Assembly: GCF_900110485.1 (NCBI RefSeq)
Contig: NZ_FODY01000020.1
Span: 1-64,000, forward strand
DNA: 64,000 bases
Origin: Propionispora vibrioides
GTDB lineage: Bacteria; Bacillota; Negativicutes; Propionisporales; Propionisporaceae
Direction: 5' to 3'
Program-made: the position numbers and the translations under genes
In this document: one piece after another, positions 1-64,000 of the stretch
Position numbering within the stretch: position 1 is the stretch's first letter
Layout of the letters: every line of letters begins with the position of its first letter
The notes under the pieces: generated by a model
Database searches by the model: none
Seen by the model: the letters and a program-made list of their open reading frames with translations, nothing else
Told to the model about the DNA's origin: nothing

Positions 1-29
1 ACATCCCTTTTTTCCCTGACATGACAAAA

Positions 30-70
30 CCTCCAGTCGTAATTCTATCCTACGACTGGAGGCTTTTTCT
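30..70 (+). terminator. Intrinsic terminator, possibly bidirectional
   Basis: Perfect 12-bp arms CCTCCAGTCGTA / TACGACTGGAGG (30-41 and 51-62) are followed by CTTTTTCTTTC. An AAAA run precedes the hairpin, so it could also end the minus-strand gpsA-like gene whose stop is at 132. The plus-strand gene it serves lies outside the window. Confidence 0.8.
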
Positions 71-131
71 TTCAATGTCCGTTTTTCCTGCTCCGGTTCA
101 AGTAAAGCAGGGGCTTTATTATGTCTTTAAT

Positions 132-1196
132 TTATTGCTTATAAGCTCCGGTGCATTGCTGCAACAAGATCGTAACCGTTTCGTAGGCCGGTGCATCTTC
201 ATAGAGAATGGCATATAAACCGGCAAGCAGGGGGAGCTCTTTAAGAGAAAGTTTTTGCTCCTGCTCCAACTGCTTGGCCATAAGGTAGCCAAAACGAATT
301 GCCGGATAGCCTTCTACCGTAATGCCTTCAGCTTTCATTTTTGCAACGGCTTGGCTGGCAGTCAGACCTTCGCCGATAACTTCGCCTAATGTGCGGTTTC
401 GTCCGGCTTCACCGGTGACTTCCAGGTCGCCGACGCCGGGCAGTCCGTATACCGAAAACAGGCTGCCGCCCAGTGCCCGGGATAAAATGCCCATTTCAGC
501 TACGGCAAAGGTGAATAAAGCTGATTTGGTATTGTTATGCAGGAAGCCTTTTCGCTTTTTGAAGCCTTCGGCCATGCCTAAACCCACGGCGTAGGCGTTT
601 TTCATGGCAGCGCAGATTTCGGTGCCAATTACATCGGTATTGGCTTCCACCCGGTATACCGGTGTCATTAAAGTAGCTTGCAATTTCTTGGCTGCTTCCA
701 GGTTGGCACTGGAATAGCAGACCGAAGTTGGTGACTCCCAAACTACTTCAATGGCTTTGCAGGGACCGCCGATAAATACAAATGAAATAGAATCCTTCAG
801 TTCGGCAGGAAGCTTTTCTTTTAATATGTCCGGCAGCAATACTACGCGGCCGTCTGTAGCGTATTCAAAACCCTTAGTCACACTGCCAATGATCATACCT
901 GGTTTTAGGTAAGGAACGACCCGCTCAAAAATCATGCCCAAAGCATCGGACGTAATTCCCATGATCACCATATCGGTATCTTCCATGGCTGCAGGAAGCT
1001 CTTCTTCCGAGAAGGGCTTAACTGCCTTTGGCAGGGGATACTTATGCTTTGGATGATCTTTGCCGTTCTTAAGGTCGCGTATGATTTTGTTGTCCAGTTC
1101 CGTACCCCAGAGCCGTACTTCATGGCCGTTCGTGATAAGCGGCACAACCAGTGCGCTTCCCATAGCACCTGCACCAATGATTGTTACTTTTGACAT
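132..1196 (-). CDS. gpsA: NAD(P)H-dependent glycerol-3-phosphate dehydrogenase family protein
   Basis: 354 residues, close to the usual GpsA length of about 330-350. The N-terminus carries a Rossmann motif, GAGAMGSA (residues 8-15). The C-terminal half has the family segment CAAMKNAYAVGLGMAEG and the GLPGVGDL...GRNRTLG stretch. The expected role is reversible reduction of dihydroxyacetone phosphate to sn-glycerol-3-phosphate in the cytosol for phospholipid synthesis. The start is supported by an AAAGGGGTG ribosome site about 8 nt upstream. The gene is a monocistron on the minus strand, divergent from the PTS regulator. The spacing of some motifs is looser than in E. coli GpsA, so it may be a paralogue with a related 2-hydroxyacid or polyol-phosphate substrate. 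The family assignment is firm; the exact substrate is inferred. Confidence 0.75.
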   Translation of the reverse strand: MSKVTIIGAGAMGSALVVPLITNGHEVRLWGTELDNKIIRDLKNGKDHPKHKYPLPKAVKPFSEEELPAAMEDTDMVIMGITSDALGMIFERVVPYLKPGMIIGSVTKGFEYATDGRVVLLPDILKEKLPAELKDSISFVFIGGPCKAIEVVWESPTSVCYSSANLEAAKKLQATLMTPVYRVEANTDVIGTEICAAMKNAYAVGLGMAEGFKKRKGFLHNNTKSALFTFAVAEMGILSRALGGSLFSVYGLPGVGDLEVTGEAGRNRTLGEVIGEGLTASQAVAKMKAEGITVEGYPAIRFGYLMAKQLEQEQKLSLKELPLLAGLYAILYEDAPAYETVTILLQQCTGAYKQ

Positions 1197-1583
1197 TTGT
1201 CAACACCCCTTTGTTCTAATTGGTGGAGTAAAAGAACAACAGATGACAAATGGTTCTTATCGCCTTTATCATAACAGATTCTATTAAAAATGCAATAGAG
1301 GAAATAAAGAGCCATATGGTCCCGAATGTGCCTGGATTGTCATAGAAATAGCCATTATGGCACAATATGTGTATAATGAAGTCCTGGAAACGGAAAAGAA
1401 TTCTGATTATTTCCTATTATATATAACAATTAAAATTATTTAGAATTTTCGTGGCGGCATTTGTGCACACGATAAAAATAATTTTATTTAATAATAGCGG
1501 TGATAACAGGGGGATCCCGGATTTTGCACAAAATGTGTCAAGACTTGGCACGCCAATTGCAATATATAAGGGCGGTGGGGTAA
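1197..1583. other. Intergenic control region between gpsA-like gene and PTS regulator
   Basis: No coding signal. The region contains three related dyads built on GCACA/TGTGT: GGCACAATATGTGT at 1359-1372, TTGTGCACAC at 1461-1470 and TTGCACAAAATGTGTCA at 1524-1540, followed by a sigma-54 promoter. The two outer sites share the pattern GCACAAWATGTGT. They are candidate enhancer sites for the downstream sigma-54 activator; this is an inference from position and repetition. Confidence 0.5.
1546..1562 (+). promoter_or_regulatory. Sigma-54 (-24/-12) promoter
   Basis: TGGCAC (1546-1551), five bases, then TTGCAA (1557-1562): an exact match to the -24/-12 consensus TGGCAC-N5-TTGCW. Transcription would start about 1572-1575, only some 10 bases before the ATG at 1584, with the GGGCGGTGGGG ribosome site at the start of the transcript. 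The promoter lies in front of the gene for a sigma-54 activator, so the regulator and its PTS operon are probably autoactivated. Confidence 0.85.
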
Positions 1584-4550
1584 ATGCAACAGTTACAAGA
1601 AATTATCAATCAAGAGAACAAAAAAAATCCCCTGACTGATGAGGAAATTGCAAAAAGGTTAGGGATGGGAAGGAGTGATGTAGTCAAGTTAAGACGTTCC
1701 CTGGGGATTGGCAATTCCCGGCAGAGAATGAGAGAACCGCTGGAAAAAGCAATTCAGGAAATCATGGAAGTTTCTCCTGCTCTGTCCGAGCGGGCATTAA
1801 CACAGAAATTAAATGAAGCAGGCTTTTGCGTATCGCGCCATGCGGTGAGTGACGTGTGGCAGCAGATCAAGGCAGTAGAGGTCATGCAGCCGGTTAATGG
1901 AGAGTTGGTTGAATCGTATGAACAGCAGCTTTCCGGAGGCAACATAGAAAAGCTGCAGACCGCCTTTGATGCGCTAATCGGTTCCCAGGGAAGTTTACGG
2001 ACTCAGGTGGAACTGGCTAAGGCAGCCGTACTTTATCCGCCCAAAGGGTTGCATACCCTGATTGTTGGGGCGACAGGTGTTGGCAAGAGTGAGTTAGCCT
2101 ACTGTATGCACCGGTTTGCTACGGAGTCCGGCAACAAGCCGGAAGATATGCCTTTTGTCGTTTTCAACTGTGCCGACTATGCTGAAACACCGCAATTATT
2201 AATGGCCCAACTGTTTGGCTATGTAAAAGGTGCTTTTACCGGTGCGGATGCCGACAAAGAAGGGCTGGTGGAAAAGGCTCATCATGGGATGTTGTTTCTG
2301 GATGAAATCCACCGTCTGCCTCCGGAAGGACAGGAAATTCTCTATTATCTGATTGATAAGAGGAAATTCCGCCGCTTAGGGGAAAGTGATTCGTTTCGTG
2401 AAGTCTCGCTCATGTTAATTGCGGCAACGACAGAAAATATTGAATCCTTCCTGTTATTGCCTTTCCGTCGCCGTATCCCTATGGTTATAGAATTGCCGGG
2501 TCTTGCCCAGCGTCCGCTGGAAGAACGGTTCCGGATCATCGTGAGTTTTGTCAGGGAGGAAGCCAGCCGGATTCAATTGACTATTCGCGTTGCGTATAAT
2601 GCCGTTGTGGCTTTACTCATGTACGAATGCCATGGCAACATTGGTCAATTGCGTTCGGATATTCAGGTGGCGTGTGCCCGTTCCTTTTTAAAACACATGG
2701 TGCAAAAGGAAGATTTGCTGAAAGTAGAGATTAACGATCTGGCGCCTCAGGTGGTAAAAGGACTATTGTATTTAACGGAACAGCGTCATGTGGTAGAAGC
2801 CATTTTGCAAGGTGATCTGGAAATTTCTCCAATGGACCAGCAACGCTATTCTCTGCAGGAAACGACCTATTTATTACCTGGAGAGGTATACCAGGAAATT
2901 GAAGACAATTATATCAAAATGGAAAATCAAGGAATTGATATTTCCATTATAAACCGGGTAATTAGCGATGAGTTGGAAGTAAAAGTTCGTCAACTGATCA
3001 GGCAGGCGCAAAAAAATAAACGTAACTTAATCCGCCAGGATCTGGAGAAAATTGTTGGCGAAAAAATTATCAATGCTGTTGACCGTATGATCAAATTGGC
3101 GAAAACCCGTCTGCCGGAAATTGACGATAGCTTATTTTACTGTCTATCGACTCACCTGGCGGCAACTTGCGAGCGGTTGCGCATGAATAGTAAGCTGATT
3201 GTCAACCCGCAGTTTCAACAATTACAGAATGAATATCCGGCAGAATTTGAACTGGCTAAAAAGATGGTTCAAATTGCATCGTATTACCTGGGAGACGATT
3301 TGCCGGAAGATGAGATTGGCTTTATCACCATGTATCTGAAGGCATATGCCAAGAAAGACCCGTTGAATGAAGCGCATGTGGGTGTTGTTGTATTATCACA
3401 TGGCCGGGTAGCGGAAGGAATGGTCCAGGTGGCCAACCGGCTTTTGGGTGTGGAGTATGCCAAAGCTTTGGAAATGCCTCTGGAAGAAAGTTCGGAGACT
3501 GCTTTGCAACGGGCGCTTCATATTGTCAGACAGGCCGACAGCGGTAAAGGGGTGCTGATGCTTGCTGACATGGGATCACTGGTGGGCTTCGGTAAACTAA
3601 TTACGGATTCGTTGGGAGTCGTAACGCGCACTGTGACGCGGGTCAATACACCAATGGTTATTGAAGCTGTCCGTAAGGCCCTCTTACCGGATGCGGATAT
3701 TGATGAAATTGCCAGTTCTTTGACATGGGATAACTTGAGCTATGAACTGGAGGAATATCATGGTACTCTGAAAAGCAAGCTGCCCGATGCCATTGTCAGC
3801 ATTTGCCTGACCGGACAGGGAACTGCGGAATGGGTTGCCCGAATGATTGGCGATTATATGCCGGAAAATCTGAGACAGGTTAAACTGATCACGCTAGGGG
3901 CTCTGGTCGACGAGGATATGCAAAGCCGGCTGATGCAAATAAGTCAGGACTATAATTTGTTGGCGGTTGTAGGCACGATTAGAACAATTGTGCCGGGGAT
4001 TCCTTTCATAACGGCAAAAGAAATCGTAAAGGGAAATGGTCTGGAAAAGCTTAAGAAAATTGTTCAACTGCGACGAGGATTTTCTGACAAGGTGGGAAAT
4101 GAGCCGGTAAATACCGGTAGCCTGTTAAATGGATTGATTCATCCGGATCTGGTGCTTATCAAGCAACCTTGCCGCAATAAGAAAGAAGTACTGAATATTC
4201 TTGGCCAGCGGCTGATCAGGCAGGGGTATGTACGCGAACAGTATATTGTATCCATTCATGAGCGGGAAGCACTGTCTCAGACGGTGTTTCAGGAAGTGGC
4301 TCTGCCGCACGGCAGTCCGGAATACATCATAAAACCGGCGATTGCCGTTATGACGCTTCGGCAGCCGATTGAGTGGGTTGATGGGCATCAGGTAGAACTT
4401 GTATTTATGTTAGCTTTGAACAGCTATCAAAAAGATGCTTTTCGAAAGTTGTATGCACTGCTCAACGATGGTAGGCAATTGTTGAAAATGAAACAATCAG
4501 AAAATATAGAACAATTTATACGGGTGGTTACAGATGGGGACATGTTTTGA
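1584..4550 (+). CDS. Sigma-54-dependent PTS-regulated transcriptional activator (LevR/DagR-like)
   Basis: 988 residues. Domains in order: an N-terminal helix-turn-helix (about residues 18-42, EEIAKRLGMGRSDVVKLRR); an AAA+ sigma-54 interaction domain with Walker A GATGVGKSE (about 160) and the sigma-54 contact loop GAFTGA (about 216), then FLDEIHRLP; PRD-like regions; a central EIIA-Man/EIIB-like part; and a C-terminal type-2 EIIA domain with the histidine motif ALPHGSP. This is the LevR/DagR layout, in which phosphorylation by PTS components tunes activator strength. It overlaps the following EIIA gene by 17 bases and heads a four-gene operon with EIIA, EIIB and EIIC. The inducer is unknown but is probably the polyol carried by the adjacent galactitol-type PTS. 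Confidence 0.9.
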   Translation: MQQLQEIINQENKKNPLTDEEIAKRLGMGRSDVVKLRRSLGIGNSRQRMREPLEKAIQEIMEVSPALSERALTQKLNEAGFCVSRHAVSDVWQQIKAVEVMQPVNGELVESYEQQLSGGNIEKLQTAFDALIGSQGSLRTQVELAKAAVLYPPKGLHTLIVGATGVGKSELAYCMHRFATESGNKPEDMPFVVFNCADYAETPQLLMAQLFGYVKGAFTGADADKEGLVEKAHHGMLFLDEIHRLPPEGQEILYYLIDKRKFRRLGESDSFREVSLMLIAATTENIESFLLLPFRRRIPMVIELPGLAQRPLEERFRIIVSFVREEASRIQLTIRVAYNAVVALLMYECHGNIGQLRSDIQVACARSFLKHMVQKEDLLKVEINDLAPQVVKGLLYLTEQRHVVEAILQGDLEISPMDQQRYSLQETTYLLPGEVYQEIEDNYIKMENQGIDISIINRVISDELEVKVRQLIRQAQKNKRNLIRQDLEKIVGEKIINAVDRMIKLAKTRLPEIDDSLFYCLSTHLAATCERLRMNSKLIVNPQFQQLQNEYPAEFELAKKMVQIASYYLGDDLPEDEIGFITMYLKAYAKKDPLNEAHVGVVVLSHGRVAEGMVQVANRLLGVEYAKALEMPLEESSETALQRALHIVRQADSGKGVLMLADMGSLVGFGKLITDSLGVVTRTVTRVNTPMVIEAVRKALLPDADIDEIASSLTWDNLSYELEEYHGTLKSKLPDAIVSICLTGQGTAEWVARMIGDYMPENLRQVKLITLGALVDEDMQSRLMQISQDYNLLAVVGTIRTIVPGIPFITAKEIVKGNGLEKLKKIVQLRRGFSDKVGNEPVNTGSLLNGLIHPDLVLIKQPCRNKKEVLNILGQRLIRQGYVREQYIVSIHEREALSQTVFQEVALPHGSPEYIIKPAIAVMTLRQPIEWVDGHQVELVFMLALNSYQKDAFRKLYALLNDGRQLLKMKQSENIEQFIRVVTDGDMF

Positions 4551-5001
4551 GTTTGATAGGGAAGTGATGGCCGTTTGTCTGGAGGCCAGCGATCAGGAAG
4601 ATGTATTAAAAAAGATGGCGCAAAAATTGTATAACGCAGATTATGTGCTGGAGACCTACAGTGAGGCCATTATTTTGCGGGAGCGCAGTTTTCCAACCGG
4701 TTTGCCAACAGGCATAAACGGGGTAGCCATTCCGCATACCGATGTATGTCATGTAAAGGCTCCCATGATTGCGGTTGGAACGCTTAAGACACCTGTAGAA
4801 TTTAAAAGTATGGGTGGATTAGAAGAGACGGTGCCGGTAAAAATCGTTTTTATGCTGGCAATGAATAGTGGCGACAATCAGGTCAGATTGTTGTCACAGT
4901 TGATGCAGGTTATCCAGGATCAGCATTTACTGGAACAACTGGCGGCAGCAAAGTCGGTCAGTGATTTAGTAAGACTGTTAAATGGAAAGATTTATTTATA
5001 G
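4534..5001 (+). CDS. gatA: PTS EIIA component, galactitol/fructose type
   Basis: 155 residues, a complete single-domain EIIA of the mannitol/fructose superfamily. The phosphorylated histidine lies in GVAIPHTDV (about residue 70). The second half has the conserved KIVFMLAMN strand, also found in the EIIA domain at the end of the upstream regulator. The start overlaps the regulator by 17 bases, indicating translational coupling. It should pass phosphate from HPr to the EIIB encoded next. Galactitol-type is inferred from the neighbouring EIIC; other polyols are possible. Confidence 0.85.
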   Translation: MGTCFEFDREVMAVCLEASDQEDVLKKMAQKLYNADYVLETYSEAIILRERSFPTGLPTGINGVAIPHTDVCHVKAPMIAVGTLKTPVEFKSMGGLEETVPVKIVFMLAMNSGDNQVRLLSQLMQVIQDQHLLEQLAAAKSVSDLVRLLNGKIYL

Positions 5002-5024
5002 ACAGTTGGGAGGAAGATGAAATT

Positions 5025-5327
5025 ATGAAAACATTTCGGGTACTTACCGTGTGTGGCACGGGAATTGCCACGTCGACTGTGGCGGCTGAAAAGTGTAAGG
5101 AATTTCTAACGAAGCGCGGTTTAAGTGTAGAAGTAGTTGAGTGCAAAGCCGTAGAGGTTTCCGGGAAAATTCCGGTATATAACCCACATGTTGTGATAGC
5201 GACCACTCCGATCAACGATAGTGCTTTACACGGAGTGAAAAAATTTGTGGGGCTACCGTTTTTGATTGGCGTAGGCATGGATAAACTGGCTGATGAAATT
5301 GCCGATTATTTAAAAAGCTTAGAGTAG
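5025..5327 (+). CDS. gatB: PTS EIIB component, galactitol type
   Basis: 100 residues, the usual size for stand-alone GatB. The phosphocysteine loop VCGTGIATSTVAA begins at about residue 10, the signature of PTS IIB of the lactose/galactitol type. A strong GGGAGGAAG ribosome site precedes the ATG. It sits 23 bases after the EIIA and 99 bases before the EIIC. It would carry phosphate from EIIA to the substrate bound in EIIC at the inner face of the membrane. Confidence 0.88.
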   Translation: MKTFRVLTVCGTGIATSTVAAEKCKEFLTKRGLSVEVVECKAVEVSGKIPVYNPHVVIATTPINDSALHGVKKFVGLPFLIGVGMDKLADEIADYLKSLE

Positions 5328-5426
5328 CATCCTGCTACTCCAAGCTTTGGAGCTATTAATACCTTTAATGCGGAAAAACTCTGATTAGCATAGATACTGA
5401 AATCAATATATTGGGAGGGTAATTTT

Positions 5427-6677
5427 GTGCAAATCATTAAATTTATTCTCGATTTAGGTCCAACGGTAATGATGCCGATTATTATTATGTTATTGGGTTT
5501 GCTGTTTCGTCAGGGATTTCCCAAAGCGTTTCGTTCCGGATTAACCATTGGTATTGGCTTTGCCGGTATCTTTCTGGTCATCGGCATGTTGACCAGCAAC
5601 CTGTCTCCGGCCACGCAGGCCATGGTTACAAACTGGGGCCTTCATCTGGATGTTATGGATGTCGGCTGGCCGATTGCCGCAGCCATTAGTTTTGGTACAC
5701 CCATCGTTCCGGCCGTCTTCGCTTTAGGCCTTTTTATTAATGTGATTATGCTGGCGATGAACTGGACAAAAACTATGGATATCGACTTATGGAACTACTG
5801 GCACTTTATCTATGCCGGAGCTCTGGTCATGTATTTGACGAATAGTGCCATTATGGGGATTATCGCATCAGGTATTACGATTATTATCATTCTTAAACTG
5901 GCTGACTGGACGCAGCCTTATCTGGTAAAAGTCTTTGATATGCCGGGGATTTCCCTGCCTCATACCGAGTCGGTTTCCTGGGCGCCGGTAGGTATCTTTT
6001 TAAACAGTCTCATTGATAAAATTCCCGGCATTAATAAAATTGATATCAATCCTGTGAAAATCCAGGAACGGTTTGGTGTTTTTGGTGAACCTATGTTGAT
6101 TGGGTTAGTACTTGGTGCGTTTATCGGTTCATTAGCCGGGTATGATATAAAAGGTATTGTTCAACTAAGTGTAAATATGGCGGCTGTTCTGTTTTTGATG
6201 CCCCGTATGGTGCGGATTCTGATGGAAGGTTTGCTGCCCTTATCGGAAAGCGGCCGTGAATATTTAAATAAGCGTTTCCCGGGAAAAGAAGTATTTATTG
6301 GTTTGGATGCTGCAGTCGTTATCGGCCATCCTTCAGTTATGGCAGTTTGTTTGCTGATGATTCCGATTACGTTGTTATTGGCAGCTGTACTTCCCGGCAA
6401 CCGGATTTTACCGTTTACCGACTTGGCCGGTTTGCCGTTCTGCCTCTTATGGGCCGTGGCGCCTACCAAGGGAAATGTGTTCCGTGGCCTGATTATCAGT
6501 ACCATTTTGATGGTAGCTATCCTATATATTGCGACTGATCTGGCACCGGTTACCACGTTAATGGCCAAAGGAGTTAACTTCCCGTTCCCGGAAGGAACAG
6601 CAGCTATTTCCTCACTTGACGGTGGTGCCCACCTGATTCCTTACATTCTGTATAAAATCGTCGAACTGTTTCATTAA
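5427..6677 (+). CDS. gatC: PTS EIIC permease, galactitol type
   Basis: 416 residues, very hydrophobic, with about ten membrane segments, matching the GatC family (about 420-450 residues). GTG start at 5427 with GGGAGGG upstream. It forms the membrane channel that imports and phosphorylates a hexitol or similar sugar alcohol with EIIA and EIIB. It is the last gene of the sigma-54-regulated operon; a hairpin follows at 6719. Substrate assignment by homology is only a guess within the polyol range. Confidence 0.87.
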   Translation: MQIIKFILDLGPTVMMPIIIMLLGLLFRQGFPKAFRSGLTIGIGFAGIFLVIGMLTSNLSPATQAMVTNWGLHLDVMDVGWPIAAAISFGTPIVPAVFALGLFINVIMLAMNWTKTMDIDLWNYWHFIYAGALVMYLTNSAIMGIIASGITIIIILKLADWTQPYLVKVFDMPGISLPHTESVSWAPVGIFLNSLIDKIPGINKIDINPVKIQERFGVFGEPMLIGLVLGAFIGSLAGYDIKGIVQLSVNMAAVLFLMPRMVRILMEGLLPLSESGREYLNKRFPGKEVFIGLDAAVVIGHPSVMAVCLLMIPITLLLAAVLPGNRILPFTDLAGLPFCLLWAVAPTKGNVFRGLIISTILMVAILYIATDLAPVTTLMAKGVNFPFPEGTAAISSLDGGAHLIPYILYKIVELFH

Positions 6678-6718
6678 TAGCAAATCCCTATAATTTAATA
6701 TAATTATACCTCCAAGAT

Positions 6719-6760
6719 CCGGCGGAAAGAGTATGCGTGCTACATACTTCTTCTGCCGGT
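6719..6760 (+). terminator. Hairpin after the PTS operon
   Basis: Imperfect 17-bp arms CCGGCGGAAAGAGTATG / CATACTTCTTCTGCCGG around a 7-base loop. The following U stretch is weak (TCTTACT), so terminator function is likely but not certain. Confidence 0.55.
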
Positions 6761-6943
6761 CTTACTATAGAGGCGGTATGATATCTGAAGTTTTGTTGTT
6801 GCGATAATTCCAGAAGATGCTTACTGAAATACATGGATGTTTTATTAAATACATGGTACAATAAAATCGAATTTGTTAACTGTTTTTGTCATACCTATTG
6901 ACACGCGAGTGCAGGTAAAAGCAGTGCTTGGTCAGAGCGGATT

Positions 6944-7110
6944 CCAGGTAAGCACTGATAAATGAGCTATCGGCCTGGCGAAAGATTTTTTCGACTGGCA
7001 AGGAAGCAAAACCGCAGGAATAGTACTGCTATTTCAAGGTTTTGCTGACGCAGTCAGACGAAAAAAGATCCGTCAGAATGCACAGCGCGAATTAAGCAGT
7101 GCTTACCTAG
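6944..7110. repeat. Palindromic MITE-like element, family A copy 1
   Basis: Terminal inverted repeats AGGTAAGCACTG / CAGTGCTTACCT flank an internally self-complementary body that shares ATTTTTTCGACTGGCAAGG and AAAAAAGATCCGTCAGAA with the copies at 19.2, 30.0, 31.3 and 34.7 kb. No ORF inside. The rest of the 6678-7139 gap holds only the hairpin after the PTS operon and AT-rich DNA. Confidence 0.75.
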
Positions 7111-7139
7111 ACAACAAGCATGATAATGGGAGGTTGCTT

Positions 7140-7373
7140 ATGATTTATGAAATGATGCGGGCCATGGCCGGACCGTATGTTTGCAGTTTGGCAGACGTGT
7201 ATATTGCTCACCAGGATATTTTGAATACCTTTGTGGTTGGTGGCGGCATTGCCTGGATTGCCTATGACCGGAAATACCGCTCGCATTTGAAGGGTGAGGA
7301 AAAGACCGATTTCTACGGTATGAAAATGCGGTCAAGACGGTCTGTGGCGGAAGCCGAACCGGAAAAAAAGTAA
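7140..7373 (+). CDS. Small hypothetical protein (77 aa)
   Basis: ATG at 7140 is 6 bases after GGGAGG and is preferred over the in-frame TTG at 7134, which overlaps that site. The protein has a mildly hydrophobic middle (FVVGGGIAWIAYD) and a basic, charged C-terminus (KMRSRRS...EPEKK). No family recognised. It lies between a family A repeat and a clear terminator, so it is its own transcription unit. The good ribosome site and the terminator support it being real. Confidence 0.6.
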   Translation: MIYEMMRAMAGPYVCSLADVYIAHQDILNTFVVGGGIAWIAYDRKYRSHLKGEEKTDFYGMKMRSRRSVAEAEPEKK

Positions 7374-7403
7374 TCTCTGTAACGGGAATATATGCTGTTT
7401 CTT

Positions 7404-7455
7404 AAAGTAATCTACTGATAATGATGTTTATTATGGTAGATTACTTTGTTTTATA
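7404..7455 (+). terminator. Intrinsic terminator of the 77-aa gene
   Basis: Arms AAAGTAATCTAC (7404-7415) and GTAGATTACTTT (7436-7447), followed by GTTTT. Confidence 0.8.
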
Positions 7456-7506
7456 CATTCGGATGTTGCGATAGTAACGTAGATTTTAACTGCCGGAGGG
7501 ATCACG

Positions 7507-8535
7507 ATGGATTGGTATTTAGGCTATAACGGTCAGCAAGTTGGACCGCTGGATGAAAATGAGGCGAAACGGCGGGCTAAGGAAAACCCTGACGGTTTTG
7601 CCTGGCGGCAGGGCATGGCCGACTGGAAACCCATCGGGGAGGTACCGGAGTTGACCGCAGTACCTTCCGTGTCACGGCCGTCGTATGTACCGCCGCTGCA
7701 GCGGACTGCCCGGGCCGATGAAATTGACTATACGGTGTACGGGTCAGAAATGCAGTTTGTGGAGATTGAGCTGGACCCCGGGGAAAGTGTAATTGCCGAG
7801 GCCGGGGCCATGATGTATAAAGATAGCCGGATTACGATGAATACTGTTTTTGGTGACGGCTCGGAAGGGCGCGGTCAAGGGGGCTTTATGGGAAAACTGT
7901 TGGGCGCCGGAAAACGCCTGCTGACAGGGGAAAGCCTGTTTATGACGGTGTTTACCCATCAGGGCCAGGGAAAAGCAAAGGCCGCCTTTGGCGCGCCGTA
8001 CCCCGGCAATATTATTCCGGTTCATCTGCCTGCGGTGGGCGGCACGCTGATTTGCCAGAAGGACAGTTTTCTCTGCGCTGCCAAGGGCGTGTCTGTCGGC
8101 ATTTATCTGCAAAGAAAGATTATGACCGGCTTGTTTGGCGGCGAAGGCTTTATTATGCAGAAGCTGGAAGGCGATGGGATGGTCTTTATCCACGCCGGTG
8201 GCACCATTGTGGAACGGACGCTGGCACCGGGGGAGGTGCTGCATGTGGATACCGGCTGTGTCGTAGCCTTTGAACCGGGCGTGCAGTTTGATATCCAGCA
8301 AGCCGGCAATATTAAGACCTCGCTATTCGGTGGTGAAGGTTTATTCTTTGCAGTGCTTCAGGGGCCGGGGCGGATTTGGCTGCAGTCACTGCCCTTTTCG
8401 CGGCTGGCCGGTCGCATGCTGGCCGCAGCGCCACAGCGGGGCGGATCGCGGGAGGAAGGCAGCGTGCTGGGAACGACCCTATTGGGAGGAACGCTGCTAG
8501 GTGGCTTGCTGGGCGGTGACGATGAGGAGTCGTAA
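7507..8535 (+). CDS. GYF_2 domain plus AIM24/TIGR00266 family protein
   Basis: 342 residues. The first 50 (WYLGYNGQQVGPLDENEAK...WRQGMADWKPIGEV) match a bacterial GYF_2-type peptide-binding module. Residues about 75-310 match the TIGR00266/AIM24 beta-sandwich family (EIELDPGESVIAEAGAMM, DTGCVVAFEPGVQFDI). A glycine-rich tail (GTTLLGGTLLGGLLGGDDEE) ends the protein. No signal peptide. The function of bacterial AIM24 proteins is poorly known. Ribosome site CCGGAGGG upstream of the ATG. It is single, followed by the riboswitch at 8689 without a visible terminator. Confidence 0.85.
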   Translation: MDWYLGYNGQQVGPLDENEAKRRAKENPDGFAWRQGMADWKPIGEVPELTAVPSVSRPSYVPPLQRTARADEIDYTVYGSEMQFVEIELDPGESVIAEAGAMMYKDSRITMNTVFGDGSEGRGQGGFMGKLLGAGKRLLTGESLFMTVFTHQGQGKAKAAFGAPYPGNIIPVHLPAVGGTLICQKDSFLCAAKGVSVGIYLQRKIMTGLFGGEGFIMQKLEGDGMVFIHAGGTIVERTLAPGEVLHVDTGCVVAFEPGVQFDIQQAGNIKTSLFGGEGLFFAVLQGPGRIWLQSLPFSRLAGRMLAAAPQRGGSREEGSVLGTTLLGGTLLGGLLGGDDEES

Positions 8536-8632
8536 TCGCCGGTAGGTGCGTCCTGTTGCCATGTGTCGCTCCTGGTATACTGTATTCTTTAAAGAATATC
8601 AGATTCTTGACGGAAATTTAGCTCAGCCACGT

Positions 8633-8661
8633 TTGACAATTGCTGTCTATGATGGTATTAT
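8633..8661 (+). promoter_or_regulatory. Sigma-A promoter of riboswitch 1
   Basis: TTGACA (8633-8638), 17-base spacer, TATTAT (8656-8661), about 30 bases before the riboswitch. Confidence 0.75.
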
Positions 8662-8688
8662 GGCAATGGAAAACAACTTCATAGGAAA

Positions 8689-8850
8689 AGGTTAGGTGCC
8701 CGTGAGGGCTTAATAGGGAAGTCCGGTGTAATACCGGCGCGGTCCCGCCACTGTAATGAGGAGCAAGGCCAAGATGTACCACTGGGGTGTGAAGCCCTGG
8801 GAAGGTTTGGTCAAGCGATGATTCAGAGCCAGGAGAACTGCCTAACTGAT
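8689..8850 (+). promoter_or_regulatory. Cobalamin riboswitch 1 (orphan-like)
   Basis: Contains the conserved core in order: GGTGCC, GGCTTAATAGGGAA, CCGGUGUAAUACCGGCGCGGUCCCGCCACUGU (as DNA; a long invariant block at about 8721-8754), GGGAAGG, and the B12 box GAGCCAGGAGAACTGCC. P1 pairs GTTAGG with CCTAAC. Two terminators follow, at 8917 and 8970. The nearest downstream gene, mutA, starts 670 bases later beyond a repeat element, so the target is uncertain. Its platform closely resembles that of the btuB riboswitch at 54.1 kb. Confidence 0.92.
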
Positions 8851-8916
8851 AATCACCATTTGACCCACGAGCGATGGGGAGGGGATTTCGTGCAAACAAT
8901 CTTTTTGCATAAATTC

Positions 8917-8945
8917 TTCCCGGCTTATCTGGCCGGGATTTTTTA
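8917..8945 (+). terminator. Terminator 1 of riboswitch 1
   Basis: TCCCGGC / GCCGGGA arms then a T run (TTTTTTATT). This is the same hairpin type as the one after the btuB riboswitch. Confidence 0.8.
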
Positions 8946-8969
8946 TTGACAGGATCTTGTTTCATCACT

Positions 8970-9000
8970 AAATCTTCCACCTCACGCGGAAGATTTTTTT
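8970..9000 (+). terminator. Terminator 2 after riboswitch 1
   Basis: AAATCTTCC / GGAAGATT arms followed by TTTTTT. The second hairpin of the same arrangement is also seen before btuB. Confidence 0.75.
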
Positions 9001-9183
9001 GATATGCTCGCATTTCGCATAGGCAACGAAGTGCTGACATATAACTGTTCAAACTCACTATTATTTTATTTTTTCTGCCCGTGCGGGCTGAAATGTCCGT
9101 GTAAAAACGGATTCCTTTTTCCTCTGCGTAAGCGTAATGCCAACTACATTGCGCTCTTCACATATAAGAACTGTCGGAAAATA

Positions 9184-9345
9184 TAGTACCTTGCGTCACC
9201 TAAACCCATGGACAATCTTGTAGTCTTTTTCCATCCCCCTTTGTTGTCGTCGCCTTACATATGTCCGATATGTGCGGCTTCTCCGCCTTGTGGGACGAAA
9301 AAATCCTTACAAGCTTAACCATGGTTTAAGTGACGTAAGGTACTA
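9184..9345 (-). repeat. MITE-like element, family B copy 1 (reverse)
   Basis: Ends TAGTACCTTGCGTCACCTAA / TTAAGTGACGTAAGGTACTA form long inverted repeats. The interior (TTTGTTGTCGTCGCCTTACA...CTTCTCCGCCTTGTGGGACG) is the reverse complement of the core of the copies at 34.8 and 60.8 kb. Confidence 0.75.
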
Positions 9346-9371
9346 GCAGTTAGGCATTGCCTAACTGCTAG
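9343..9371. promoter_or_regulatory. Near-perfect 29-base palindrome upstream of mutA
   Basis: 14-base arms CTAGCAGTTAGGCA and TGCCTAACTGCTAG are separated by one T. No T run follows, so it looks like an operator or a cruciform rather than a terminator. The GCCTAACTG part also occurs as the 3' strand of P1 in riboswitch 1. Confidence 0.5.
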
Positions 9372-9520
9372 CCTTGTTCAGTCGCTTTATGGCGGTTAAT
9401 GGTATTTTGCCTATAATTTTCCGGCAGTGGGTAGTGTGGACTTATGTTTATCAGTGGTATGGCTGACTGATTGCCAAAGTTGTGAAAAAAAGAACAAAAG
9501 AAAAGAAAGGATATTATACG

Positions 9521-11671
9521 ATGACGACGGACAGTAAAGACAAGCTGGAAATACCCAAAGTGACATTTGACGAATTTGCGGCTCCCGGCTATGAAGCCTG
9601 GAAACAGGAAGCAATTGTTTCCCTAAAGGGCGGGGTATTTGAGAAAAAGCTTTTTACCAAAACTTATGAAGACATAGTGCTTGAGCCCATCTATACGCAG
9701 GAACATGTGGCGGCGGCAGGCCGGGTAGATGACTTGCCGGGAACCGGCAGCTATATGCGCGGCACCAGGGTAGACGGCTATTTAACCACCCCGTGGCTCA
9801 TCACCCAGGAATGCAGTGAGTTTTTGCCGGGGACCTTCAATGAAGTGCTGCGCCATGAGCTGGATAAGGGCAGCACCGCCATCCATACCGTTCTGGATCA
9901 GAGTACCTGTCAAGGGAAGAGTTGTGACGGGGAGGAAGTTTTAACCGGACTGATGTTGTCGACCATTGAAGATGCCGATGATGCTTTTGCCGATATCGAT
10001 TTAGAAAAATATTCTTTCCATATTGCCGCAGGGCCTTCCAGCGTACAACTGGTCGCCTTGCTGTCTGCCATGTTAAAAGCCAACGGACGTTCACCGGAAG
10101 TTCTTACCGGCTGCCTTGGTGCTGATCCGCTGGGAGCTTTGGTATCGCAAGGCAGCCTGCCTTGTTCCCTGGATGCGCTCTATGATGAAATGGCGCATCA
10201 ACTGACGTGGGTAAGTCAGCACGCGCCGCAGCTTCGTACGATTCTGGTGGACGGCGCGGTTTATCATAACGGGGGCGCCAGTGATATTCAGGAACTGGCT
10301 TATTCCATAGCCACTGGCATTGAGTACATCCATGCTATGCAAATTCGCGGTGTCGATTGCAATACTACGGCCAAGCATCTGCGGTTCAGTTTCTCGTTGG
10401 GCGCCAATTTCTTTATGGAAATTGCCAAAATGAGAGCGGCCAGGATGATCTGGTCCCAGGTAGTGGAAAGCTTCGGCGGCGATAAGGACGCGCAGAAAAT
10501 GAACGTCCATGCCAGAACTTCGGCGTTCACTAAAAGCGTCTATGATCCGTATGTGAATATGCTGCGGACCACAACGGAGGCATTTTCCGGTGTGGTCGGT
10601 GGTGTGGACAGCCTGCAGATAAGCTGCTTTGATGAAGCGATCCGTCCAGGGGATGAATTCTCCCGGCGTATTGCCCGCAACACGCAGATTATCCTGCAAA
10701 ATGAGTGTAATCTGCGGCAGCCGGTTGATCCGGCCGGTGGTTCCTGGTATATTGAAACGCTTACCCAACAGGTTGCCGATAAAACCTGGAAACTGCTGCA
10801 GGACACCGAAGCAGCCGGCGGCTTGCTGAAGGCTCTGCGTCAGGGCATTCCGCAGCAGGCTGTACAGGAGGTGCTGGCCAAACGGTTCAGCCAACTGGCC
10901 AAACGGATCGACCGCGCCGTAGGCATCAACATGTATGCCAATGCCCAGGAAGTCCTGTTGAAACAGCAACCGGTCGATATGGCTGCCTTGAAGGAGCAGC
11001 ATAGCAAGCGGGTAACGGAGTATTGCCGCGACATTGATCAAACCTTTTGCCAGGAACAATTAGCGAAATTAGCTGATGCTATAAGCGGTGAGCCCGGACA
11101 ATTGGTGGAAGCCGTGATGCAGGCTTTTTCAGCCGGAGCCACTTTAGAACAGGTGACAGCGGCTCTGCGTCAGGATGAAACTGCCGAACCGTCTGTGACG
11201 GCGCTTGTACCGCATCGGTTTACCGAGCAGTTTGAGGCCTTGCGTCAAAAAACCGACGCCTATAAGGAACGGACTGGCGACAACTTAAAAATATTCCTGG
11301 CCAATATGGGACCCATTCCGCAGCATAAAGCCCGGGCGGATTTTTCGACCGGCTTTGTGGAAGTCGGCGGGTTTGAAGTACTGAAGAATGACGGTTTTGC
11401 CGATGTGGACAGCGCGGTAGAGGCGGCTCTTGCCTCGGGAGCAAAGGCAGTCATCATCTGTTCCACCGACGATACCTATCCGGAACTGGTACCGCCTTTG
11501 GCCAAGCAAATCAAGGCAGGTAACCCATCTATGCTGGTTATGCTGGCTGGAGCGCCGGCACCGGAGTTTGAACCGGTCTACCGGGAAGCCGGCGTAGACG
11601 AGTTCATCCATATCCGCGCCAATTGCTATAAGATACTTGACTGGCTGCAGAAAGCAGGAGGGATTGCCTAA
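9521..11671 (+). CDS. mutA: Methylmalonyl-CoA mutase small (beta) subunit
   Basis: 716 residues from the ATG at 9521, which has AAAGAAAGGA upstream; an in-frame GTG at 9482 lacks a site. It aligns with MutA: TIM-barrel half with [10 protein letters not shown]...PWLITQE, then [13 protein letters not shown] and [10 protein letters not shown]. The C-terminal domain has lost the cobalamin motif ([12 protein letters not shown] instead of DxHxxG), as is normal for the non-catalytic subunit. With MutB it interconverts succinyl-CoA and (R)-methylmalonyl-CoA in the cytosol, the B12-dependent step of succinate/propionate metabolism. The stop overlaps the mutB start (TAATG). Confidence 0.93.
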
Positions 11672-13860
11672 TGTATCAGAAACCTGATTTTACCAACATG
11701 TCACTGAAAAAAGAAAATGGACCGGCCAATCTGGCTGAATGGAAAAAGCAGCTTGAGGCTAAAACAGGCAAGTCTTTTGAAGAATTATACTGGCGGGCCA
11801 TGGAGCAGATTGATGTAAAACCTCTTTATACTGAGGCCGATCTGAAGGATATGAACCACCTGTCTTATATGGCCGGAATTCCGCCTTTCTTAAGAGGGCC
11901 TTATCCCACGATGTATGTAACCCGCCCCTGGACGGTCCGGCAGTATGCCGGTTTCTCCACGGCGGAAGAAAGTAATGCCTTTTACCGTCGTAATCTGGCC
12001 GCCGGTCAGAAGGGGCTTTCTATTGCCTTTGACCTGGCGACGCACCGCGGCTATGACTCGGACCATCCCCGGGTTGTCGGCGACGTGGGGAAAGCCGGCG
12101 TGGCGGTCGATTCTATTCTGGATATGGAAATTCTCTTTTCCGGCATCCCCCTGGATAAAATGTCGGTGTCGATGACGATGAACGGTGCCGTTTTGCCGGT
12201 TCTGGCCTTCTACATTGTGGCGGCCGAGGAACAGGGTGTAAAGCAGGAAGTCCTGTCAGGCACGATTCAGAATGATATTTTAAAAGAATTTATGGTTCGT
12301 AACACTTATATTTATCCGCCGACGGCCTCGATGCGGATTATCGGCGATATTTTCGCCTATACCTCACAGTTTATGCCGAAGTTCAACAGCATCAGTATTT
12401 CCGGCTATCATATGCAGGAAGCGGGGGCCACCGCCGACATTGAGCTTGGCTATACGCTGGCCGACGGACTGGAGTACATCCGGACCGGGGTAAACTCTGG
12501 CCTGGCGATTGACGCGTTTGCGCCTCGGTTGTCATTCTTCTGGGCCATGGGTAAAAATTACTTTATGGAAGTGGCCAAGATGCGGGCTGGCCGCTTGCTG
12601 TGGGCTAAAATTATCAAGCAGTTCGGACCGAAAAGTTCGAAATCCATGGCGCTCAGAACCCACTCGCAGACTTCGGGCTGGAGCCTGACCGAACAGGACC
12701 CGTTCAACAATGTGGCACGGACCTGTATTGAAGCCATGGCGGCTGCTTTGGGGCATACCCAATCACTGCACACCAACGCGCTGGATGAAGCCATTGCCCT
12801 GCCGACCGACTTCTCGGCCCGGATTGCCCGGAATACGCAGCTTTATCTGCAGGATGAAACACAAATTTGTAAGGTTATTGATCCCTGGGGCGGCTCTTAC
12901 TACGTGGAAGCTTTGACCGATGAACTGGCCCGCCGGGCCTGGGCTCATATCCAGGAAGTCGAAGAACTGGGCGGTATGGCCAAGGCTATTGACACGGGTC
13001 TGCCCAAAATGCGGATTGAGGAAGCGGCCGCCCGCCGTCAGGCGCACATTGACTCCGCCAAGGAAATGATTGTCGGTGTAAACAAGTTCCGCCTGGATAA
13101 GGAAGATCCGCTGGACATTCTGGAAGTTGACAATACGGCTGTACGGATAGCTCAGATCAAGCGTCTGGAAAAACTTCGTTCCAACCGGGACGAGGACCGG
13201 GTGAAGTCTTGCCTGGAGGCGATTACCAAATCGGTGGAAACCGGTGAAGGCAATCTGCTGGATCTGGCGATTAAGGCTACCCGGGCCAGAGCCAGTCTGG
13301 GGGAAATTTCCTCTGCCGTGGAAAAAGTCAGCGGGAGGCATAAAGCGGTGATCCGTTCCATTTCAGGCGTATACAGCAGTGAATTTGCCGATGAGGATGA
13401 AATTGCCGAAGTACGGAAAATGACCGATACCTTTGAAGCCAAGGAAGGTCGCCGGCCGAGAATTATGATTGCCAAGATGGGCCAGGACGGACATGACCGG
13501 GGTGCCAAGGTAATCGCTACGGCCTTTGCCGATTTGGGCTTTGACGTGGATATCGGACCGTTATTCCAAACGCCGGAGGAAACGGCCCAGGATGCGGTGG
13601 ATAATGACGTTCACGTGGTAGGCATGAGTTCGCTGGCTGCCGGACATAAGACGCTGCTGCCGCAATTGGTGGAAGAACTGAAAAAGCGCGGCCGCGAGGA
13701 TATCATGGTGGTAGCCGGCGGTGTTATTCCGGCCCAGGATTACGAATATTTGAAAGAACATGGTGCCGCTGCTATTTTTGGACCGGGAACCATTATTCCG
13801 GTCGCTGCCAGAAAGGTATTGGAAGAATTAATGAACCGTTTGGACTGGGAAGAGGCGTAA
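11671..13860 (+). CDS. mutB: Methylmalonyl-CoA mutase large (alpha) subunit
   Basis: 729 residues, the normal length. The N-terminal substrate domain has [20 protein letters not shown] and [15 protein letters not shown]. The C-terminal cobalamin-binding domain has the full motif [13 protein letters not shown] (DxHxxG, about residues 610-615) plus [11 protein letters not shown] and VAGGVIP. It carries adenosylcobalamin and performs the radical rearrangement of methylmalonyl-CoA and succinyl-CoA. Start codon overlaps the mutA stop and GGAGGG precedes it. It is directly followed by meaB two bases downstream. Confidence 0.96.
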
Positions 13861-13862
13861 CG

Positions 13863-14984
13863 ATGAGTACCTATAAACCGGAGTGGACGCCGCAGGATGC
13901 GGGCAATGAATTTGCCTGCCGGGTCATGACCGGTGTGGCTGGCGGGCATGACGGCCTGCCGCAGGGCCGGCCCGAAGGACAGACGGCGGCTGCCGTAAAA
14001 CGAAAAAAACTGACGGTCGAAGACTACGTGCAGGGTGTGCTGGCCGGTGACAGAGTCTTATTGTCCCGGGCTATCACCCTGATTGAAAGCAATGCCCCGG
14101 CTCATATGGATATGGCCCAGCAGGTGCTGCAGCAATTGCTGCCCTATGCGGGAAAGTCACTGCGGGTTGGCATTACCGGGGTGCCCGGTGCCGGCAAGAG
14201 TACCTTTATTGAAGCTCTTGGCTGCCGGTTGTGCCGGACCGGGCACAAGGTGGCGGTGCTGGCGGTTGACCCCAGCAGCAGTGTGACCAAGGGCAGCATC
14301 CTGGGTGATAAAACCCGGATGGAGAATCTGTCCAAGGAACCACAGGCCTTTATCCGTCCCTCGCCATCAGGCGGAACGCTGGGCGGCGTAACCCGGAAAA
14401 GCCGGGAGACTTTGCTGCTTTGTGAGGCCGCCGGCTATGATGTCATCCTGGTGGAAACGGTGGGGGTCGGACAGAGTGAAGTCACCGTCCGGTCTATGGT
14501 GGATTTCTTTCTCCTGATTGTGTTAACCGGTGCCGGCGATGAACTGCAAGGCATGAAGAAAGGTGTCATGGAGCTGGCCGATGCCATTTTGATCAATAAA
14601 GCCGACGGCGATAACAGACGGCGTGCTCTGGCCGCCCGGGTGGACTATGAACGTATTCTTCATTATCTGCGTCCGGCAACCGAAGGCTGGCAGACCAAGG
14701 CCTATACCTGCTCAGCGTTGAGCGGCGAGGGAATTGACGATATCTGGTCGGTGGTCTGTGAGTTCCGGGACAGGATGGGGGCTTCCGGTGTGTTCGAAGG
14801 ACGTCGCAAGGCACAGACTCTTTCCTGGGTGTACTCTATGGTGGAGGAGCACCTGCATAATCTGTTTTTCCAAAATCCGGCCGTACGGGTCGGTAAGACT
14901 GCCGTGGAACAGGATGTTATCACCGGCAAGGTCTCGGCTACTATGGCGGTTAACCGGTTAATTGGTATGTTTGAGCAGTCATAA
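13863..14984 (+). CDS. meaB: Methylmalonyl-CoA mutase-associated GTPase MeaB
   Basis: 373 residues. G3E-family GTPase with P-loop GVPGAGKSTF (about residue 106), switch DPSSSVTKGSILGDKTRM, VETVGVGQSE and the base motif NKADG. It protects and reloads the mutase with adenosylcobalamin. About 50 extra N-terminal residues of low conservation precede the usual start of homology (LTVEDYVQGVLAGDR). Third gene of the mut operon, two bases after mutB. Confidence 0.93.
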   Translation: MSTYKPEWTPQDAGNEFACRVMTGVAGGHDGLPQGRPEGQTAAAVKRKKLTVEDYVQGVLAGDRVLLSRAITLIESNAPAHMDMAQQVLQQLLPYAGKSLRVGITGVPGAGKSTFIEALGCRLCRTGHKVAVLAVDPSSSVTKGSILGDKTRMENLSKEPQAFIRPSPSGGTLGGVTRKSRETLLLCEAAGYDVILVETVGVGQSEVTVRSMVDFFLLIVLTGAGDELQGMKKGVMELADAILINKADGDNRRRALAARVDYERILHYLRPATEGWQTKAYTCSALSGEGIDDIWSVVCEFRDRMGASGVFEGRRKAQTLSWVYSMVEEHLHNLFFQNPAVRVGKTAVEQDVITGKVSATMAVNRLIGMFEQS

Positions 14985-15243
14985 TAGCCCGGTTGTCGTC
15001 AACGGATTGAAAAATCAGGCCAGTTGCGGAAGTTTCTTTTCGCACTGCGCCCTGAGCCGGTCCGGATTGGGCTGACAAGGGCAAAAAGATTGCCAAATAA
15101 TAAATTGAAGAGGTTATCATAGAAGGAGAGGTGTCGCCTACAGGCGAAAGGTTCTTGGATAAGTTAAAAACTGTCTAGCCGGTGACTAGCAGGAGCACCA
15201 GGGTTATTTCTCCTGCAATTCAATGTATAAGGGAGTAGAAATA
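14985..15243. other. Leader between meaB and exported cbiK
   Basis: 259 bases without a gene. Contains the hairpin GTCGCC-TACA-GGCGA near 15132 and a dyad CTAG-CCGGTGA-CTAG near 15176, with AGGAG/CTCCT pairing further on. Some structured RNA is possible but it is not a riboswitch class I can name. Confidence 0.35.
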
Positions 15244-16278
15244 ATGAGACTTAGTGGAAAGAAACTGTTGATTGCATCTGTGGTATGTGCTATGATGACG
15301 GGCTTGACGGCAACCGGCTTTGCCGCTTATCAGTTAAACCCGGAAGTGAAGGATGCCACTCCGGCCTTGAAACAGGCAGCGGAAATTGGTGTTCGCGTTT
15401 CGGAAACACCTTCGCTGCAGAACCTGGAAAATAAAGATGCTATTTTGGTTATGAGTTTTGGGACAACCTTTACTGATTCCCGCAAGGCCACCATTGAAAA
15501 AACGGTGGCAGACATTCAGGCGGCTCATCCCAATACCAAAGTGGTGCTGGCTTTTACTTCCCATATTATTGTTGACCGGATTCAGGCCAATGAAGGAATT
15601 AAGATCCCCACACCGGAAGAAGCTCTGGCCCAACTTAAGGCAGAAGGCTACAGCCGTATTGCCCTGACCTCGCTGGATGTCATTCCGGGTATGGAATATG
15701 CCTATGACACCGCTATTTTCGATATCTATAAGAGCCAGTTCAAGAAAATGACCCTGGGTACGACACTGATGTACTGGATGGGACAGGAAAACCAACGTGA
15801 TGATGTGACTGAGGCTATGAAAGCCTTTAGTACTGAATTCCCTAAGACTGGCAAAAAGGATGCCGTCTTATTGATGGCTCATGGTACGCCGCATCCGTCC
15901 AATGCTTACTATGCCGTTATGCAGGACCGTTTAACTGAACTTGGTTTCAAAAATACCTATGTCTATTCGGTAGAAGGCTGGCCTCATTTGGACACAGTTA
16001 TTCCTCAGTTGAAGGCACAGGGTATTAAAAATGTTACGCTGATTCCGATGATGATGGTGGCCGGAGACCATGCCAACAACGATATGGCTGGCAGCGAACC
16101 GGAATCGCATAAATCCATCCTGGAAAAAGAAGGCTTTAAAGTCACCCCGTACATCCACGGTCTTGGTGAAAACCAAGCTATCCGCAAACTGTTTGTCGAC
16201 CGGGCTAATGAAGCGTGGGATGCCCTGGAAGCCGCAACTCCTGTGAAGGAAAAAGGCCATGGCATGATGATGAAATAA
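15244..16278 (+). CDS. cbiK: Sirohydrochlorin cobaltochelatase, exported form
   Basis: 344 residues from ATG 15244 (AAGGGAG site 8 bases upstream); an in-frame ATG at 15223 would place extra residues before the signal. The N-terminus is a signal peptide (KKLLIASVVCAMMTGLTATGFAA), so the enzyme is predicted to be periplasmic, like the CbiK-P described in Desulfovibrio. Family motifs: VMSFGTTFTDSR, MAHGTPHPSNAYYA with the metal-binding histidine, and MVAGDHANNDMAGSE. Known activity of the family is insertion of cobalt (or iron) into sirohydrochlorin. The exported form may have another role, such as tetrapyrrole or metal binding. A terminator follows. Confidence 0.88.
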   Translation: MRLSGKKLLIASVVCAMMTGLTATGFAAYQLNPEVKDATPALKQAAEIGVRVSETPSLQNLENKDAILVMSFGTTFTDSRKATIEKTVADIQAAHPNTKVVLAFTSHIIVDRIQANEGIKIPTPEEALAQLKAEGYSRIALTSLDVIPGMEYAYDTAIFDIYKSQFKKMTLGTTLMYWMGQENQRDDVTEAMKAFSTEFPKTGKKDAVLLMAHGTPHPSNAYYAVMQDRLTELGFKNTYVYSVEGWPHLDTVIPQLKAQGIKNVTLIPMMMVAGDHANNDMAGSEPESHKSILEKEGFKVTPYIHGLGENQAIRKLFVDRANEAWDALEAATPVKEKGHGMMMK

Positions 16279-16297
16279 ATTTGGCTATGCCCTCTCC

Positions 16298-16341
16298 AAC
16301 TCTCCTTGCTGACGATAAAACGCCGCAGGGAGAGTTTTTTT
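16298..16341 (+). terminator. Terminator after exported cbiK
   Basis: AACTCTCC...GGGAGAGTT arms with TTTTTTT after them. Confidence 0.8.
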
Positions 16342-16470
16342 AGTGAATTTTATATCGTTATCAGAGCAGGACAAACTATAAAGCATAGTGAAATAAGAAA
16401 ACAGGTTAATGACTAAAAGAAGTAATAGGGACTGCGCAGCGGTAATGATTGATGAAACGGAGTTAAAAAG

Positions 16471-17364
16471 ATGAAAATAGATGCAAGGATTGTCAGAAAA
16501 CCATCGGAAGCAGTAGTACCATTGTCTGCCGGACAGACAGCAAACGATAGAAAAGCAATTTTGGTTGTGAGCTTTGGCACTACCTATCCGGAGGCCCGGC
16601 AAGCGGCCATTGATCAGGTAACAGCAAAGATCCGGCTGGCCTTTCCGGAATATACCGTACGTCAGGCGTTTACCTCGCGACGGGTCATTGAGCGGATTAA
16701 CACCAGGGAAGGTATACGGTATTTGACCGAGGAACAGGCACTGGCTGCACTGGCTGAGGAGGGTTTTCGTGAGGTAGTTGTCCAGCCGCTGCACATGGAA
16801 GCCGGTTATGAGTATGACAAAGTGCGCAGAGTCGTGGAGACTTACCGGGATAAACAGGCTTTTGAAAATCTTTATCTGGGCAGGCCGCTTCTCTATTATG
16901 CCGGTCAGGAAGGCGTAACGGATGACTATTTGGCTGCCATACAGGCAGTACGCCGGACTTTTCCGCCAATCGGGCCGCAGGAAGCGATTGCTCTGTTGGG
17001 GCATGGCGGTTTGCACCCGGCCAATGCTGTTTATGCTGCCCTGCAGTTAAAGCTGCAGGATGCGGGAATTGGGCAGGTGTATGTATTTACCGTGGACGGC
17101 TATCCTGCCGTGGAAGATCTGATCAGGCGGCTGGCAGCCGATGGTGTCAGGAAAGTCACCCTTATTCCGTTGCTGCTGGTAGCCGGCGAACATGCCAGAC
17201 GGGATATGGCGGGAGATGAGCCTGATTCTTTTCAGTCCCGGCTGCAGGACGCCGGCTTTGAAGTAAGCGTTTGTTTGCAGGGGGTTGGTGAGAACCCGGC
17301 GATTCAGGATATTTATGTCCAGCATGTTAAAGATGCTATCGCTGAGAAAAAGGACTTTTCCTGA
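16471..17364 (+). CDS. cbiK: Sirohydrochlorin cobaltochelatase, cytosolic form
   Basis: 297 residues, no signal peptide. It shares the CbiK motifs with the previous gene: LVVSFGTTYPEARQAA, LLGHGGLHPANAVYAAL with the catalytic histidine, and LLVAGEHARRDMAGDEPDSFQ. It inserts cobalt into sirohydrochlorin in the anaerobic B12 pathway. A 27-residue extension precedes the homologous core. It is separated from the exported paralogue by a terminator and is likely transcribed on its own, possibly with the SDR 86 bases downstream. Confidence 0.9.
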   Translation: MKIDARIVRKPSEAVVPLSAGQTANDRKAILVVSFGTTYPEARQAAIDQVTAKIRLAFPEYTVRQAFTSRRVIERINTREGIRYLTEEQALAALAEEGFREVVVQPLHMEAGYEYDKVRRVVETYRDKQAFENLYLGRPLLYYAGQEGVTDDYLAAIQAVRRTFPPIGPQEAIALLGHGGLHPANAVYAALQLKLQDAGIGQVYVFTVDGYPAVEDLIRRLAADGVRKVTLIPLLLVAGEHARRDMAGDEPDSFQSRLQDAGFEVSVCLQGVGENPAIQDIYVQHVKDAIAEKKDFS

Positions 17365-17450
17365 ATAGAAGAACTACCGGAGGGAAAGCTTTTTCAGAAG
17401 ACGTAGTTAGCGGCCGTCCGGACAGGATAAACGGACGAAAGGGGTAAGCA

Positions 17451-18209
17451 ATGAACATACAGGGAAAAGCGGTACTCATTACCGGCGGTACCTCCGGTAT
17501 TGGCCTGGCGGCAGCCAGGCTATTCCTGGAGCAAGGCGCCGGAGTTGCCGTTGTGGGAAGGGACCGGAAGAAAGGCGAAAAAGCGGTACAGGAATTAGAC
17601 TCATATGGGAAAGTCTGCTACATCGAAGCTGACGTGGCTAAGGTAGCTGATTGTCAGAAAGCGGTCGTCCAAACCTGTAAGGTTATGGGCCGGCTGGATA
17701 TTGTCGTTAATTGTGCCGGTACCTATCAGGAGAAAGCCATTGAAGAGGTTAACGAGGATGATTATGAAGCGATCATGGATGTGAATATGAAAGGGACCTA
17801 TTTTATTGCTAAGTTTGCCGTGCCGGAATTAAAGAAAGGCAAGGGCGGCGCCATTGTCAATGTCTCTTCCGATGCCGGGCTGCAGGGCAACTGGCTGTGT
17901 ACTGCCTATTGCGCGGCAAAAGGGGCTGTCAACACTTTTACCAAAGCTTTGGCTCTGGAATTGGCGCCCTATGGCATCCGGGTCAATGCCGTATGCCCCG
18001 GCGATATTCATACACCTTTGCTGGAAAAACAATTAGAGCAGGCTGCGGACAGAGAAAGAACACTGCGGGATATGGCCGGTATTTATCCCTTGGGACGGCT
18101 GGGAACGCCCGATGAGGTGGCTCAGGTAATTTTGTTTCTGGCTTCGCCGCAGGCCGCCTTTGTTACAGGCGCGTTATGGTCGGTCGATGGCGGACTGACC
18201 GCCTGTTAA
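17451..18209 (+). CDS. Short-chain dehydrogenase/reductase
   Basis: 252 residues, classical SDR. The cofactor motif TGGTSGIGLA is at residues 11-20, NCAG at about 88, a catalytic Ser in VNVSSDAG, and the catalytic pair YCAAK. The C-terminus has PLGRLGTPDEVAQVILFLAS and GALWSVDGG, typical of FabG/glucose dehydrogenase-like enzymes. The substrate cannot be told from sequence. Ribosome site AAGGGG. Last gene before the double riboswitch region. Confidence 0.85.
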   Translation: MNIQGKAVLITGGTSGIGLAAARLFLEQGAGVAVVGRDRKKGEKAVQELDSYGKVCYIEADVAKVADCQKAVVQTCKVMGRLDIVVNCAGTYQEKAIEEVNEDDYEAIMDVNMKGTYFIAKFAVPELKKGKGGAIVNVSSDAGLQGNWLCTAYCAAKGAVNTFTKALALELAPYGIRVNAVCPGDIHTPLLEKQLEQAADRERTLRDMAGIYPLGRLGTPDEVAQVILFLASPQAAFVTGALWSVDGGLTAC

Positions 18210-18290
18210 GGATTTGGCTGCCAAACAAAAGATAGAGAATACTGTATTCAATATTTAGCCTGTGTATACATTATATAGAAGGCTTTTTAT

Positions 18291-18319
18291 TTGACTTCCT
18301 GTTTGCTGCATGATATGTT
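18291..18319 (+). promoter_or_regulatory. Promoter of riboswitch 2
   Basis: TTGACT (18291-18296), 17 bases, TATGTT (18314-18319). Upstream DNA (TGTATTCAATATTTA...GTATACATTATATA, 18244-18278) is nearly the same as that before riboswitch 4. Confidence 0.65.
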
Positions 18320-18356
18320 AAATGAGAAAGTTATGAATATACAATGAAATACGTAA

Positions 18357-18520
18357 AGAGGTAGGTGCCCTACGGGGCTTAATAGGGAAGTCCGGTGCAA
18401 GGCCGGTGCGGTCCCGCCACTGTAATGAAGAGTGACTCCAAAAAGCAAGGCCACTGGGATATTCATCCTGGGAAGGATTGGGGGAGCGATGACGCAGAGC
18501 CAGGAGAACTGCCTATCTGA
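18357..18520 (+). promoter_or_regulatory. Cobalamin riboswitch 2
   Basis: Complete core: GGTGCCCTACGGGGCTTAAT, GGGAAGTCCGGTGCAAGGCC, GGTCCCGCCACTGTAAT and B12 box AGCCAGGAGAACTGCC, with P1 AGGTAG / CTATCT. First of a tandem pair; its own terminator is at 18631. Confidence 0.94.
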
Positions 18521-18630
18521 CAATCACCGATTGACCTGCGAGCGACGGGAAGGCGATTATAAGGGAAGTCTATATGCATAGGCTGTCTTTGGGTTGCCTC
18601 TTTTTAGGCATCCTGTATGGCGCTTTGAAG

Positions 18631-18698
18631 ATAGGTTTCTTTTGTAATCAATTTTTTCGGCAGCAGGCGAGAGTTGATGACAAAAGAAACCTATTTTA
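18631..18698 (+). terminator. Terminator of riboswitch 2
   Basis: Long hairpin ATAGGTTTCTTTTGTAATCAA / TTGATGACAAAAGAAACCTAT followed by TTTTATG. It lies before riboswitch 3, so readthrough must pass two controls. Confidence 0.85.
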
Positions 18699-18778
18699 TG
18701 TTGTGAAGGGGGGACTCTGGTTACGACTGCCGGATTGGAGCGGGCAGTTGTTGTGGATTTTTATAATGAAATACGCAA

Positions 18779-18930
18779 AGAGGTAGGTGCCCTGCGGGGC
18801 TTAATAGGGAAGGCCGGTGCGGTCCCGCCACTGTAATGAAGAGTGACTCCAAAAGGCAAGGCCACTGGGATATTCATCCTGGGAAGGATTGGGGAAGCGA
18901 TGACGCAAAGCCAGGAGAACTGCCTATCTG
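18779..18930 (+). promoter_or_regulatory. Cobalamin riboswitch 3, with an internal 11-base deletion
   Basis: Nearly identical to riboswitch 2, 422 bases downstream, but TCCGGTGCAAG is missing after GGGAAG, so one strand of the conserved CCGG-GCAA-CCGG hairpin is gone. The rest (GGTCCCGCCACTGTAAT, CCAGGAGAACTGCC) is intact. It may no longer bind B12 normally. Confidence 0.85.
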
Positions 18931-19026
18931 ACAATCACCGATTGACCTGCGAGCGACGGGGAGGCGATTACGACGGAAAGTCTATACCCATAGGCTGTTT
19001 TTGGGTTGTCCGGAAACGGCTGGGAA

Positions 19027-19093
19027 AGCGGGCTTCCTTTGTAATCAACTTTTACGGCTGTGCGGTTGATCATAAAGGAAACCTGCTTTTTTT
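19027..19093 (+). terminator. Terminator of riboswitch 3
   Basis: AGCGGGCTTCCTTTGTAATC / GATCATAAAGGAAACCTGCT arms and a TTTTTTT tail. Confidence 0.85.
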
Positions 19094-19189
19094 GCATAAA
19101 TGAGAATACGTCCTTATTTTATGTTTGCCGGTAAACTGGCCGGAATATCGAATGGCGGTGAATATAAAGCTATGCCTGATACAATTTAA

Positions 19190-19287
19190 TAGGGAGTCGC
19201 TGATAATTGGGGTTTGGCTGACGCAGCCGGACGGAAAAAAATCCGTCTGGACGGACGTGCAGTGCGAATAATTCAGTGGTTTCCTAG
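19190..19287. repeat. Family A MITE-like element, shortened copy 2
   Basis: Has the body GGTTTGGCTGACGCAGCC, AAATCCGTCTGGACGG and the right end AATTCAGTGGTTTCCTAG. The left half is deleted compared with the copy at 34.6 kb. Confidence 0.65.
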
Positions 19288-19309
19288 ATGGACAGAACAA
19301 AGAGAAGTC

Positions 19310-19351
19310 CGAATAAATGTCTGAACGGCAGATGTTTATCCGGTTTTTTTA
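19310..19351 (+). terminator. Hairpin with T run 50 bases before the GlpA-like gene
   Basis: CCGAATAAATGTCTG / CAGATGTTTATCCGG followed by TTTTTTTA. A third terminator-like block upstream of this operon, with no riboswitch of its own. Confidence 0.75.
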
Positions 19352-19395
19352 TTTTTTCTATTAATTAATATTGCAGTCATACAGGGAGTGAAAAC

Positions 19396-20898
19396 ATGTC
19401 AACACTTAAGTCCGATGTCGTTATCATTGGTGGCGGTATCGTTGGTACGGCTATTGCCAGGGAATTAGCCAAATACCAGCTACGCGTTGTCCTGCTGGAA
19501 AAGGAACCGGAACTGGCCGCTGGCACCACCAAGGCAAACAGTGCCATCCTTCATGCGGGTTTCGATGCCAAACCGGGGACGCTGAAAGCCAGATTAAATG
19601 TACGGGGTAATGCTCTGTACCATGCGTTGCGGGAGGAGTTGTCCCTTGCCATCCAATGGATAGGTTCACTGGTTGTTGCTACTGATAAAGAAGAGCTGCA
19701 GACCATAGCGGAACTTTTGAACCGGGGAAACCAGAACCAAGTGCCTGGGCTGGCTTTGCTGAGCCGGGAGGAAGCGCTGACCAAGGAACCCGGCTTAGTG
19801 AACGCTGAAGGCGCGTTGTGGGCGCCTTCGACAGGAATCTTTCTTCCGTTTGATGCTGCGCTTGCGTTTGCCGAAAACGCCGCCCAAAATGGCGTGCAAA
19901 TTCTCACAGAATGTCCTGTTACCAATATGGAAATAACCAATGGCCGGATTACCGGGGTCAGGACACCGCAAGGCTCGATTACAGCCAGCTATGTCATCAA
20001 TGCCGCTGGACTTTATGCCGATACGGTCGCCCGTTTGGCAGGTGATAGCAGCTTTACCCTTACTCCGCGTAAAGGCGAATATATATTATTTGACAAAAAC
20101 GCCGGACCCAGAGTGAATCACGTACTATTTCCCACACCAACCAAGCACTCGAAAGGTATTTTAGTTGCACCTACCGTACACGGTAATACTTTCATTGGAC
20201 CGAACGCCCAGAATATGCCTGAGGAGGAGAATTTGGCGATAGCCGCCAAAGAAAATCTGGCGACAACCGCCGCCGGTTTCCAGGAAGTTATCACAGGCGC
20301 TAAACGTTTGTTCCCGGCTATACCGCTTAATGCATCGATTACCGAGTTTTCCGGTCTGCGGGCCGTTGCCGATAGCGATGATTTTGTGATTCGTCCATCA
20401 ACGGTTGTTAACGGGTTAATTCATGCCGCTGGTATTCAGTCGCCTGGTTTGACGGCTGCTCCGGCCATTGCCGAGCTTGTCGCTGAACTTTTAAAAGAGT
20501 GTGGTTTGCTGCTGCTGCCTAAGAAAAAATTTATTAGCCATAATGAACCCAAAATTGTATTCCGTGAATTATCAAATGAGCAGAAACAAACGCTCATTCG
20601 TAAAAATCCATTATACGGACGCGTTATTTGCCGCTGTGAAACCGTTACCGAAGCGGAAATCGTGGCTGCTATTCATTCTCCCTGCGGGGCGAAAACGGTT
20701 GACGGTGTAAAAAGACGGACCCGCGCCGGCATGGGCCGCTGCCAGGGTGGTTTCTGTGGACCTAAGGTGGCCGCTATTCTGGCCCGTGAGCTGCAGGTGC
20801 CGCTAACCGCCATTCGTAAGGAAACGGCCCAGTCCTATCTGTTTTATGACAAAATTCCAGTTGATGCCGGAGGAAATCAAAGTGAAACAATTCGTTGA
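19396..20898 (+). CDS. glpA: GlpA-like FAD-dependent glycerol-3-phosphate oxidoreductase
   Basis: 500 residues. N-terminal FAD/DAO domain with IGGGIVGTAIARELA (residues 11-25), then a C-terminal BFD-type [2Fe-2S] domain with cysteines in ICRCETVTEAE and GMGRCQGGFCGPK. This is the layout of clostridial/Thermotoga GlpA-like proteins, encoded with an FAD/NAD oxidoreductase and a DUF1667 protein, as here. Expected reaction: oxidation of sn-glycerol-3-phosphate to dihydroxyacetone phosphate. It lies downstream of the double cobalamin riboswitch and should be expressed when B12 is low. A related 2-hydroxyacid substrate cannot be excluded. Confidence 0.8.
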   Translation: MSTLKSDVVIIGGGIVGTAIARELAKYQLRVVLLEKEPELAAGTTKANSAILHAGFDAKPGTLKARLNVRGNALYHALREELSLAIQWIGSLVVATDKEELQTIAELLNRGNQNQVPGLALLSREEALTKEPGLVNAEGALWAPSTGIFLPFDAALAFAENAAQNGVQILTECPVTNMEITNGRITGVRTPQGSITASYVINAAGLYADTVARLAGDSSFTLTPRKGEYILFDKNAGPRVNHVLFPTPTKHSKGILVAPTVHGNTFIGPNAQNMPEEENLAIAAKENLATTAAGFQEVITGAKRLFPAIPLNASITEFSGLRAVADSDDFVIRPSTVVNGLIHAAGIQSPGLTAAPAIAELVAELLKECGLLLLPKKKFISHNEPKIVFRELSNEQKQTLIRKNPLYGRVICRCETVTEAEIVAAIHSPCGAKTVDGVKRRTRAGMGRCQGGFCGPKVAAILARELQVPLTAIRKETAQSYLFYDKIPVDAGGNQSETIR

Positions 20899-22147
20899 CA
20901 TAGCCATTATCGGCGGTGGACCGGCCGGCCTTGCCGCCGCTTATAGCGCTGCCGAACAAGGCGCCGAAAATATACTGATTATTGAACGCGACCGCGAATT
21001 GGGTGGTATTCTTCAACAGTGCATCCATAACGGGTTTGGTTTGCACCGGTTTAAAGAGGAACTGACCGGTCCCGGTTATGCCCGACGGTATATCCAAATG
21101 GTCGGACAGAAAAAGTCGATTCGCGTGATGCTGGATACCATGGTGCTTGATGTGCAGTCTGACAAAACAGTGATTGCCGCCAACCCACAGGACGGCTTAT
21201 GCGAAATTCATTGCCGGGCCGTTGTGTTTACCATGGGTTGCCGGGAACGCACCCGTGGCGCCATCCGTATTCCCGGAGAGCGACCGGCCGGTGTGTTTAC
21301 CGCCGGAGTTGCCCAGCGCATGACTAATATGGAAGGCTGTATTCCGGGAAAAAGTATTGTTATTCTGGGCTCCGGCGATATTGGCCTGATTATGGCCAGG
21401 CGGTTGACGCTGGAGGGCGCCAAAGTTGAGGCGGTTATTGAACTGATGCCCTATTCGAATGGTCTGACACGTAACGTGGTGCAGTGTCTGGAAGATTATC
21501 AGATTCCCTTGTATCTGGGACACACTATCACAACGGTAGCTGGCCGTGACCGGGTAACCTCTGTCACCTGCGCCAAGGTGGACGAAAATTTGCGACCGGT
21601 GGCAGGTACCGAATTTGACATAGCCTGTGACTGCCTGCTGCTGTCAGTCGGACTGATTCCGGAGAATGAGCTGTCGCAGCGGCTGGTGGACATGGACAAG
21701 GTGACCAGCGGTCCGGTGGTTGACCAGTACCGGCAAACCTCGGCACCGGGCTTCTTTGCGGCCGGTAATGTGGTGCATGTCCATGATCTGGTGGATTTTG
21801 TATCCGAGGAAGGTGCCATAGCCGGCCGGGCTGCTGCCCTGTATGCTCAGAACAGGTTACCTGTAGGTGAAATAACCGTTCAGCTAATTTCCGGCACCGG
21901 TATACGCACGGTGGTGCCGCAAAAACTCACCGTGTCGACAGAGCCTGCTCCGGCAAAGCTGTTTTTGCGGGTGAAACAACCGGCGCAAAAGGTTATTCTA
22001 GCGGTAGAAAGCAACGGTCAGACTCTACTTAGCCGCAAGTTGTCTGTTGTTAAACCGGGCGAAATGATCATGGTTGAAATTCCCGCCGCCAAGCTGGCCG
22101 GAATAGGACAGGAAATTATTATATCACTTAACCAGGGAGGCGAATGA
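20882..22147 (+). CDS. FAD/NAD(P)-dependent oxidoreductase of the glp-type operon
   Basis: 421 residues from the GTG at 20882, preferred because GGAGGA lies 7 bases upstream; an in-frame ATG at 20846 has no site. Two dinucleotide-binding motifs: IIGGGPAGLAAAYSAA near the start and VILGSGDIGLIMARRL in the middle, with CIHNGFG between, as in pyridine nucleotide-disulphide oxidoreductase-type proteins. It overlaps the GlpA-like gene by 17 bases. It probably passes electrons from the GlpA-like subunit to NAD(P). Confidence 0.82.
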   Translation: MKQFVDIAIIGGGPAGLAAAYSAAEQGAENILIIERDRELGGILQQCIHNGFGLHRFKEELTGPGYARRYIQMVGQKKSIRVMLDTMVLDVQSDKTVIAANPQDGLCEIHCRAVVFTMGCRERTRGAIRIPGERPAGVFTAGVAQRMTNMEGCIPGKSIVILGSGDIGLIMARRLTLEGAKVEAVIELMPYSNGLTRNVVQCLEDYQIPLYLGHTITTVAGRDRVTSVTCAKVDENLRPVAGTEFDIACDCLLLSVGLIPENELSQRLVDMDKVTSGPVVDQYRQTSAPGFFAAGNVVHVHDLVDFVSEEGAIAGRAAALYAQNRLPVGEITVQLISGTGIRTVVPQKLTVSTEPAPAKLFLRVKQPAQKVILAVESNGQTLLSRKLSVVKPGEMIMVEIPAAKLAGIGQEIIISLNQGGE

Positions 22148-22148
22148 T

Positions 22149-22532
22149 ATGAGTTATAAAGAAGAAAAACTGCATTGTATTGTTTGTCCGTTGAGCTGCA
22201 GCGGCAAAATTGTTTTTCAGCAAAATGAAATTACCGATATTAGCGGGTTTAGCTGCCCGCGTGGCATTCGTTATGCTCAGGAGGAAGTAACCGCACCGAA
22301 ACGAACCCTGACTACCACGGTACGGGTGGAAGGTGGCGCGCTGCCTTTGCTGCCGGTTATTTCCCGTACTCCGCTGCCGAAGGAAGAAGTTTTGGCCTGT
22401 GCCCGCGCTTTGGCGGAAATTACCGTTACGGCGCCTGTTTTTGAAGGAGATATTATTACCGGTAATATACTAAATCTCGGCATTGATATTGTGGCCGCCA
22501 GAGATATTACGACGGCGGGAGCGCCGTTATAG
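22149..22532 (+). CDS. DUF1667 cysteine-rich protein
   Basis: 127 residues. The N-terminal cysteines CIVCPLSCSG and GFSCPRG, then a C-terminal region with VFEGDIITGNILNLGIDIVAARD, match DUF1667. The family is found with GlpA-like and FAD oxidoreductase genes and probably carries a small Fe-S or metal centre in the same complex. Starts one base after the stop of the previous gene. Last gene of the operon. Confidence 0.85.
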   Translation: MSYKEEKLHCIVCPLSCSGKIVFQQNEITDISGFSCPRGIRYAQEEVTAPKRTLTTTVRVEGGALPLLPVISRTPLPKEEVLACARALAEITVTAPVFEGDIITGNILNLGIDIVAARDITTAGAPL

Positions 22533-22690
22533 GCGGAGTTTCATTGTAGAGCGATTGCGCTTTTTGTCCGGTATAGCATTGCTGCTGACAGGAAGAACGC
22601 CAAAACAGACTGGGGCCGTCGCACTAAGAGTAAGAGCCTTGTTCTTTGGTTCCCCGTTCGGCCTTTTCCGGAAACATACGTTCCGCAGGA

Positions 22691-22791
22691 TGAAAAATTG
22701 CCGGCTTCCGTTAAGAAATCCGCGCTGTGCCCTTTGGGTATTTGTTTGAGCGAAGCGAGTTTACAGATTTTAGGAAGCCGGCAATTTTTCA
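22691..22791. repeat. Long perfect hairpin of unknown nature
   Basis: 19-base perfect arms TGAAAAATTGCCGGCTTCC (22691-22709) and GGAAGCCGGCAATTTTTCA (22773-22791) around 63 bases. The second arm is followed by AGTATG, not a T run. A second dyad GTCCCTTTGT / ACAAAGGGAC lies at 22823-22849. The 22533-23019 gap has no convincing gene. Confidence 0.6.
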
Positions 22792-22990
22792 AGTATGTTG
22801 GAGGACAGGCCTAGCCTTTTGGGTCCCTTTGTGGCAATGACAAAGGGACGACAAGCTGGTTTGCCACACCACAGGCTGTTATAAATAAATAAAAATCATG
22901 TTGTGACAGCCTCAGTCTATTTTTCGATCCGGAGCCGTGTTTTTGTATTGGAAAATTTCAGGGAAAAATATTGTATTCAATATTTACGCC

Positions 22991-23009
22991 GTGTATACAT
23001 TATATACAC
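22991..23009. promoter_or_regulatory. Operator-like dyad upstream of riboswitch 4
   Basis: GTGTATA-N5-TATACAC lies just upstream of the -35 box at 23020. A half-conserved copy (GTGTATACATTATATAG) is at 18262-18278 before riboswitch 2. Possible repressor site in addition to the riboswitch. Confidence 0.45.
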
Positions 23010-23019
23010 AACAACTGAT

Positions 23020-23048
23020 TTGACTTTTTTGCGGGTTCATGGTATTTT
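23020..23048 (+). promoter_or_regulatory. Promoter of riboswitch 4
   Basis: TTGACT (23020-23025), 17 bases, TATTTT (23043-23048). Confidence 0.65.
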
Positions 23049-23086
23049 AAACAAGTAAGTTCGAAAAAGCACAATTGAATACGCAA

Positions 23087-23249
23087 AGAGGTAGGTGCCC
23101 TACGGGGCTTAATAGGGAAGTCCGGTGCAAGACCGGTGCGGTCCCGCCACTGTAATGAGGAGCGACTCCAAGGGAAAGGCCACTGGGATATTCATCCTGG
23201 GAAGGATTGGGGGAGCGATGACGCAGAGCCAGGAGAACTGCCTATCTGA
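23087..23249 (+). promoter_or_regulatory. Cobalamin riboswitch 4 (first of three in tandem)
   Basis: Full core with GGTGCCCTACGGGGCTTAAT, GTCCGGTGCAAGACCGG, GGTCCCGCCACTGTAAT and AGCCAGGAGAACTGCC. It begins a triplicated unit with periods of 426 and 427 bases. Confidence 0.94.
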
Positions 23250-23360
23250 CAATCACCGGTTGACCTGCGAGCGACGGGGAGGCGATTACGACGGAAAGTC
23301 TATAGCCATAGGCTATTTTCAGATTGTCCTTTTTATGGATACCGAAAATAGTGCTGGGAA

Positions 23361-23428
23361 GATAGGTTTCTTTTGTGATCAACTTTTACGGCAGCAGGCC
23401 GGTTGATGGCAAAAGAAACCTATTTTTT
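23361..23428 (+). terminator. Terminator of riboswitch 4
   Basis: GATAGGTTTCTTTTGTGATCAA / TTGATGGCAAAAGAAACCTAT-type arms with TTTTTT after. A smaller hairpin CTATTTTC...GAAAATAG at about 23313-23351 may be the alternative fold. Confidence 0.85.
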
Positions 23429-23512
23429 ATGGTAAGGAGAGATCGGTAAGCGAAAATCGGCACTGGGAATATGATTGAATGTTCCATAGTCCTATAAGAA
23501 CCACATATGAAA

Positions 23513-23676
23513 AGAGGTAGGTGCCCTACGGGGCTTAATAGGGAAGTCCGGTGCAAGACCGGTGCGGTCCCGCCACTGTAATGAAGAGCGACTTCAAGAG
23601 GCAAGGCCACTGGGATATTCATCCTGGGAAGGATTGGGGGAGCGATGACGCAGAGCCAGGAGAACTGCCTATCTGA
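23513..23676 (+). promoter_or_regulatory. Cobalamin riboswitch 5 (second of three)
   Basis: Same core as riboswitch 4. It differs mainly in one peripheral arm (GAAGAGCGACTTCAAGAGGCAAGG instead of GAGGAGCGACTCCAAGGGAAAGG; riboswitch 6 has the latter form). No new promoter is obvious, so it is probably in the same transcript. Confidence 0.94.
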
Positions 23677-23787
23677 CAATCACCGGTTGACCTGCGAGCG
23701 ACGGGGAGGCGATTACGACGGAAAGTCTATAGCCATAGGCTATTTTCAGATTGTCCTTTTTATGGATACCGAAAATAGTGCTGGGAA

Positions 23788-23855
23788 GATAGGTTTCTTT
23801 TGTGATCAACTTTTACGGCAGCAGGCCGGTTGATGGCAAAAGAAACCTATTTTTT
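23788..23855 (+). terminator. Terminator of riboswitch 5
   Basis: Identical in sequence to the terminator of riboswitch 4. Confidence 0.85.
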
Positions 23856-23939
23856 ATGGTAAGGAGAGATCGGTAAGCGAAAATCGGCACTGGGAATATG
23901 ATTGAATGTTCCATAGTCCTATAAGAACCACATATGAAA

Positions 23940-24102
23940 AGAGGTAGGTGCCCTACGGGGCTTAATAGGGAAGTCCGGTGCAAGACCGGTGCGGTCCCGC
24001 CACTGTAATGAGGAGCGACTCCAAGGGAAAGGCCACTGGGATATTCATCCTGGGAAGGATTGGGGGAGCGATGACGCAGAGCCAGGAGAACTGCCTATCT
24101 GA
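23940..24102 (+). promoter_or_regulatory. Cobalamin riboswitch 6 (third of three)
   Basis: Core again complete. The aptamer matches riboswitch 4, whereas the downstream platform has diverged. Confidence 0.94.
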
Positions 24103-24213
24103 CAATCACCGGTTGACCTGCGAGCGACGGGGAGGCGATTACGACGGAAAGTCTATGCCCATAGGCTAATTTCAGGCTGTCCTTTTTTAAGGATACCCGA
24201 AATAGTACGGTAA

Positions 24214-24281
24214 GATAGGTTTCCTTTGTGATCAACTTTTACGGCGGCAGGCCGGTTGATGGCAAAGGAAACCTATTTTTA
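24214..24281 (+). terminator. Terminator of riboswitch 6
   Basis: GATAGGTTTCCTTTGTGATC...GGTTGATGGCAAAGGAAACC then TATTTTTATTT. Compensating C/G changes against the two earlier copies keep the stem paired, which supports a conserved function. Confidence 0.85.
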
Positions 24282-24322
24282 TTTGACTTAAGACAAAGAT
24301 AAAAAGGAGAGAAGAGATACGC

Positions 24323-25465
24323 ATGTTTACATTTACTGAAGAGCAGGAAATGCTTCGCCGTGCCGTACGCGAGTTTGTGGAAGCGGAAGTGGCTCCTAAA
24401 GCACAGGAATGGGATGAGCAGGATCATTGTCCGGCAGAACTGTTTCCCCTGCTGGGCGATATGGGGATAATCGGGATTTTTGTGCCGGAAGCGTATGGCG
24501 GCGTAGGCTTGGGCTACGTGGAGCGGGTTATCTGCCTGGAAGAACTGGCCCGCCACTGTGCCGGTCTGGCGATTACGGTGATGGCCCATCAACTGTGCAT
24601 GGGCGGTGTCATGAACTATGGCACAGAAGAGCAAAAGCAAAAGTATTTGCCTGATCTGGCCAGGGGCAGAAAAATCGGGGCGCTGTCACTGACGGAAGCT
24701 ACCGGCGGCTCTAATTTCATGGGACAGACGGCTAATGGGGAATGGAAAGACGGTCAGTGGGTGCTCAATGGCCGTAAGTGTTTTATCACCAATGCCCACC
24801 TTGCCGATCTTGACCTGTGGACGGTTGTTACCGGGAAAAATGCCAAAGGCCGGCCTGAACTGAGTGCCTTCCTGATTGACCGGGGAACGCCGGGGCATAC
24901 GCCGGGAAGAGCCGAACACAAACTGGGCATGCGCTCGTCTAACACCGGTGATGTAAGCTGCGTCAATGTCCGGGTGGATGCTTCCCAAATGCTCGAGCAA
25001 CGGGGCAAAGGTGCCAAAGTGGCACTGAGCACCATTCAGGAAGTAGGCCGTGCCGGCATGAGTGCTATTAATCTGGGGATTCTGCGTGGCTGCCTGGAGG
25101 AAGCGGTCCGGTTCTCCAATGAGCGGATTATCTATGGTAAGCCGCTGCACCACATGACCAATATCCAGTTTGCCCTGGCGGAAAACCGGCTGGATTATGA
25201 AACGGCCCGTTTGCTGACCTATCGGGCTGCGTCAATGAAGGACAAAGGCGTCCCTTGTTCCGCCGAGTTTGCCATGGCCAAATATGCGGCTACCGAAGGA
25301 GCAATCCGGGCGGCAAAACGGACGATTGATCTCATGGGCGGTTATGGCGTGATTAATGAATATCCCGTAGGGAGATATTTAAGAGACGCCCTGGCCGGTT
25401 CGACTGCCGGCGGGACTTCAGATGTTCTGAAAGTGGTCATTGCCGGTGAAACGGTGAAACAGTAG
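24323..25465 (+). CDS. Acyl-CoA dehydrogenase 1 lacking the usual catalytic Glu
   Basis: 380 residues, full-length acyl-CoA dehydrogenase fold: FTEEQEMLRRAVREFVEAEVAP at the start, LTEATGGSN and CFITNAHLADL in the middle, and an FAD/C-terminal helical domain with RTIDLMGGYGVINEYPVGRYLRDA. Where butyryl-CoA dehydrogenases have the catalytic base in (F)EGTNQVQ, this protein reads AGGTSDVLK, so the Glu is Gly. It may use another base, act on another acyl-CoA, or be a partner for the ETF. First gene after the triple riboswitch; ribosome site AAAAGGAGAG. In this operon it would act in crotonyl-CoA/butyryl-CoA chemistry. Confidence 0.88.
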   Translation: MFTFTEEQEMLRRAVREFVEAEVAPKAQEWDEQDHCPAELFPLLGDMGIIGIFVPEAYGGVGLGYVERVICLEELARHCAGLAITVMAHQLCMGGVMNYGTEEQKQKYLPDLARGRKIGALSLTEATGGSNFMGQTANGEWKDGQWVLNGRKCFITNAHLADLDLWTVVTGKNAKGRPELSAFLIDRGTPGHTPGRAEHKLGMRSSNTGDVSCVNVRVDASQMLEQRGKGAKVALSTIQEVGRAGMSAINLGILRGCLEEAVRFSNERIIYGKPLHHMTNIQFALAENRLDYETARLLTYRAASMKDKGVPCSAEFAMAKYAATEGAIRAAKRTIDLMGGYGVINEYPVGRYLRDALAGSTAGGTSDVLKVVIAGETVKQ

Positions 25466-25509
25466 TTCCCTGGAAGCTTAATTTATATCAGGCATAAGGA
25501 GAGATTGTT

Positions 25510-26331
25510 ATGGGACTAAACATAGCGGTGTGTATCAAATCGGTACCCGATCCGGCTTATTACGATAAGATCAGCATTGATCCTAAGACGAAAACTATTA
25601 CCCGTAAAGGAATTCCGGCCATTATCAGCCCGGGAGATAAGCACGCTTTGGAAGCGGCTCTGCAGCTAAAGGATCAATATGGCGGTACAGTTACCGTCAT
25701 TGGCATGGCGCCGCCGGAAGCGAAAAGGGAATTGTTCGAAGCACTGGCCATGGGGGCCGATGAAGCCGTGCTCTTAAGCGACCGGGCTTTTGCCGGTGCC
25801 GACACGTTGGCCACTTCGTACACTCTGGCTCAGGGGCTAAAAAGAAATGGCGACTTTGATCTGGTGCTGACCGGTACGGAAAGTGCCGATGGCGCCACCT
25901 CGCAGGTACCTGCTCAGTTGGCCGAGTGTCTGGGAATACCGCATTTGTGGAACGTGAAGGAGTTTGCCCTGACGGAGCAGCGCAAAATTCAGGCTAAAGT
26001 CAAACTGGAGGCGGCTACCGGCGAATACCTCATCACCTTGCCGGCGTTACTGGCCGTTTCACGGGAAGTCAATAAACCCCGTTATACCACCGCTTTTGGC
26101 ATCGTCAAAGCCAAGGGGAAAAAATTGACCGTTATTGACAACCGGGAACTGCAGGCTGATGCGAAAAAAATCGGTCAGCAAGGTTCACCGACCTGGCCGG
26201 GCGATATTTTCATCGCTTCCCTGTCGCGCAAGGGCCAGGCCCTGACCGGCACGCCGGAAGAAATCGCGGCCAACCTGATCGAAAAAATACGTGCGGCCGG
26301 TATTACTCCGGTTGTTGCTAAGGAGGCGTAA
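25510..26331 (+). CDS. etfB: Electron transfer flavoprotein beta subunit
   Basis: 273 residues, usual length about 260. Family signature segments: NIAVCIKSVPDP, SPGDKHALEAALQLKD, MGADEAVLLSDRAFAGADTLATSY and DLVLTGTESADGATSQVPAQLAE. Pairs with EtfA to carry electrons from or to the acyl-CoA dehydrogenases. In butyrate formers such ETFs can be electron-bifurcating; that is plausible here but not shown. AAGGAGAG ribosome site; etfA follows after three bases. Confidence 0.93.
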   Translation: MGLNIAVCIKSVPDPAYYDKISIDPKTKTITRKGIPAIISPGDKHALEAALQLKDQYGGTVTVIGMAPPEAKRELFEALAMGADEAVLLSDRAFAGADTLATSYTLAQGLKRNGDFDLVLTGTESADGATSQVPAQLAECLGIPHLWNVKEFALTEQRKIQAKVKLEAATGEYLITLPALLAVSREVNKPRYTTAFGIVKAKGKKLTVIDNRELQADAKKIGQQGSPTWPGDIFIASLSRKGQALTGTPEEIAANLIEKIRAAGITPVVAKEA

Positions 26332-26334
26332 GAA

Positions 26335-27381
26335 ATGAAGCAGAGCTATAAGCGGGAAGATTACCGCGGCATATGGGTTATCGCCGAACAGGACGGTGAC
26401 CGCATCAGCCGGGTGAGCTTGGAGCTGTTAACTAAGGCCAGAGAGTTAAAAGAGCAAGGAAAGCTTGCTGAACCGGTGACTGCCGTGCTGTTAGGAACTA
26501 ACCTGGCGGACTTTCCGGCCAAGCTGGCGGAAGCCGGAGCGGAAGCTGTTATTTTAGTAGATCATGCCGCGCTGCGTTATTTCCGGAATGAAGCCTATGC
26601 GCTCATCATTAAAGAACTTGTGGAAGAAAGAAAACCGTCGGTGATTCTCATGGGCGCTACGGCAGCCGGTTCGGATCTGGCTCCTACGGTGGGAGCTAAA
26701 TTGTGGACTGGGGTGGCTGCCCACTGCGTGGATTTGAAATTAAATGACCAAGGCAATCTGGTGGCTGTGGTACCGGCCTTTGGCGGCAAAGTACTGGGCG
26801 ATATTTTATGTCCCGAACTCCGGCCGCAGATGGCAACTGTCCGTCCCGGCATTTTGGGCAAAGCGCTTTGTTTCCCTCATGACCACTATCAAGTGGAGCA
26901 TCATGATCCTGCCGCTGCCTTGGTTAAGGACAAAGGGCTGGTACAAGCGATTGGTGTCAGCTATGAACCGGTGCAGGGCGTACCTTTGGAGGAAGCGGAA
27001 GTTGTGGTGGCCGGCGGCTTTGGCGCAGCCACCGAAGAAAACTGGCAGTTGGTTGAAACGCTGGCCGGCGTGCTGGGCGGCGCCGTGGGGTGCACCAGAC
27101 CGCCCCTGGATGAAGGCTGGGCCAGAGACTATCAGATGATCGGCACCAGCGGCAAATCGGTGCGTCCCAAAGTGTATATCGGTGTGGGGATTTCCGGTGC
27201 CACCCATCATGTCTGCGGGATGAAAGATGCCGGGCTGATCATTTCTATCAATAAAGATGAGAAGGCTCCTATTTTTGAAGTATCCGACATTCGCGTTACC
27301 GCCGATGTGGCAACTATTTTACCGCTGGTCATTGAAGGACTGCAGAAAAATAGCCAGGATGAGGTCTGCCGTCTGGCATAA
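26335..27381 (+). CDS. etfA: Electron transfer flavoprotein alpha subunit
   Basis: 348 residues. N-terminal ETF domain (GIWVIAEQDGDRISRVSLEL), PSVILMGATAAGSDLAPTVGAKL, then the C-terminal FAD-binding domain with GTSGKSVRPKVYIGVGISGA and INKDEKAPIFEVSD. Heterodimer with EtfB. AAGGAGG site before the ATG. Lies between etfB and the second acyl-CoA dehydrogenase, a typical bcd/etf arrangement. Confidence 0.94.
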   Translation: MKQSYKREDYRGIWVIAEQDGDRISRVSLELLTKARELKEQGKLAEPVTAVLLGTNLADFPAKLAEAGAEAVILVDHAALRYFRNEAYALIIKELVEERKPSVILMGATAAGSDLAPTVGAKLWTGVAAHCVDLKLNDQGNLVAVVPAFGGKVLGDILCPELRPQMATVRPGILGKALCFPHDHYQVEHHDPAAALVKDKGLVQAIGVSYEPVQGVPLEEAEVVVAGGFGAATEENWQLVETLAGVLGGAVGCTRPPLDEGWARDYQMIGTSGKSVRPKVYIGVGISGATHHVCGMKDAGLIISINKDEKAPIFEVSDIRVTADVATILPLVIEGLQKNSQDEVCRLA

Positions 27382-27405
27382 GGCCGGCTAAGGAGGGGAA
27401 AAGAC

Positions 27406-28548
27406 GTGCAGTTTGAGCTGAGCAAGGAACAAGAAGCATGGCGCCGGTTGAGTCAGGAGTTTGCTGTGAAATATATTGCGCCTACCGTGCAGGAACGGGA
27501 TGAGGCGGAGGAATTTTCCCGCTCGTTGTATGATGAGTTGGGACTGCTGGGGCTTACCGGGATTTGTTTCCCGGAAAAGTATGGCGGTCGCGGCGGCGAT
27601 TGTCTCAGTTATATCCTGGCAGCGGAAGAGCTGGCCAAGGTGGATGACAGCCTGGCGGTGTCGCTTTCAGCTTCCGTTATGCTCTGTCAATGGCCGCTTT
27701 ACCAATATGGCACGGAAGACCAAAAGGAACGGTATCTGAAACCGCTGGTGGAAGGAAGGCGGCTGGGGGCTTTTGCGCTGACCGAACCGCAGGCAGGTAC
27801 TGATGCGGCCGGGCAGCAGACCACAGCCACCCGCCAGGGCGACGGCTACCGGCTGCGGGGCAATAAGATTTTCATTACCAATGGCGGTGAGGCGGAAACC
27901 TATGTCGTATTCGCCATGACCGATAAAAGCAAGGGAATCAAAGGAATCAGCGCTTTTATTCTGGAAAAGGGCATGCCTGGCTTTATCTTTGGTAAAACCG
28001 AGCGGAAGCTGGGCATCCGCAGTTCGGTGACCAGGGAATTGATTTTCCAGGATGTCTATGTACCCGGAGAGAATTTGCTGGGAGCCGAAGGGCAGGGCTT
28101 TAAGATCGCCATGACGACGCTGGATGGCGGACGCATCAGCGTGGCGGCTCAGGCTCTGGGGATTGCCCAGGCCGCGCTGGATTATGCGCTGGCCTATGCC
28201 AAGCAAAGAGAGCAGTTTGGCAAACCGGTCGTTGCCAATCAGGGAATTTCCTTCTTATTGGCCGATATGGCGACAAGAGTGGAGGCGGCGCGGCTGCTTA
28301 CTTATCAGGCGGCGGCCGCCAGAGACTTGGGGAAGTCCTGCGCCAAGGAGGCGGCGATGGCTAAGCTGTTTGCCTCCGATATTGCTATGGCGGTAGCTAC
28401 CGATGCAGTGCAGATTTTTGGCGGCTATGGCTATCGGCGGGAATTTCCGGTGGAACGTCTGCTGCGCGATGCCAAAATCACCCAGATATTTGAGGGAACC
28501 AACCAGGTGCAGCGAATGGTTATTGCCGGTGCATTGCTGAAAGATTGA
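27406..28548 (+). CDS. bcd: Acyl-CoA dehydrogenase 2 (butyryl-CoA dehydrogenase-like)
   Basis: 380 residues, GTG start with AAGGAGGGG upstream. Full ACAD fold: FELSKEQEAWRRLSQEFAVKYIAP, ALTEPQAGTDAAGQQT, FITNGGEAETYVVFAMT and GGYGYRREFPVERLLRDAKI. The canonical catalytic Glu is present in IFEGTNQVQRMVIAG. Likely reduces crotonyl-CoA to butyryl-CoA with the EtfBA just upstream, completing the 4-hydroxybutyrate-to-butyrate route encoded downstream. Confidence 0.9.
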   Translation: MQFELSKEQEAWRRLSQEFAVKYIAPTVQERDEAEEFSRSLYDELGLLGLTGICFPEKYGGRGGDCLSYILAAEELAKVDDSLAVSLSASVMLCQWPLYQYGTEDQKERYLKPLVEGRRLGAFALTEPQAGTDAAGQQTTATRQGDGYRLRGNKIFITNGGEAETYVVFAMTDKSKGIKGISAFILEKGMPGFIFGKTERKLGIRSSVTRELIFQDVYVPGENLLGAEGQGFKIAMTTLDGGRISVAAQALGIAQAALDYALAYAKQREQFGKPVVANQGISFLLADMATRVEAARLLTYQAAAARDLGKSCAKEAAMAKLFASDIAMAVATDAVQIFGGYGYRREFPVERLLRDAKITQIFEGTNQVQRMVIAGALLKD

Positions 28549-28591
28549 AAGTACGACTTAATTATAAAACATACGTAAGGAGAGGATTTAA

Positions 28592-29950
28592 ATGGAAGGA
28601 ACTATAGACATTTTGATGGCGAAGGCCAAGGCGGCGCAGAGCGCCATTGAGGATTACACGCAGGAAGAGATCGATCAATTGGTAAGGGTCATTGGCCAGG
28701 TGGTCTATGACAATGCCGAAATGCTGGCGAGAGAGGCGGTAGATGAAACCGGTATGGGTGTCTATGAAGACAAAGTAGCCAAATGCCGGGGTAAATCGCA
28801 AACTATCTGGCACAACCTGAAGGATAAGAAATCAGTAGGCATTATTAAAGAGGAACCGGAAAAAGGTTTGCTTTATGTGGCGAAGCCTAAAGGCGTTATT
28901 GCTGCGATTACTCCAACCACCAACCCGGTTGTTACGCCTATGTGCAATGCCATGTTTGCCTTAAAGGGCCGGAATGTTATCATCGTGGCACCCCATCCCC
29001 GCTCGAAAAAATGTTCCGCTCATACGGTGAATTTAATGCGGAACGAGCTGAAAAAACTGGGTGCTCCGGAAGATTTGATCCAGGTGATTGAGGAGCCGAC
29101 GATGGAGTTGACCCAGGAATTAATGAAGGCTGCCGACGTAGTGGTTGCTACCGGCGGTATGGGTCTGGTCAAAGCTGCTTATGCCAGCGGTAAACCGGCC
29201 TACGGCGTGGGCGCCGGCAATGTGCAGGTTATCGTCGATCGCGGTTATGATTATGATCAGGCGGCTAAGGATATTATTGCGGGCCGTAAATTTGACAATG
29301 GGATTATTTGCTCCGGCGAACAATGCATTATTGCGCCGAAGGAAGATCATGTAGCTGTCATGGCCGCTTTTGAACGCAACGGCGCTTACTATATTCAGGA
29401 TGAATCCACCGTTGATAAGTTTAGAAAAATCATGTTCCCCGAAGGAAAAATCAATTCGGCGCTGGTCGGCAAGTCGGTGCAGTACATTGCTGATGCTGCC
29501 GGAGTCAGCGTGCCGGAAAATACGAAGATTATCGTTTTGAAACCGCAGGGACGGGGTACGGCAGATTTATTATGCAAGGAAAAAATGTTCCCCATTATGA
29601 TTACCCTCCCCTACGATACCTTTGAAGAAGCGGTTGAAATCGCCAACACCAATCTGCTTTATGAGGGAGCCGGTCATACGGCAGCCATTCATTCCCATAA
29701 TGAAGAGCATATCCGCCAGGCCGGAGCTGTGCTGCCGATCAGCCGCCTGGTAGTCAATCAACCGTCTTCCACCGGTGCCGGCGGCAGCTTCTACAACGGC
29801 TTTAACCCGACGACTACCCTGGGTTGCGGTTCGTGGGGCAATAACAGCATCTCTGAAAACCTGAACTATGAACATTTGATTAATGTATCCCGCATCGGCT
29901 TTTTCATGAAAGATACTACCATTCCCACGGCCAAAGAAATCTGGGGCTAA
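28592..29950 (+). CDS. sucD: CoA-acylating succinate-semialdehyde dehydrogenase
   Basis: 452 residues, CoA-dependent aldehyde dehydrogenase family (SucD/EutE/PduP). NAD site GVIAAITPTTNPVVTP, catalytic cysteine in DNGIICSGEQC (about residue 242), and PSSTGAGGSFYNGFNPTTTLGCGSWGNNS near the end. The best-fitting role is reduction of succinyl-CoA to succinate semialdehyde, as in Clostridium kluyveri, because the next genes encode 4-hydroxybutyrate dehydrogenase, 4-hydroxybutyryl-CoA dehydratase and the CoA-transferase. Alternative: an acetaldehyde/propionaldehyde dehydrogenase. AAGGAGAGG site. No microcompartment-targeting extension is visible. Confidence 0.88.
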   Translation: MEGTIDILMAKAKAAQSAIEDYTQEEIDQLVRVIGQVVYDNAEMLAREAVDETGMGVYEDKVAKCRGKSQTIWHNLKDKKSVGIIKEEPEKGLLYVAKPKGVIAAITPTTNPVVTPMCNAMFALKGRNVIIVAPHPRSKKCSAHTVNLMRNELKKLGAPEDLIQVIEEPTMELTQELMKAADVVVATGGMGLVKAAYASGKPAYGVGAGNVQVIVDRGYDYDQAAKDIIAGRKFDNGIICSGEQCIIAPKEDHVAVMAAFERNGAYYIQDESTVDKFRKIMFPEGKINSALVGKSVQYIADAAGVSVPENTKIIVLKPQGRGTADLLCKEKMFPIMITLPYDTFEEAVEIANTNLLYEGAGHTAAIHSHNEEHIRQAGAVLPISRLVVNQPSSTGAGGSFYNGFNPTTTLGCGSWGNNSISENLNYEHLINVSRIGFFMKDTTIPTAKEIWG

Positions 29951-29952
29951 GT

Positions 29953-30116
29953 CAGGAATTTGCTGATTTAGTAAGCATACCGGCACGACGAGAGATTTTT
30001 TCGCCTGACAAGGAAGAAAAACAGCAGGAGTCTCATCGCTTTTTAAGTTTTTTCTGACAAAGTCAGGCGGAAAAGATCCGCGTGATGCATCTGCGAATAA
30101 ATCAACGGTTTCCTAA
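29953..30116. repeat. Family A MITE-like element, copy 3
   Basis: Ends AGGAATTTGCTGATTTA / TAAATCAACGGTTTCCT. The interior has GAGATTTTTTCGCCTGACAA and GCGGAAAAGATCCG. Sits between sucD and 4hbD without a gene of its own. Confidence 0.72.
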
Positions 30117-30138
30117 ATAAAACAGGAGGTTGATAAAT

Positions 30139-31251
30139 ATGGTACCTTTTAGACTGGTTCCCCGTATCGCATTGCATTCGAGCTTTGCGGAATTTATTAA
30201 GGAATTTCAGCTTAATGGCGAGGACTTAATTGTTACTAACGAATTTATTCAGACCGGAGTGAAACCGGCCGATTTGGCGGCCCGGGTTGTTTTTCAGGAA
30301 CGGTTTGGTACAGGCGAACCTTCCAATGTGATGATGGACAGTATTTTTCAGGAAGCGCGCCGTCAGCCTTATAAACGGGTCATAGCCGTAGGCGGCGGTA
30401 CGGTCATCGATGTGGCTAAGTTGTTGGCTTTGGGCGGCAACGGCAGCACGGTGGATTATTTTGAAGGGCGCATCCCGGTGGAAAAAGCCAGGGAACTGAT
30501 TATTATCCCGACAACCTGCGGGACCGGCAGCGAAGTAACCAACATTGCCATTATGGAGATCAAAGAACAGAAGACAAAAAAAGGGCTGGCGACAGATGCG
30601 ATTTTTGCCGACTATGCTGTTCTAATTCCGGAACTCTTAGCGAGCCTGCCTTATCAGGTATTTGCTACCAGCTCGATCGACGCCCTGATTCACGCGACGG
30701 AATCCTTTGTGGCACCGGGATCAAATCCTCTGACCGAATTATATGCCATACAGGCCATTGCCATGATTTTGCAGGGTTATAAGACCATTGCTGCGGAAGG
30801 GAAGGACTCTCGGCGGGAGCTTATGGGAGACTTCCTGCTGGCCAGCACTTATGCCGGCATCGCCTTTGGCAATACCGGGGTTGGGGCGGTGCATGCCCTG
30901 TCTTATCCGCTGGGCGGCGTATATCACGTGCCGCATGGCGAAGCCAATCAGCAGATGTTTACCACCATCTTCCGGGCCTATAAAGAAATCAAGGCGCAGG
31001 GGAAAATCGAAGCGTTGGAAGAAATTCTGGCGCACAATCTAGGCGTCTCGGTAAATGAAGTATGGCCGGCTTTTGACAGCCTGTTGGAGGCTATTCTCCC
31101 CAGAAAACCGCTCAAGGCATACGGTATGAAAGAAGAAGATATTGTGCTCTTTACCGACAGTGTCATAAAAAATCAGCAGCGGTTATTGAAAAACAATTAT
31201 GTTTCCTTGTCCAGAGAGCAGATGATCGCCATTTACACCGAGTTGTACTAG
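30139..31251 (+). CDS. 4hbD: 4-hydroxybutyrate dehydrogenase (iron-containing ADH family)
   Basis: 370 residues from ATG 30139, 9 bases after AGGAGG; an in-frame TTG at 30130 is too close to that site. Group III metal-dependent alcohol dehydrogenase: NAD loop RVIAVGGGTVIDVAKLLAL, TTCGTGSEVTNIAIMEI, and metal ligands in SIDALIHATESF and GAVHALSYPLGGVYHVPHGEANQ. Overall match is to the clostridial 4-hydroxybutyrate dehydrogenase type, reducing succinate semialdehyde to 4-hydroxybutyrate with NADH. The position between sucD and abfD supports this. Confidence 0.87.
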   Translation: MVPFRLVPRIALHSSFAEFIKEFQLNGEDLIVTNEFIQTGVKPADLAARVVFQERFGTGEPSNVMMDSIFQEARRQPYKRVIAVGGGTVIDVAKLLALGGNGSTVDYFEGRIPVEKARELIIIPTTCGTGSEVTNIAIMEIKEQKTKKGLATDAIFADYAVLIPELLASLPYQVFATSSIDALIHATESFVAPGSNPLTELYAIQAIAMILQGYKTIAAEGKDSRRELMGDFLLASTYAGIAFGNTGVGAVHALSYPLGGVYHVPHGEANQQMFTTIFRAYKEIKAQGKIEALEEILAHNLGVSVNEVWPAFDSLLEAILPRKPLKAYGMKEEDIVLFTDSVIKNQQRLLKNNYVSLSREQMIAIYTELY

Positions 31252-31396
31252 ATGCTGTTTAATGAACCTGTCGTTATGACGAATAAATTTTTCGCCTGAC
31301 AAGGAAGTAAAGCCGCACAGGCTACTTCAAAGATTTTCTAACATGGCCTGACGAAAAAAGATCCGTCAGAACGTGCAGTGAGAATAAATATTTTTT
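31249..31396. repeat. Family A MITE-like element, copy 4 (degenerate)
   Basis: Shares TTTTTCGCCTGACAAGGAAGT and GACGAAAAAAGATCCGTCAG with the other copies. Its left end coincides with the stop codon of the 4hbD gene. Confidence 0.6.
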
Positions 31397-31401
31397 ACCC
31401 G

Positions 31402-31448
31402 GGGCGTGTCTTGAAACTAACGGAATGATCCAGATAAGAGACACGCCC
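31402..31448. repeat. Hairpin repeat shared with 57.35 kb
   Basis: GGGCGTGTCT / AGACACGCCC arms. The intervening AACGGAATGATCCA also occurs after GGCGTGTCTTC at 57348-57379, where it overlaps the end of the TIM-barrel gene. Confidence 0.55.
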
Positions 31449-31490
31449 GAAGGAACCACTGAAATAGACAAAAATAAGGAGGGTTTTACT

Positions 31491-32954
31491 ATGGCGTTGA
31501 AAACACCGGAACAGTACGAGGAAAGTTTGCGCAAACTTAAGCTCAAGGTATATCTGCAGGGAGAATTGGTGGAAAACCCGGTAGATCATCCGATCATCCG
31601 GCCGTCGATGAATTCGGTGAAAAAAACCTACGAACTGGCCCAGAAGCCGGAATATGCCGATCTGATGACGGCTGTATCCCATTTGACGGGAGAAAAGGTC
31701 AACCGTTTTTGCCATTTGCATCAAAGTACCGGAGACCTGGTGAATAAAGTGAAGATGCAGCGTCTGCTGGGTCAGCAGACTGCAGCTTGCTTCCAGCGCT
31801 GTGTGGGCATGGACGCGATCAATGCCGTGGACAGTGTAACCTTTGAGATGGACCAAAAATTAGGCACTAACTATCATGAACGGTTTAATCAGTTCTTGTT
31901 GAAAATGCAGCAGGAGGACTGGACGGTTGACGGTGCCATGACCGATCCCAAGGGTGACCGGAGTCTGGCCCCCAGTAAACAGGCCGATCCCGATCTCTAT
32001 GTTCATGTTGTGGAAAAGCGGCAGGATGGCATTGTGGTTCGCGGTGCCAAGGCGCATCAAACAGGCGCGATTAATTCCCACTGGATCTTGGTTATGCCGA
32101 CCATCGCCATGGGCAAGGATGACGCCGAGTATGCGCTTTCCTTTGCTGCACCGGCTGATGCGGAAGGTATCTTTTATATCTATGGCCGCCAGTCCTGTGA
32201 TACGCGGAAGCTGGAAGGCGGCAAGATTGATGTAGGCAACAGCGAATTTGGCGGCCATGAAGCACTGATGGTATTTGATGATGTGTTTGTTCCCTGGGAA
32301 AACGTGTTCATGTGTGGTGAAGCTGAATTTAGCGGTCTGTTGGTCGAGCGGTTTGCCGGTTACCACCGTCAAAGCTATGGCGGCTGTAAGGTTGGCGTAG
32401 GTGACGTCCTGATTGGGGCTGCCGCCGTGGCTGCCGAGTATAACGGCGCGGCTAAAGCTTCCCATGTGAAAGATAAGCTGATTGAAATGACCCATTTGAA
32501 TGAGACCTTATATGCCTGCGGCATTGCCTGCTCGGCGGAAGGCCATAAAACGGCATCAGGCAATTATCTGATCAACCTGTTGCTGGCCAATGTCTGTAAG
32601 CAGAATGTTACCCGCTATCCTTACGAAATTGCCAGATTAGCCGAAGATATTGCCGGCGGTCTGATGGTTACCATGCCGTCGGAAAAAGATTTGCATAATC
32701 CTGAAATTGGCAAAGTAGTGGAGAAATACTTTAAGGGTGTGTCTGATGTGCCGATGGAGCAGCGGATGCGGATTTTGCGTCTGGTGGAAAACCTTACCCT
32801 GGGTACGGCGGCGGTCGGCTACCGGACGGAATCGATGCATGGAGCCGGTTCACCCCAGGCTCAGCGCATCATGATTGCCCGCCAGGGTAATCTGGAGCAG
32901 AAAAAACAACTGGCTAAAGCCATCGCGGGAATTACTCAGGACAAGGCTAACTGA
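31491..32954 (+). CDS. abfD: 4-hydroxybutyryl-CoA dehydratase / vinylacetyl-CoA isomerase
   Basis: 487 residues from ATG 31491 (AAGGAGGG site). Member of the 4-hydroxyphenylacetate 3-hydroxylase fold family. The [4Fe-4S] ligands known from the Clostridium aminobutyricum enzyme (three Cys, one His) are visible at Cys100 and Cys104 (TAACFQRCVGMDA) and in YHRQSYGGCKVGVGD, where His and Cys are seven residues apart. It dehydrates 4-hydroxybutyryl-CoA to crotonyl-CoA through a flavin ketyl radical. This is the diagnostic gene of the operon. The NifU-like gene follows after one base. Confidence 0.95.
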   Translation: MALKTPEQYEESLRKLKLKVYLQGELVENPVDHPIIRPSMNSVKKTYELAQKPEYADLMTAVSHLTGEKVNRFCHLHQSTGDLVNKVKMQRLLGQQTAACFQRCVGMDAINAVDSVTFEMDQKLGTNYHERFNQFLLKMQQEDWTVDGAMTDPKGDRSLAPSKQADPDLYVHVVEKRQDGIVVRGAKAHQTGAINSHWILVMPTIAMGKDDAEYALSFAAPADAEGIFYIYGRQSCDTRKLEGGKIDVGNSEFGGHEALMVFDDVFVPWENVFMCGEAEFSGLLVERFAGYHRQSYGGCKVGVGDVLIGAAAVAAEYNGAAKASHVKDKLIEMTHLNETLYACGIACSAEGHKTASGNYLINLLLANVCKQNVTRYPYEIARLAEDIAGGLMVTMPSEKDLHNPEIGKVVEKYFKGVSDVPMEQRMRILRLVENLTLGTAAVGYRTESMHGAGSPQAQRIMIARQGNLEQKKQLAKAIAGITQDKAN

Positions 32955-32955
32955 G

Positions 32956-33252
32956 ATGAGTGAGAACGCCCTGGAAGATAAGCTAAAGCAAGTTATGGAT
33001 GAAAAAGTTCGTCCTTTATTGGCCGCACATCAAGGGGATATCCAGGTAGTGGATGTGAAAGCCGGCATCGTAACCGTAAGACTGACCGGGGCTTGTGCAA
33101 CATGCCCCGGTTCCCGGTCTACAGTGGCCGATATAGTGGAAACACAGATAAAAGAAGCCCTGCCGGAAATAAAGAAGGTCGTGCTGGTGGAGCAGTCGGT
33201 TAGTTCTGAACTGATTGCCGAGGCCTTACGGCTGCTAAGACATGAACGGTGA
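32956..33252 (+). CDS. NifU C-terminal domain-like Fe-S scaffold protein
   Basis: 98 residues from ATG 32956, one base after the abfD stop. The NifU/NFU motif TGACATCPGS gives the CxxC pair, followed by ADIVETQIKEALPEIKKVVLV. It probably delivers or holds an Fe-S cluster; its place directly after abfD suggests it matures the dehydratase's [4Fe-4S] centre (inference). An in-frame earlier start lies inside abfD and lacks support. Confidence 0.85.
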   Translation: MSENALEDKLKQVMDEKVRPLLAAHQGDIQVVDVKAGIVTVRLTGACATCPGSRSTVADIVETQIKEALPEIKKVVLVEQSVSSELIAEALRLLRHER

Positions 33253-33277
33253 GGGTGGGGGAAGAGGGGAAACAGTC

Positions 33278-34573
33278 ATGAAAACCTGGCAGGAAACATA
33301 TAAAAATAAAATTATGTCACCCCGGCAGGCGGTACAGGCGGTTAAAAACGGTGACCGGATTGTGGTCGGTCATGCCTGCGGCGAGCCGACAGTATTGGTC
33401 GAGGCGCTCACTGAACGGGCACCGGAATTGGCAAACGTGGAAATTGTTCACATGGTGGCGATGGGGGATGCTCCTTATGCCCGACCGGGCATGGAAGATA
33501 ATTTCCGCCATAATGCTCTGTTTGTCGGAAAATCAACCAGAAAGGCTGTGGAAGAGCAGCGGGCCGACTATACTCCCTGCTTTTTTTCTGAGATACCGCG
33601 GCTGTTTAAAAATAATATTCTGCCGGTTGATGTCGTCTTACTGCAAGTAACGCCGCCTGATGCCGACGGCTATTGCAGCTACGGGATTTCCGCCGACTAT
33701 ACGGTAGCAGGAGCGGAATGCGCCAAAACGGTCATTGCTCAGGTTAACAGCCGGCTGCCCCGTACCGGTGGAGCCAAGCTTTCTGTTCGTGACATCGATA
33801 TTCTGGTGCCGCAGGACGCGGAGCTGATTGAACTGCCGCCGCCGGTCATTGGCGAGGTGGAAAAAAGAATCGGTGAGCAAATTGCCAGTCTGGTACCGGA
33901 TGGGGCGACACTGCAATTGGGTATTGGCGCGATTCCTGATGCTGTTTTACTGTTTCTGGGCAATAAGAAGGAGCTGGGCATCCATTCCGAAATGTTCTCC
34001 GACGGTGTCGTGGCGCTGGCGGAAGCCGGAGTGATCACCAACCGGCAAAAGACCCTTAATCCCGGAAAATTCATTGCCACCTTTCTGATGGGAACGAGAA
34101 AGCTCTATGATTTTGTGCATAACAATCCGGCGGTGGAACTCCACCCTGCCGATTATACCAATGATCCCTTTGTCATTGCCCAGCATGACCGGATGATCTC
34201 CATTAATTCCGCTTTGCAGGTAGATCTGATGGGCCAGGTCAATGCGGAGATGATCGGCAGCAGGCAGTTTAGCGGTATTGGCGGTCAGATTGACTTTATC
34301 CGCGGCGCCGGTCGTTCCAAACAGGGTATTTCGATTATTGCATTGCCGGCGACGGCTGCCGGCGGGAAAATATCCCGCATTGCCTGTGCGCTGGATGAGG
34401 GAGCTGCCGTATCCACTTCGCGTAATGATGTGCACTATGTTGTTACCGAATACGGCATGGCCGATTTGCGGGGAAAAACGCTCCGCCAACGGGCAGCGGC
34501 ATTGATTGCCATTGCTCATCCGGATTTCCGGGCAGCATTAACGGAACAGGCAAAGCAGAAAAAGCTTCTTTAA
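33278..34573 (+). CDS. cat2: 4-hydroxybutyrate CoA-transferase (acetyl-CoA hydrolase/transferase family)
   Basis: 431 residues from ATG 33278 (GAGGGGAAA site); matches the 430-residue AbfT/Cat2 family. Motifs: GDRIVVGHACGEP, TPPDADGYCSYGIS, LQLGIGAIPDAVL, the catalytic Glu region LGIHSEMFSDGVV, and GIGGQIDFIRGA with YVVTEYGMADLRGKT. Activates 4-hydroxybutyrate to its CoA ester using acetyl-CoA or butyryl-CoA. Last clear pathway gene. A Cat1-like succinyl-CoA transferase is not in the window. Confidence 0.9.
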   Translation: MKTWQETYKNKIMSPRQAVQAVKNGDRIVVGHACGEPTVLVEALTERAPELANVEIVHMVAMGDAPYARPGMEDNFRHNALFVGKSTRKAVEEQRADYTPCFFSEIPRLFKNNILPVDVVLLQVTPPDADGYCSYGISADYTVAGAECAKTVIAQVNSRLPRTGGAKLSVRDIDILVPQDAELIELPPPVIGEVEKRIGEQIASLVPDGATLQLGIGAIPDAVLLFLGNKKELGIHSEMFSDGVVALAEAGVITNRQKTLNPGKFIATFLMGTRKLYDFVHNNPAVELHPADYTNDPFVIAQHDRMISINSALQVDLMGQVNAEMIGSRQFSGIGGQIDFIRGAGRSKQGISIIALPATAAGGKISRIACALDEGAAVSTSRNDVHYVVTEYGMADLRGKTLRQRAAALIAIAHPDFRAALTEQAKQKKLL

Positions 34574-34620
34574 GAAGAGGATTGAAAAGGCCGGTTGGCT
34601 GCCAACAGAACGAAGCCGTA

Positions 34621-34948
34621 AAGGAACCGCTGATTTAATGAGCCTGCCAGCCTGGCGAGAGATTTTCTCGGCTGGCAAGGAAGTAAAACCGCAGGAATAG
34701 CGGCCCCTATTTCAAGGTTTGGCTGACGCAGCCAGTCGGAAAAAGATCCGCCAATGGTTCGCCGACTTTGAAAGTACAAATTAATTTGCGGGAATTTTTT
34801 CGTAAGGCAAGGCGGAGGAGACGCACCTATCGAACATAGGTAAGTCGACGACAACGAGGCCTTGCGGAAAAAGGACCATAAAGGAATTGTATTTTCAGAG
34901 TTGGTGGACCACTAGCTGCGTGGTGTGAATAAATCAGTGGTTCCTGAA
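34621..34948. repeat. Family A element copy 5, interrupted by a family B element
   Basis: Left end AGGAACCGCTGATTTAATGA, right end GAATAAATCAGTGGTTCCT. The family A body breaks off after GATCCGCCAATG at about 34757 and resumes at GTGTGAATAAATC near 34923, with a family B element between. The right end supplies sequence next to the ribosome site of the following gene. Confidence 0.78.
34758..34914 (+). repeat. Family B MITE-like element, copy 2 (nested)
   Basis: Ends CGCCGACTTTGAAAGTACAA / TTGTATTTTCAGAGTTGGTG. Core TTTTTTCGTAAGGCAAGGCGG, CACCTATCGAACATAGGTAAG and GACGACAACGAGGCCTTGCG. Confidence 0.78.
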
Positions 34949-34959
34949 GGAGGAACAGG

Positions 34960-35382
34960 ATGAAAAACAGTGCGTTAACCCGCTGCCATTATGTATCGGG
35001 GAAGAAAACAATCAGTGATATTGGCCGATATATTGCGCTTACCGGCAGAAAAGCCCTCGTTTTAGGAACGCAGAGCAATCTTGCCGCTATCAAGCCGTTA
35101 CTGGCTGATAGCTGCCGGTTGCATCAAGTGGAGTTTGTCATGGAACGGTTTAATGGTCATGATTCCAGACAGGAAATTAACCGAATGGTTGCCCTGGCCA
35201 TATGCAAGGTAAACGCCAGCATCATTGTTGCGATTGGCAACGGCAGGGTGGCAGCCATCGGCGAAGCGGTGGCTGGATTGGCTAAACTGCCTGTTATGGT
35301 GATTCCGGTGTCTGCTGTGACTGAAACCTTTTTTCCGGGAGAACTACCGGAACCGACTCAGTATGAACGAAGTTTTGGCTAA
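34960..35382 (+). pseudogene. Truncated glycerol-dehydrogenase-like N-terminal domain (140 aa)
   Basis: Covers only the first, NAD-binding domain of the GldA family. VAIGNGRVAAIGEAVAGLAKLPVMVIPVSAVTE lines up with the VGVGGGKALDVAKAVAYYAKLP region of the full GldA at 52.9 kb, but GGG has become GNG and the whole metal-binding C-terminal domain is missing. It has a good ribosome site (GAAGGAGGAACAGG), so it may still be translated. Either a decaying gene or a retained small protein; loss by repeat-mediated rearrangement is plausible given the nested elements just upstream. Confidence 0.7.
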
Positions 35383-35407
35383 TAAAAAAGTAAGGCGAGG
35401 ATAATCT

Positions 35408-36841
35408 ATGGCAAATATTAGTGAAGCTGTGAAGATTAGGCGGGAAGTCTTAAAAGAACTGGCTAAGAAGGCTTTTGACGGGACGCTGAAGGATACTGTA
35501 CGGGATATATTGTATACAGTTGTGACCGATGATGGACCAAGACATCGTTGCTGTATCTACCGGGAGAGAAGTATTCTGGAGGAACGGGTTCATCTGGCGC
35601 TTAGCCAGCCGATGGATATTCCGCTGGAGCTTGCAGCGGCACAAGCTTTGCAGGGAAAAATAGCGAAAGGACCGGTTATGTCCATGCTGCCATCAGCCTG
35701 TGACCGCTGTCTGGCCGATAAGTTTATGGTCACTGATGCCTGCCGGAATTGCCTGGCTCATCATTGTATCGTCAGTTGTCCTAAAAATGCAATATTCACA
35801 GTACGGAACAGGGCTTATATTGACCGGGAGAAATGCTGCTCCTGCGGCAGATGCAAAACGGCCTGTTCGTACAGTGCGATTGTTGAAATCAAGCATCCCT
35901 GTGAACATGCCTGCGAGGTGCAGGCAATTACGGCGGCGCCGAATAAAAAGGCTGTCATTGATCATGAGAAATGTGTAGCCTGTGGTGCCTGCAAGACAGC
36001 CTGTCCCTTTGGAGCGATCGGTGACCGTTCGGTACTGGTGCAGGTTATTCGGACATTAAACAAACGGCGGACCTATGCCATGCTGGCTCCTTCCTTTGTC
36101 GGCCAGTTTGGTGTAAAGGTCACAGCCGCTCAGGTGGTTGCTGCTTTGCGTAAAGCCGGATTTTATGCCGTGGCCGAGGTGTCTGTCGGCGCCGACTGGG
36201 TGATTGCCCGCGAAGCGGCGGAATTTACCGAACAGGTGCCGGCAAGTAAACCATTTATGACCAGTTCCTGCTGTCCGGCTTTTGTGGGAATGATCAAAAA
36301 ACATGCCAAAGAGTATGAAGAACATCTTTCGACAACCGTTTCGCCCATGGTGGCGTTGGCGAGGCTGCTCAAGGAAAAAGACCCGGAAGCTGTGACGGTG
36401 TTTATCGGACCTTGTATTGCTAAAAAAGCGGAAGCCCTTGCTTATCCGGCAGACGTCGATTTTGTATTGACCTTTGAGGAAGCGGAAGCCTTACTGACAG
36501 GAGCAGGCCTGCAGGCGGCAATGATGCCGGACGAAGCGATGGGCAGCCAGGCTACGGCAAGTGGCAATTTGTTTGCTATAGCCGGTGGTGTGGCTCAGGC
36601 GGTAGCCCAGGCGGTACAGGCACAGGACGGGGAGGTAACCGTAACAGCCTGCCAAAGCGAAGGCCTGGAAGCTTGCCAGGCTATGCTGAAGCAACTAAAA
36701 AAAGGTGAACTGACAGTTAATTTTATGGAAGGAATGGCCTGCAGCGGCGGCTGTTCCGGTGGCCCGGGAACGATGAATGATGTCCGGGTAACGCAGCGGC
36801 TGGTTAAAAACTTTTCACAGACGGCACGTTGCGGATCGTGA
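35408..36841 (+). CDS. [FeFe] hydrogenase, group B-like, monomeric
   Basis: 477 residues. The N-terminal half carries many cysteines including two ferredoxin-type sites (CCSCGRCKTACSYSA and CVACGACKTACPFGA) and an extra Cys-rich region before them. The C-terminal half holds the H-cluster: TSCCPAF (L1), GPCIAKKAEA (L2) and FMEGMACSGGCSGGPG (L3), so all four cluster cysteines are present. No signal peptide; cytosolic. Likely disposes of reducing power as H2 during fermentation, perhaps for ferredoxin reduced by a bifurcating ETF/Bcd. Followed by a small Cys protein and an ETF-like protein, probably one operon. Confidence 0.9.
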   Translation: MANISEAVKIRREVLKELAKKAFDGTLKDTVRDILYTVVTDDGPRHRCCIYRERSILEERVHLALSQPMDIPLELAAAQALQGKIAKGPVMSMLPSACDRCLADKFMVTDACRNCLAHHCIVSCPKNAIFTVRNRAYIDREKCCSCGRCKTACSYSAIVEIKHPCEHACEVQAITAAPNKKAVIDHEKCVACGACKTACPFGAIGDRSVLVQVIRTLNKRRTYAMLAPSFVGQFGVKVTAAQVVAALRKAGFYAVAEVSVGADWVIAREAAEFTEQVPASKPFMTSSCCPAFVGMIKKHAKEYEEHLSTTVSPMVALARLLKEKDPEAVTVFIGPCIAKKAEALAYPADVDFVLTFEEAEALLTGAGLQAAMMPDEAMGSQATASGNLFAIAGGVAQAVAQAVQAQDGEVTVTACQSEGLEACQAMLKQLKKGELTVNFMEGMACSGGCSGGPGTMNDVRVTQRLVKNFSQTARCGS

Positions 36842-36879
36842 GGTTTGATACACAGACGGCAGGTATAGGGGTGATTCGG

Positions 36880-37197
36880 ATGAATAGAAGGCGGCGGATT
36901 GCCATTTATTTTTGTGGGGGTTGCAACCCACGCATTAACAGAGACGAAATAGCCGGACAACTGATCCGTTCGTTGTCCCGCGATTATACGGTTTTATTTA
37001 ATACCAATAAAGCCGATTATATTGTGTACTTGTGCGGTTGTACGGCGGGCTGCAGCTGGAAAAAGCGCGATGACTCCATACCGGGTGTTTGTGTAGCCGG
37101 TGAAATGGTGAACGGCTGGTTTGTCAGCAAACCGGAGATCGTTGCGGATATTATCCGGAAAATAAAGGACTTCTTTGGCGGTACGGCAGAGAGCTGA
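36880..37197 (+). CDS. Small cysteine-motif protein (105 aa)
   Basis: Start at ATG 36880 with AGGGGTG six bases upstream is preferred over the TTG at 36829 inside the hydrogenase gene. Motifs IYFCGGCNPRINRDE near the start and VYLCGCTAGCSWK in the middle give five cysteines in CxxC/CxC patterns, suggesting metal or Fe-S binding. Not a family I can name with certainty. The position after the hydrogenase suggests a linked role in electron transfer or cluster handling. Confidence 0.7.
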   Translation: MNRRRRIAIYFCGGCNPRINRDEIAGQLIRSLSRDYTVLFNTNKADYIVYLCGCTAGCSWKKRDDSIPGVCVAGEMVNGWFVSKPEIVADIIRKIKDFFGGTAES

Positions 37198-37253
37198 AGA
37201 CTGATCTTTGATCATACAGGTAAATAGAGAAGAGAAGCAGGCAGGAGGTTGCG

Positions 37254-37817
37254 ATGGCGGGGATTTGGATTTTTTCAGAAAAGGTGGAAATAGCAAAACG
37301 GCTGATTACATTGGGAACAGAGCTTAGACAGGCGCTGGGCCAGCCGCTGCGGGTTTTTTGCTTTGAGGCGAAAACAGGACTGGAATACATTGATTGCGGA
37401 GCCGATGAAGGGATGATTTTACGGGAATACCTGGGCTATACCGTTAGCTACTCGCAAAGCATAATTCAGCTTGCCTTGCGGGAAGAACCTGCCGTTATCC
37501 TACTGGATGATACTTTGCGCGGCAGGGACTTGGCTATGGCATTGGCTGTACGGCTGCCGATGAGACTGGTTCATGATGCTTTACAGGCCGGTTTTGATGG
37601 CAAAGATCTATTGGTTAAAAGGAAAGTAGACGGAGGCGGCATGGTTCTTACCGGTCGGCAAAGTCTGCCGGCGATTATCACGCTGGCAGTCGATGCGTAT
37701 CCGGCTGCTGCCGATACAGAACGGGCCGGACGACTCATCCATATGCCGTTAAACAGCGGCGGTAGAACACCGTTGATGCTGCCAGGGCTAATGCTCGGGG
37801 TCTTATCCGATGAGTAG
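37254..37817 (+). CDS. ETF-alpha N-terminal-domain-like protein, no FAD domain
   Basis: 187 residues. IWIFSEKVEIAKRLITLGTELRQALGQPLRVFCFE and PAVILLDDTLRGRDLAMALAVRLPMRLVHDA resemble the N-terminal ETF domain of EtfA (compare PSVILMGATAAGSDLAP in etfA), but the C-terminal FAD-binding domain is absent. A strong GCAGGAGGT site supports it as a real gene. It may be a regulatory or electron-transfer module tied to the hydrogenase, or a truncated remnant. Confidence 0.6.
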   Translation: MAGIWIFSEKVEIAKRLITLGTELRQALGQPLRVFCFEAKTGLEYIDCGADEGMILREYLGYTVSYSQSIIQLALREEPAVILLDDTLRGRDLAMALAVRLPMRLVHDALQAGFDGKDLLVKRKVDGGGMVLTGRQSLPAIITLAVDAYPAAADTERAGRLIHMPLNSGGRTPLMLPGLMLGVLSDE

Positions 37818-37876
37818 CCTGTTCTATAACTCATTCTTTTAAGCAGGAGCTATACCCATGAGCACAGGGTAATTCC

Positions 37877-37920
37877 GGTTAAGCTTCAGAGCGTGTAAAA
37901 ACATTTTCTGAAGCTTAACC
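37877..37920. repeat. Perfect 14-bp stem hairpin
   Basis: GGTTAAGCTTCAGA / TCTGAAGCTTAACC around a 16-base loop; no strong T run. Lies between the ETF-like gene and the true terminator. Confidence 0.6.
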
Positions 37921-37955
37921 GACTCTCTGCAGTATGATGATAAGCTATAATAAAT

Positions 37956-37996
37956 AAAGCCCGCTTTCTTGGCTTATGACAAGAGAGCGGGCTTTA
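37956..37996. terminator. Bidirectional terminator between convergent genes
   Basis: AAAGCCCGCTTTCTTG / CAAGAGAGCGGGCTTT with A-rich DNA on the left and TTT on the right. Serves the plus-strand ETF-like gene and the minus-strand hxlR-type gene. Confidence 0.85.
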
Positions 37997-38012
37997 ACTT
38001 GTGTTCAGAGAA

Positions 38013-38351
38013 TTATGCTTTTCGCTGCTGGTAATCGTTGCCCCAGTTGTATAACGCCTGAATGATGGGATGCATAGAATGACCCAGTTCGGTCAGTTCA
38101 TATTCCACCCGGGGCGGTACTTCGGCATAGACGGTTCGCTTGACAATCCCGTCCTGCTCCAGTTCCCGCAATTGCAGGGTCAAGGCACGATGCGTCACTG
38201 TTGTCATTAACCGTTGCAGCTCATTGAACCGCTTCTTGCCTTCAAGCAAACGATACAGAATAATTCCCTTCCATTTACCGCCGATGATATTTAGCGTCGT
38301 TTCTACAGGACAAGGTTTGTGAGTGCAAGCAGTCTTTTCTGTGTTTTCCAT
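38013..38351 (-). CDS. HxlR-family transcriptional regulator
   Basis: 112 residues from ATG 38351, with AAGGAGG about 8 bases upstream; a longer frame to 38432 runs into a repeat element. Winged-helix HxlR features: [47 protein letters not shown] and [16 protein letters not shown]. The Cys in CPVE is the usual redox or electrophile-sensing residue. Divergent from the nitroreductase gene, which it probably controls. Confidence 0.9.
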
Positions 38352-38377
38352 CTTAGGGCCTCCTTCGCCGGATATGT

Positions 38378-38502
38378 GCTCCGCCAACTTTGAAACCGGA
38401 AGATGATGGTGAGGCAAAATTTTGTCGGCCAAGGCGGGGGAAGGAGGCGTACGAAATTTTGACCGTCAGCAATTTCTGCTTTCCAGGTTGGTGGAGTATT
38501 AG
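38378..38502. repeat. Family B MITE-like element, copy 3 (short)
   Basis: Ends GCTCCGCCAACTTTGAAA / TTTCCAGGTTGGTGGAGT. Core shortened, retaining CCAAGGCGGGGGAAGGAGGCG. Lies between the hxlR-type and nitroreductase genes. Confidence 0.65.
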
Positions 38503-38633
38503 GTAGAGTAAGGATAAAAAGGATACTTAGGTAACATCTTGTATATTATATATAAAAAATGTGCGTACTTCAACTAAAGAATATGGCATGATATACTGAC
38601 GGTAATTTCATTCAGAAAGGCAGGAAGGTAGTT

Positions 38634-39299
38634 ATGAACAGTAAACAGGAACATATTTTGGAGGTATTTCAATTCCGGCATGCCTGCAAGCATTTCAATG
38701 CGGCTAAAGCCGTTTCGGAAAAGGACTTTTCCGTTATTCTGGAAGCGGCGCGTCTTTCGCCCAGCTCTTTTGGTTTTGAGCCCTGGCGATTTCTTGTTGT
38801 ACAAAGTGCCGAATTAAAGGAGAAACTTTTTCCTGTAGCCTGGGGAGCCCGGAACAGCTTTAACGGCGCCAGTCATTTTGTAATTTTGCTGGCAAGGAAA
38901 AAGGCGGATACTGTTTATAGTTCGGACTATGTTAGCTACATAATGAAAGATATACAAAAACTGCCGCAGAACATAGCGGAACAAAAAAAACAAGCCTTCG
39001 AGGAATTTCAAAAGCATGATTTTGCTTTATTGGAGAGTGACCGGGCAGTTTTTGACTGGGCCTGCAAACAAACCTATATTGCCATGGCCAATATGATGAC
39101 AACGGCCGCTTTGTTAAAAATAGACTCGTGCCCGATTGAGGGCTTCAACCGGGCAGCAGTGGAAAAAATCCTCCTGGAAGAAGGAATTCTGGATGCCGGA
39201 CATTTTGGCGTATCGGCTATGGTCAGCTTTGGCTATCGCGCCGTTGAGCCGCATCCCAAAACCCGGCAGCCACTGACTTCCGTCGTACAATGGGTGTGA
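38634..39299 (+). CDS. Nitroreductase family NAD(P)H oxidoreductase
   Basis: 221 residues, the normal length. FMN-binding start FQFRHACKHFNAAKAV, ARLSPSSFGFEPWRFLVV and ASHFVILLARKK. CPIEGFNRAAVEKIL and the C-terminal FGVSAMVSFGYR match NfsB/Frm2-type nitroreductases. It should reduce quinones or nitro compounds with FMN in the cytosol. Pairs with the divergent HxlR regulator, a common arrangement. Confidence 0.88.
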   Translation: MNSKQEHILEVFQFRHACKHFNAAKAVSEKDFSVILEAARLSPSSFGFEPWRFLVVQSAELKEKLFPVAWGARNSFNGASHFVILLARKKADTVYSSDYVSYIMKDIQKLPQNIAEQKKQAFEEFQKHDFALLESDRAVFDWACKQTYIAMANMMTTAALLKIDSCPIEGFNRAAVEKILLEEGILDAGHFGVSAMVSFGYRAVEPHPKTRQPLTSVVQWV

Positions 39300-39355
39300 T
39301 TGTCCAACCATCTGACACAGCCAGGTAAAAATTTTGGTGTCACATAATCTGTAAA

Positions 39356-41029
39356 TTAATCAGTGCGTAATTGTAAATGACGTTGATGATAGGGCAGCAA
39401 GCCCTTCCGGTGGCCAACGCTGATCAGCGTGGTTGCCGGAAGCTTTTGCCGGAGACAGGCGTAGAGCCGCTCTTCCGTAGCCGGATCGAGACTGGCAGTT
39501 GCTTCATCTAAAAAGAGCCAGGCGGGCTTGTGCAGGATTGCTCTGATTAGCGACAGGCATTGCTGCTGACCAAGGGATAAGCTTTTAGGCCAGTCTTCAT
39601 ACTCATTCAGCCTGGCGTACAGAGCGGGCAATTGGCAGCAAATTAACAGTTCTTGCAGGACTTCATCGCTGACCGGCGGATGCTGGGGATAAAGCAGAAG
39701 CTCCCGTAAAGTGGTTTTAAAGAGATAAGGCGTTTGTGGCAGGAAAAATTGGGATTGCCGGCCCGGTTTTAGTACCAGGCCGCTGAAGTGAGGCCAAATA
39801 CCGGCAATGGTCCGCAGCAGCGTTGTTTTGCCGCAGCCTGGCGGACCGCTGATCAGCAGGTGTTCCTGTGGGCGGAGTGTGCAGGAGATATTTTTTTGCA
39901 GAACGTCGCCGGTAGGTGAAAATAAAGTGACATTTTTTAGTTCAAACTGATTTGCTTTTTGCGGGACGGTAGTTCCTTCGGCCTTGGCCAGCTTTTCCAC
40001 AGCCGACATCATATGGATAAAATGGGTAAGCCGGATATGGACGGCTTTCCAGAGAGCCAGTTTATTAAAGTTTTCCACCATATAGGACAATGAGGCGTGG
40101 ACATACCAATAAGCACCGGAGATTTCAAATAACTGGCCTAACTGTATTTCGTTGGAAAAGTAACGGGGCGACGATACCAGAAAGGCGAACACGATGGATA
40201 ACTGAGAGTAGGCTACCGACAGCAGGGTAAGATTTTTCGTGGCCTTGGCAATGGCCAGGTAATTTTGCGCCAGCTTTCTAAAATGCCTGGTGAGGGTTAT
40301 TTGTTCCGTTGCTTCGCCCCTGTAGAGGGCCACGCTTTCGTCATGGCCGCCCAGATGATCCAGGTGACTGCGGAAATCGGCTTCGGCGGTTTGCTGGACT
40401 ACATTGCGGGAAACCAGCGGAAGGCCGGCCCGGAAAGTAAACCAGGTTCCGGTAAGTGAGTAGAACAAGGCCAGCCAGAGCAGATAGCCGGGGAGAGCAA
40501 ACGGGAAAAAGGGTAGTGTCAGCGTACCGGATAATTGCCAAAGGACAGTGGAAAATACGGCCAGTGTAGTCAAGTGGCGCAGCACGTCCACCACAATATC
40601 AACCGTGGTATTGATGAAAATACGAATATCTTCACTGATTCGCTGGCCCGGATTGTCAATGGACGTTTGCAATAGGTTCAGATGATAGTAAGTCCGGTTA
40701 GTCAGCCAGAGACGGGTAAATACGTCAGTCAGCCACTGCCGCCAACGGAGCTGCAGCAGCAGCTTGCCGTAAGACTGGTAGCCTGAGGTCAGGATATAGA
40801 GGGTCGATATGAGCAGAAACTGCAGCAGGGTCCGGTGAAAGCCGGGGCGGTCATAAGCCTGCAACTGGTTGTAAAAGCCTGCCTGCCAGTTGTTTAAGGC
40901 CAGATTGAGCGATACGATGACGACAGTACAGCCGATAACCAGCAAAGCGAGAAACCAGGCCACGTGGCTTTTGCCGGAAACCCAGTAAGTAAGAGAAAGT
41001 CGCAGCAGATTGTTGGGCGGAGCTTTCAA
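39356..41029 (-). CDS. SbmA/BacA-like ABC transporter (permease-ATPase fusion)
   Basis: 557 residues from a TTG start at 41029, chosen because AAGGAGG lies 7 bases upstream; an ATG at 41074 would add 15 residues without a site. N-terminal membrane domain (about 320 residues, ABC_membrane_2 type: SLNLALNNWQAGFYNQLQ, LTYWVSGKSHVAWF), then an ATPase domain with Walker A ISGPPGCGKTTLLR, signature SLGQQQCLSLIRA and Walker B AWLFLDEATASLD. The family includes ABCD4 and mycobacterial BacA, both linked to cobalamin transport. The gene is divergent from a B12-riboswitch region, so a role in corrinoid movement is possible but unproven. Confidence 0.85.
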   Translation of the reverse strand: MKAPPNNLLRLSLTYWVSGKSHVAWFLALLVIGCTVVIVSLNLALNNWQAGFYNQLQAYDRPGFHRTLLQFLLISTLYILTSGYQSYGKLLLQLRWRQWLTDVFTRLWLTNRTYYHLNLLQTSIDNPGQRISEDIRIFINTTVDIVVDVLRHLTTLAVFSTVLWQLSGTLTLPFFPFALPGYLLWLALFYSLTGTWFTFRAGLPLVSRNVVQQTAEADFRSHLDHLGGHDESVALYRGEATEQITLTRHFRKLAQNYLAIAKATKNLTLLSVAYSQLSIVFAFLVSSPRYFSNEIQLGQLFEISGAYWYVHASLSYMVENFNKLALWKAVHIRLTHFIHMMSAVEKLAKAEGTTVPQKANQFELKNVTLFSPTGDVLQKNISCTLRPQEHLLISGPPGCGKTTLLRTIAGIWPHFSGLVLKPGRQSQFFLPQTPYLFKTTLRELLLYPQHPPVSDEVLQELLICCQLPALYARLNEYEDWPKSLSLGQQQCLSLIRAILHKPAWLFLDEATASLDPATEERLYACLRQKLPATTLISVGHRKGLLPYHQRHLQLRTD

Positions 41030-41167
41030 GGAACAGCCTCCTTTAACGGAATGGAAATGGCTGATGCAGTTCATTATATGAGGTGCCGGAACATGGTATG
41101 AGTGCGGGATTTTGAATGGGGGACAATGTGATACGCTTAGAATATATTGTATACAACCGAATATATG

Positions 41168-41196
41168 TTGACAGAATTAACCATTAGTGGTACTTT
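41168..41196 (+). promoter_or_regulatory. Promoter of riboswitch 7
   Basis: TTGACA (41168-41173), 17 bases, TACTTT (41191-41196). Confidence 0.6.
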
Positions 41197-41239
41197 TTAA
41201 TTAAAGGAAAAACAAAGATTTTTATAAAATTTCATATGA

Positions 41240-41392
41240 AATCAGGTATCCGGCAGTAGGCCGGATTTAAAAGGGAAGTCCGGTGTGATTCCGGCGCTGT
41301 CTCGCAACTGTGAAGGAGAGCCATGTTTCTGTAAGCCTCTTACCAAGGAGGAAGATGGCCATGACCCTAAGTCAGGGTACTGCCTGGTTTTA
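41240..41392 (+). promoter_or_regulatory. Cobalamin riboswitch 7 (variant core)
   Basis: Shows AAAAGGGAAGTCCGGTGTGA, GCTGTCTCGCAACTGTGAA and the box AAGTCAGGGTACTGCCTGG. The GCAACUGU core and shorter arms differ from the other ten here, so it is a separate subtype. Terminator at 41564. No gene lies between it and riboswitch 8. Confidence 0.82.
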
Positions 41393-41563
41393 GCATCCGT
41401 ACAGCCTGCGATGGACAGGTCTGGGATTAAGAACACTTGCAGGCATGGAGATAGCTCTCTGAGTTATAACTTGACGGTAGGCTTATTAAGATGAGCCTTT
41501 TCGCCTTAATAGCATGTAGGTTCTTAACCCGGCATTGACAGCAGGCGGCTTTGAAAAAAGTAA

Positions 41564-41610
41564 AGCGTCAATTGTTCCGCCGGACGGAACGATTGACGCT
41601 CTTTTGTTTA
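41564..41610 (+). terminator. Terminator of riboswitch 7
   Basis: AGCGTCAATTGTTCCGCC / GGACGGAACGATTGACGCT then CTTTTGTTT. Confidence 0.85.
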
Positions 41611-41688
41611 TCGGCAAGTCGTATGACGAAGCATATCGATAAGCAGGACTGCATAGGATGAGAAAGTGACGAAAACTATATAGCGTTG

Positions 41689-41878
41689 GGATAGGTGCCC
41701 TACGGGGCTTAATAGGGAAGCCGGTTGAAGGCCGGCGCGGACCCGCCACTGTAATGGGGAGCAAACTTGCAGTATAGTGTCGATCTTAAACTTGATCGTA
41801 CTGTACTCTGCCACTGGAGCGAACGCTTTGGGAAGGCGCAGGGGAGCGAGGAACCAGAGCCAGGAGAACTGCCTTATC
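41689..41878 (+). promoter_or_regulatory. Cobalamin riboswitch 8
   Basis: GGTGCCCTACGGGGCTTAAT, GGGAAGCCGGTTGAAGGCCGG, GGACCCGCCACTGTAATGG and GAGCCAGGAGAACTGCC. One arm is enlarged by a long hairpin (CTTGCAGTATAGT...CTGTACTCTGCC). Repeated 484 bases further as riboswitch 9. Confidence 0.93.
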
Positions 41879-42005
41879 CGACAATCACCGTTGGTGTTGT
41901 GACAAGTTCAAAATAGGAACTTGTTGCCACACAGAACCCGCGATGGACCGGGGAGGGGATTACGCTTAAAACCAGGGACAGTGTCTGCCTGGTTGGCGTA
42001 AGCAC

Positions 42006-42030
42006 ACTCCCGTAAAGGGAGTTTTTTTAT
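42006..42030 (+). terminator. Terminator of riboswitch 8
   Basis: ACTCCC-GTAAA-GGGAGT with a TTTTTTT tail, after a strong hairpin (TTACGC...GCGTAA, AACCAGG...CCTGGTT) likely to be part of the switch. Confidence 0.85.
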
Positions 42031-42172
42031 TTGGTACACCTGGACCGGTGGATCTGGTAAAGGGTTAGCTGTGTACAGGCTTTGCGATGGCTTTACATAA
42101 CAGGTTGGAGCCTATAGTGAGGCAGTCGCGCAGTACCGCATAGGAAGAAAGTAACACAACTATATAGCGTTG

Positions 42173-42364
42173 GGATAGGTGCCCTACGGGGCTTAATAGG
42201 GAAGCCGGTTGAAGGCCGGCGCGGACCCGCCACTGTAATGGGGAGTGAACTTGCAGTATAGTGCCGATCTTAAACCTGATCGTACTGTACTCTGCCACTG
42301 GAGCGAACGCTTTGGGAAGGTGCAGGGGAGCGAGGAACCAGAGCCAGGAGAACTGCCTTATCCG
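42173..42364 (+). promoter_or_regulatory. Cobalamin riboswitch 9
   Basis: Near-identical to riboswitch 8, including the enlarged arm; the differences are mostly single bases. Immediately precedes the 42.6-52.5 kb operon. Confidence 0.93.
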
Positions 42365-42490
42365 ACAATCACCGTTAGTGTGTGACCAGTTCAAAATTAG
42401 GAACTTGTTGCCACACAGAACCCGCGATGGATCGGGGGAGGGGATTACGCTTAAAACCAGGGACCGTGTCCGCCTGGTTGGCGTAAGCAC

Positions 42491-42512
42491 ACTCCCGTAA
42501 AGGGAGTTTTTT
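42491..42512 (+). terminator. Terminator of riboswitch 9
   Basis: ACTCCC-GTAAA-GGGAGT then TTTTTT; same as for riboswitch 8. Confidence 0.85.
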
Positions 42513-42612
42513 ATTTGGCAGGTTGCTTTGTAGCCAAGGCAGGGGTTAGCCGTAGACAAGCCCCGCCGCCGGCTGTACATAACAGATAGAGATTATGGTA
42601 AGGAGAGAGTAC

Positions 42613-43056
42613 ATGAAAAAAATATCCCGAATGATTTCTCTGGTGGCAGCGGCTTTGTTCCTGTCCGGACTGGTTGCGCCGGCCCCGGCTCTGGCCGCTA
42701 AGGCCGCCCCAGAACCAAACGTCGGCTATGTCGACCGGCAGCAGGTTTTTAACAGTTATCCTGGCATTCAGGACCTCCTGCGGCAGATTCAAAGCATGCG
42801 GGAGGCGGCGCAAAAAGACTATGACGCCCGGAGCAAAGATCTGTCGCCCGGGGAGCGAAAAGCACTGAATGATACCATCGCCCGCGAGGAAGCGCAGCGG
42901 GAGGACGCCCTGATGAAACCGGTAGGCGATAAAATCGAGGCGTCGATCAAGGCTGTAGCCGGAGAAAAGGGCTTGCCCGCCATCGTCGACGCAGGCATTG
43001 TGGTCTATGGCGGCATCGACATCACCGCCGACGTGATTGCCAAAATGAAACAGTAA
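42613..43056 (+). CDS. OmpH/Skp-like periplasmic protein
   Basis: 147 residues from ATG 42613 (AAGGAGAG site); an upstream ATG at 42595 has none. Signal peptide KKISRMISLVAAALFLSGLV...ALA. The mature part starts NVGYVDRQQVFNSYPGIQDL, the OmpH family hallmark, followed by a helical, charged region and a C-terminal VYGGIDITADVIAKMKQ. Skp-type proteins chaperone outer-membrane proteins in the periplasm. As first gene of the operon, it may help fold the double-barrel protein encoded at 44.7 kb (inference). Confidence 0.88.
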   Translation: MKKISRMISLVAAALFLSGLVAPAPALAAKAAPEPNVGYVDRQQVFNSYPGIQDLLRQIQSMREAAQKDYDARSKDLSPGERKALNDTIAREEAQREDALMKPVGDKIEASIKAVAGEKGLPAIVDAGIVVYGGIDITADVIAKMKQ

Positions 43057-43167
43057 GCGGCGGCGTGTTTGGCGGCACTGAAAGCCTAACCGTCCTGCCC
43101 GGCCGTGATAACGACGCCCGGACAGGCTGTGATAGGAATTCGTGATAAGGAGGTGAGTTCTTTTCCG

Positions 43168-43224
43168 ATGAGCAGTAAGGGAAAGACCTCAGCAGCCGAC
43201 AAGCTGTTGGGGGGCGCAAGGTAA
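43168..43224 (+). CDS. Possible 18-residue peptide
   Basis: ATG 43168 to TAA 43222 encodes MSSKGKTSAADKLLGGAR; AAGGAGGTGAG lies at 43147-43157. The spacing of 14 bases is long; an in-frame GTG at 43154 is too close. It sits 27 bases before the next gene, whose product also begins MSSK. May be a short translated peptide or a relic; low confidence. Confidence 0.3.
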   Translation: MSSKGKTSAADKLLGGAR

Positions 43225-43251
43225 GAAAAAGCAAAAGGGAGAGTGAGTTGT

Positions 43252-44670
43252 ATGTCTAGTAAAGTAGCGGTAACTGCCTATAACTATCCGGCGCCTGATT
43301 ACGTTGGGGTGGGGGATGTCAGCACGGCCCAGTATGCCGGCGGTACCAGCGGTACCGTGATTGCCACGCAGACAGGTGTGGTCACCCAGTATACCGATGG
43401 TGGCAGTACGGTCTCGCTGCCTGGTGACACCAAAGTATTCCACTTCAAAAACAGCTCCGGTGTGGATCAGGCTTTGGTTACAGCAACACAGTGGACTAGC
43501 GGGACGCCGGTATGCAAATACCTGATTTTTGATGCTACCGTTCCAGCCACGATTCCTACCGGTTACAATTGGGGAACACCGGTGTATGGTCCTACCACCT
43601 GGGCCATTGGCAGCACTGCCTTAGCCAACCTGTACAAAATCCAGACAACGACCATCAGCGGTACCTTCTATATCTACGGCATTGACTATGATGCCGCCAG
43701 CGCCTTCCGTCTCGCGGCCAGCGGCTCGACCTATACGCTGGATACCACCAATTACTATACCTTTGACCGGCCTTCTGCGGCCAGTGAAGGACACGGCGTT
43801 GATTTGCAAATTGTCGGCAGTAATGTGTTTACTCTCTGGATCAGCGGGACCAACCTGTCATCGGGAGCGCCCAGCGCATCTTACCTTGACAGTACGGTGG
43901 TTAAGACCAATCTGACGTTCGGCGGCGCCACCTATGCCGGACCTCATGGCAGCACGACGCCGAGCGGGACTAAGCCGGCTAAAAACGCATTCAGCATCCA
44001 GCCCTATAGCGGCGTACTGCTGCTGACTGCCATCGGCGGACCGCAGCAGGCCGGCACCTGGAATCCTGACTCCCGCATTCAACAGATTGATCAGAGCACG
44101 CTGGCTGTTAGCGATTTGCTTTTGGCAGCCGCCAGTTCCAGTGATCCGGCGGAAGACCAGTTCGATTTCCGGGCGCTGTCGTTTAATGCCAGTGGTACGG
44201 AAGTCTTTATTCTGACGGGCATCTACAATTCCAGCTTTTCTACTATGAATTGGCGTTTGTACTGGCTCACTATGAACTCACTGCTCAATGCCGGTGGTGC
44301 TTTGCTTAGTGATTTAGTGGCAGCCAGTGCTCCAGATCCAACGGCAACGGTTATAACGTCGGGAAGCTCAGCCGGCTATCTTTGGGCGCTGCTGTATTCG
44401 GAAAGTACGCAGAAAACCTGGTTCAGCCGCGGCAATGATCTGGCAATTTACAATACCGGCGGTATGGTCGGCAGTGCGGCGGCGATCGGTAGCCTGACCA
44501 CCCTGGGCAGCGGCTCCTATCTTAACTCCATTACCATCTACGGCGGCGAAGAGGCGCCAACAGCCAAGACCTTAAAAGGCTATGTTGCACCGGCCTTCGC
44601 CTCCAATACGGCGGCAGCCCTTATCGAACGCAAGCGCTTGCTGGAGCAAATTGCGGCAGCCAAAGACTAA
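43252..44670 (+). CDS. Unknown beta-rich Ser/Thr/Gly-rich protein (472 aa)
   Basis: Start ATG 43252 with GGGAG upstream; an in-frame GTG at 43243 is less likely. No signal peptide and no membrane segment; few cysteines; many Ser, Thr, Gly, Tyr. Segments such as YLDSTVVKTNLTFGGATYAG, TEVFILTGIYNSSFSTMNWR and TIYGGEEAPTAKTLKGYVAP suggest beta-propeller-like repeats, but I recognise no family. Ends with a basic helix (AALIERKRLLEQIAAAKD). A terminator follows, so downstream genes are partly insulated. Co-regulation by B12 riboswitches suggests a corrinoid-related role. Confidence 0.8.
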   Translation: MSSKVAVTAYNYPAPDYVGVGDVSTAQYAGGTSGTVIATQTGVVTQYTDGGSTVSLPGDTKVFHFKNSSGVDQALVTATQWTSGTPVCKYLIFDATVPATIPTGYNWGTPVYGPTTWAIGSTALANLYKIQTTTISGTFYIYGIDYDAASAFRLAASGSTYTLDTTNYYTFDRPSAASEGHGVDLQIVGSNVFTLWISGTNLSSGAPSASYLDSTVVKTNLTFGGATYAGPHGSTTPSGTKPAKNAFSIQPYSGVLLLTAIGGPQQAGTWNPDSRIQQIDQSTLAVSDLLLAAASSSDPAEDQFDFRALSFNASGTEVFILTGIYNSSFSTMNWRLYWLTMNSLLNAGGALLSDLVAASAPDPTATVITSGSSAGYLWALLYSESTQKTWFSRGNDLAIYNTGGMVGSAAAIGSLTTLGSGSYLNSITIYGGEEAPTAKTLKGYVAPAFASNTAAALIERKRLLEQIAAAKD

Positions 44671-44682
44671 GCAGCGTTTCTG

Positions 44683-44714
44683 GCGGAGGGAATGGCTTGT
44701 CCCTCCGCTTTTTT
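44683..44714 (+). terminator. Intra-operon terminator
   Basis: GCGGAGGGA / TCCCTCCGC with TTTTTT, 26 bases before the TTG start of the fusion gene. Probably lowers expression of the distal genes. Confidence 0.8.
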
Positions 44715-44739
44715 ATGTAAGCAGTAAGGAGAGAATGCA

Positions 44740-47700
44740 TTGCGAAAGTGGAAAAAACGGATACAACGGAAAAAACGGGCAAGACAGGCTCTGCTGGCGA
44801 TCGTCCTGGCGGCCGCTTTGGGCTGTGCTGCACCGGTAAAGGCGGCAACGGTCGTGATAGCTGGTGAGACGGTAAACGATTCAGAGTTAGGTACGGCAAG
44901 TGGACCGGCCACTTACACCGTCGGCGCGGGGCTGACAAAAACAACCTGGGCTAATGCAGACCAGACCAATTCTTCGGCTTTGCGCTATAAGGCAGTGGTT
45001 ATTGAAAATGGTGGGGTTTGGCGACCCATGGATCTTAGCTTTACGACTGGAGATTTGACAATAGGTGCCGGCGCGGTCCTGGACATGACCTATAAGTACG
45101 AAAATTATCCTTACGATGGGACATCGACCGACGGCATAGAGTTTGTCCGGAATTTTAATAACAATAATAATACTGCGACCAAAACAGTCTTTTATGATGG
45201 GGCCATCCTGCGGGGAACGATATGGAGTAATTCGAGAAAAACGACATTTACCTTTAAGAACCCGCAGTTTGGGACCGGGGAATCATCGGCCACCGTCAAA
45301 GTCCAGTGGCGGTTTGATAAAAGCTTTTTCAGCGGCACCAACAGCGGCGTGGCGGCAGGCAGTTGGGAAGCGGCCAAGGCGATCAATTTAAACGGGACAG
45401 TGGGTAGCGTTATCACTCTAAGAAATTTAGACGCCGGTGTGGAACAAAACCTGAGCTTTGTGGCGGAGGTCGACAATAGTTACGTTGACGATGCGCTGCA
45501 CAAATATTTATTTGTGCCGACCCTGACCACCAATTATGTTTCCGGTGCCACTAAATACTATGATTTAAGCTGGACCGCCACCCGGACCGACTTCTTGTCC
45601 CAGGGCGTATTCAGCGCCGCCAATGCCCAGCTTTCCCTGCGTAATTTGTGGCGGATCGAGGACGGTCTGTTCTGGAAGAGGGGCGAAGAGCTGCGCGCCG
45701 CCGATCGGCTGGGACAGGACGACGAAGGGGCTGACGGAGCCTGGGCGCAAATCTGGCGCGGTAAGTATGATTTTGACGGTGTCGTTGCTTCGGGCTTCGG
45801 CCAGAGCTATGACGGCATTCAACTTGGCTATGACAAGCAGCGCGAGGGCAAGCTGTTCGGCGGCAAGCTCCATAGCGGCCTGTTCCTCAGCTTGCTCAAT
45901 TCCGATGCCGATTTCCATCAGCACACGGTTCTCAGCGATAATGGCGTGGATAAAGCCTATTACACACACGCCAATGGCGATCTGGACAGTAAAGGAATTG
46001 GCTTGTATACCACCTGGGCCGGTGATAAAGGCCACTACCTGGATTTTACCGTTCGCGGCTCCCGACTCAGCAACAAGTATCAATACTACGATGCCGACGA
46101 TAATCTATATGACAACGACTACAGCACCTGGACCTACGGAGCCGGTTTTCGCTACGGGTATCAACAAGAGCTGCACAAGGGCTGGTATTGGGAACCCCAG
46201 GCTGGCCTGTCTTATGGCACGATGAAGGATTATAGTTACACCGCCGGCAATAACCTGCGTTATAACCAGGAACAGATGGATATGCTGATCGGCCGCTTTG
46301 GCGTCACTGCCGGCCGGAATTTCACGCATGGTGATAAACGCGGCACGGTCTATGCCAAGGCTGCGGTCAACCATGACTTTAAGGACGGCGGCAGCGGTAG
46401 CGCGGACGCTCTGGTCTGGGATGCCTCGCTCAATGGTTTTTCCGGCGGCTGGAAGGTGGGAGCCACCCTGCCTATGAATACCCTAGCCGGTAAGGATACT
46501 TGGTACGAATTCGCCCTGGGGGCCAATCTAATGATTGGGAAAGATAAAAACGCCTTTGTCGAACTGACCAAAACCACCGGTGGCAAGGTTAATACCGACT
46601 GGCAGGTGAATGCTGGGCTATCCTGGCGCTTTAACGGGCCTGTTGCCGGCAAAGGCGAGCTTTCTCAGCCTCCTGCCACCGGTAATAGCCTGAACGAAGG
46701 AGAAACCTTGCCAACCGGGCAGTCAAGCGGGGCAAGTTCATTAGCGGCGCAGTCAAGTCAAGCCGAACGCTCTGCTAAGACCGGCCCAATGGCACTAAAC
46801 CAGGAGGATTTATCTAGCAGGGCTGCGACCAATGGAACGGCTGCAGCCGGAGATGGGACAGAACAAAGAGCGGCACAGGCTGTTGCCGTTGCGCAAAGCG
46901 GACAGCTTGCGGCGCAATTGCCTGATCAGGTACCGGCGGACAGCCGAACTATGCAGACAAAACCGGCCAGCGGCGACGGGCAGCCGGTCGCTGTCCCTAC
47001 TTCTGCCGGCGTCAGAACCGTCGCTGCCGCAACGGAAACGGCGGTTGCCGACAGCGGCGAGACAGCAACTTTTACCTTGGAACCCTTGGTGGTCGAAGCC
47101 AAGCGCCCCGATTGGGAGAAAAAGCTCTCACCCGGCACCGTTTCGGTTATTCATGTGCCGGAGTATAAGGGCGAAATGAAAAATCTGCCCGACCTGTTGC
47201 AGACCGTACCCGGTGTTTACGTGCAGCGGTTGCAGGGCACCGGCCATTATAGCGTGGCCCGCGTCCGCGGTTCGACCGGCGGCCAGGTTAATATCTACGT
47301 CGATGGCGTACTCGTTAATTCCAATGCCGATGCCGCGGTCGATTTGTCAACTATTCCGGTGGAAAATGTTGAACGGATCGAAGTCTATCGCGGCTATGTA
47401 CCGGCCCGCTTTGCCGGCGCGCCCATCGGCGGGGCGATCAACATTGTCACCAAGAAGCCCCAGGACACCAAGGGCAGCATCACGACTGGCCTGCGCTCCT
47501 TTGACGGTTATACCGGCAATCTGGAAGTGACCGCGCCGGTGGGCGGCGGCAGTATGCTGTTCGCCCTTAACCGCGATCAGGCGGCGGGTGATTTCCACTA
47601 TGACCATGTGTATCAGACTTCCCAGAACGTTCCTGCCATTACCGAGAGCAAATGGCGCAAAAACAATGACTATCATAACACGGACGCCCTGCTGAAATGG

Positions 47701-49140
47701 CAGGATGACAACTGGTTCGCCAAGCTGACCTATCAGAATAACAGCACGGCCTTCCCGCAGTCCGCCTATGGGCAATATGCCGACGACATTGATCTTTCCG
47801 GCAAACGCCAGGAGATAGAAAAAACAGAGCTTTCGCTGGGGCGGCGACAGACCGCCGGCAATCTCGAATGGGGCTGGCGGTTGGACGGTTCCTATCAGTA
47901 CAAGCAGGCAACCGATATGGACGTTAAGTCTTTAGTGAGTGGTAATGTAAAGTTCACCGCCGACAATGAATTCCGTAATCGGCGCTTAGGCGGTGCGGTT
48001 GACGGTAGCTGGAAAATGGGCAAAGCCCATTTGGTTGAGTTTCTGTTGGACACCTCCCGTGAAACCATGAAGGTGGACACCAATAATTACAATAAGTGGC
48101 CGAATTGGGACAGCAGTGTCGGCAGTAATCAGGCCAAGGCGCTATATTCTAAATTCTTTAAGAACGACTACCAAAGCGATAACTATTACTTCCAGGTACA
48201 GGATACTATGACGCTCAACAAGAGCGGCAACCTGTTCTTTACTCCGGTACTGCGGGCGCAGAAGCTGGCTATGGATGTCGATTTGGGCGATCCCGATCTG
48301 GATCGATGGAATTACTCCTACGGTCTGGGCTTGAAAAAAGTGCAGAACGATCATTGGACCTTCCGCAGCACTTATGGCACCTACCATAAATATCCCAACT
48401 GGTATGAACTGTTCGGCGATGGTGTTAACGTCAAGTCCCGCTGGGAAATGTATTCTACGACCAAGGTATCCGATTATTTGACCAACTCGTTTGTGGAACA
48501 CGGTACCAGTTGGGACGTCAGCGCCAACTGGCAAGGCCAGGCGGCCGGAGCAGATGCTGATGTGACATTGACTTACTTCAACCGCCGTTCCAAAAACTTA
48601 TTAAGTTATACGCTAGATCCCTACGGCTTTGGTTACTACACCAATCTGGCAGCCGGCAACATTCAGGGGCTGGAACTGGAAAGCAAGCTGCTGTGGAAAC
48701 GCTGGGACCTTCTGTTGGCAGCTACTTGGAACGACTCAATGGTAACTAAAGGCGGCAAAGACGGTCTGGTAATCCCCTCCGAGACTGCAGCCGGCAACCC
48801 CTTCCCCTGGATACCCGAATGGGAAGGCAATATTCGTCTGGGCTATCGTTTCCCCGGCGACAAGCTTAGCGTTTTTGGCGAGTATCATTACCTGGGTGAA
48901 ACCGGTGTGTATTTCGGCAGCAAAACAGCGCTGTATGAACCACTGGGCTTGATCAATATCGGCCTAAAATATGATATAAACAAAGAACTCAAACTGACTA
49001 CCGGCATCAATGACCTGTTTGACAAGGGACCTGATCAATTATGGTACCGTAGTGGGTATGGTACGTTGGATGCCAGTGGCAGCGTGGCCTATCCGCAGCA
49101 AGGCCGGACCTATTATATGACCATGCAGTACTTTTTTTAG
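44740..49140 (+). CDS. Autotransporter-barrel / TonB-dependent receptor fusion (1466 aa)
   Basis: TTG start with AAGGAGAG 5 bases upstream, then a signal peptide (ALLAIVLAAALGCAAPVKA). Layout: passenger-like beta-rich region about 36-318; autotransporter barrel about 320-632 (WAQIWRGKYDF, GIQLGYDKQ, YWEPQAGLSYG, ending NAGLSWRFNG); an Ala/Gln/Ser-rich linker about 633-775; then a TonB box (TLEPLVVEAKRP, about 781), a plug (LPDLLQTVPGVYVQR, VNIYVDGVLVN, VERIEVYRGYVPARFAGAPIGGAINIVTKKP) and a second barrel ending YYMTMQYFF. Both halves are complete in one frame, giving two predicted outer-membrane barrels in one chain. B12-riboswitch control points to corrinoid uptake. Confidence 0.9.
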   Translation: MRKWKKRIQRKKRARQALLAIVLAAALGCAAPVKAATVVIAGETVNDSELGTASGPATYTVGAGLTKTTWANADQTNSSALRYKAVVIENGGVWRPMDLSFTTGDLTIGAGAVLDMTYKYENYPYDGTSTDGIEFVRNFNNNNNTATKTVFYDGAILRGTIWSNSRKTTFTFKNPQFGTGESSATVKVQWRFDKSFFSGTNSGVAAGSWEAAKAINLNGTVGSVITLRNLDAGVEQNLSFVAEVDNSYVDDALHKYLFVPTLTTNYVSGATKYYDLSWTATRTDFLSQGVFSAANAQLSLRNLWRIEDGLFWKRGEELRAADRLGQDDEGADGAWAQIWRGKYDFDGVVASGFGQSYDGIQLGYDKQREGKLFGGKLHSGLFLSLLNSDADFHQHTVLSDNGVDKAYYTHANGDLDSKGIGLYTTWAGDKGHYLDFTVRGSRLSNKYQYYDADDNLYDNDYSTWTYGAGFRYGYQQELHKGWYWEPQAGLSYGTMKDYSYTAGNNLRYNQEQMDMLIGRFGVTAGRNFTHGDKRGTVYAKAAVNHDFKDGGSGSADALVWDASLNGFSGGWKVGATLPMNTLAGKDTWYEFALGANLMIGKDKNAFVELTKTTGGKVNTDWQVNAGLSWRFNGPVAGKGELSQPPATGNSLNEGETLPTGQSSGASSLAAQSSQAERSAKTGPMALNQEDLSSRAATNGTAAAGDGTEQRAAQAVAVAQSGQLAAQLPDQVPADSRTMQTKPASGDGQPVAVPTSAGVRTVAAATETAVADSGETATFTLEPLVVEAKRPDWEKKLSPGTVSVIHVPEYKGEMKNLPDLLQTVPGVYVQRLQGTGHYSVARVRGSTGGQVNIYVDGVLVNSNADAAVDLSTIPVENVERIEVYRGYVPARFAGAPIGGAINIVTKKPQDTKGSITTGLRSFDGYTGNLEVTAPVGGGSMLFALNRDQAAGDFHYDHVYQTSQNVPAITESKWRKNNDYHNTDALLKWQDDNWFAKLTYQNNSTAFPQSAYGQYADDIDLSGKRQEIEKTELSLGRRQTAGNLEWGWRLDGSYQYKQATDMDVKSLVSGNVKFTADNEFRNRRLGGAVDGSWKMGKAHLVEFLLDTSRETMKVDTNNYNKWPNWDSSVGSNQAKALYSKFFKNDYQSDNYYFQVQDTMTLNKSGNLFFTPVLRAQKLAMDVDLGDPDLDRWNYSYGLGLKKVQNDHWTFRSTYGTYHKYPNWYELFGDGVNVKSRWEMYSTTKVSDYLTNSFVEHGTSWDVSANWQGQAAGADADVTLTYFNRRSKNLLSYTLDPYGFGYYTNLAAGNIQGLELESKLLWKRWDLLLAATWNDSMVTKGGKDGLVIPSETAAGNPFPWIPEWEGNIRLGYRFPGDKLSVFGEYHYLGETGVYFGSKTALYEPLGLINIGLKYDINKELKLTTGINDLFDKGPDQLWYRSGYGTLDASGSVAYPQQGRTYYMTMQYFF

Positions 49141-49195
49141 CCGGCGGATCATAGGTAAATGAATAAGGAAAGTTGGTAAATTTGCAAATAAAAAT

Positions 49196-49234
49196 GGAAA
49201 CGCTGCTGCGGCATTTGGCCGGAGCAGCGTTTCC
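49196..49234 (+). other. Hairpin between the fusion gene and the protease gene
   Basis: Perfect 12-bp stem GGAAACGCTGCT / AGCAGCGTTTCC without a T run, just before the protease ribosome site. May stabilise or process the transcript. Confidence 0.5.
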
Positions 49235-49255
49235 CAATGGTGAGGAGGTATGAAG

Positions 49256-50152
49256 ATGAATGCCAGAATTGTTCTGCCTGACAGCCGGGTGGTGGGTACG
49301 GGCTGGCTGCCGCCCCTGCCTGATCTGCGTGATTACAATGAGGACCATCCCAATCTGCAGCAAACGTTGAAAAAGCTGGGAATGGACCGGGATACTCCTT
49401 TGCCGGACCGGGTAGATCTTAGGCAGTGGTGCTCACCTGTCCAGGACCAGGGGGCGCTGGGTGCCTGCACCGCTCATGCGGCGGCAGGCATGGTCGAGTA
49501 TTTTGAGAATCGTTCCTTTTCCCGGAATATGACCGCTTCCCGTCTGTTTATCTATAAGAACGCCCGAAATCTACAGGGAGTGGCCGGCGACAGCGGTTCC
49601 TATATCCGAGATACCATGGGAGCTCTGGCCTTGTGCGGCGTACCGCCGGAAAAATACTGGCCCTACACCGACAAAGCGCCTGACTTTGATAAAGAACCGA
49701 CCTCTTTTGTCTATGCGGTGGCCGACAACTATGAAGCGCTGCAGTACTTTTGCCATGATGCCGCCGGGGTTAATCCGGCTCCGGCCGATGTTCTTGGCAG
49801 CGTAAAAAAATACCTGGCGGCCGGAATTCCCAGCATGTTTGGTTTCTACGGTTTTGCTTCCTTTACGGCGTCCGATGTACCCGGCGGCATCCCGGCTCCC
49901 GGTCCGAATGAACAGGCTCAATGGGGGCATGCCGTGGCGGCTTTCGGCTATGATGATACGCTGGCAATGAGAAACACCCAATATAATAAGGAAACTACCG
50001 GAGCCTTGCTGATCCGTAATTCCTGGGGCAGTGCCTGGGGCGATGCCGGCTATGGCTGGCTGCCCTATGAATATGTCCTGAACAAGCTGGCGACAGACTT
50101 TTGGTCGCTCTTAAACATGGAATGGATTGCCGCCGATCAATTTGGCCTGTAA
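49256..50152 (+). CDS. Papain-like (C1A) cysteine protease, no signal peptide
   Basis: 298 residues from ATG 49256, 8 bases after GAGGAGG; ATG 49250 is too close. Catalytic Cys71 in VQDQGALGACTAHAA, His in WGHAVAAFGYDD and Asn in LIRNSWGSAWGDAGYGWLPY, with the oxyanion Gln in QDQG; all expected residues are present. The 50 residues before the domain (LPDSRVVGTGWLPPLPDLRDYNEDHP) resemble a short pro-segment. No export signal. In this B12-controlled operon it could process a partner, such as the fusion protein or the beta-rich protein, or digest corrinoid-binding proteins. Confidence 0.88.
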   Translation: MNARIVLPDSRVVGTGWLPPLPDLRDYNEDHPNLQQTLKKLGMDRDTPLPDRVDLRQWCSPVQDQGALGACTAHAAAGMVEYFENRSFSRNMTASRLFIYKNARNLQGVAGDSGSYIRDTMGALALCGVPPEKYWPYTDKAPDFDKEPTSFVYAVADNYEALQYFCHDAAGVNPAPADVLGSVKKYLAAGIPSMFGFYGFASFTASDVPGGIPAPGPNEQAQWGHAVAAFGYDDTLAMRNTQYNKETTGALLIRNSWGSAWGDAGYGWLPYEYVLNKLATDFWSLLNMEWIAADQFGL

Positions 50153-50198
50153 AAAGAAACGATAGTAACGGCAGAAGGAGAAAGGGGGAGAGTGTTTT

Positions 50199-51323
50199 AT
50201 GAGCCTGATTGACTGGTTTAGCAATTTATTTGTTAAAGAGTCGAAGCATTATGTATTTGCGCCGGTAACGTCGGACGTGGAACGGATCGAATTGAAAGAG
50301 GGGCAGCATTATCTCCGGCTGCGCCTGGCGGAAATGTTTTTAAAGGATGACCGCAAATTATTCCGCAGCTATGTGCCGGTGGTTTCTTCCGTTGTCGAGC
50401 TGCAATTCGGCAGCAATGCCGCGCAGCAGTTACCCAGTGTAGCCGGACCGCTTTCGCTTAATCTGAATGCAACTTCCTTAGGCAAGGGGGTAGAACTGAA
50501 TTATGCCTTGACCAACCTGGTACCTTACCGTGGCGGCACTGTATCCATCAGCGCGGCCCTGCTGGCTTATGTGAATAAAGACTATTTTCAGCCGTTTATC
50601 ACACTGGCCAACAGTATTTCCAGCCTGCTGACCAGCGGCCAGTTGTCAACCACCCTTAAAGTAGTCGACAGCGCGGTCAATAGTCTGCAGGACCTCCTGG
50701 ACGGTGGTGACAAGGACATCCGTCTGGTGTATCATAATGAATATGCCGGTACGGACAGCCTGGGCGGTGTATCGCTGACAAACGGCTATTTCGTTGTAAT
50801 AAATGCCGATGCCGGGCAATTTGCCACGGAAAAGCTGCTGGTTAAAGCTTCACGGCTTTGCTATGGCGAGGATGCAGCAGCGGCTAAACCGCTTACCGGT
50901 TACGACTATATGCTGTTTAGTGTGGAAGCGGCGCTGTACCGGGACGATTTCCGTTATTTTGACGAATACAACAGCTTGCTCTATACGGCCATTGAAAAAG
51001 GCATGACCGACAGAAGCGAAGGGGACGCCGTCATCCGGGCGGCGATGCTGGCTGTGTTCAAATCGGACGATCTGACTTATGTCGATAAAACACGGGTCGC
51101 GGCGGCCTTGAAACAGGAATATGAAGAGCGGCTTTCGCTGCAGGAAAAACCGGCTGGCGACAAGGAAGAATGGCTGCATGACAGGGCGCTGGCCATCGAT
51201 CCGGCAGCGGTGGCTGAAAAAATTACGCCGCTCCTGAAACCCTATCCGTTGGATGATACGGTGGTAGCCGATCAAATTCTGAGGATGATTTTCAATAATG
51301 TTTTTGCGTTGCCCGAATTGTAA
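50199..51323 (+). CDS. Unknown protein (374 aa)
   Basis: No family recognised. No signal peptide or membrane segment. N-terminal half beta-rich (HYVFAPVTSDVERIELKEG, VVELQFGSNAAQQLPSV, GTVSISAALLAYV), middle with ISSLLTSGQLSTTLKVVDSAVNSLQDLL, C-terminal half helical and acidic (YFDEYNSLLYTAIEKGM, ALKQEYEERLSLQEK). GAAGGAGAAAGGGGGAG gives a strong ribosome site. Lies between the C1 protease and cbiZ, 46 bases after the former, so surely the same operon. It could be the protease's partner or substrate. Confidence 0.8.
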   Translation: MSLIDWFSNLFVKESKHYVFAPVTSDVERIELKEGQHYLRLRLAEMFLKDDRKLFRSYVPVVSSVVELQFGSNAAQQLPSVAGPLSLNLNATSLGKGVELNYALTNLVPYRGGTVSISAALLAYVNKDYFQPFITLANSISSLLTSGQLSTTLKVVDSAVNSLQDLLDGGDKDIRLVYHNEYAGTDSLGGVSLTNGYFVVINADAGQFATEKLLVKASRLCYGEDAAAAKPLTGYDYMLFSVEAALYRDDFRYFDEYNSLLYTAIEKGMTDRSEGDAVIRAAMLAVFKSDDLTYVDKTRVAAALKQEYEERLSLQEKPAGDKEEWLHDRALAIDPAAVAEKITPLLKPYPLDDTVVADQILRMIFNNVFALPEL

Positions 51324-51389
51324 GGCTTGCAGGTCAGGTCGTATGTTTTTTAGTGCCCCTAAGGCGGGTTGTCAGATACGGAGGAAGTT

Positions 51390-52487
51390 ATGAAGATATA
51401 TGAGCTAGCGAATGGCGATTCGGTTTACCGGTCCGAAAAAAGCATCATCATCCGGTTTAAAGAGTCCCGTAAAGTTCTCAGTACCTCCATCTATAACGGA
51501 GGGTATCAGGAACAGTTGACGGCCGTGTTTAATTACGACTGCGCCGTACCTAACGGCAGCTGTACCTGGCGGGCGGCCAATTATGACGAATACATGCGTC
51601 AGGCCGCGGCCGGGTTGGATCTGGCGCCGGATACGGTTTCCGGTATGGCTACGGCAGCGGCGATGGACAATGTGGCCATTCATACGGCCTGTTACCAGAG
51701 CTTGCAGGTTACGGCGCTGGTCACCGGCGGAATTGAGGAGAACGGGGGAAGGGTGGGCGACCCGGCCACGTATTTTGAACCGGCGGAACGAAATACCTTG
51801 TATAAGCCGGGTACGATCAATATCTTCTTAGTGATTGATGCGGATATGCCGCCGGCCTCACTGGTACGGGCGCTGGTGACCTGCACGGAGGCCAAAACCG
51901 CCGCTTTGCAGGAGCTGATGGCCGGCAGCAATTACTCCACCGGTCTGGCAACCGGCTCAGGCACCGATCAGACTATGATCATTGCCAATCCCCACTCGCC
52001 CCTGTATTTGGAGAGTGCGGGAAAGCATGCCAAGCTGGGTGAACTGATCGGCTGTGTGGTTAAACAGGCCGTAAAGGAAGCGTTGCAGCGGCAGACCGGA
52101 CTGTCGCCCACGCTGCAGTATAGTTCGCTGCGGCGGCTCAAGCGGTTTGGTGTGCGGGAGGAAACCCTGTGGGATTTTTATCGGCAAGAAAGCGGTGATT
52201 CCGATCAAGTGCGGTTTTTACAACGGTTGCGATGCCTGGATGCCAATTCCCGGCTGGTAACCTACACTTCACTCTATGTCCATTTGCTGGACCAATGGCT
52301 TTGGGGGCTGTTGAACCCGGAAGAAGTCCGTCGGACCGGACAGGAGCTAATCGAACAGGTAAGTTCCCGTTTTGGCATAGGTGCACCGCAAATTGGCGGG
52401 GGGAAATTGGAGGATTATTTGACGGCCTGGGGCAGGCTGCTGGCGATGCTGGCAAGTAAGACAATGACCGTGAAAAATAGTTTATAA
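51390..52487 (+). CDS. cbiZ: Adenosylcobinamide amidohydrolase family protein
   Basis: 365 residues from ATG 51390 (GGAGGA site); the TTG at 51369 is weaker. The first 230 residues carry the CbiZ signature: LVTGGIEENGGRVGDPATYF, GTINIFLVIDADMPPASLVRA, TEAKTAALQELMAGSNYSTG and LATGSGTDQTMII. CbiZ cleaves the aminopropanol side chain of cobinamide to cobyric acid for salvage and remodelling. About 130 extra C-terminal residues (from LKRFGVREETLWDFYR) are of unknown role. Last gene of the operon, and the clearest link of the whole operon to corrinoids. Confidence 0.92.
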   Translation: MKIYELANGDSVYRSEKSIIIRFKESRKVLSTSIYNGGYQEQLTAVFNYDCAVPNGSCTWRAANYDEYMRQAAAGLDLAPDTVSGMATAAAMDNVAIHTACYQSLQVTALVTGGIEENGGRVGDPATYFEPAERNTLYKPGTINIFLVIDADMPPASLVRALVTCTEAKTAALQELMAGSNYSTGLATGSGTDQTMIIANPHSPLYLESAGKHAKLGELIGCVVKQAVKEALQRQTGLSPTLQYSSLRRLKRFGVREETLWDFYRQESGDSDQVRFLQRLRCLDANSRLVTYTSLYVHLLDQWLWGLLNPEEVRRTGQELIEQVSSRFGIGAPQIGGGKLEDYLTAWGRLLAMLASKTMTVKNSL

Positions 52488-52512
52488 AACTCTGCCTTTT
52501 TCAAATAAGATA

Positions 52513-52541
52513 TTTGACATTGTTACTATAATATGCTATTT
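52513..52541 (+). promoter_or_regulatory. Promoter of riboswitch 10
   Basis: TTGACA, 17-base spacer, TATTTT, approximate position. The surrounding 60 bases are almost the same as those before riboswitch 11 at 54.03 kb. Confidence 0.6.
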
Positions 52542-52581
52542 TTAACACGAAAGTTACAAATCGTACAAATTACATAAGCAA

Positions 52582-52742
52582 GAAACAGGTGCCCGTTAGG
52601 GCTTAATAGGGAAGTCCGGTGTAATGCCGGCGCGGTCCCGCCACTGTAATGGGGAGCAAAGCCAAGAATATGCCACTGGAATGAAGTTTCTGGGAAGGTT
52701 TGGCGGCGCGATGATCCGGAGCCAGGAGAACTGCCTGTTTAA
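52582..52742 (+). promoter_or_regulatory. Cobalamin riboswitch 10 (gldA)
   Basis: P1 AAACAGG / CCTGTTT, GGCTTAATAGGGAAGTCCGG, GGTCCCGCCACTGTAATGG and GAGCCAGGAGAACTGCC. Followed by a terminator at 52825 and gldA at 52885. Confidence 0.94.
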
Positions 52743-52824
52743 CAATCACCGTTATAACCTGCGAGCGATGGGGAGGGGATTACGCATAGGCCAAGGCCGT
52801 TGTCTGTCCGATTAGCGTAAGCAT

Positions 52825-52848
52825 ACTCCCGCAAAGGGAGTTTTTTTA
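52825..52848 (+). terminator. Terminator of riboswitch 10
   Basis: ACTCCC-GCAAA-GGGAGT and TTTTTT; matches the type used by riboswitches 8 and 9. Confidence 0.85.
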
Positions 52849-52884
52849 TTTATAAAAAAATTGAGAAGGTAAGGTGGGTATGAT

Positions 52885-53991
52885 ATGGAACGGATTATGA
52901 TATCTCCCAGTCGGTATGTGCAAGGCAGTGGTGCCATGAAAAATATTGGCCGCCACATTTTGCTCTTAGGCAATTGTGCGCTGTGCATTGGTGGCAAACG
53001 GGGGCTGCAGTCGGTTGAAGCGGAATTACGGCAAAGCTGCAGCGAGCACCAGGTTACCTGCTCGTTGGAAACCTTTCGGGGCGAATGTTCGAAGGCTGAA
53101 ATTGACAGACTGGTTGGCATCACGGAACGGCTTGGCGCTAATGTGATTGTCGGAGTCGGCGGCGGCAAAGCGCTGGATGTGGCTAAGGCAGTAGCTTATT
53201 ACGCCAAGCTGCCGGTGGCGATTGTACCTACCATTGCTGCCACCGATGCACCCTGTAGTGCTTTGTCGGTTATTTATTCCGAACAGGGAGTCTTTGAGTC
53301 CTATCTGGTTCTGCCCAGAAATCCGGATTTGGTATTGGTGGATACGTCAATTATCGCCAAGGCGCCGATCCGCTTGTTTGTGTCCGGCATGGGTGACGCG
53401 CTGGCCACCTGGTTTGAGGCTGAGGCCTGCAGCAAAGCTCCGGCGCTTAATTTACCAGGCGGCTTGTCCACTGCGGCGGCGTTATGCCTGGCGCGGCTAT
53501 GCTTTGATACTTTGCTGGACTATGGCTTTCCGGCCAAGCTGGCAGTGGAGAAGGGCGTCGTTACGGAGGCAGTGGAAAAGGTTGTAGAAGCCAATACTTT
53601 ACTCAGTGGTCTGGGGTTTGAAAGCTCCGGGCTGGCGGCAGCGCATGCCGTACACAACGGGTTTACCCTGTTACCGGAAACTCATGCGATGTATCATGGT
53701 GAGAAGGTTGCTTTCGGCACGCTGGTGCAACTGGTAATGGAAAATAGAAAGACCGAAGAAATCGAGCGGGTTATAAAGTTTTGCATCGAGGTTGGGCTGC
53801 CGGTCACCTTGGCGGACATCGGCGTAAAACAAGTTTCCGATGAGAGAATCTACCAAGTGGCAGAAGCAGTTTGTGCCGGCGGCGAAACGGTGCATAATGA
53901 GCCCTTTGCCGTTACTGTCGACGGAGTCTATGCAGCCATTCTGGCGGCCGATGCGTGGGGCAAGCATTGCCTGAAAGAGTGGCGGAACTGA
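52885..53991 (+). CDS. gldA: Glycerol dehydrogenase
   Basis: 368 residues, full length. Start region MISPSRYVQGSGAMKNIG; NAD loop VIVGVGGGKALDVAKAV; IVPTIAATDAPCSALSVIY; metal-ligand region FVSGMGDALATWFEA, GLAAAHAVHNGFTLLPETHAMYHGEKVAFG. Oxidises glycerol to dihydroxyacetone with NAD+, or reverse. Directly downstream of cobalamin riboswitch 10, so it should be made when B12 is low, when a B12-dependent glycerol dehydratase would not work. Alone between riboswitch 10 and the btuB unit. Confidence 0.92.
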   Translation: MERIMISPSRYVQGSGAMKNIGRHILLLGNCALCIGGKRGLQSVEAELRQSCSEHQVTCSLETFRGECSKAEIDRLVGITERLGANVIVGVGGGKALDVAKAVAYYAKLPVAIVPTIAATDAPCSALSVIYSEQGVFESYLVLPRNPDLVLVDTSIIAKAPIRLFVSGMGDALATWFEAEACSKAPALNLPGGLSTAAALCLARLCFDTLLDYGFPAKLAVEKGVVTEAVEKVVEANTLLSGLGFESSGLAAAHAVHNGFTLLPETHAMYHGEKVAFGTLVQLVMENRKTEEIERVIKFCIEVGLPVTLADIGVKQVSDERIYQVAEAVCAGGETVHNEPFAVTVDGVYAAILAADAWGKHCLKEWRN

Positions 53992-54031
53992 GCTTTTACA
54001 ATAGTATACAGTATTTCACACCTGAACCGTT

Positions 54032-54060
54032 TGACATCGTTACCGTAATGTGCTATTTTT
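54032..54060 (+). promoter_or_regulatory. Promoter of riboswitch 11
   Basis: TTGACA, 17-base spacer, TATTTT, approximate position; near-copy of the riboswitch 10 promoter. Confidence 0.6.
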
Positions 54061-54097
54061 AACACGAAAGTTATAAATAGTACAAACTACATAGTAA

Positions 54098-54256
54098 GAA
54101 ACAGGTGCCGTAAGGCTTAATAGGGAAGTCCGGTGTAATGCCGGCGCGGTCCCGCCACTGTAATGAGGAGCAAGGCCAAAAAAATGCCACTGGGATGAAA
54201 ATCCTGGGAAGGTTTGGCTGCGCGATGATTCAGAGCCAGGAGAACTGCCTGTTTGA
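54098..54256 (+). promoter_or_regulatory. Cobalamin riboswitch 11 (btuB)
   Basis: P1 GAAACAGG / CCTGTTT, GGCTTAATAGGGAAGTCCGG, GGTCCCGCCACTGTAATGAG and GAGCCAGGAGAACTGCC. Controls the btuB-cbiR-btuFCD block. Confidence 0.94.
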
Positions 54257-54324
54257 CAATCACCGTTTGACCCACGAGCGATGGGAAGGGGATTTTAGAT
54301 GCAGGTCTTTCGTTTTCATCTATC

Positions 54325-54354
54325 ATCCCGGCTACATATGTGCCGGGATTTTTG
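54325..54354 (+). terminator. Terminator 1 of riboswitch 11
   Basis: ATCCCGGC / GCCGGGAT followed by TTTT. Confidence 0.8.
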
Positions 54355-54374
54355 ATTGAGCGGCCCTATTTTCT

Positions 54375-54410
54375 AAGTCCTTCCCGCTCGCGTGGAGGAC
54401 TTATTTTATT
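54375..54410 (+). terminator. Second hairpin before btuB
   Basis: AAGTCCT / AGGACTT then ATTTTATT. The ribosome site GGGGGG follows directly, so it could also act on translation. Confidence 0.6.
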
Positions 54411-54422
54411 GGGGGGAAAACA

Positions 54423-56330
54423 TTGAAAAGGAAAGGAAAACACAGTAAAGCCGTGCTCTGTGCCTTGCTCAGCAGCGCCGTTCTCTGCCAAATCCCGGGA
54501 ATATCCTGGGCGGAAGGCGAGGATAACCAGTTTGATTTTGATCCCATCGTAGTAACAGCTACCAAGACACCGGTAAAGCTTTCAGAATCTAATGCCAACC
54601 TGACGGTGATTACCCGTAAGGATATTGAAGAACAGCATTACTCTGATTTATCGGAAGCCTTACGGAATGTACCCGGTGTAACCATCAATAATTTCGGTAC
54701 AGGTATTGGTTATGAAGCGTCGAACATGCTGCGAATTAACGGTTCCGATAAAATCGTTGTATTAGTTGACGGTGTCAGAGTGGATGCGGCAGGGGTTAAT
54801 TTTGCTGCCGCCGCATACGGCAATCTGGATAATGTGGAAAGAATTGAAATACTAAAAGGAGCCGCCGCCTCTCTATATGGGGCAAATGCCAAAGGCGGGG
54901 TTATTCAGATTATTACGCGAAAGGCTGAGGAAAACAAAAGTACGCTGACCTATACCGGCGGCAGCTATGATAAGGAAAACTATGCTTTCATGAATCAAGG
55001 CAAATCAGGCGATTACAGTTGGGTTGTTACCAGCCAGAAGGATATCATGGGAGATTATAGGGATGCTAACGGCACTACGGTTCCAGAGCACCGTAATGCA
55101 GAGACCACAACCTTTAAACTGACTAAGGCGATTAATGAAAAGTCGGACATAACCTTTGACTATCAGAAGTATCAGTCGGACTATATGTATTCGGGAACGA
55201 ATTATTATCTAAGCCAGCGTAATCCGGGGAATATGGATAATTACAATTGGAAATTGATTTATAATAATCAATTAACGGACAATCTAAAAAACCGGCTGAC
55301 TTTTTATAATGGTGTATATGATAATACGTTCCAAACCAATGATCCCTATTGGGGAATGGGTATAGGTACATCCTGGACAAAAGTAAAAACTATGCGGTTG
55401 CAGGACGAGTTTACTCAAACCTTTGCCGACAATCACACCGTTACCGGTGGTTTTGAATATTCACGGGACAAAGTGGTTTCCAGCGGGAATAAAAAGATCA
55501 GCAATTCTGCCTACTATGTTCAGGATGAGTGGGATTTGGACCGGCGATGGAAGCTGACTTCCGGCATCCGCTATGATGACAGTACGCAATACGGTTCCAA
55601 TACTTCGCCACACGTCAATATCGGATATAAAGCCAGCGATGAGACAAATTACTATATTTCTTATAATAAATATTTTATTGTGCCGACCCCTTATCAAGTG
55701 TTTAATGACACTTACGGCAATTATAATTTGAAAGCGGAAAAAGGTGACAATCTGGAACTTGGTGTGAATCATCAATTAAGTGATACGTTGAGCACCGCAT
55801 TTCATCTATTCAGAAGAGATTCCAGCAATGCCGTAGGGTTTGACATGAGTTCATATAAGTACGTTAATTTTGATGAAAAAGCTCATGGCTGGGACATTCA
55901 GTTAAACAAAAAGTTGACGGAGCAATTGAGTACATATATCGGTTATACTCACACTACTATCGATCCTACGGTTGAACGGTCGCAAAATGTAGATGGCTGT
56001 ATTCCCAAAGGATACTGGAATGTAGGAGTAGATTATCGTCAGGAAAAATACGATGTTCATTTGCAGGGCCGTGGTGTGTTTGATAAACCAGGTCCGCAAA
56101 ATAGTGCTGCTTATAGCAACTATTTTCCTGAAAACACCTATTGGGTATGGGATTTGGCCTTGAACTATAAAATAACCCCCAATACAAAAACCTTTTTGCG
56201 GGTTAATAATTTGTTAGATAAGTTCTATGCAGAACAGTCCTATGCCAGATCCGACTATGGCGGTAGTCCTGGTGAATGGTATACCAGCCCTGGCCGCAAC
56301 TATCAACTCGGAGTTCAATATCAATTCTAA
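54423..56330 (+). CDS. btuB: TonB-dependent corrinoid receptor BtuB
   Basis: 635 residues, TTG start after TTGGGGGGAAAAC. Signal peptide ending ISWA; TonB box DPIVVTATKTP; plug with LSEALRNVPGVTINNFG, KIVVLVDGVRVDA and NVERIEILKGAAASLYGANAKGGVIQIITRK; a 22-strand-type barrel ending YQLGVQYQF with the terminal Phe. Size and motifs match BtuB/Cir-like receptors. Energised by the ExbB/ExbD/TonB encoded at 62-64 kb. Under riboswitch 11 and followed by CbiR-like and BtuFCD genes, so corrinoid import is well supported. Confidence 0.92.
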   Translation: MKRKGKHSKAVLCALLSSAVLCQIPGISWAEGEDNQFDFDPIVVTATKTPVKLSESNANLTVITRKDIEEQHYSDLSEALRNVPGVTINNFGTGIGYEASNMLRINGSDKIVVLVDGVRVDAAGVNFAAAAYGNLDNVERIEILKGAAASLYGANAKGGVIQIITRKAEENKSTLTYTGGSYDKENYAFMNQGKSGDYSWVVTSQKDIMGDYRDANGTTVPEHRNAETTTFKLTKAINEKSDITFDYQKYQSDYMYSGTNYYLSQRNPGNMDNYNWKLIYNNQLTDNLKNRLTFYNGVYDNTFQTNDPYWGMGIGTSWTKVKTMRLQDEFTQTFADNHTVTGGFEYSRDKVVSSGNKKISNSAYYVQDEWDLDRRWKLTSGIRYDDSTQYGSNTSPHVNIGYKASDETNYYISYNKYFIVPTPYQVFNDTYGNYNLKAEKGDNLELGVNHQLSDTLSTAFHLFRRDSSNAVGFDMSSYKYVNFDEKAHGWDIQLNKKLTEQLSTYIGYTHTTIDPTVERSQNVDGCIPKGYWNVGVDYRQEKYDVHLQGRGVFDKPGPQNSAAYSNYFPENTYWVWDLALNYKITPNTKTFLRVNNLLDKFYAEQSYARSDYGGSPGEWYTSPGRNYQLGVQYQF

Positions 56331-56402
56331 GCAACAGAGGAAAGAGAGAAGATGCCTGATGCCGGGGATCTTCTCTCGTAATTTTATTTTTGTGAGGAAG
56401 TC

Positions 56403-57365
56403 ATGCTGCAACTTGTAAACTTATCCAACTACCAAACTGATTTAGATTTAATCAGCCATAGCGCCACCTGTCTTCGTCTGTTTCTGGAACGGAATCAGCT
56501 CGACGGTTTGGAGCTTATGCTCTGCGATGCCTGGGACAGCCGTATTCACCGGCCGGAATGGGTTTATGGCGTGCATTTGCGGTTTTGGCCCTATTGGCTG
56601 GATTTTTGGCGGGGCGATACGAAGGCTCTGGCGAAAAGTTTTAAGAATGAGGCAGAAATCAAAGCCTGCTATGGTGGTTTACACCGGGAAGATTGGCTTC
56701 AACTGTACCGGGAGAATATCCGCGCCGCCGGGCAGACTGGTGCCCGGTATGCGGTGTTTCATGTCAGTCATACTGCTCCAAGCGAAGCATTCGACTGGAA
56801 CTTTCGATATAATGATTGCGAAGTAGTGGAGGCGGCTCTGGAAGTATTGAATAGTCTGGTCCAAGAAATACCGGAGCATATGACGTTGCTCCTGGAAAAT
56901 CTTTGGTGGCCGGGAATGACTCTCACCAACAGGGATTTGACGGCCCGGCTTTTGGAAGGAATTGCCCATCCCAGAGTGGGCATTATGCTGGATACCGGTC
57001 ACTTGATGAATACCAATCCGGCATTGACAACGGAAGAAGAGGGCGTGGCCTATATTATCGACACAGTAAAGGCACTGGGCAAATATAAAGAACGCATCAA
57101 AGGCATTCATCTGCACCGTTCCCTATCAGGGGAATATGTAAGGCGAAGCAGGCAAAAGCTAAAGACGGAATATACCATGGCGGAAACTATGAGCCATGTT
57201 TTGCGAATTGATGAGCATCTGCCGTTTAGCAGTCCGGCAGTCCGGCAACTCATTCAATATATACAGCCGGAGTATGTGGTGCATGAATTTATCCAGACTT
57301 CGCTGCAAGACTGGAGCGAGAAAATAACTCAGCAGCAGCAGGCCTTAGGCGTGTCTTCGAGCTAA
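56403..57365 (+). CDS. cbiR: TIM-barrel protein, candidate cobamide-remodelling enzyme CbiR
   Basis: 320 residues, AP-endonuclease-2/xylose-isomerase-like TIM barrel. GARYAVFHVSHTAP, LLLENLWWPGMTLTN, GIMLDTGHLMNTNP and IKGIHLHRSLSGEYV carry the His/Glu/Asp residues used for metal binding. The place between btuB and btuF, under a B12 riboswitch, fits CbiR, the Akkermansia-type enzyme of this superfamily that hydrolyses the cobamide phosphodiester before remodelling. Sequence alone cannot rule out a sugar isomerase. The C-terminal codons overlap a repeat shared with 31.4 kb. Confidence 0.65.
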   Translation: MLQLVNLSNYQTDLDLISHSATCLRLFLERNQLDGLELMLCDAWDSRIHRPEWVYGVHLRFWPYWLDFWRGDTKALAKSFKNEAEIKACYGGLHREDWLQLYRENIRAAGQTGARYAVFHVSHTAPSEAFDWNFRYNDCEVVEAALEVLNSLVQEIPEHMTLLLENLWWPGMTLTNRDLTARLLEGIAHPRVGIMLDTGHLMNTNPALTTEEEGVAYIIDTVKALGKYKERIKGIHLHRSLSGEYVRRSRQKLKTEYTMAETMSHVLRIDEHLPFSSPAVRQLIQYIQPEYVVHEFIQTSLQDWSEKITQQQQALGVSSS

Positions 57366-57457
57366 CGGAATGATCCATGGCGAGGTTTTTTTGCGCCAGG
57401 CGGATTATACCCCAAAGGGGCACGCGAATTTTTGCAGGAATAGCGGCCCCTATTCCA
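57348..57457. repeat. Composite of short repeats
   Basis: GGCGTGTCTTC...AACGGAATGATCCA (57348-57377) matches 31402-31432, and GCAGGAATAGCGGCCCCTAT near 57434 is identical to part of family A copy 5. Fragments of mobile repeats. Confidence 0.55.
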
Positions 57458-57550
57458 AAAAAAAATGTAATGAAGTATGGCATAAAAAGCGCCGTCAGGG
57501 AGCGTTTTGGATAGTTTGAAGATACGCCTTAGCGTAAGGAGGTAACCTTT

Positions 57551-58510
57551 TTGAAACAAAGATGGCTGAGCGTCTTATTCATATGGATGCTGCTGATGGC
57601 GTTGCTGAGCGGCTGCGGCCATGGCGCCGGGCAACAGCAGCCGGTGGCGGAAGATTATACGGTGACCGACAGTCAGGGGCACCCTCTGCAGTTAACCCAT
57701 AAACCGCAGCGCATTGTTTCTCTGACGCTGGGAACCGACGAAATCATCACCGGACTGGTACCGGCGAACAGGATTGCCGCCCTGACTCATTTAGCGGAGG
57801 ATGCGAGTATATCGAATATTGTGGAGCAGGCCGGAACGGTTCCGCATAAAATACGGGCCGAGGCGGAAACGGTGATTGCGCTGAACCCTGATCTGGTTTT
57901 GGTGGCCGACTGGCTGCCGGCCGATTTACCCCAGACGCTGCGTGATGCGGGTATACCTGTATACGTCTATAAAACTCCTCACACGATTAAGGAAGTGGAA
58001 CAAACCATTACTGTCATCGCTCAGGTCGTGGGGGAAGCAGAGCAAGGCAGACAACTGGTCCGGACGATGGAGGAAAAACTGGCCGAGGTCCGGCGAAAAC
58101 TGGACCCTGTACAAGCCGGGCAGGAGAAAGTCGTTGCCAAGCTGACGGCGGCCGGGGCAACCGGCGGGAAGGACAGTACGTTTGCCGATATCTGTGAGCA
58201 GGCCAGAACGGTCAGTGCGGCAGTAAAAGCCGGGCTTGGACCCTATGATATGATGACCAAGGAGCAACTGGTTGCTTCCCGGCCTGATGTTTTGCTGCTG
58301 CCGACCTGGGACTATCAAGGGAAAGCAAATCAGGAGACTTCGCGGACGGATATCATGAGCGATCCGGGACTGCAGAGTGTTCCTGCCGTACAAACAGACA
58401 GGCTGGAAGTCATTCCCGAACGGTATCTCAGTTGTACCTCCCAGTATATTGTATTTGGCGTTGAAGGAGTGGCCAAAGCGGCTTATCCGGATTATATGAA
58501 TACCAAGTGA
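57551..58510 (+). CDS. btuF: Cobalamin ABC transporter substrate-binding lipoprotein
   Basis: 319 residues, TTG start with AAGGAGG. Lipoprotein signal: hydrophobic stretch then LLSGC at about residue 23. Helical-backbone metal/B12-binding fold: PQRIVSLTLGTDEIITGLVP, PDLVLVADWLPADLPQTLRDAGIPV and SRPDVLLLPTWD. Should bind corrinoid (or another tetrapyrrole/siderophore) delivered by BtuB. Followed after 9 bases by the permease gene. Confidence 0.88.
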   Translation: MKQRWLSVLFIWMLLMALLSGCGHGAGQQQPVAEDYTVTDSQGHPLQLTHKPQRIVSLTLGTDEIITGLVPANRIAALTHLAEDASISNIVEQAGTVPHKIRAEAETVIALNPDLVLVADWLPADLPQTLRDAGIPVYVYKTPHTIKEVEQTITVIAQVVGEAEQGRQLVRTMEEKLAEVRRKLDPVQAGQEKVVAKLTAAGATGGKDSTFADICEQARTVSAAVKAGLGPYDMMTKEQLVASRPDVLLLPTWDYQGKANQETSRTDIMSDPGLQSVPAVQTDRLEVIPERYLSCTSQYIVFGVEGVAKAAYPDYMNTK

Positions 58511-58519
58511 GGCTGATTA

Positions 58520-59569
58520 ATGAACATATTACATAAATTAAGAGGCAAGTTCCTGCTTTTTACCGTGCTGTCTGTCGCCTTGCTGAGCACGGTAGGCTGG
58601 TCATTGATGACCGGACAGGTGACGGTGCCGGCCGATAGCGTGCTGGCAATTGCCGGACAGCAACTGGCGCTTCCTGTCGGTCAGGTTGCAATGCCTACGG
58701 CGGAACAGACCGCCGTTGTTTGGCATATCCGGCTGCCGCGGGTTCTGGTGGGAATCTTGGCCGGTGCCGCTTTGGCGGTGTCCGGTGCTGTTTTGCAGGG
58801 GATCTTTAATAATCCCCTGGCCGATCCGGGGATTATCGGAGTTTCCAGCGGAGCCGCTCTGGGGGCGGTGAGTGCCATCGCGCTGGGCTTGACTTCGCTA
58901 AACATCTTTTACATGCCCGTATGTGCCTTGCTGGGAGCTCTCCTGGCTGTCGGGCTTATCGTGCTGCTGGCGCTGCGTCAGGGGAAGCTGTCGCCGGCGA
59001 TGCTGCTCCTGGGTGGGGTGGCGATCAGTATGCTGCTGGGTGCCGTGACGTCGGCTATATTGACAGTACTCAATGAGCAGCGGGTCAGAGAGTTTTTGTT
59101 CTGGCTGGTCGGCGGTCTGGACTACCGCCGCTGGGAGCATGTTTATATGGCTGCCGGGCCGGTGGTGTTGGGCATTATCGTCCTGTGCTGTATGGCGCGG
59201 CAGTTAAACGTTCTGATTCTAGGGGAACAGGAAGCCCGTGCGGTGGGAATGCCTGTGGCCAGGCTGCGCCTGACTTTTTTACTGCTGTCTTCGGTGACTA
59301 CGGCCGCCGCCGTATGTGTAACGGGTACGATTGGATTTGTCGGCCTCTTGGTTCCCCATGTGATGCGGCTGTTGGCGGGACCGGAGCATCGTGTGCTTTT
59401 GCCGGCCTGTGCACTGGCCGGCGGCTTGTTTCTTGTGTTTTGTGACACCCTGGGCAGGGTTATTGTGCCAGCATTGGAGATTCGGGTAGGAATCATGACT
59501 GCTTTGGTCGGTGCGCCTTATTTTTTGTATTTGCTGTATAAGGCGCAACAAAAGGGAGGTCTGTCATGA
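58520..59569 (+). CDS. btuC: Cobalamin ABC transporter permease
   Basis: 349 residues, FecCD/BtuC family with about ten membrane helices. WHIRLPRVLVGILAGAALAVSGAVLQGIFNNPLADPGIIGVSSGAALGA is split here by motif: RLPRVLVG, SGAVLQGIFNNPLADP and GVSSGAALGA, all hallmark pieces. GFVGLLVPHVMRLLAGPEHR near the C-terminus. Overlaps btuD at ATGA. Confidence 0.9.
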   Translation: MNILHKLRGKFLLFTVLSVALLSTVGWSLMTGQVTVPADSVLAIAGQQLALPVGQVAMPTAEQTAVVWHIRLPRVLVGILAGAALAVSGAVLQGIFNNPLADPGIIGVSSGAALGAVSAIALGLTSLNIFYMPVCALLGALLAVGLIVLLALRQGKLSPAMLLLGGVAISMLLGAVTSAILTVLNEQRVREFLFWLVGGLDYRRWEHVYMAAGPVVLGIIVLCCMARQLNVLILGEQEARAVGMPVARLRLTFLLLSSVTTAAAVCVTGTIGFVGLLVPHVMRLLAGPEHRVLLPACALAGGLFLVFCDTLGRVIVPALEIRVGIMTALVGAPYFLYLLYKAQQKGGLS

Positions 59570-60819
59570 TGCAGGAGTCGGCTACGATCATTGATATCCG
59601 TCATATTCAGGTGGGTTACGGTCAAAAGACGGTAATCGGCGACGTGACGCTTACGGCAGGACCTGGAGAGCTTATTGGCATCCTTGGTCCTAACGGGTCG
59701 GGCAAAAGTACGCTATTGAAAAGTTTATGTGGTCTGTTGCCCTACAGTAAAGGTGAGGTGCTTTTATTTGGTAGACCGCTGCTGTCGATGAGCGAACGGG
59801 ATAGAGCGCGCCAGGTGGCTTATATGCAGCAGGAAGTGCAGGTTTCCTTCGGGATAACGGCGCTGGATGCCGTGCTGACCGGCCGCTACCCTTATCTGCA
59901 CTGGTGGCAGAATGAAAGCCCGGCCGACTACGCGATTGCCCGGCAATATATGTCCTTTGCCGGTGTGGGCGACCTGGCTCAGCGACCATTACATGAGCTG
60001 TCGGGGGGAGAACGGCAGCGGGTTATGCTGGCGAAAGCACTGGCTCAGGAAACGCCGCTGCTGTTTCTTGACGAACCGACTGCCAGTCTTGACCTTTCTT
60101 ATCAGGAGGAAATATTCCGTTATTGTCAGCAAATTTGCCGGGAGGGCAAGACCGTACTTATCGTCGTTCATGACATCCGGCTGGCAGCTAAATTCTGTTC
60201 CCGGCTGATTCTGCTGTCGGCAGGCGGGATATTGTCCGATGGCCCTCCTTCCCAAGTGGTAACACCGGAGCATTTATATCAGGCTTTTGGGCTGCAGTCA
60301 GCCGTGTACGAGAACTATATCAGCGGCCAATTGGATATTCATACCTATGATAGGAGAAGTGCCGGACAACCCGGTAAGGCGATACATGTAATTGGCGGCG
60401 GCGGTACGATTGGCACCATTATCCGGGCGCTAAGGGAAAACGCCTATCCCGTAAGCTGCGGCATACTGCGCCAGGGGGATATGGACACCGCCGTAGCCAT
60501 GGCCTTTGGTACCGACAATCTGGTAAGCCAGGCTTTTGGCCCTATCGGGCGGGAACTGGGGGAGCAGAACCGGCAAAAAATAGCCCAGGCCCACTATACC
60601 ATCCTGGGTAATCTTTATTTTAGTCAGGAAAACCTGGATAATCTAAAAGCTGCCTTTACGGCCGGCCGGCTGATTATTGTGGAAGACAGCCCGATTAATA
60701 GCCGTGACGGCACAGCCGGGGAAGCAGCCCTATTATACCGCCAATTGACTGCCAGACCGGAGACTACGGTTATGAAGCTGGACGAATTGCTGTTGGCGGT
60801 TGAAAAAAGAAGCTTGTAG
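59566..60819 (+). CDS. btuD: Cobalamin ABC transporter ATPase with a fused C-terminal domain
   Basis: 417 residues, about 160 longer than usual BtuD. Residues 1-260 form the ATPase: Walker A GPNGSGKSTLLKSL, signature LSGGERQRVMLAKAL, Walker B LLFLDEPTASLDL, then H-loop VVHDIRL. Residues from about 268 form a second domain starting AIHVIGGGGTIGTIIRALRE, with FGTDNLVSQAFGPI and GRLIIVEDSPINSRDGTAGEA, apparently a Rossmann-like regulatory domain. The TAG stop coincides with the left end of a family B element, so the original C-terminus may have been altered. Confidence 0.88.
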   Translation: MMQESATIIDIRHIQVGYGQKTVIGDVTLTAGPGELIGILGPNGSGKSTLLKSLCGLLPYSKGEVLLFGRPLLSMSERDRARQVAYMQQEVQVSFGITALDAVLTGRYPYLHWWQNESPADYAIARQYMSFAGVGDLAQRPLHELSGGERQRVMLAKALAQETPLLFLDEPTASLDLSYQEEIFRYCQQICREGKTVLIVVHDIRLAAKFCSRLILLSAGGILSDGPPSQVVTPEHLYQAFGLQSAVYENYISGQLDIHTYDRRSAGQPGKAIHVIGGGGTIGTIIRALRENAYPVSCGILRQGDMDTAVAMAFGTDNLVSQAFGPIGRELGEQNRQKIAQAHYTILGNLYFSQENLDNLKAAFTAGRLIIVEDSPINSRDGTAGEAALLYRQLTARPETTVMKLDELLLAVEKRSL

Positions 60820-60979
60820 TGCTCCGTCAATTTTGAGAGTGCAAATGAATTTGCGGGGATTTTTTCGTAAGGCAAGGCGGAAGAGGCGCGCCTATCAAAC
60901 ATAGGTAAGCCGATGACAACGAAGCCTTGCGGAAAAAGACTCGTGAAGACATTGTACTTTCAGAGTTGGTGGAGTACTA
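60817..60979 (+). repeat. Family B MITE-like element, copy 4
   Basis: Ends TAGTGCTCCGTCAATTTTGA / TTCAGAGTTGGTGGAGTACTA. Core TTTTTTCGTAAGGCAAGGCGG, CGCCTATCAAACATAGGTAAG and GATGACAACGAAGCCTTGCG. The first three bases are the btuD stop codon. Confidence 0.8.
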
Positions 60980-61003
60980 GTATAAAGAAAGCAGGGACTT
61001 ATT

Positions 61004-62263
61004 ATGAAAGAAAATCAGAGCGTTCCCAGGCAGTTGCCGGAAAAGCTGGCCGGTGCCGTCTCTTTTTTTACCGGGTTTACCGACACGGCTGTGCTGGTCA
61101 GTGTAGGTCAGGTAGCTAAAGGTATTTGTTTTATTTACTCAGCACCGGGATGGCACAAAGGGGAACAAGATATTCAAATGGGGCGAAGGAAAGAATTTCT
61201 CGCGGTACTGCCGGAAATAAAAGACAGCAGTCAATACGCCGTGCTTTTAACTGATAAACCGGACGAAGCGTTAGCGGACTATCTTAGCGGAGCAGGCATA
61301 AACTGCCCAGGGCTCACTTTGCACCAGAACTGGCAGGATGGCGATTTTGCCGAAGGGTATTGTACGGCGGCAGCGGCTTATTTTTCTGCCGTTGAGCTGC
61401 GGTCGCGCAGTATGGTCATTCCCTGTTCGCTAAATTTGCTGGGAGTGTCCGACGGGTACTATAACGGGAAAAATGATGTAATCGAGTTAACCCGTATGCT
61501 GGAGCTGGCCGGCTATCAAGTGTTGGCCTGTCCCGGTGCCGGCAGTACGCGGCAGGAAGTTGCCGCTATGACGCAGGCCGAAATGAATTTGGTGGTACAT
61601 CCCGAATTGGGCTTGGCCTTAGCCAAACAATTGCAAACAGAGTATGGCATTCCTTATTTATCGCTGCCGCTCTTGCCCTACGGCGTCGAAGGCTCGCTGG
61701 AATGGCTCAGTGCTATTGGCCAGGTTATGTGGATGGGTGAGCGAAGTCATCAGGCAGTCCGGGAGGAAGCCAATGCGGTTTGGCGGACCATGTGCCAACG
61801 GGTGAAGCGCTGGGAAAAGAATTGGGGCAGCCTGTATTTTCCGAACGGTCTGATCAGCGCCCCCGGCCTGGTCGGCGGAGCGGTAGCCAGCGCCTTGCGT
61901 ACCGAATGGTGTACGGTTGGTTCGTTAATGGTGCTGCAGCAAACAGGCAGGGCTAATGTCTGGAAAACCGCTGAGGAACCTTCGCTGGCTTTTTCCGAAG
62001 CCTGGCTGGGTGGTCACCTGGATAGACTGGAAAATGGTTTGTTGCTGGCCAGTGGCTATGAAGGCGCTTTGGCGCAGCAGCGCGGCGTCAGCCCGGCCTG
62101 CTGCCAAACGATTGCCCGGCCGGTACTTGAGGAAGAAGCACTCCGGCAGCCTTTTATGGGACTAAGGGGAGCCGCTTATTGGGTAAAGAATCTTTGGCAG
62201 CAATATATGGACAACTGCGGCGGCCGTTCTTCGACCAGTAAGAAAAAACAATATGTTATGTAG
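61004..62263 (+). CDS. Nitrogenase component 1-like oxidoreductase
   Basis: 419 residues, related to NifD/NifE/BchN-type proteins. Characteristic pieces: FIYSAPGWHKGEQDIQMG near the start, IPCSLNLLGVSDGYYNGKNDVIELTRMLELAGYQV and QTEYGIPYLSLPLLPYGVEG in the middle. It lacks an obvious NifH-like or second component-1 partner in the window. The gene lies between btuD and exbB, suggesting a role in tetrapyrrole or corrinoid handling rather than nitrogen fixation. Few conserved cysteines, so a full metal cluster is doubtful. Weak ribosome site. Confidence 0.75.
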   Translation: MKENQSVPRQLPEKLAGAVSFFTGFTDTAVLVSVGQVAKGICFIYSAPGWHKGEQDIQMGRRKEFLAVLPEIKDSSQYAVLLTDKPDEALADYLSGAGINCPGLTLHQNWQDGDFAEGYCTAAAAYFSAVELRSRSMVIPCSLNLLGVSDGYYNGKNDVIELTRMLELAGYQVLACPGAGSTRQEVAAMTQAEMNLVVHPELGLALAKQLQTEYGIPYLSLPLLPYGVEGSLEWLSAIGQVMWMGERSHQAVREEANAVWRTMCQRVKRWEKNWGSLYFPNGLISAPGLVGGAVASALRTEWCTVGSLMVLQQTGRANVWKTAEEPSLAFSEAWLGGHLDRLENGLLLASGYEGALAQQRGVSPACCQTIARPVLEEEALRQPFMGLRGAAYWVKNLWQQYMDNCGGRSSTSKKKQYVM

Positions 62264-62287
62264 TGAATGAAGAAGGGAGAGGGTGTC

Positions 62288-62914
62288 ATGGAATCTATCA
62301 GAGAGAGTCTGCTGCTATTTCAGAAAGGCGGACCGGTTATGTATTTGCTGTTATTGTGCTCTTTGACTGTTATCGGAATCGCTGTGGAGCGATTTTTGTT
62401 CTACCGGGCGGTAGCGAATAAGCCGGAACGGTTTACCCGGGACTTTCAAAGAGTGCTGCAAACGGGCGATGTGAGTGATGCCCTCCGTTTATGCCGGGAA
62501 AATGGCGGCTTTGTAGCCCGGCTGGCCGAAAAAGGATTACAGTGCGAGCAAGGTAAAAGCCGGCATTTGGAAAGCGTTTTGGAAGGAGAGGCTTCCTTGC
62601 TGGCCAATCAACTGCGCAAGCATTTGCGCCATTTGGATACCATTGTGACGATCGCGCCACTATTGGGCTTGCTGGGGACAGTAATCGGCATGATCGGTTC
62701 GTTTAGCGTTCTTAACATTAAGGCCGGGCAGCCGCTGGCCATTACCGGCGGGGTAGGCGAGGCCCTGGTTGCCACGGCTACCGGGCTTTGTGTAGCTACT
62801 GTGGCGATGCTGGCTTATAGTTATTTTAACCACCGCCTGGATGGGATCGCGACGGCCATGGAAGAGGTTTGTCTGCTGGTGCTGGAAAGGAACCGGGATT
62901 ATGAAGCTTCGTAA
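62288..62914 (+). CDS. exbB: ExbB/TolQ-family proton channel
   Basis: 208 residues from ATG 62288 (AAGGGAGAGG site); an ATG at 62267 is less likely. One membrane helix near the start (VMYLLLLCSLTVIGIAVERF) and two in the C-terminal half: TIVTIAPLLGLLGTVIGMI and GEALVATATGLCVATVAMLAY, typical MotA/TolQ/ExbB. With ExbD and TonB it energises the TonB-dependent receptors using the proton gradient. Overlaps exbD by 14 bases. Confidence 0.92.
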   Translation: MESIRESLLLFQKGGPVMYLLLLCSLTVIGIAVERFLFYRAVANKPERFTRDFQRVLQTGDVSDALRLCRENGGFVARLAEKGLQCEQGKSRHLESVLEGEASLLANQLRKHLRHLDTIVTIAPLLGLLGTVIGMIGSFSVLNIKAGQPLAITGGVGEALVATATGLCVATVAMLAYSYFNHRLDGIATAMEEVCLLVLERNRDYEAS

Positions 62915-63320
62915 TCTTCGCAACGAAAGCCAGCCCAAGTTGATGATTATCCCTATGATCGATATTATCTTTTTTCTTTTGGTGTTTTTTATGATGAGCA
63001 CCTTATATATGGTCGAACGGCGCAGTTTGCCTGTCGCTTTGCCGCAGGCGGCAACGGCCGCGGCTGATACCGGCGAGAAGGTGATTGTAACCGTAACTGA
63101 AAATGGACAGATTCAGTTTGGTGAAGAGGTGATCCCGATGGAATTGCTGCAGCGGCGGACAAAACAGGAAATCGTTCGCCGGCAGGGCAATATGGTTATT
63201 TTATTGCAGGCTGACCGAAATCTACCCTATGGCCAAGTGGTCGCTGTTTTGGATATGCTGAAAAGTGCCGGGGCGCAGCGAGTGGTGGTGGCTGTGGAAA
63301 AAGCCGGAGCAGGGGGATGA
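62901..63320 (+). CDS. exbD: ExbD-family protein
   Basis: 139 residues from ATG 62901 inside the end of exbB (GGAAAGGA upstream). LMIIPMIDIIFFLLVFFMMS is the single membrane helix with the conserved Asp of ExbD/TolR; the periplasmic part ends PYGQVVAVLDMLKSAGAQRVVVAV. Partner of ExbB. The TGA stop overlaps the tonB ATG (ATGA). Confidence 0.92.
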   Translation: MKLRNLRNESQPKLMIIPMIDIIFFLLVFFMMSTLYMVERRSLPVALPQAATAAADTGEKVIVTVTENGQIQFGEEVIPMELLQRRTKQEIVRRQGNMVILLQADRNLPYGQVVAVLDMLKSAGAQRVVVAVEKAGAGG

Positions 63321-64000
63321 GGCCAGTGCTTACATTAACCCGGGGCCGGAAGGCAGCGCTTGCGTCTTTGCTGTTCCATGGCCTGGTGTTTGCTGTGTTT
63401 AGCTGGCTGTTTCCTCTGACGCAGGCAAAGGAAGCTGAACCGGAGCCTTATCTGGAATTGGAACTGGCTGAGGAAGGCGGCGGTGGCGGAGGTATGGCTC
63501 TGGGGTCTCTGGAGCAAATGGCCGATAGCGATGAGTTTTCGCCGGACGAAGGCCGTGTCAGCGAAGCCTATCAAGCCGATTTATCTAACCCATCACCGCG
63601 AAGAGTGACGAGAGAGGTTCGTCCGACGGACGGAGTGAGCGGCAGCCAGGGGGATTCCACCGGTTATACCAGTGGCAGTGGAACTGGTGGCGATAGCGGA
63701 ACTGGCACAGGGGCCGGCCAGGGCAGTGGATCGGGCAGCGGTGCAGGCAGCAGCAGCGGTGCAGGTCAGGGCTCCGGTTCTGCCCCGCCGGGAGGGATTA
63801 TTCCACCCAGCATCATTTTTTCACCCGAGCCGCCCTATCCAATGGCAGCTCGCGAGGAAGGACGGCAAGGCACAGTGAAGGTACGGATTCAAATTTTAAC
63901 CGATGGTTTGCCGGGAACGGTAGAAGTGGCGGTTTCCAGCGGCTACACCGATTTAGATGCGGCGGCAGTGGCCGGGGTGAAAAGATGGCGCTTTACTCCA
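63317..64000 (+). CDS. tonB: TonB protein (truncated by the window end)
   Basis: 228 codons visible with no stop. ATG 63317 overlaps the exbD stop. An N-terminal membrane helix (ALASLLFHGLVFAVFSWLF), an acidic stretch, then a Gly/Ser-rich linker (SGSGTGGDSGTGTGAGQG and onward) in place of the common Pro-rich spacer, and the TonB C-terminal domain starting PPYPMAAREEGRQGTVKVRI, with DLDAAAVAGVKRWRFTP at the edge. Completes the energy-transducing complex for BtuB and the fusion receptor. Confidence 0.9.
   Translation, partial: MRPVLTLTRGRKAALASLLFHGLVFAVFSWLFPLTQAKEAEPEPYLELELAEEGGGGGGMALGSLEQMADSDEFSPDEGRVSEAYQADLSNPSPRRVTREVRPTDGVSGSQGDSTGYTSGSGTGGDSGTGTGAGQGSGSGSGAGSSSGAGQGSGSAPPGGIIPPSIIFSPEPPYPMAAREEGRQGTVKVRIQILTDGLPGTVEVAVSSGYTDLDAAAVAGVKRWRFTP

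Follow-up and report, generated by a model that had tools for sequence, protein, structure and literature searches.

A cobalamin-controlled operon of Propionispora vibrioides, a diderm Firmicute of the Negativicutes, raises the question of how corrinoids are captured outside the cell and which of the operon's unfamiliar products take part. Within the window (the whole 64,000-nucleotide stretch analysed here), three cobalamin riboswitches precede six genes, all on the forward strand, that encode in order an OmpH/Skp-like chaperone, a beta-propeller, a double-barrel receptor, a papain-like protease, a 374-residue protein and the adenosylcobinamide amidohydrolase CbiZ. A first-pass annotation had described this layout, tied it to corrinoids through the riboswitches and CbiZ, and placed the protease and two proteins of unassigned kind outside the B12 uptake systems familiar to it. 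The arrangement is borne out by matches to RF00174, by terminators and by Pfam domains, and the tie to corrinoids holds, the operon being a corrinoid-capture locus. We consider it likely that the operon is a cobalamin-repressed system for corrinoid capture, import and remodelling, equipped with a lid protein resembling BtuG of Bacteroides.

The riboswitches lie on the forward strand at 41227-41401, 41676-41890 and 42160-42374 and score 74.8, 101.5 and 97.1 bits, respectively, against a cut-off of 31.5 bits for RF00174; position 41240, from which the operon had first been reckoned, falls just within the aptamer of the first. An intrinsic terminator comes after each (41564-41600, 42006-42022 and 42491-42507), the second and third modules form a tandem duplicate pair (94.7% over 394 nt), and one promoter-like site, at 41120-41148, stands 5' of the first riboswitch. 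At low intracellular cobalamin, RNA polymerase would read on across these three serial riboswitch-terminator modules. The genome as a whole carries 16 cobalamin riboswitches, 11 of which are inside the window. The first gene (42613-43056, forward strand) encodes an OmpH/Skp-like periplasmic chaperone with a signal peptide (PF03938, 3e-16), which is kept at the same place in six loci (L087, L088, L092, L099, L100 and L103), and the last (51390-52487, forward strand) encodes a CbiZ domain with a C-terminal extension (PF01955, 4.3e-58; 196.9 bits, exceeding the curated cut-off of 27). The starts of the chaperone, propeller and CbiZ genes (42613, 43252 and 51390) are probable ones, picked from ribosome-binding sites. 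The gene order is kept in several Negativicutes families, indicating that the arrangement is not due to chance.

The identity of the second product, U475 (43252-44670, forward strand), bears most directly on what the operon captures. Its open reading frame of 475 codons, or 472 from the likelier start at 43252, gave no match in a Pfam search. A profile built from six divergent homologues was searched against 177,635 distinct PDB sequences and returned three matches below E 1e-3 (8PTF, 8PTD and 8BLW; E 1.7e-6 to 7e-6) and nothing except BtuG below that threshold; the three entries are labelled YncE family protein, and their structural titles show BtuG proteins. One of these, 8BLW, represents Bacteroides thetaiotaomicron BtuB1G1 (PMC10404256). 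A second profile, of 25 sequences, gave the same BtuG result (E 4.6e-6); the sequence match is remote and covers only about 75-100 residues. AlphaFold, run without templates, predicted a seven-bladed beta-propeller with moderate confidence (pLDDT 60.6, pTM 0.71), and the ten chains that VIA-align placed closest to this model were all BtuG1, BtuG2 or BtuG3 (Z 22.3-23.9, rmsd 3.1-3.5, 305-316 residues), with propellers other than BtuG at Z 21.7 and lower, a gap of only about 2 Z units. The BtuG-specific signal comes from VIA-align and the profile search and not from Foldseek, which ranked assorted propellers with low TM-scores. Three residues, N245 (numbered from the start at 43252), G262 and N425, are invariant across 54 homologues, and N245 and a GG pair align with identical letters in BtuG. 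Judged by its sequence and predicted fold, the beta-rich protein is a BtuG-like propeller that most likely works as BtuG does, and its description as a protein of unassigned kind has to be given up. It is not a strict member of the BtuG family, because it lacks a lipobox and an export signal.

The genomic context of the propeller favours the same conclusion. It is present in 47 of 380 Negativicutes genomes, and of the 28 distinct cases in the neighbourhoods fetched, 27 show it beside a TonB-dependent receptor. A same-strand cobalamin riboswitch lies upstream of it in 22 of the 24 loci with enough context, against a chance expectation of less than 2% per gene, and Rfam confirmed the riboswitches in the loci checked; a binomial figure for this linkage is no proper probability, because the cases share ancestry. 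The 374-residue protein, found in 12 of 200 genomes of the class, is near the propeller in 11 of those 12. Co-occurrence of the operon genes thus favours corrinoid acquisition. The first-pass annotation had allowed that homologues of its unassigned genes and of the protease might be found mainly away from corrinoid genes; those of the propeller and the 374-residue protein proved to be linked, and the protease also occurs unlinked, in 12 genomes.

The closest known counterpart is the BtuB-BtuG system of Bacteroides (PMC6143338, PMC10404256), which shares a cobalamin-riboswitch locus, a propeller gene adjoining that of a TonB-dependent receptor, and, in BtuG1-3, the closest fold. The present operon differs in its host, which belongs to the Negativicutes and not the Bacteroidota; in its propeller, which carries no lipobox or export signal and in the class is signal-less or autotransporter-fused; in its receptor, which is fused to an autotransporter barrel; and in the addition of Skp, the papain-like protease and the 374-residue protein. 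BtuG was reported to be exclusive to Bacteroidetes, on the basis of a BlastP search of 313 human gut genomes with a threshold of 1e-10, and its authors posed the question of why Bacteroidetes alone had added a B12-capture protein (PMC6143338). We found no description of BtuG in Negativicutes in the open-access literature searched. BtuG-like propellers stand by B12-controlled receptors across this class, including Sporomusa and Selenomonadaceae; if they act as proposed, lid-assisted vitamin capture would have arisen in, or spread to, a second, unrelated diderm group with another route to the surface. These observations suggest a wider distribution of B12-capture lids and, in a diderm Firmicute, a new manner of displaying them.

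The receptor is a second point of departure. Pfam and NCBIfam models assign the third gene (44740-49140, forward strand) to a double-barrel outer-membrane protein of 1466 residues, laid out as a signal peptide, a passenger of ~290 residues, an autotransporter barrel (about 326-636), a linker of ~135 residues, a TonB box, a plug and a receptor barrel that runs to residue 1466; the Pfam spans are 334-577 for PF03797, 795-899 for the plug and 982-1426 for the TonB barrel. Its solved relatives are EspP for the autotransporter half and BtuB and Cir for the receptor half, and the best NCBIfam receptor model is TIGR01779 (BtuB), at 98.8 bits against a cut-off of 599.7 bits. An assembly artefact is ruled out, since about 18 other genomes carry the same fusion, invariably with the autotransporter barrel first, then the linker, the plug and the receptor barrel. 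By established autotransporter and receptor structure this topology is sensible: the chain leaves an autotransporter barrel on the periplasmic side, and the TonB box and plug have to lie there too. With the EspP-like type Va autotransporters the protein shares the PF03797 barrel, and some of its relatives carry the ESPR, an extended signal peptide associated with type V secretion; unlike in those autotransporters, the barrel is internal rather than C-terminal and is followed by the linker, a TonB box and an entire TonB-dependent receptor. No description of an autotransporter-TonB receptor fusion, as an outer-membrane architecture, was found in the open-access literature searched. Skp/OmpH would chaperone this large protein. 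An intrinsic terminator (44682-44709, forward strand) separates the propeller and receptor genes, and hairpins of differing sequence, most with a T run, occupy the same gap in the seven relatives examined; a terminator 3' of the propeller gene should yield more propeller than receptor. In the single-barrel receptors of L095 and L123, about 300 residues lie between the plug and the Pfam-matched barrel.

If the propeller works like BtuG, it would catch corrinoid outside the cell and pass it to the neighbouring BtuB-like TonB-dependent receptor, and the question becomes how it gets there. The copy in the window has neither signal peptide nor lipobox; a hidden or frameshifted signal peptide was sought, with none upstream in frame and nearby only an 18-codon mini-ORF. 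Most stand-alone homologues also lack a signal peptide, and three possess a plain Sec signal. The absence is real, because the close relatives L122, signal-less, and L124, with a signal peptide, differ at the same start context. We know of no export route for a signal-less propeller. The conserved start and the missing signals would suit a cytoplasmic protein, a BtuG-like binder that stores imported corrinoid or channels it to CbiZ together with the protease and the 374-residue protein, both likewise signal-less and cytosolic-like in composition, leaving only the receptor and Skp in the envelope. We regard this as unlikely. Charged residues (DEKR) make up mostly 10.7-14.7% of the signal-less propellers (L117, at 20%, is an outlier), as against about 23% of their cytosolic neighbours, and the signal-less propellers share a charge-poor, Ser/Thr/Asn/Gly-rich composition with exported ones, which favours a life outside the cell.

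The same domain is exported not only in the three stand-alone homologues but also in nine giant Negativicutes proteins of about 1,700-3,600 residues, in which a signal peptide is followed by the propeller as first domain. In the five cases in which the sequence reached the 3' end of the gene, a PF03797 barrel occupies the C-terminus (2e-42 and 4e-40 in two of them). These giants (L164-L173) adjoin a receptor and most have a riboswitch; their long middle part gave no Pfam match. As the signal-bearing N-terminal passenger of a giant autotransporter, the propeller is predicted to lie at the cell surface in those Negativicutes, and the receptor beside such a protein is without an autotransporter barrel. 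That this barrel is joined to either the receptor or the propeller leads us to read the three modules as serving one surface machine. In the operon in the window the receptor is tied via its periplasmic linker to the autotransporter barrel, the passenger of which may dock the propeller. For this operon we offer, tentatively, a two-barrel version of corrinoid capture, in which the autotransporter half would present or tether a leaderless BtuG-like lid to serve the TonB half. The lid would be exported without a signal, along a route not yet described, and elsewhere in the class the three modules would have been reshuffled, with the lid as passenger.

It is very improbable that another ligand, for instance a metal chelate or siderophore, is imported and that cobalamin acts only as regulator. 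Cir and BtuB match the TonB half equally well by score, and XusB, a siderophore-binding lipoprotein with a propeller, is among the structural matches; however, XusB (Z 19.5) ranks below BtuG (Z 22-24), and both the riboswitch linkage given above and the presence of CbiZ and btuFCD as neighbours speak for a corrinoid.

The fourth and fifth genes of the proposed capture operon are probably accessory. The papain-like C1 protease (49250-50152, forward strand; PF00112) has as its closest solved relative 3OIS (4.8e-35), which we take to be xylellain, a papain-like cysteine protease, and differs from it in operon context and in having no signal peptide. It was found in 31 of 200 genomes of the class. 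The catalytic residues Q67, C73, H227 and N257 are kept in all 26 sequences, and a tree held 13 corrinoid-linked copies and 12 unlinked ones. The latter form one supported clade (97/93), with all 13 linked copies across that branch; one protease lineage is exclusively corrinoid-linked. A role as processor of the double-barrel protein was rejected as a rule: the linked protease occurs with single-barrel receptors (L093, L095 and L096), and some double-barrel loci (L116, L117 and L121) are without it. The proposal of an exported protease that breaks down corrinoid-binding proteins outside the cell and so frees B12 for the receptor is unsupported and highly unlikely, for all its intact catalytic residues and corrinoid-linked lineage, because no signal peptide was found in any homologue, the composition is cytosolic-like, and the same three receptor-propeller loci do without it.

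The 374-residue protein (50199-51323, forward strand) gave no NCBIfam match, no credible PDB match and, with the threshold relaxed as far as E 5, still no Pfam match, and AlphaFold returned no usable fold (pLDDT 36). Among the genomes searched it is confined to the Negativicutes, and a phylum-wide sample of 299 genomes contained it only in the window's own genome. No signal peptide was found in it or in any of its homologues, and their composition is cytosolic-like; both this protein and the protease are probably intracellular, to judge from their sequences. Some Sporomusa and relatives (L030/L096, L100, L099 and L097) carry frame-broken copies of the propeller, the protease or the 374-residue protein, which suggests turnover of these loci.

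Candidate genes for the later steps of import flank the operon. On the reverse strand, at 39356-41074, an Rv1819c-type ABC transporter, divergent from the operon, is a candidate inner-membrane corrinoid importer; its best match among solved structures is 6TQE/6TQF (E 3.5e-73), 6TQE presumably being Rv1819c. Rv1819c transports corrinoids in Mycobacterium tuberculosis (PMC3603451). The transporter described here differs from it in standing beside a BtuFCD system, and a relative lies between btu genes in L094. The corrinoid region also runs on beyond 52487, where it had first been taken to end. One cobalamin riboswitch (52570-52752, forward strand) precedes a glycerol dehydrogenase-like gene (52885-53991), and another (54086-54266, forward strand) precedes a cluster (54423-63320) encoding a classical BtuB, a CbiR-like protein, BtuFCD and ExbBD; the CbiR-like name is our assumption for an AP-endonuclease-type TIM barrel (56403-57365). 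The TonB-dependent receptor half and the complete downstream BtuB/BtuFCD/ExbBD set are shared with the BtuB-BtuFCD system of E. coli, which to our knowledge has no propeller, autotransporter barrel or CbiZ. Captured corrinoid would pass onward to BtuFCD or to the divergent Rv1819c-like transporter, and CbiZ, with the CbiR-like protein, would strip the lower part so that the cell could rebuild its preferred cobamide. The genome contains CbiD, so cobamides are probably also made de novo, and import combined with CbiZ and the CbiR-like protein suggests salvage and remodelling.

Other loci in the window are also under B12 control. A cobalamin riboswitch lies 5' of the genes for B12-dependent methylmalonyl-CoA mutase and MeaB (8677-14984), which is unusual for an enzyme that uses the cofactor. 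Two cobalamin riboswitches precede FAD oxidoreductases with a resemblance to type 2 glycerol-3-phosphate oxidase (18346-22532); together with the glycerol dehydrogenase-like gene behind the riboswitch at 52570, these possibly serve B12-independent glycerol use. At 23076-34573, three tandem cobalamin riboswitches stand before genes recognised by their domains only, for acyl-CoA dehydrogenases, EtfBA, an acylating aldehyde dehydrogenase, an Fe-ADH, an HpaB-type protein and a CoA transferase. The HpaB-type protein is perhaps a 4-hydroxybutyryl-CoA dehydratase, and the locus possibly provides a B12-free route to butyrate, by way of 4-hydroxybutyrate, that is switched on when methylmalonyl-CoA mutase is without its cofactor.

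Follow-up and report, generated by a model that had tools for sequence, protein, structure and literature searches.

Within the 64,000-nucleotide window of Propionispora vibrioides DNA that we have analysed, one open reading frame is predicted to encode two outer membrane barrels in a single chain, that of an autotransporter (AT) followed by that of a TonB-dependent receptor (TBDT), with the receptor half assigned by its profile matches. Computation shows that this single-frame fusion is conserved. We suggest that the protein is a BtuB/BtuG-like corrinoid importer, in which a covalent link joins the receptor to a second barrel holding a surface capture or docking domain, and we give this reading a probability of about 0.6. 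The function is deduced from the surroundings of the gene, namely the cobalamin riboswitches, a BtuG-like propeller and the co-occurrence of the propeller with the receptor family. The two barrels, the riboswitch control and the co-occurrence are themselves results of computation.

The fusion gene and its two barrels

The frame is open throughout and begins with a TTG codon that is preceded by an AAGGAG-type ribosome site. The original prediction of an uninterrupted frame of 1466 codons was therefore correct, and the domain order that it proposed, from signal peptide to receptor barrel, is borne out by Pfam, NCBIfam and relatives. The components are as follows.

44740..49140 (+): AT-TBDT fusion gene, 1466 aa, TTG start
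44740..44847 (+): signal peptide, residues 1-36, from the translation; ends in PVKAA
44848..45600 (+): passenger, about residues 37-287, from AlphaFold2 (AF2) strands and alignments; strand-rich stem with conserved WRPMD motif
45601..46632 (+): AT translocator, residues 288-631, from Pfam, NCBIfam and the EspP match; helices and barrel, ending in NAGLSWRF
46633..47076 (+): low-complexity linker, residues 632-779, from composition and lengths in relatives; predicted periplasmic
47077..47109 (+): TonB box region LEPLVVEAKRP, residues 780-790; conserved in members
47122..47436 (+): TBDT plug, residues 795-899; Pfam Plug (PF07715), 2.2e-18
47437..49140 (+): TBDT barrel, residues 900-1466; Pfam PF00593, 2.9e-23, with BtuB and Cir family matches; ends in QYFF before the stop

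The AT half is matched by Pfam Autotransporter (PF03797) at residues 334-577 (8.6e-32) and by NCBIfam autotrans_barl (TIGR01414) over residues 324-631. The latter reaches profile position 432/432, and we therefore take the barrel to be complete. In an AF2 model of residues 36-650 (pLDDT 82.5) the passenger is rich in strands, helices are present, and the barrel superposes on EspP with Z = 34.0 and an rmsd of 2.1 over 298 residues. Signal peptide, passenger, pore helix and barrel are arranged as in the type Va autotransporters (EspP, BrkA and Hbp beta-domains). Unlike those proteins the barrel does not end the chain, because 835 residues follow, comprising the linker and a complete TBDT. The helix region contains no Asn-Asn pair, so that SPATE-type self-cleavage is not expected from the sequence and general knowledge.

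In the receptor half, the profile match of the TonB_dep_Rec_b-barrel (residues 982-1426) runs to position 436/436, and that of the plug likewise reaches the end of its profile. Unfused receptors also have the TonB box region, close to their N-terminus. The protein resembles E. coli BtuB and the other receptors of the TonB-dependent type in having a TonB box, a plug, a full barrel and a C-terminal Phe, but those receptors start directly after the signal peptide whereas here an autotransporter comes first. Curated TBDT families give weak matches; the best is TonB-B12 (TIGR01779), at 98.8 bits against a cut-off of 599.7 bits, and the protein is thus not assigned as a BtuB equivalog.

An AT barrel has its C-terminus, and a TBDT its N-terminus, on the periplasmic side of the membrane, and the topology of the fusion fits because the two ends share that side. 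The internal TonB box, which had been predicted to stay in the periplasm, is present and conserved in the members, and such a placement is consistent with the topology of the barrels.

The linker between them is rich in Ala, Ser, Gly, Gln and Thr, and is 84-145 aa long in relatives; its presence is conserved in the alignment but its sequence is not. A low-complexity, poorly conserved segment of this kind could be used by a protease, and elsewhere the AT-displayed propeller and the TBDT are encoded by separate adjoining genes. The chain might then be a polyprotein, cut in the periplasm into equal amounts of two ordinary proteins, an autotransporter and a TBDT. We consider this unlikely, as the linker alignment shows no conserved cleavage motif, and the C1 protease encoded nearby, which had been suggested to cut the linker, lacks a signal peptide. 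We favour a chain in which both barrels probably fold in one membrane, uncleaved.

Conservation of the fusion

Relatives from other assemblies likewise have the whole arrangement in a single uninterrupted frame, with 63% for the protein of Pelosinus propionicus over its full length, 59% for one from another genus and 47% for one from the same genus. There are 26 open AT-TBDT genes in at least 20 of 380 Negativicutes genomes. Distant delta-type MAGs contain a further two. All three Pfam domains are present in each of the 15 aligned members. Two different outer membrane barrels per chain, as originally proposed, are thus supported by sequence, profiles and relatives. A neighbouring second copy in P. 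propionicus is split into two frames, indicating that the frames can break, but 26 open fusions across many assemblies make the joining of two genes by an assembly or sequencing error a negligible prospect. The single open frame of the relatives in other assemblies refutes the idea that two genes are separated by a stop or frameshift that was missed at 46.7-47.1 kb.

Outer membrane proteins are generally described as chains with one barrel, with an assembly signal mostly at or near the C-terminus. In the open-access literature searched, we found no description of AT-TBDT fusions or two-barrel chains, and the words 'fusion' and 'fused' are absent from the Veillonella parvula outer-membrane proteome paper.

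Cobalamin riboswitches and a BtuG-like propeller

Three tandem cobalamin riboswitches lie upstream of the operon that contains the fusion, and the gene preceding the fusion encodes a beta-propeller. The riboswitches and the propeller are context that the original prediction missed. The locus contains the following features.

41227..41401 (+): cobalamin riboswitch 1 of 3, tandem; Rfam RF00174, 74.8 bits
41676..41890 (+): cobalamin riboswitch 2 of 3; Rfam RF00174, 101.5 bits
42160..42374 (+): cobalamin riboswitch 3 of 3; Rfam RF00174, 97.1 bits
42613..43056 (+): Skp/OmpH-like periplasmic chaperone with signal peptide; Pfam OmpH 3e-16; recurrent neighbour
43252..44670 (+): BtuG-like beta-propeller with C-terminal helical tail; AF2 pLDDT 83.8
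49250..50152 (+): papain-like C1 protease; Pfam 1.8e-11; recurrent neighbour
50199..51323 (+): protein without a named family, no Pfam or NCBIfam match; recurs together with the C1 protease
51369..52487 (+): CbiZ, adenosylcobinamide amidohydrolase (corrinoid remodelling); Pfam CbiZ 4.3e-58

At least one cobalamin riboswitch is found upstream at every one of the 26 AT-TBDT loci scanned in Negativicutes, and they are present also at Sphingomonas, delta and Synergistaceae loci (L053, L049, L048 and L051). None was detected by Rfam in the DNA scanned at the delta-type two-barrel loci L204-L208. The TBDT profiles also match siderophore receptor families, weakly, which would be in keeping with a different substrate (a siderophore or heme, for example) and a riboswitch acting as indirect regulation. 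This is very improbable given the BtuG-like partner, CbiZ in the operon, and riboswitches at all the scanned loci of the class together with the four others named above. A corrinoid is the probable substrate.

The best structural match of the propeller model is BtuG1 (8blw_B, Z = 26.2), and the eight best rows are all BtuG or its apo homologue 3dsm, although 3hfq (Z = 25.3), a propeller for which no B12 binding is known, lies within 1 of the BtuG1 score. A PDB profile search at E < 0.1 returned only BtuG-type chains (8ptd, 8ptf and 8blw). The computed model is thus BtuG-like in fold. The propeller occurs in 46 of the 380 Negativicutes genomes, and all 46 also have the TBDT family of the fusion. 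We found no paper on BtuG in Negativicutes in the open-access literature.

In the BtuB-BtuG system of Bacteroides, BtuG caps BtuB and binds cobalamin (PMC10404256). As there, a TBDT is encoded with a BtuG-fold propeller, and B12 riboswitches are present at the loci. Bacteroides BtuG is a lipid-anchored lipoprotein (PMC10404256), whereas from no in-frame start does the propeller gene give a signal peptide or lipobox, and unlike the Bacteroides receptor the one here carries its own autotransporter unit.

Export of the leaderless propeller via a C-terminal type I signal was considered and rejected, as a similar tail is also present in forms with a signal peptide. In the HasA/HasR heme system a ligand-binding protein without a Sec signal serves a TBDT. 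A leaderless propeller with a TBDT would be analogous, but none of the annotated neighbours here was identified as a type I exporter, and export of the propeller is hypothetical.

In relatives with an unfused TBDT the propeller is often the passenger of an adjoining classical autotransporter, an arrangement that connects display by an AT with both the propeller and the receptor. Sphingomonas and delta-type MAGs have another two-barrel design, a TBDT with a C-terminal OMP_b-brl barrel, and a leaderless propeller adjoins it. No further relatives of this design were found at 1e-80 among 149 genomes of the Sphingomonas family, and searching the PDB by sequence for matches to the C-terminal barrels of L053 and L049 gave nothing useful. 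Propellers are leaderless in 24 of 25 cases with two-barrel receptors versus 8 of 28 with single-barrel receptors (Fisher p 5e-7, kinship ignored). Since leaderless propellers accompany some unfused receptors too, they do not require the AT unit.

Among the folded parts of the fusion, the passenger is the least conserved in the alignments. It has no Pfam name, and a structure search with the model of residues 36-650 returned matches to the barrel. Unfused receptors have a large insert, and we rejected the idea that it copies the passenger; there is no likeness by eye in the alignment, and the passenger profile matched fused-type genes only. The low conservation of the passenger and its lack of a known ligand would suit an unrelated surface adhesin or stalk, with the fusion bringing only B12 control and no role in uptake. 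However, the WRPMD motif is kept, the riboswitches recur at all 26 loci, fusion genomes have the propeller, and a different second barrel is used in the same system elsewhere. We therefore regard this explanation as distinctly unlikely.

A proposed mode of corrinoid uptake

In the importer that we favour, a BtuB-like TBDT would have a whole autotransporter unit after its signal peptide and ahead of its TonB box. The short passenger would be placed on the surface by the AT barrel, whose C-terminus would return to the periplasm, and from there a flexible linker of ~85-145 aa would run to the receptor proper, with its TonB box, plug and barrel. Because one chain joins them through the linker, the barrels would lie side by side. 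The passenger or the AT mouth may act as a platform that keeps corrinoid and/or the BtuG-like propeller at the receptor entrance, doing the job of the Bacteroides BtuG lipid anchor, with TonB-driven uptake through the TBDT.

More tentatively, and with less expectation of being right, we raise the possibility of a new outer membrane class with two whole barrels of different families per chain. It might have arisen more than once, as AT-TBDT in Negativicutes and delta-type MAGs and as TBDT-OMP_b-brl in Sphingomonas and delta-type MAGs, each time for a single task, that of holding a leaderless B12-capturing propeller next to the import receptor or even of releasing it.

A conserved two-barrel family, in which one barrel has an internal assembly signal, is a natural test of tandem-barrel folding for the BAM field. 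The architecture suggests a way for a diderm Firmicute to keep a B12-capture module tethered with no need of a surface lipoprotein, and it provides a testable uptake gene for B12-scavenging Negativicutes, including an uncultured Phascolarctobacterium.

A single frame encoding an autotransporter and a TonB-dependent receptor

The gene at 44740-49140 on the plus strand is an unbroken frame of 1466 codons, with a TTG start and a good ribosome site upstream. The original prediction of one open frame carrying an autotransporter (AT) barrel followed by the plug and barrel of a TonB-dependent receptor (TBDT) is borne out by this frame together with Pfam and NCBIfam matches, the NCBIfam autotransporter model reaching its final profile position at residue 631.

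Domains of the fusion protein (Pfam)
Residues 334-577, autotransporter barrel, 8.6e-32
Residues 795-899, TBDT plug, 2.2e-18
Residues 982-1426, TBDT barrel, 2.9e-23

On comparison of a profile of 15 relatives with the PDB, the first half of the fusion matched the entire EspP and BrkA β-domains, and the second half matched Cir, BtuB and FepA-type receptors. Structure prediction had also been called for, and the AT half was modeled with AlphaFold2 (residues 36-650, 27 sequences, mean pLDDT 82.5), the TBDT half being known from profiles. The model has a passenger rich in strands, helices at 288-323 and a barrel extending to residue 631, and its top structural match is EspP 8bo2_P (Z 34.0, rmsd 2.1, 298 residues). 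Unfused receptors carry the same TonB-box motif shortly after the signal peptide, and the AT unit is thus placed between signal peptide and TonB box.

It had been feared that a missed stop or frameshift near 46.7-47.1 kb separates two genes. Such an assembly artefact is ruled out by open single-frame relatives in other genomes. The same layout occurs in Pelosinus propionicus (63% over the full length), in another genus (59%) and in a relative from the same genus as the window (47%), with open frames of 1418-1853 aa in many further Negativicutes genomes. The search for this architecture gave 26 AT-TBDT copies, spread over at least 20 of the 380 genomes of the class, and all three Pfam domains are present in 15/15 members of the first alignment. 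Genome G001, also of the window's genus, has neither fusion nor propeller. P. propionicus has a second copy downstream of the intact one (locus L025, 1815-6199), broken within the plug into two overlapping frames.

A TBDT tree with 57 rows places 26 of its 27 AT-fused rows together in a single supported clade (97/90), to which the split Pelosinus copy and a row truncated at a contig end also belong. The one other fused row, L037, groups as sister to the large set of unfused receptors that carry an inserted loop (100/100). ESPR, an extended signal peptide characteristic of type V secretion, was found on one unfused receptor, L042 (2.5e-16), and the N-terminus of a second, L043, is almost identical. 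These starts may be scars of an AT unit that unfused forms may have lost.

Unfused TBDTs with an ESPR-like start
L042, 7739-10612
L043, 7631-10501

Cobalamin riboswitches and neighboring genes

Three tandem cobalamin riboswitches lie upstream of the gene run containing the fusion.

41227-41401, cobalamin riboswitch
41676-41890, cobalamin riboswitch
42160-42374, cobalamin riboswitch

They are followed on the same strand by genes for a Skp/OmpH-like chaperone, a 472-aa propeller, the fusion, a papain-like C1 protease, an unknown protein and the corrinoid-remodeling enzyme CbiZ. A cobalamin riboswitch is found upstream of every scanned AT-TBDT locus of the class (26/26 including the window, leaving out a second copy in L035). 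Further downstream the window encodes an ordinary TBDT, preceded by a riboswitch of its own, together with a BtuF-type binding protein, an ABC importer, ExbB and ExbD.

The whole 64-kb window contains 11 cobalamin aptamers, with two triple arrays and one double (23076-24112, 18346-18941, 41227-42374), and tandem arrays recur in relatives. No signal peptide was found on the C1 protease or the unknown protein (49250-51323); this pair recurs in B12-riboswitch loci, in L029 (3212-5655) behind its own riboswitch. Divergent from the riboswitch array at 41227-42374 is an SbmA/BacA-type ABC transporter (39356-41074, minus strand; PF05992, 1.9e-30), with homologues near fusion loci L027, L029 and L036. 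One mycobacterial protein of this family transports B12. Within the B12/TBDT region, the stretch that separates ExbB from the genes of the ABC importer encodes a nitrogenase-component-1-type protein (61004-62263).

A BtuG-like propeller

A Pfam search assigned no family to the 472-aa protein (43252-44670). The AlphaFold2 prediction (48 sequences, pLDDT 83.8) shows a β-propeller followed by a C-terminal helical tail. BtuG and its apo homologue 3dsm fill the eight top rows of the structural comparison (Z 26.2-25.6); another propeller, 3hfq, is tied with them at Z 25.3, within 1 of these rows. The sequence profile is more telling; against the entire PDB its sole matches at E<0.1 are 8ptd, 8ptf and 8blw_B (6.7e-6 to 3.1e-5), which are BtuG1 and BtuG2 (PDB entry titles; PMC10404256).

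The propeller is present in 46 of 380 Negativicutes genomes, and this TBDT family occurs in each of these 46; the propeller is absent from two genomes whose TBDT matches are only partial. It adjoins most fused genes, and in P. propionicus lies elsewhere in the genome. Both Sporomusa acidovorans and genome G308 have the propeller gene broken up into two frames (L155 10045-11473; L156 10990-12388).

No in-frame start gives a signal peptide for the propeller in the window or in nearly all AT-fused loci. These propellers start near the position of the mature N-terminus, although other forms in the system are exported. Lacking a signal peptide, such a propeller could not pass the inner membrane through Sec, and it is either exported by some non-Sec route or active inside the cell.

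Propeller display and the role of the autotransporter unit

All modules of the fusion are already known. In the open-access papers searched we found no report of a chain combining an autotransporter with a TBDT, or of two-barrel receptors for B12, and the words fusion and fused are absent from a paper on the Veillonella parvula outer-membrane proteome.

The strongest clue to the role of the AT unit is the varying display of the propeller across relatives. In about 12 genomes it is the N-terminal passenger (approximately residues 39-449) of a giant classical autotransporter directly adjoining an unfused TBDT, with the AT barrel in approximately the last 270 residues of those genes whose sequence extended to the end.

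Giant autotransporters (1696-3921 aa) with propeller passenger, beside B12-type TBDTs
L175, L177, L179, L180, L182, L183, L185, L186, L187

In the Synergistaceae the propeller begins with a signal peptide and ends in an anchor-like C-terminus, which in L048 scores 20.5 bits with Synerg-CTERM, below the cut-off of 22.5. Bacteroides BtuG is lipid-anchored (PMC10404256). In Sphingomonas sp. ERG5 and delta-type MAGs the TBDT has a C-terminal second barrel of a different family, OMP_b-brl, part of these matches being below the curated cut-off.

TBDT genes with OMP_b-brl barrel
L053 (Sphingomonas sp. ERG5), 7773-11360, 1.2e-5 on the isolated C-terminal segment
L049 (MAG), 5598-8753, 6.5e-8 on the isolated C-terminal segment
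L206 (MAG), 3352-6501, 5.3e-5
L207 (MAG), 943-4191, 7.8e-8
L208 (MAG), 3606-6869, 2.3e-4

A leaderless propeller adjoins this gene in L053, L049 and L206. Relatives of the delta-type MAGs have AT-TBDT fusions in L203 and L204 (TIGR01414, 20.7 and 33.3 bits, cut-off 16; PF03797 2e-11 in L204), and L205 has the same layout as judged by eye alone. Counted by hand over loci with an intact adjacent propeller, the propeller is leaderless in 24 of 25 two-barrel loci versus 8 of 28 one-barrel loci (Fisher p 4.6e-7, ignoring kinship).

We read the fusion as a corrinoid receptor with a surface-display unit that would stay attached to its TBDT permanently. The C-terminus of an AT barrel and the N-terminus of a TBDT are both periplasmic, and the linker is 84-145 aa long (mean 109 over 31 gene rows, some duplicating one genome). 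The topology is workable because both joined ends are periplasmic and the linker is long enough for the TonB box to reach TonB. The system would work like BtuB-BtuG, but the propeller is not a lipoprotein as BtuG is and the fusion scores below the BtuB equivalog cut-off; it is therefore a variant rather than a member of that system. Given the alternative modes of propeller display in relatives, the AT unit may serve as a platform for docking or capture next to the receptor mouth.
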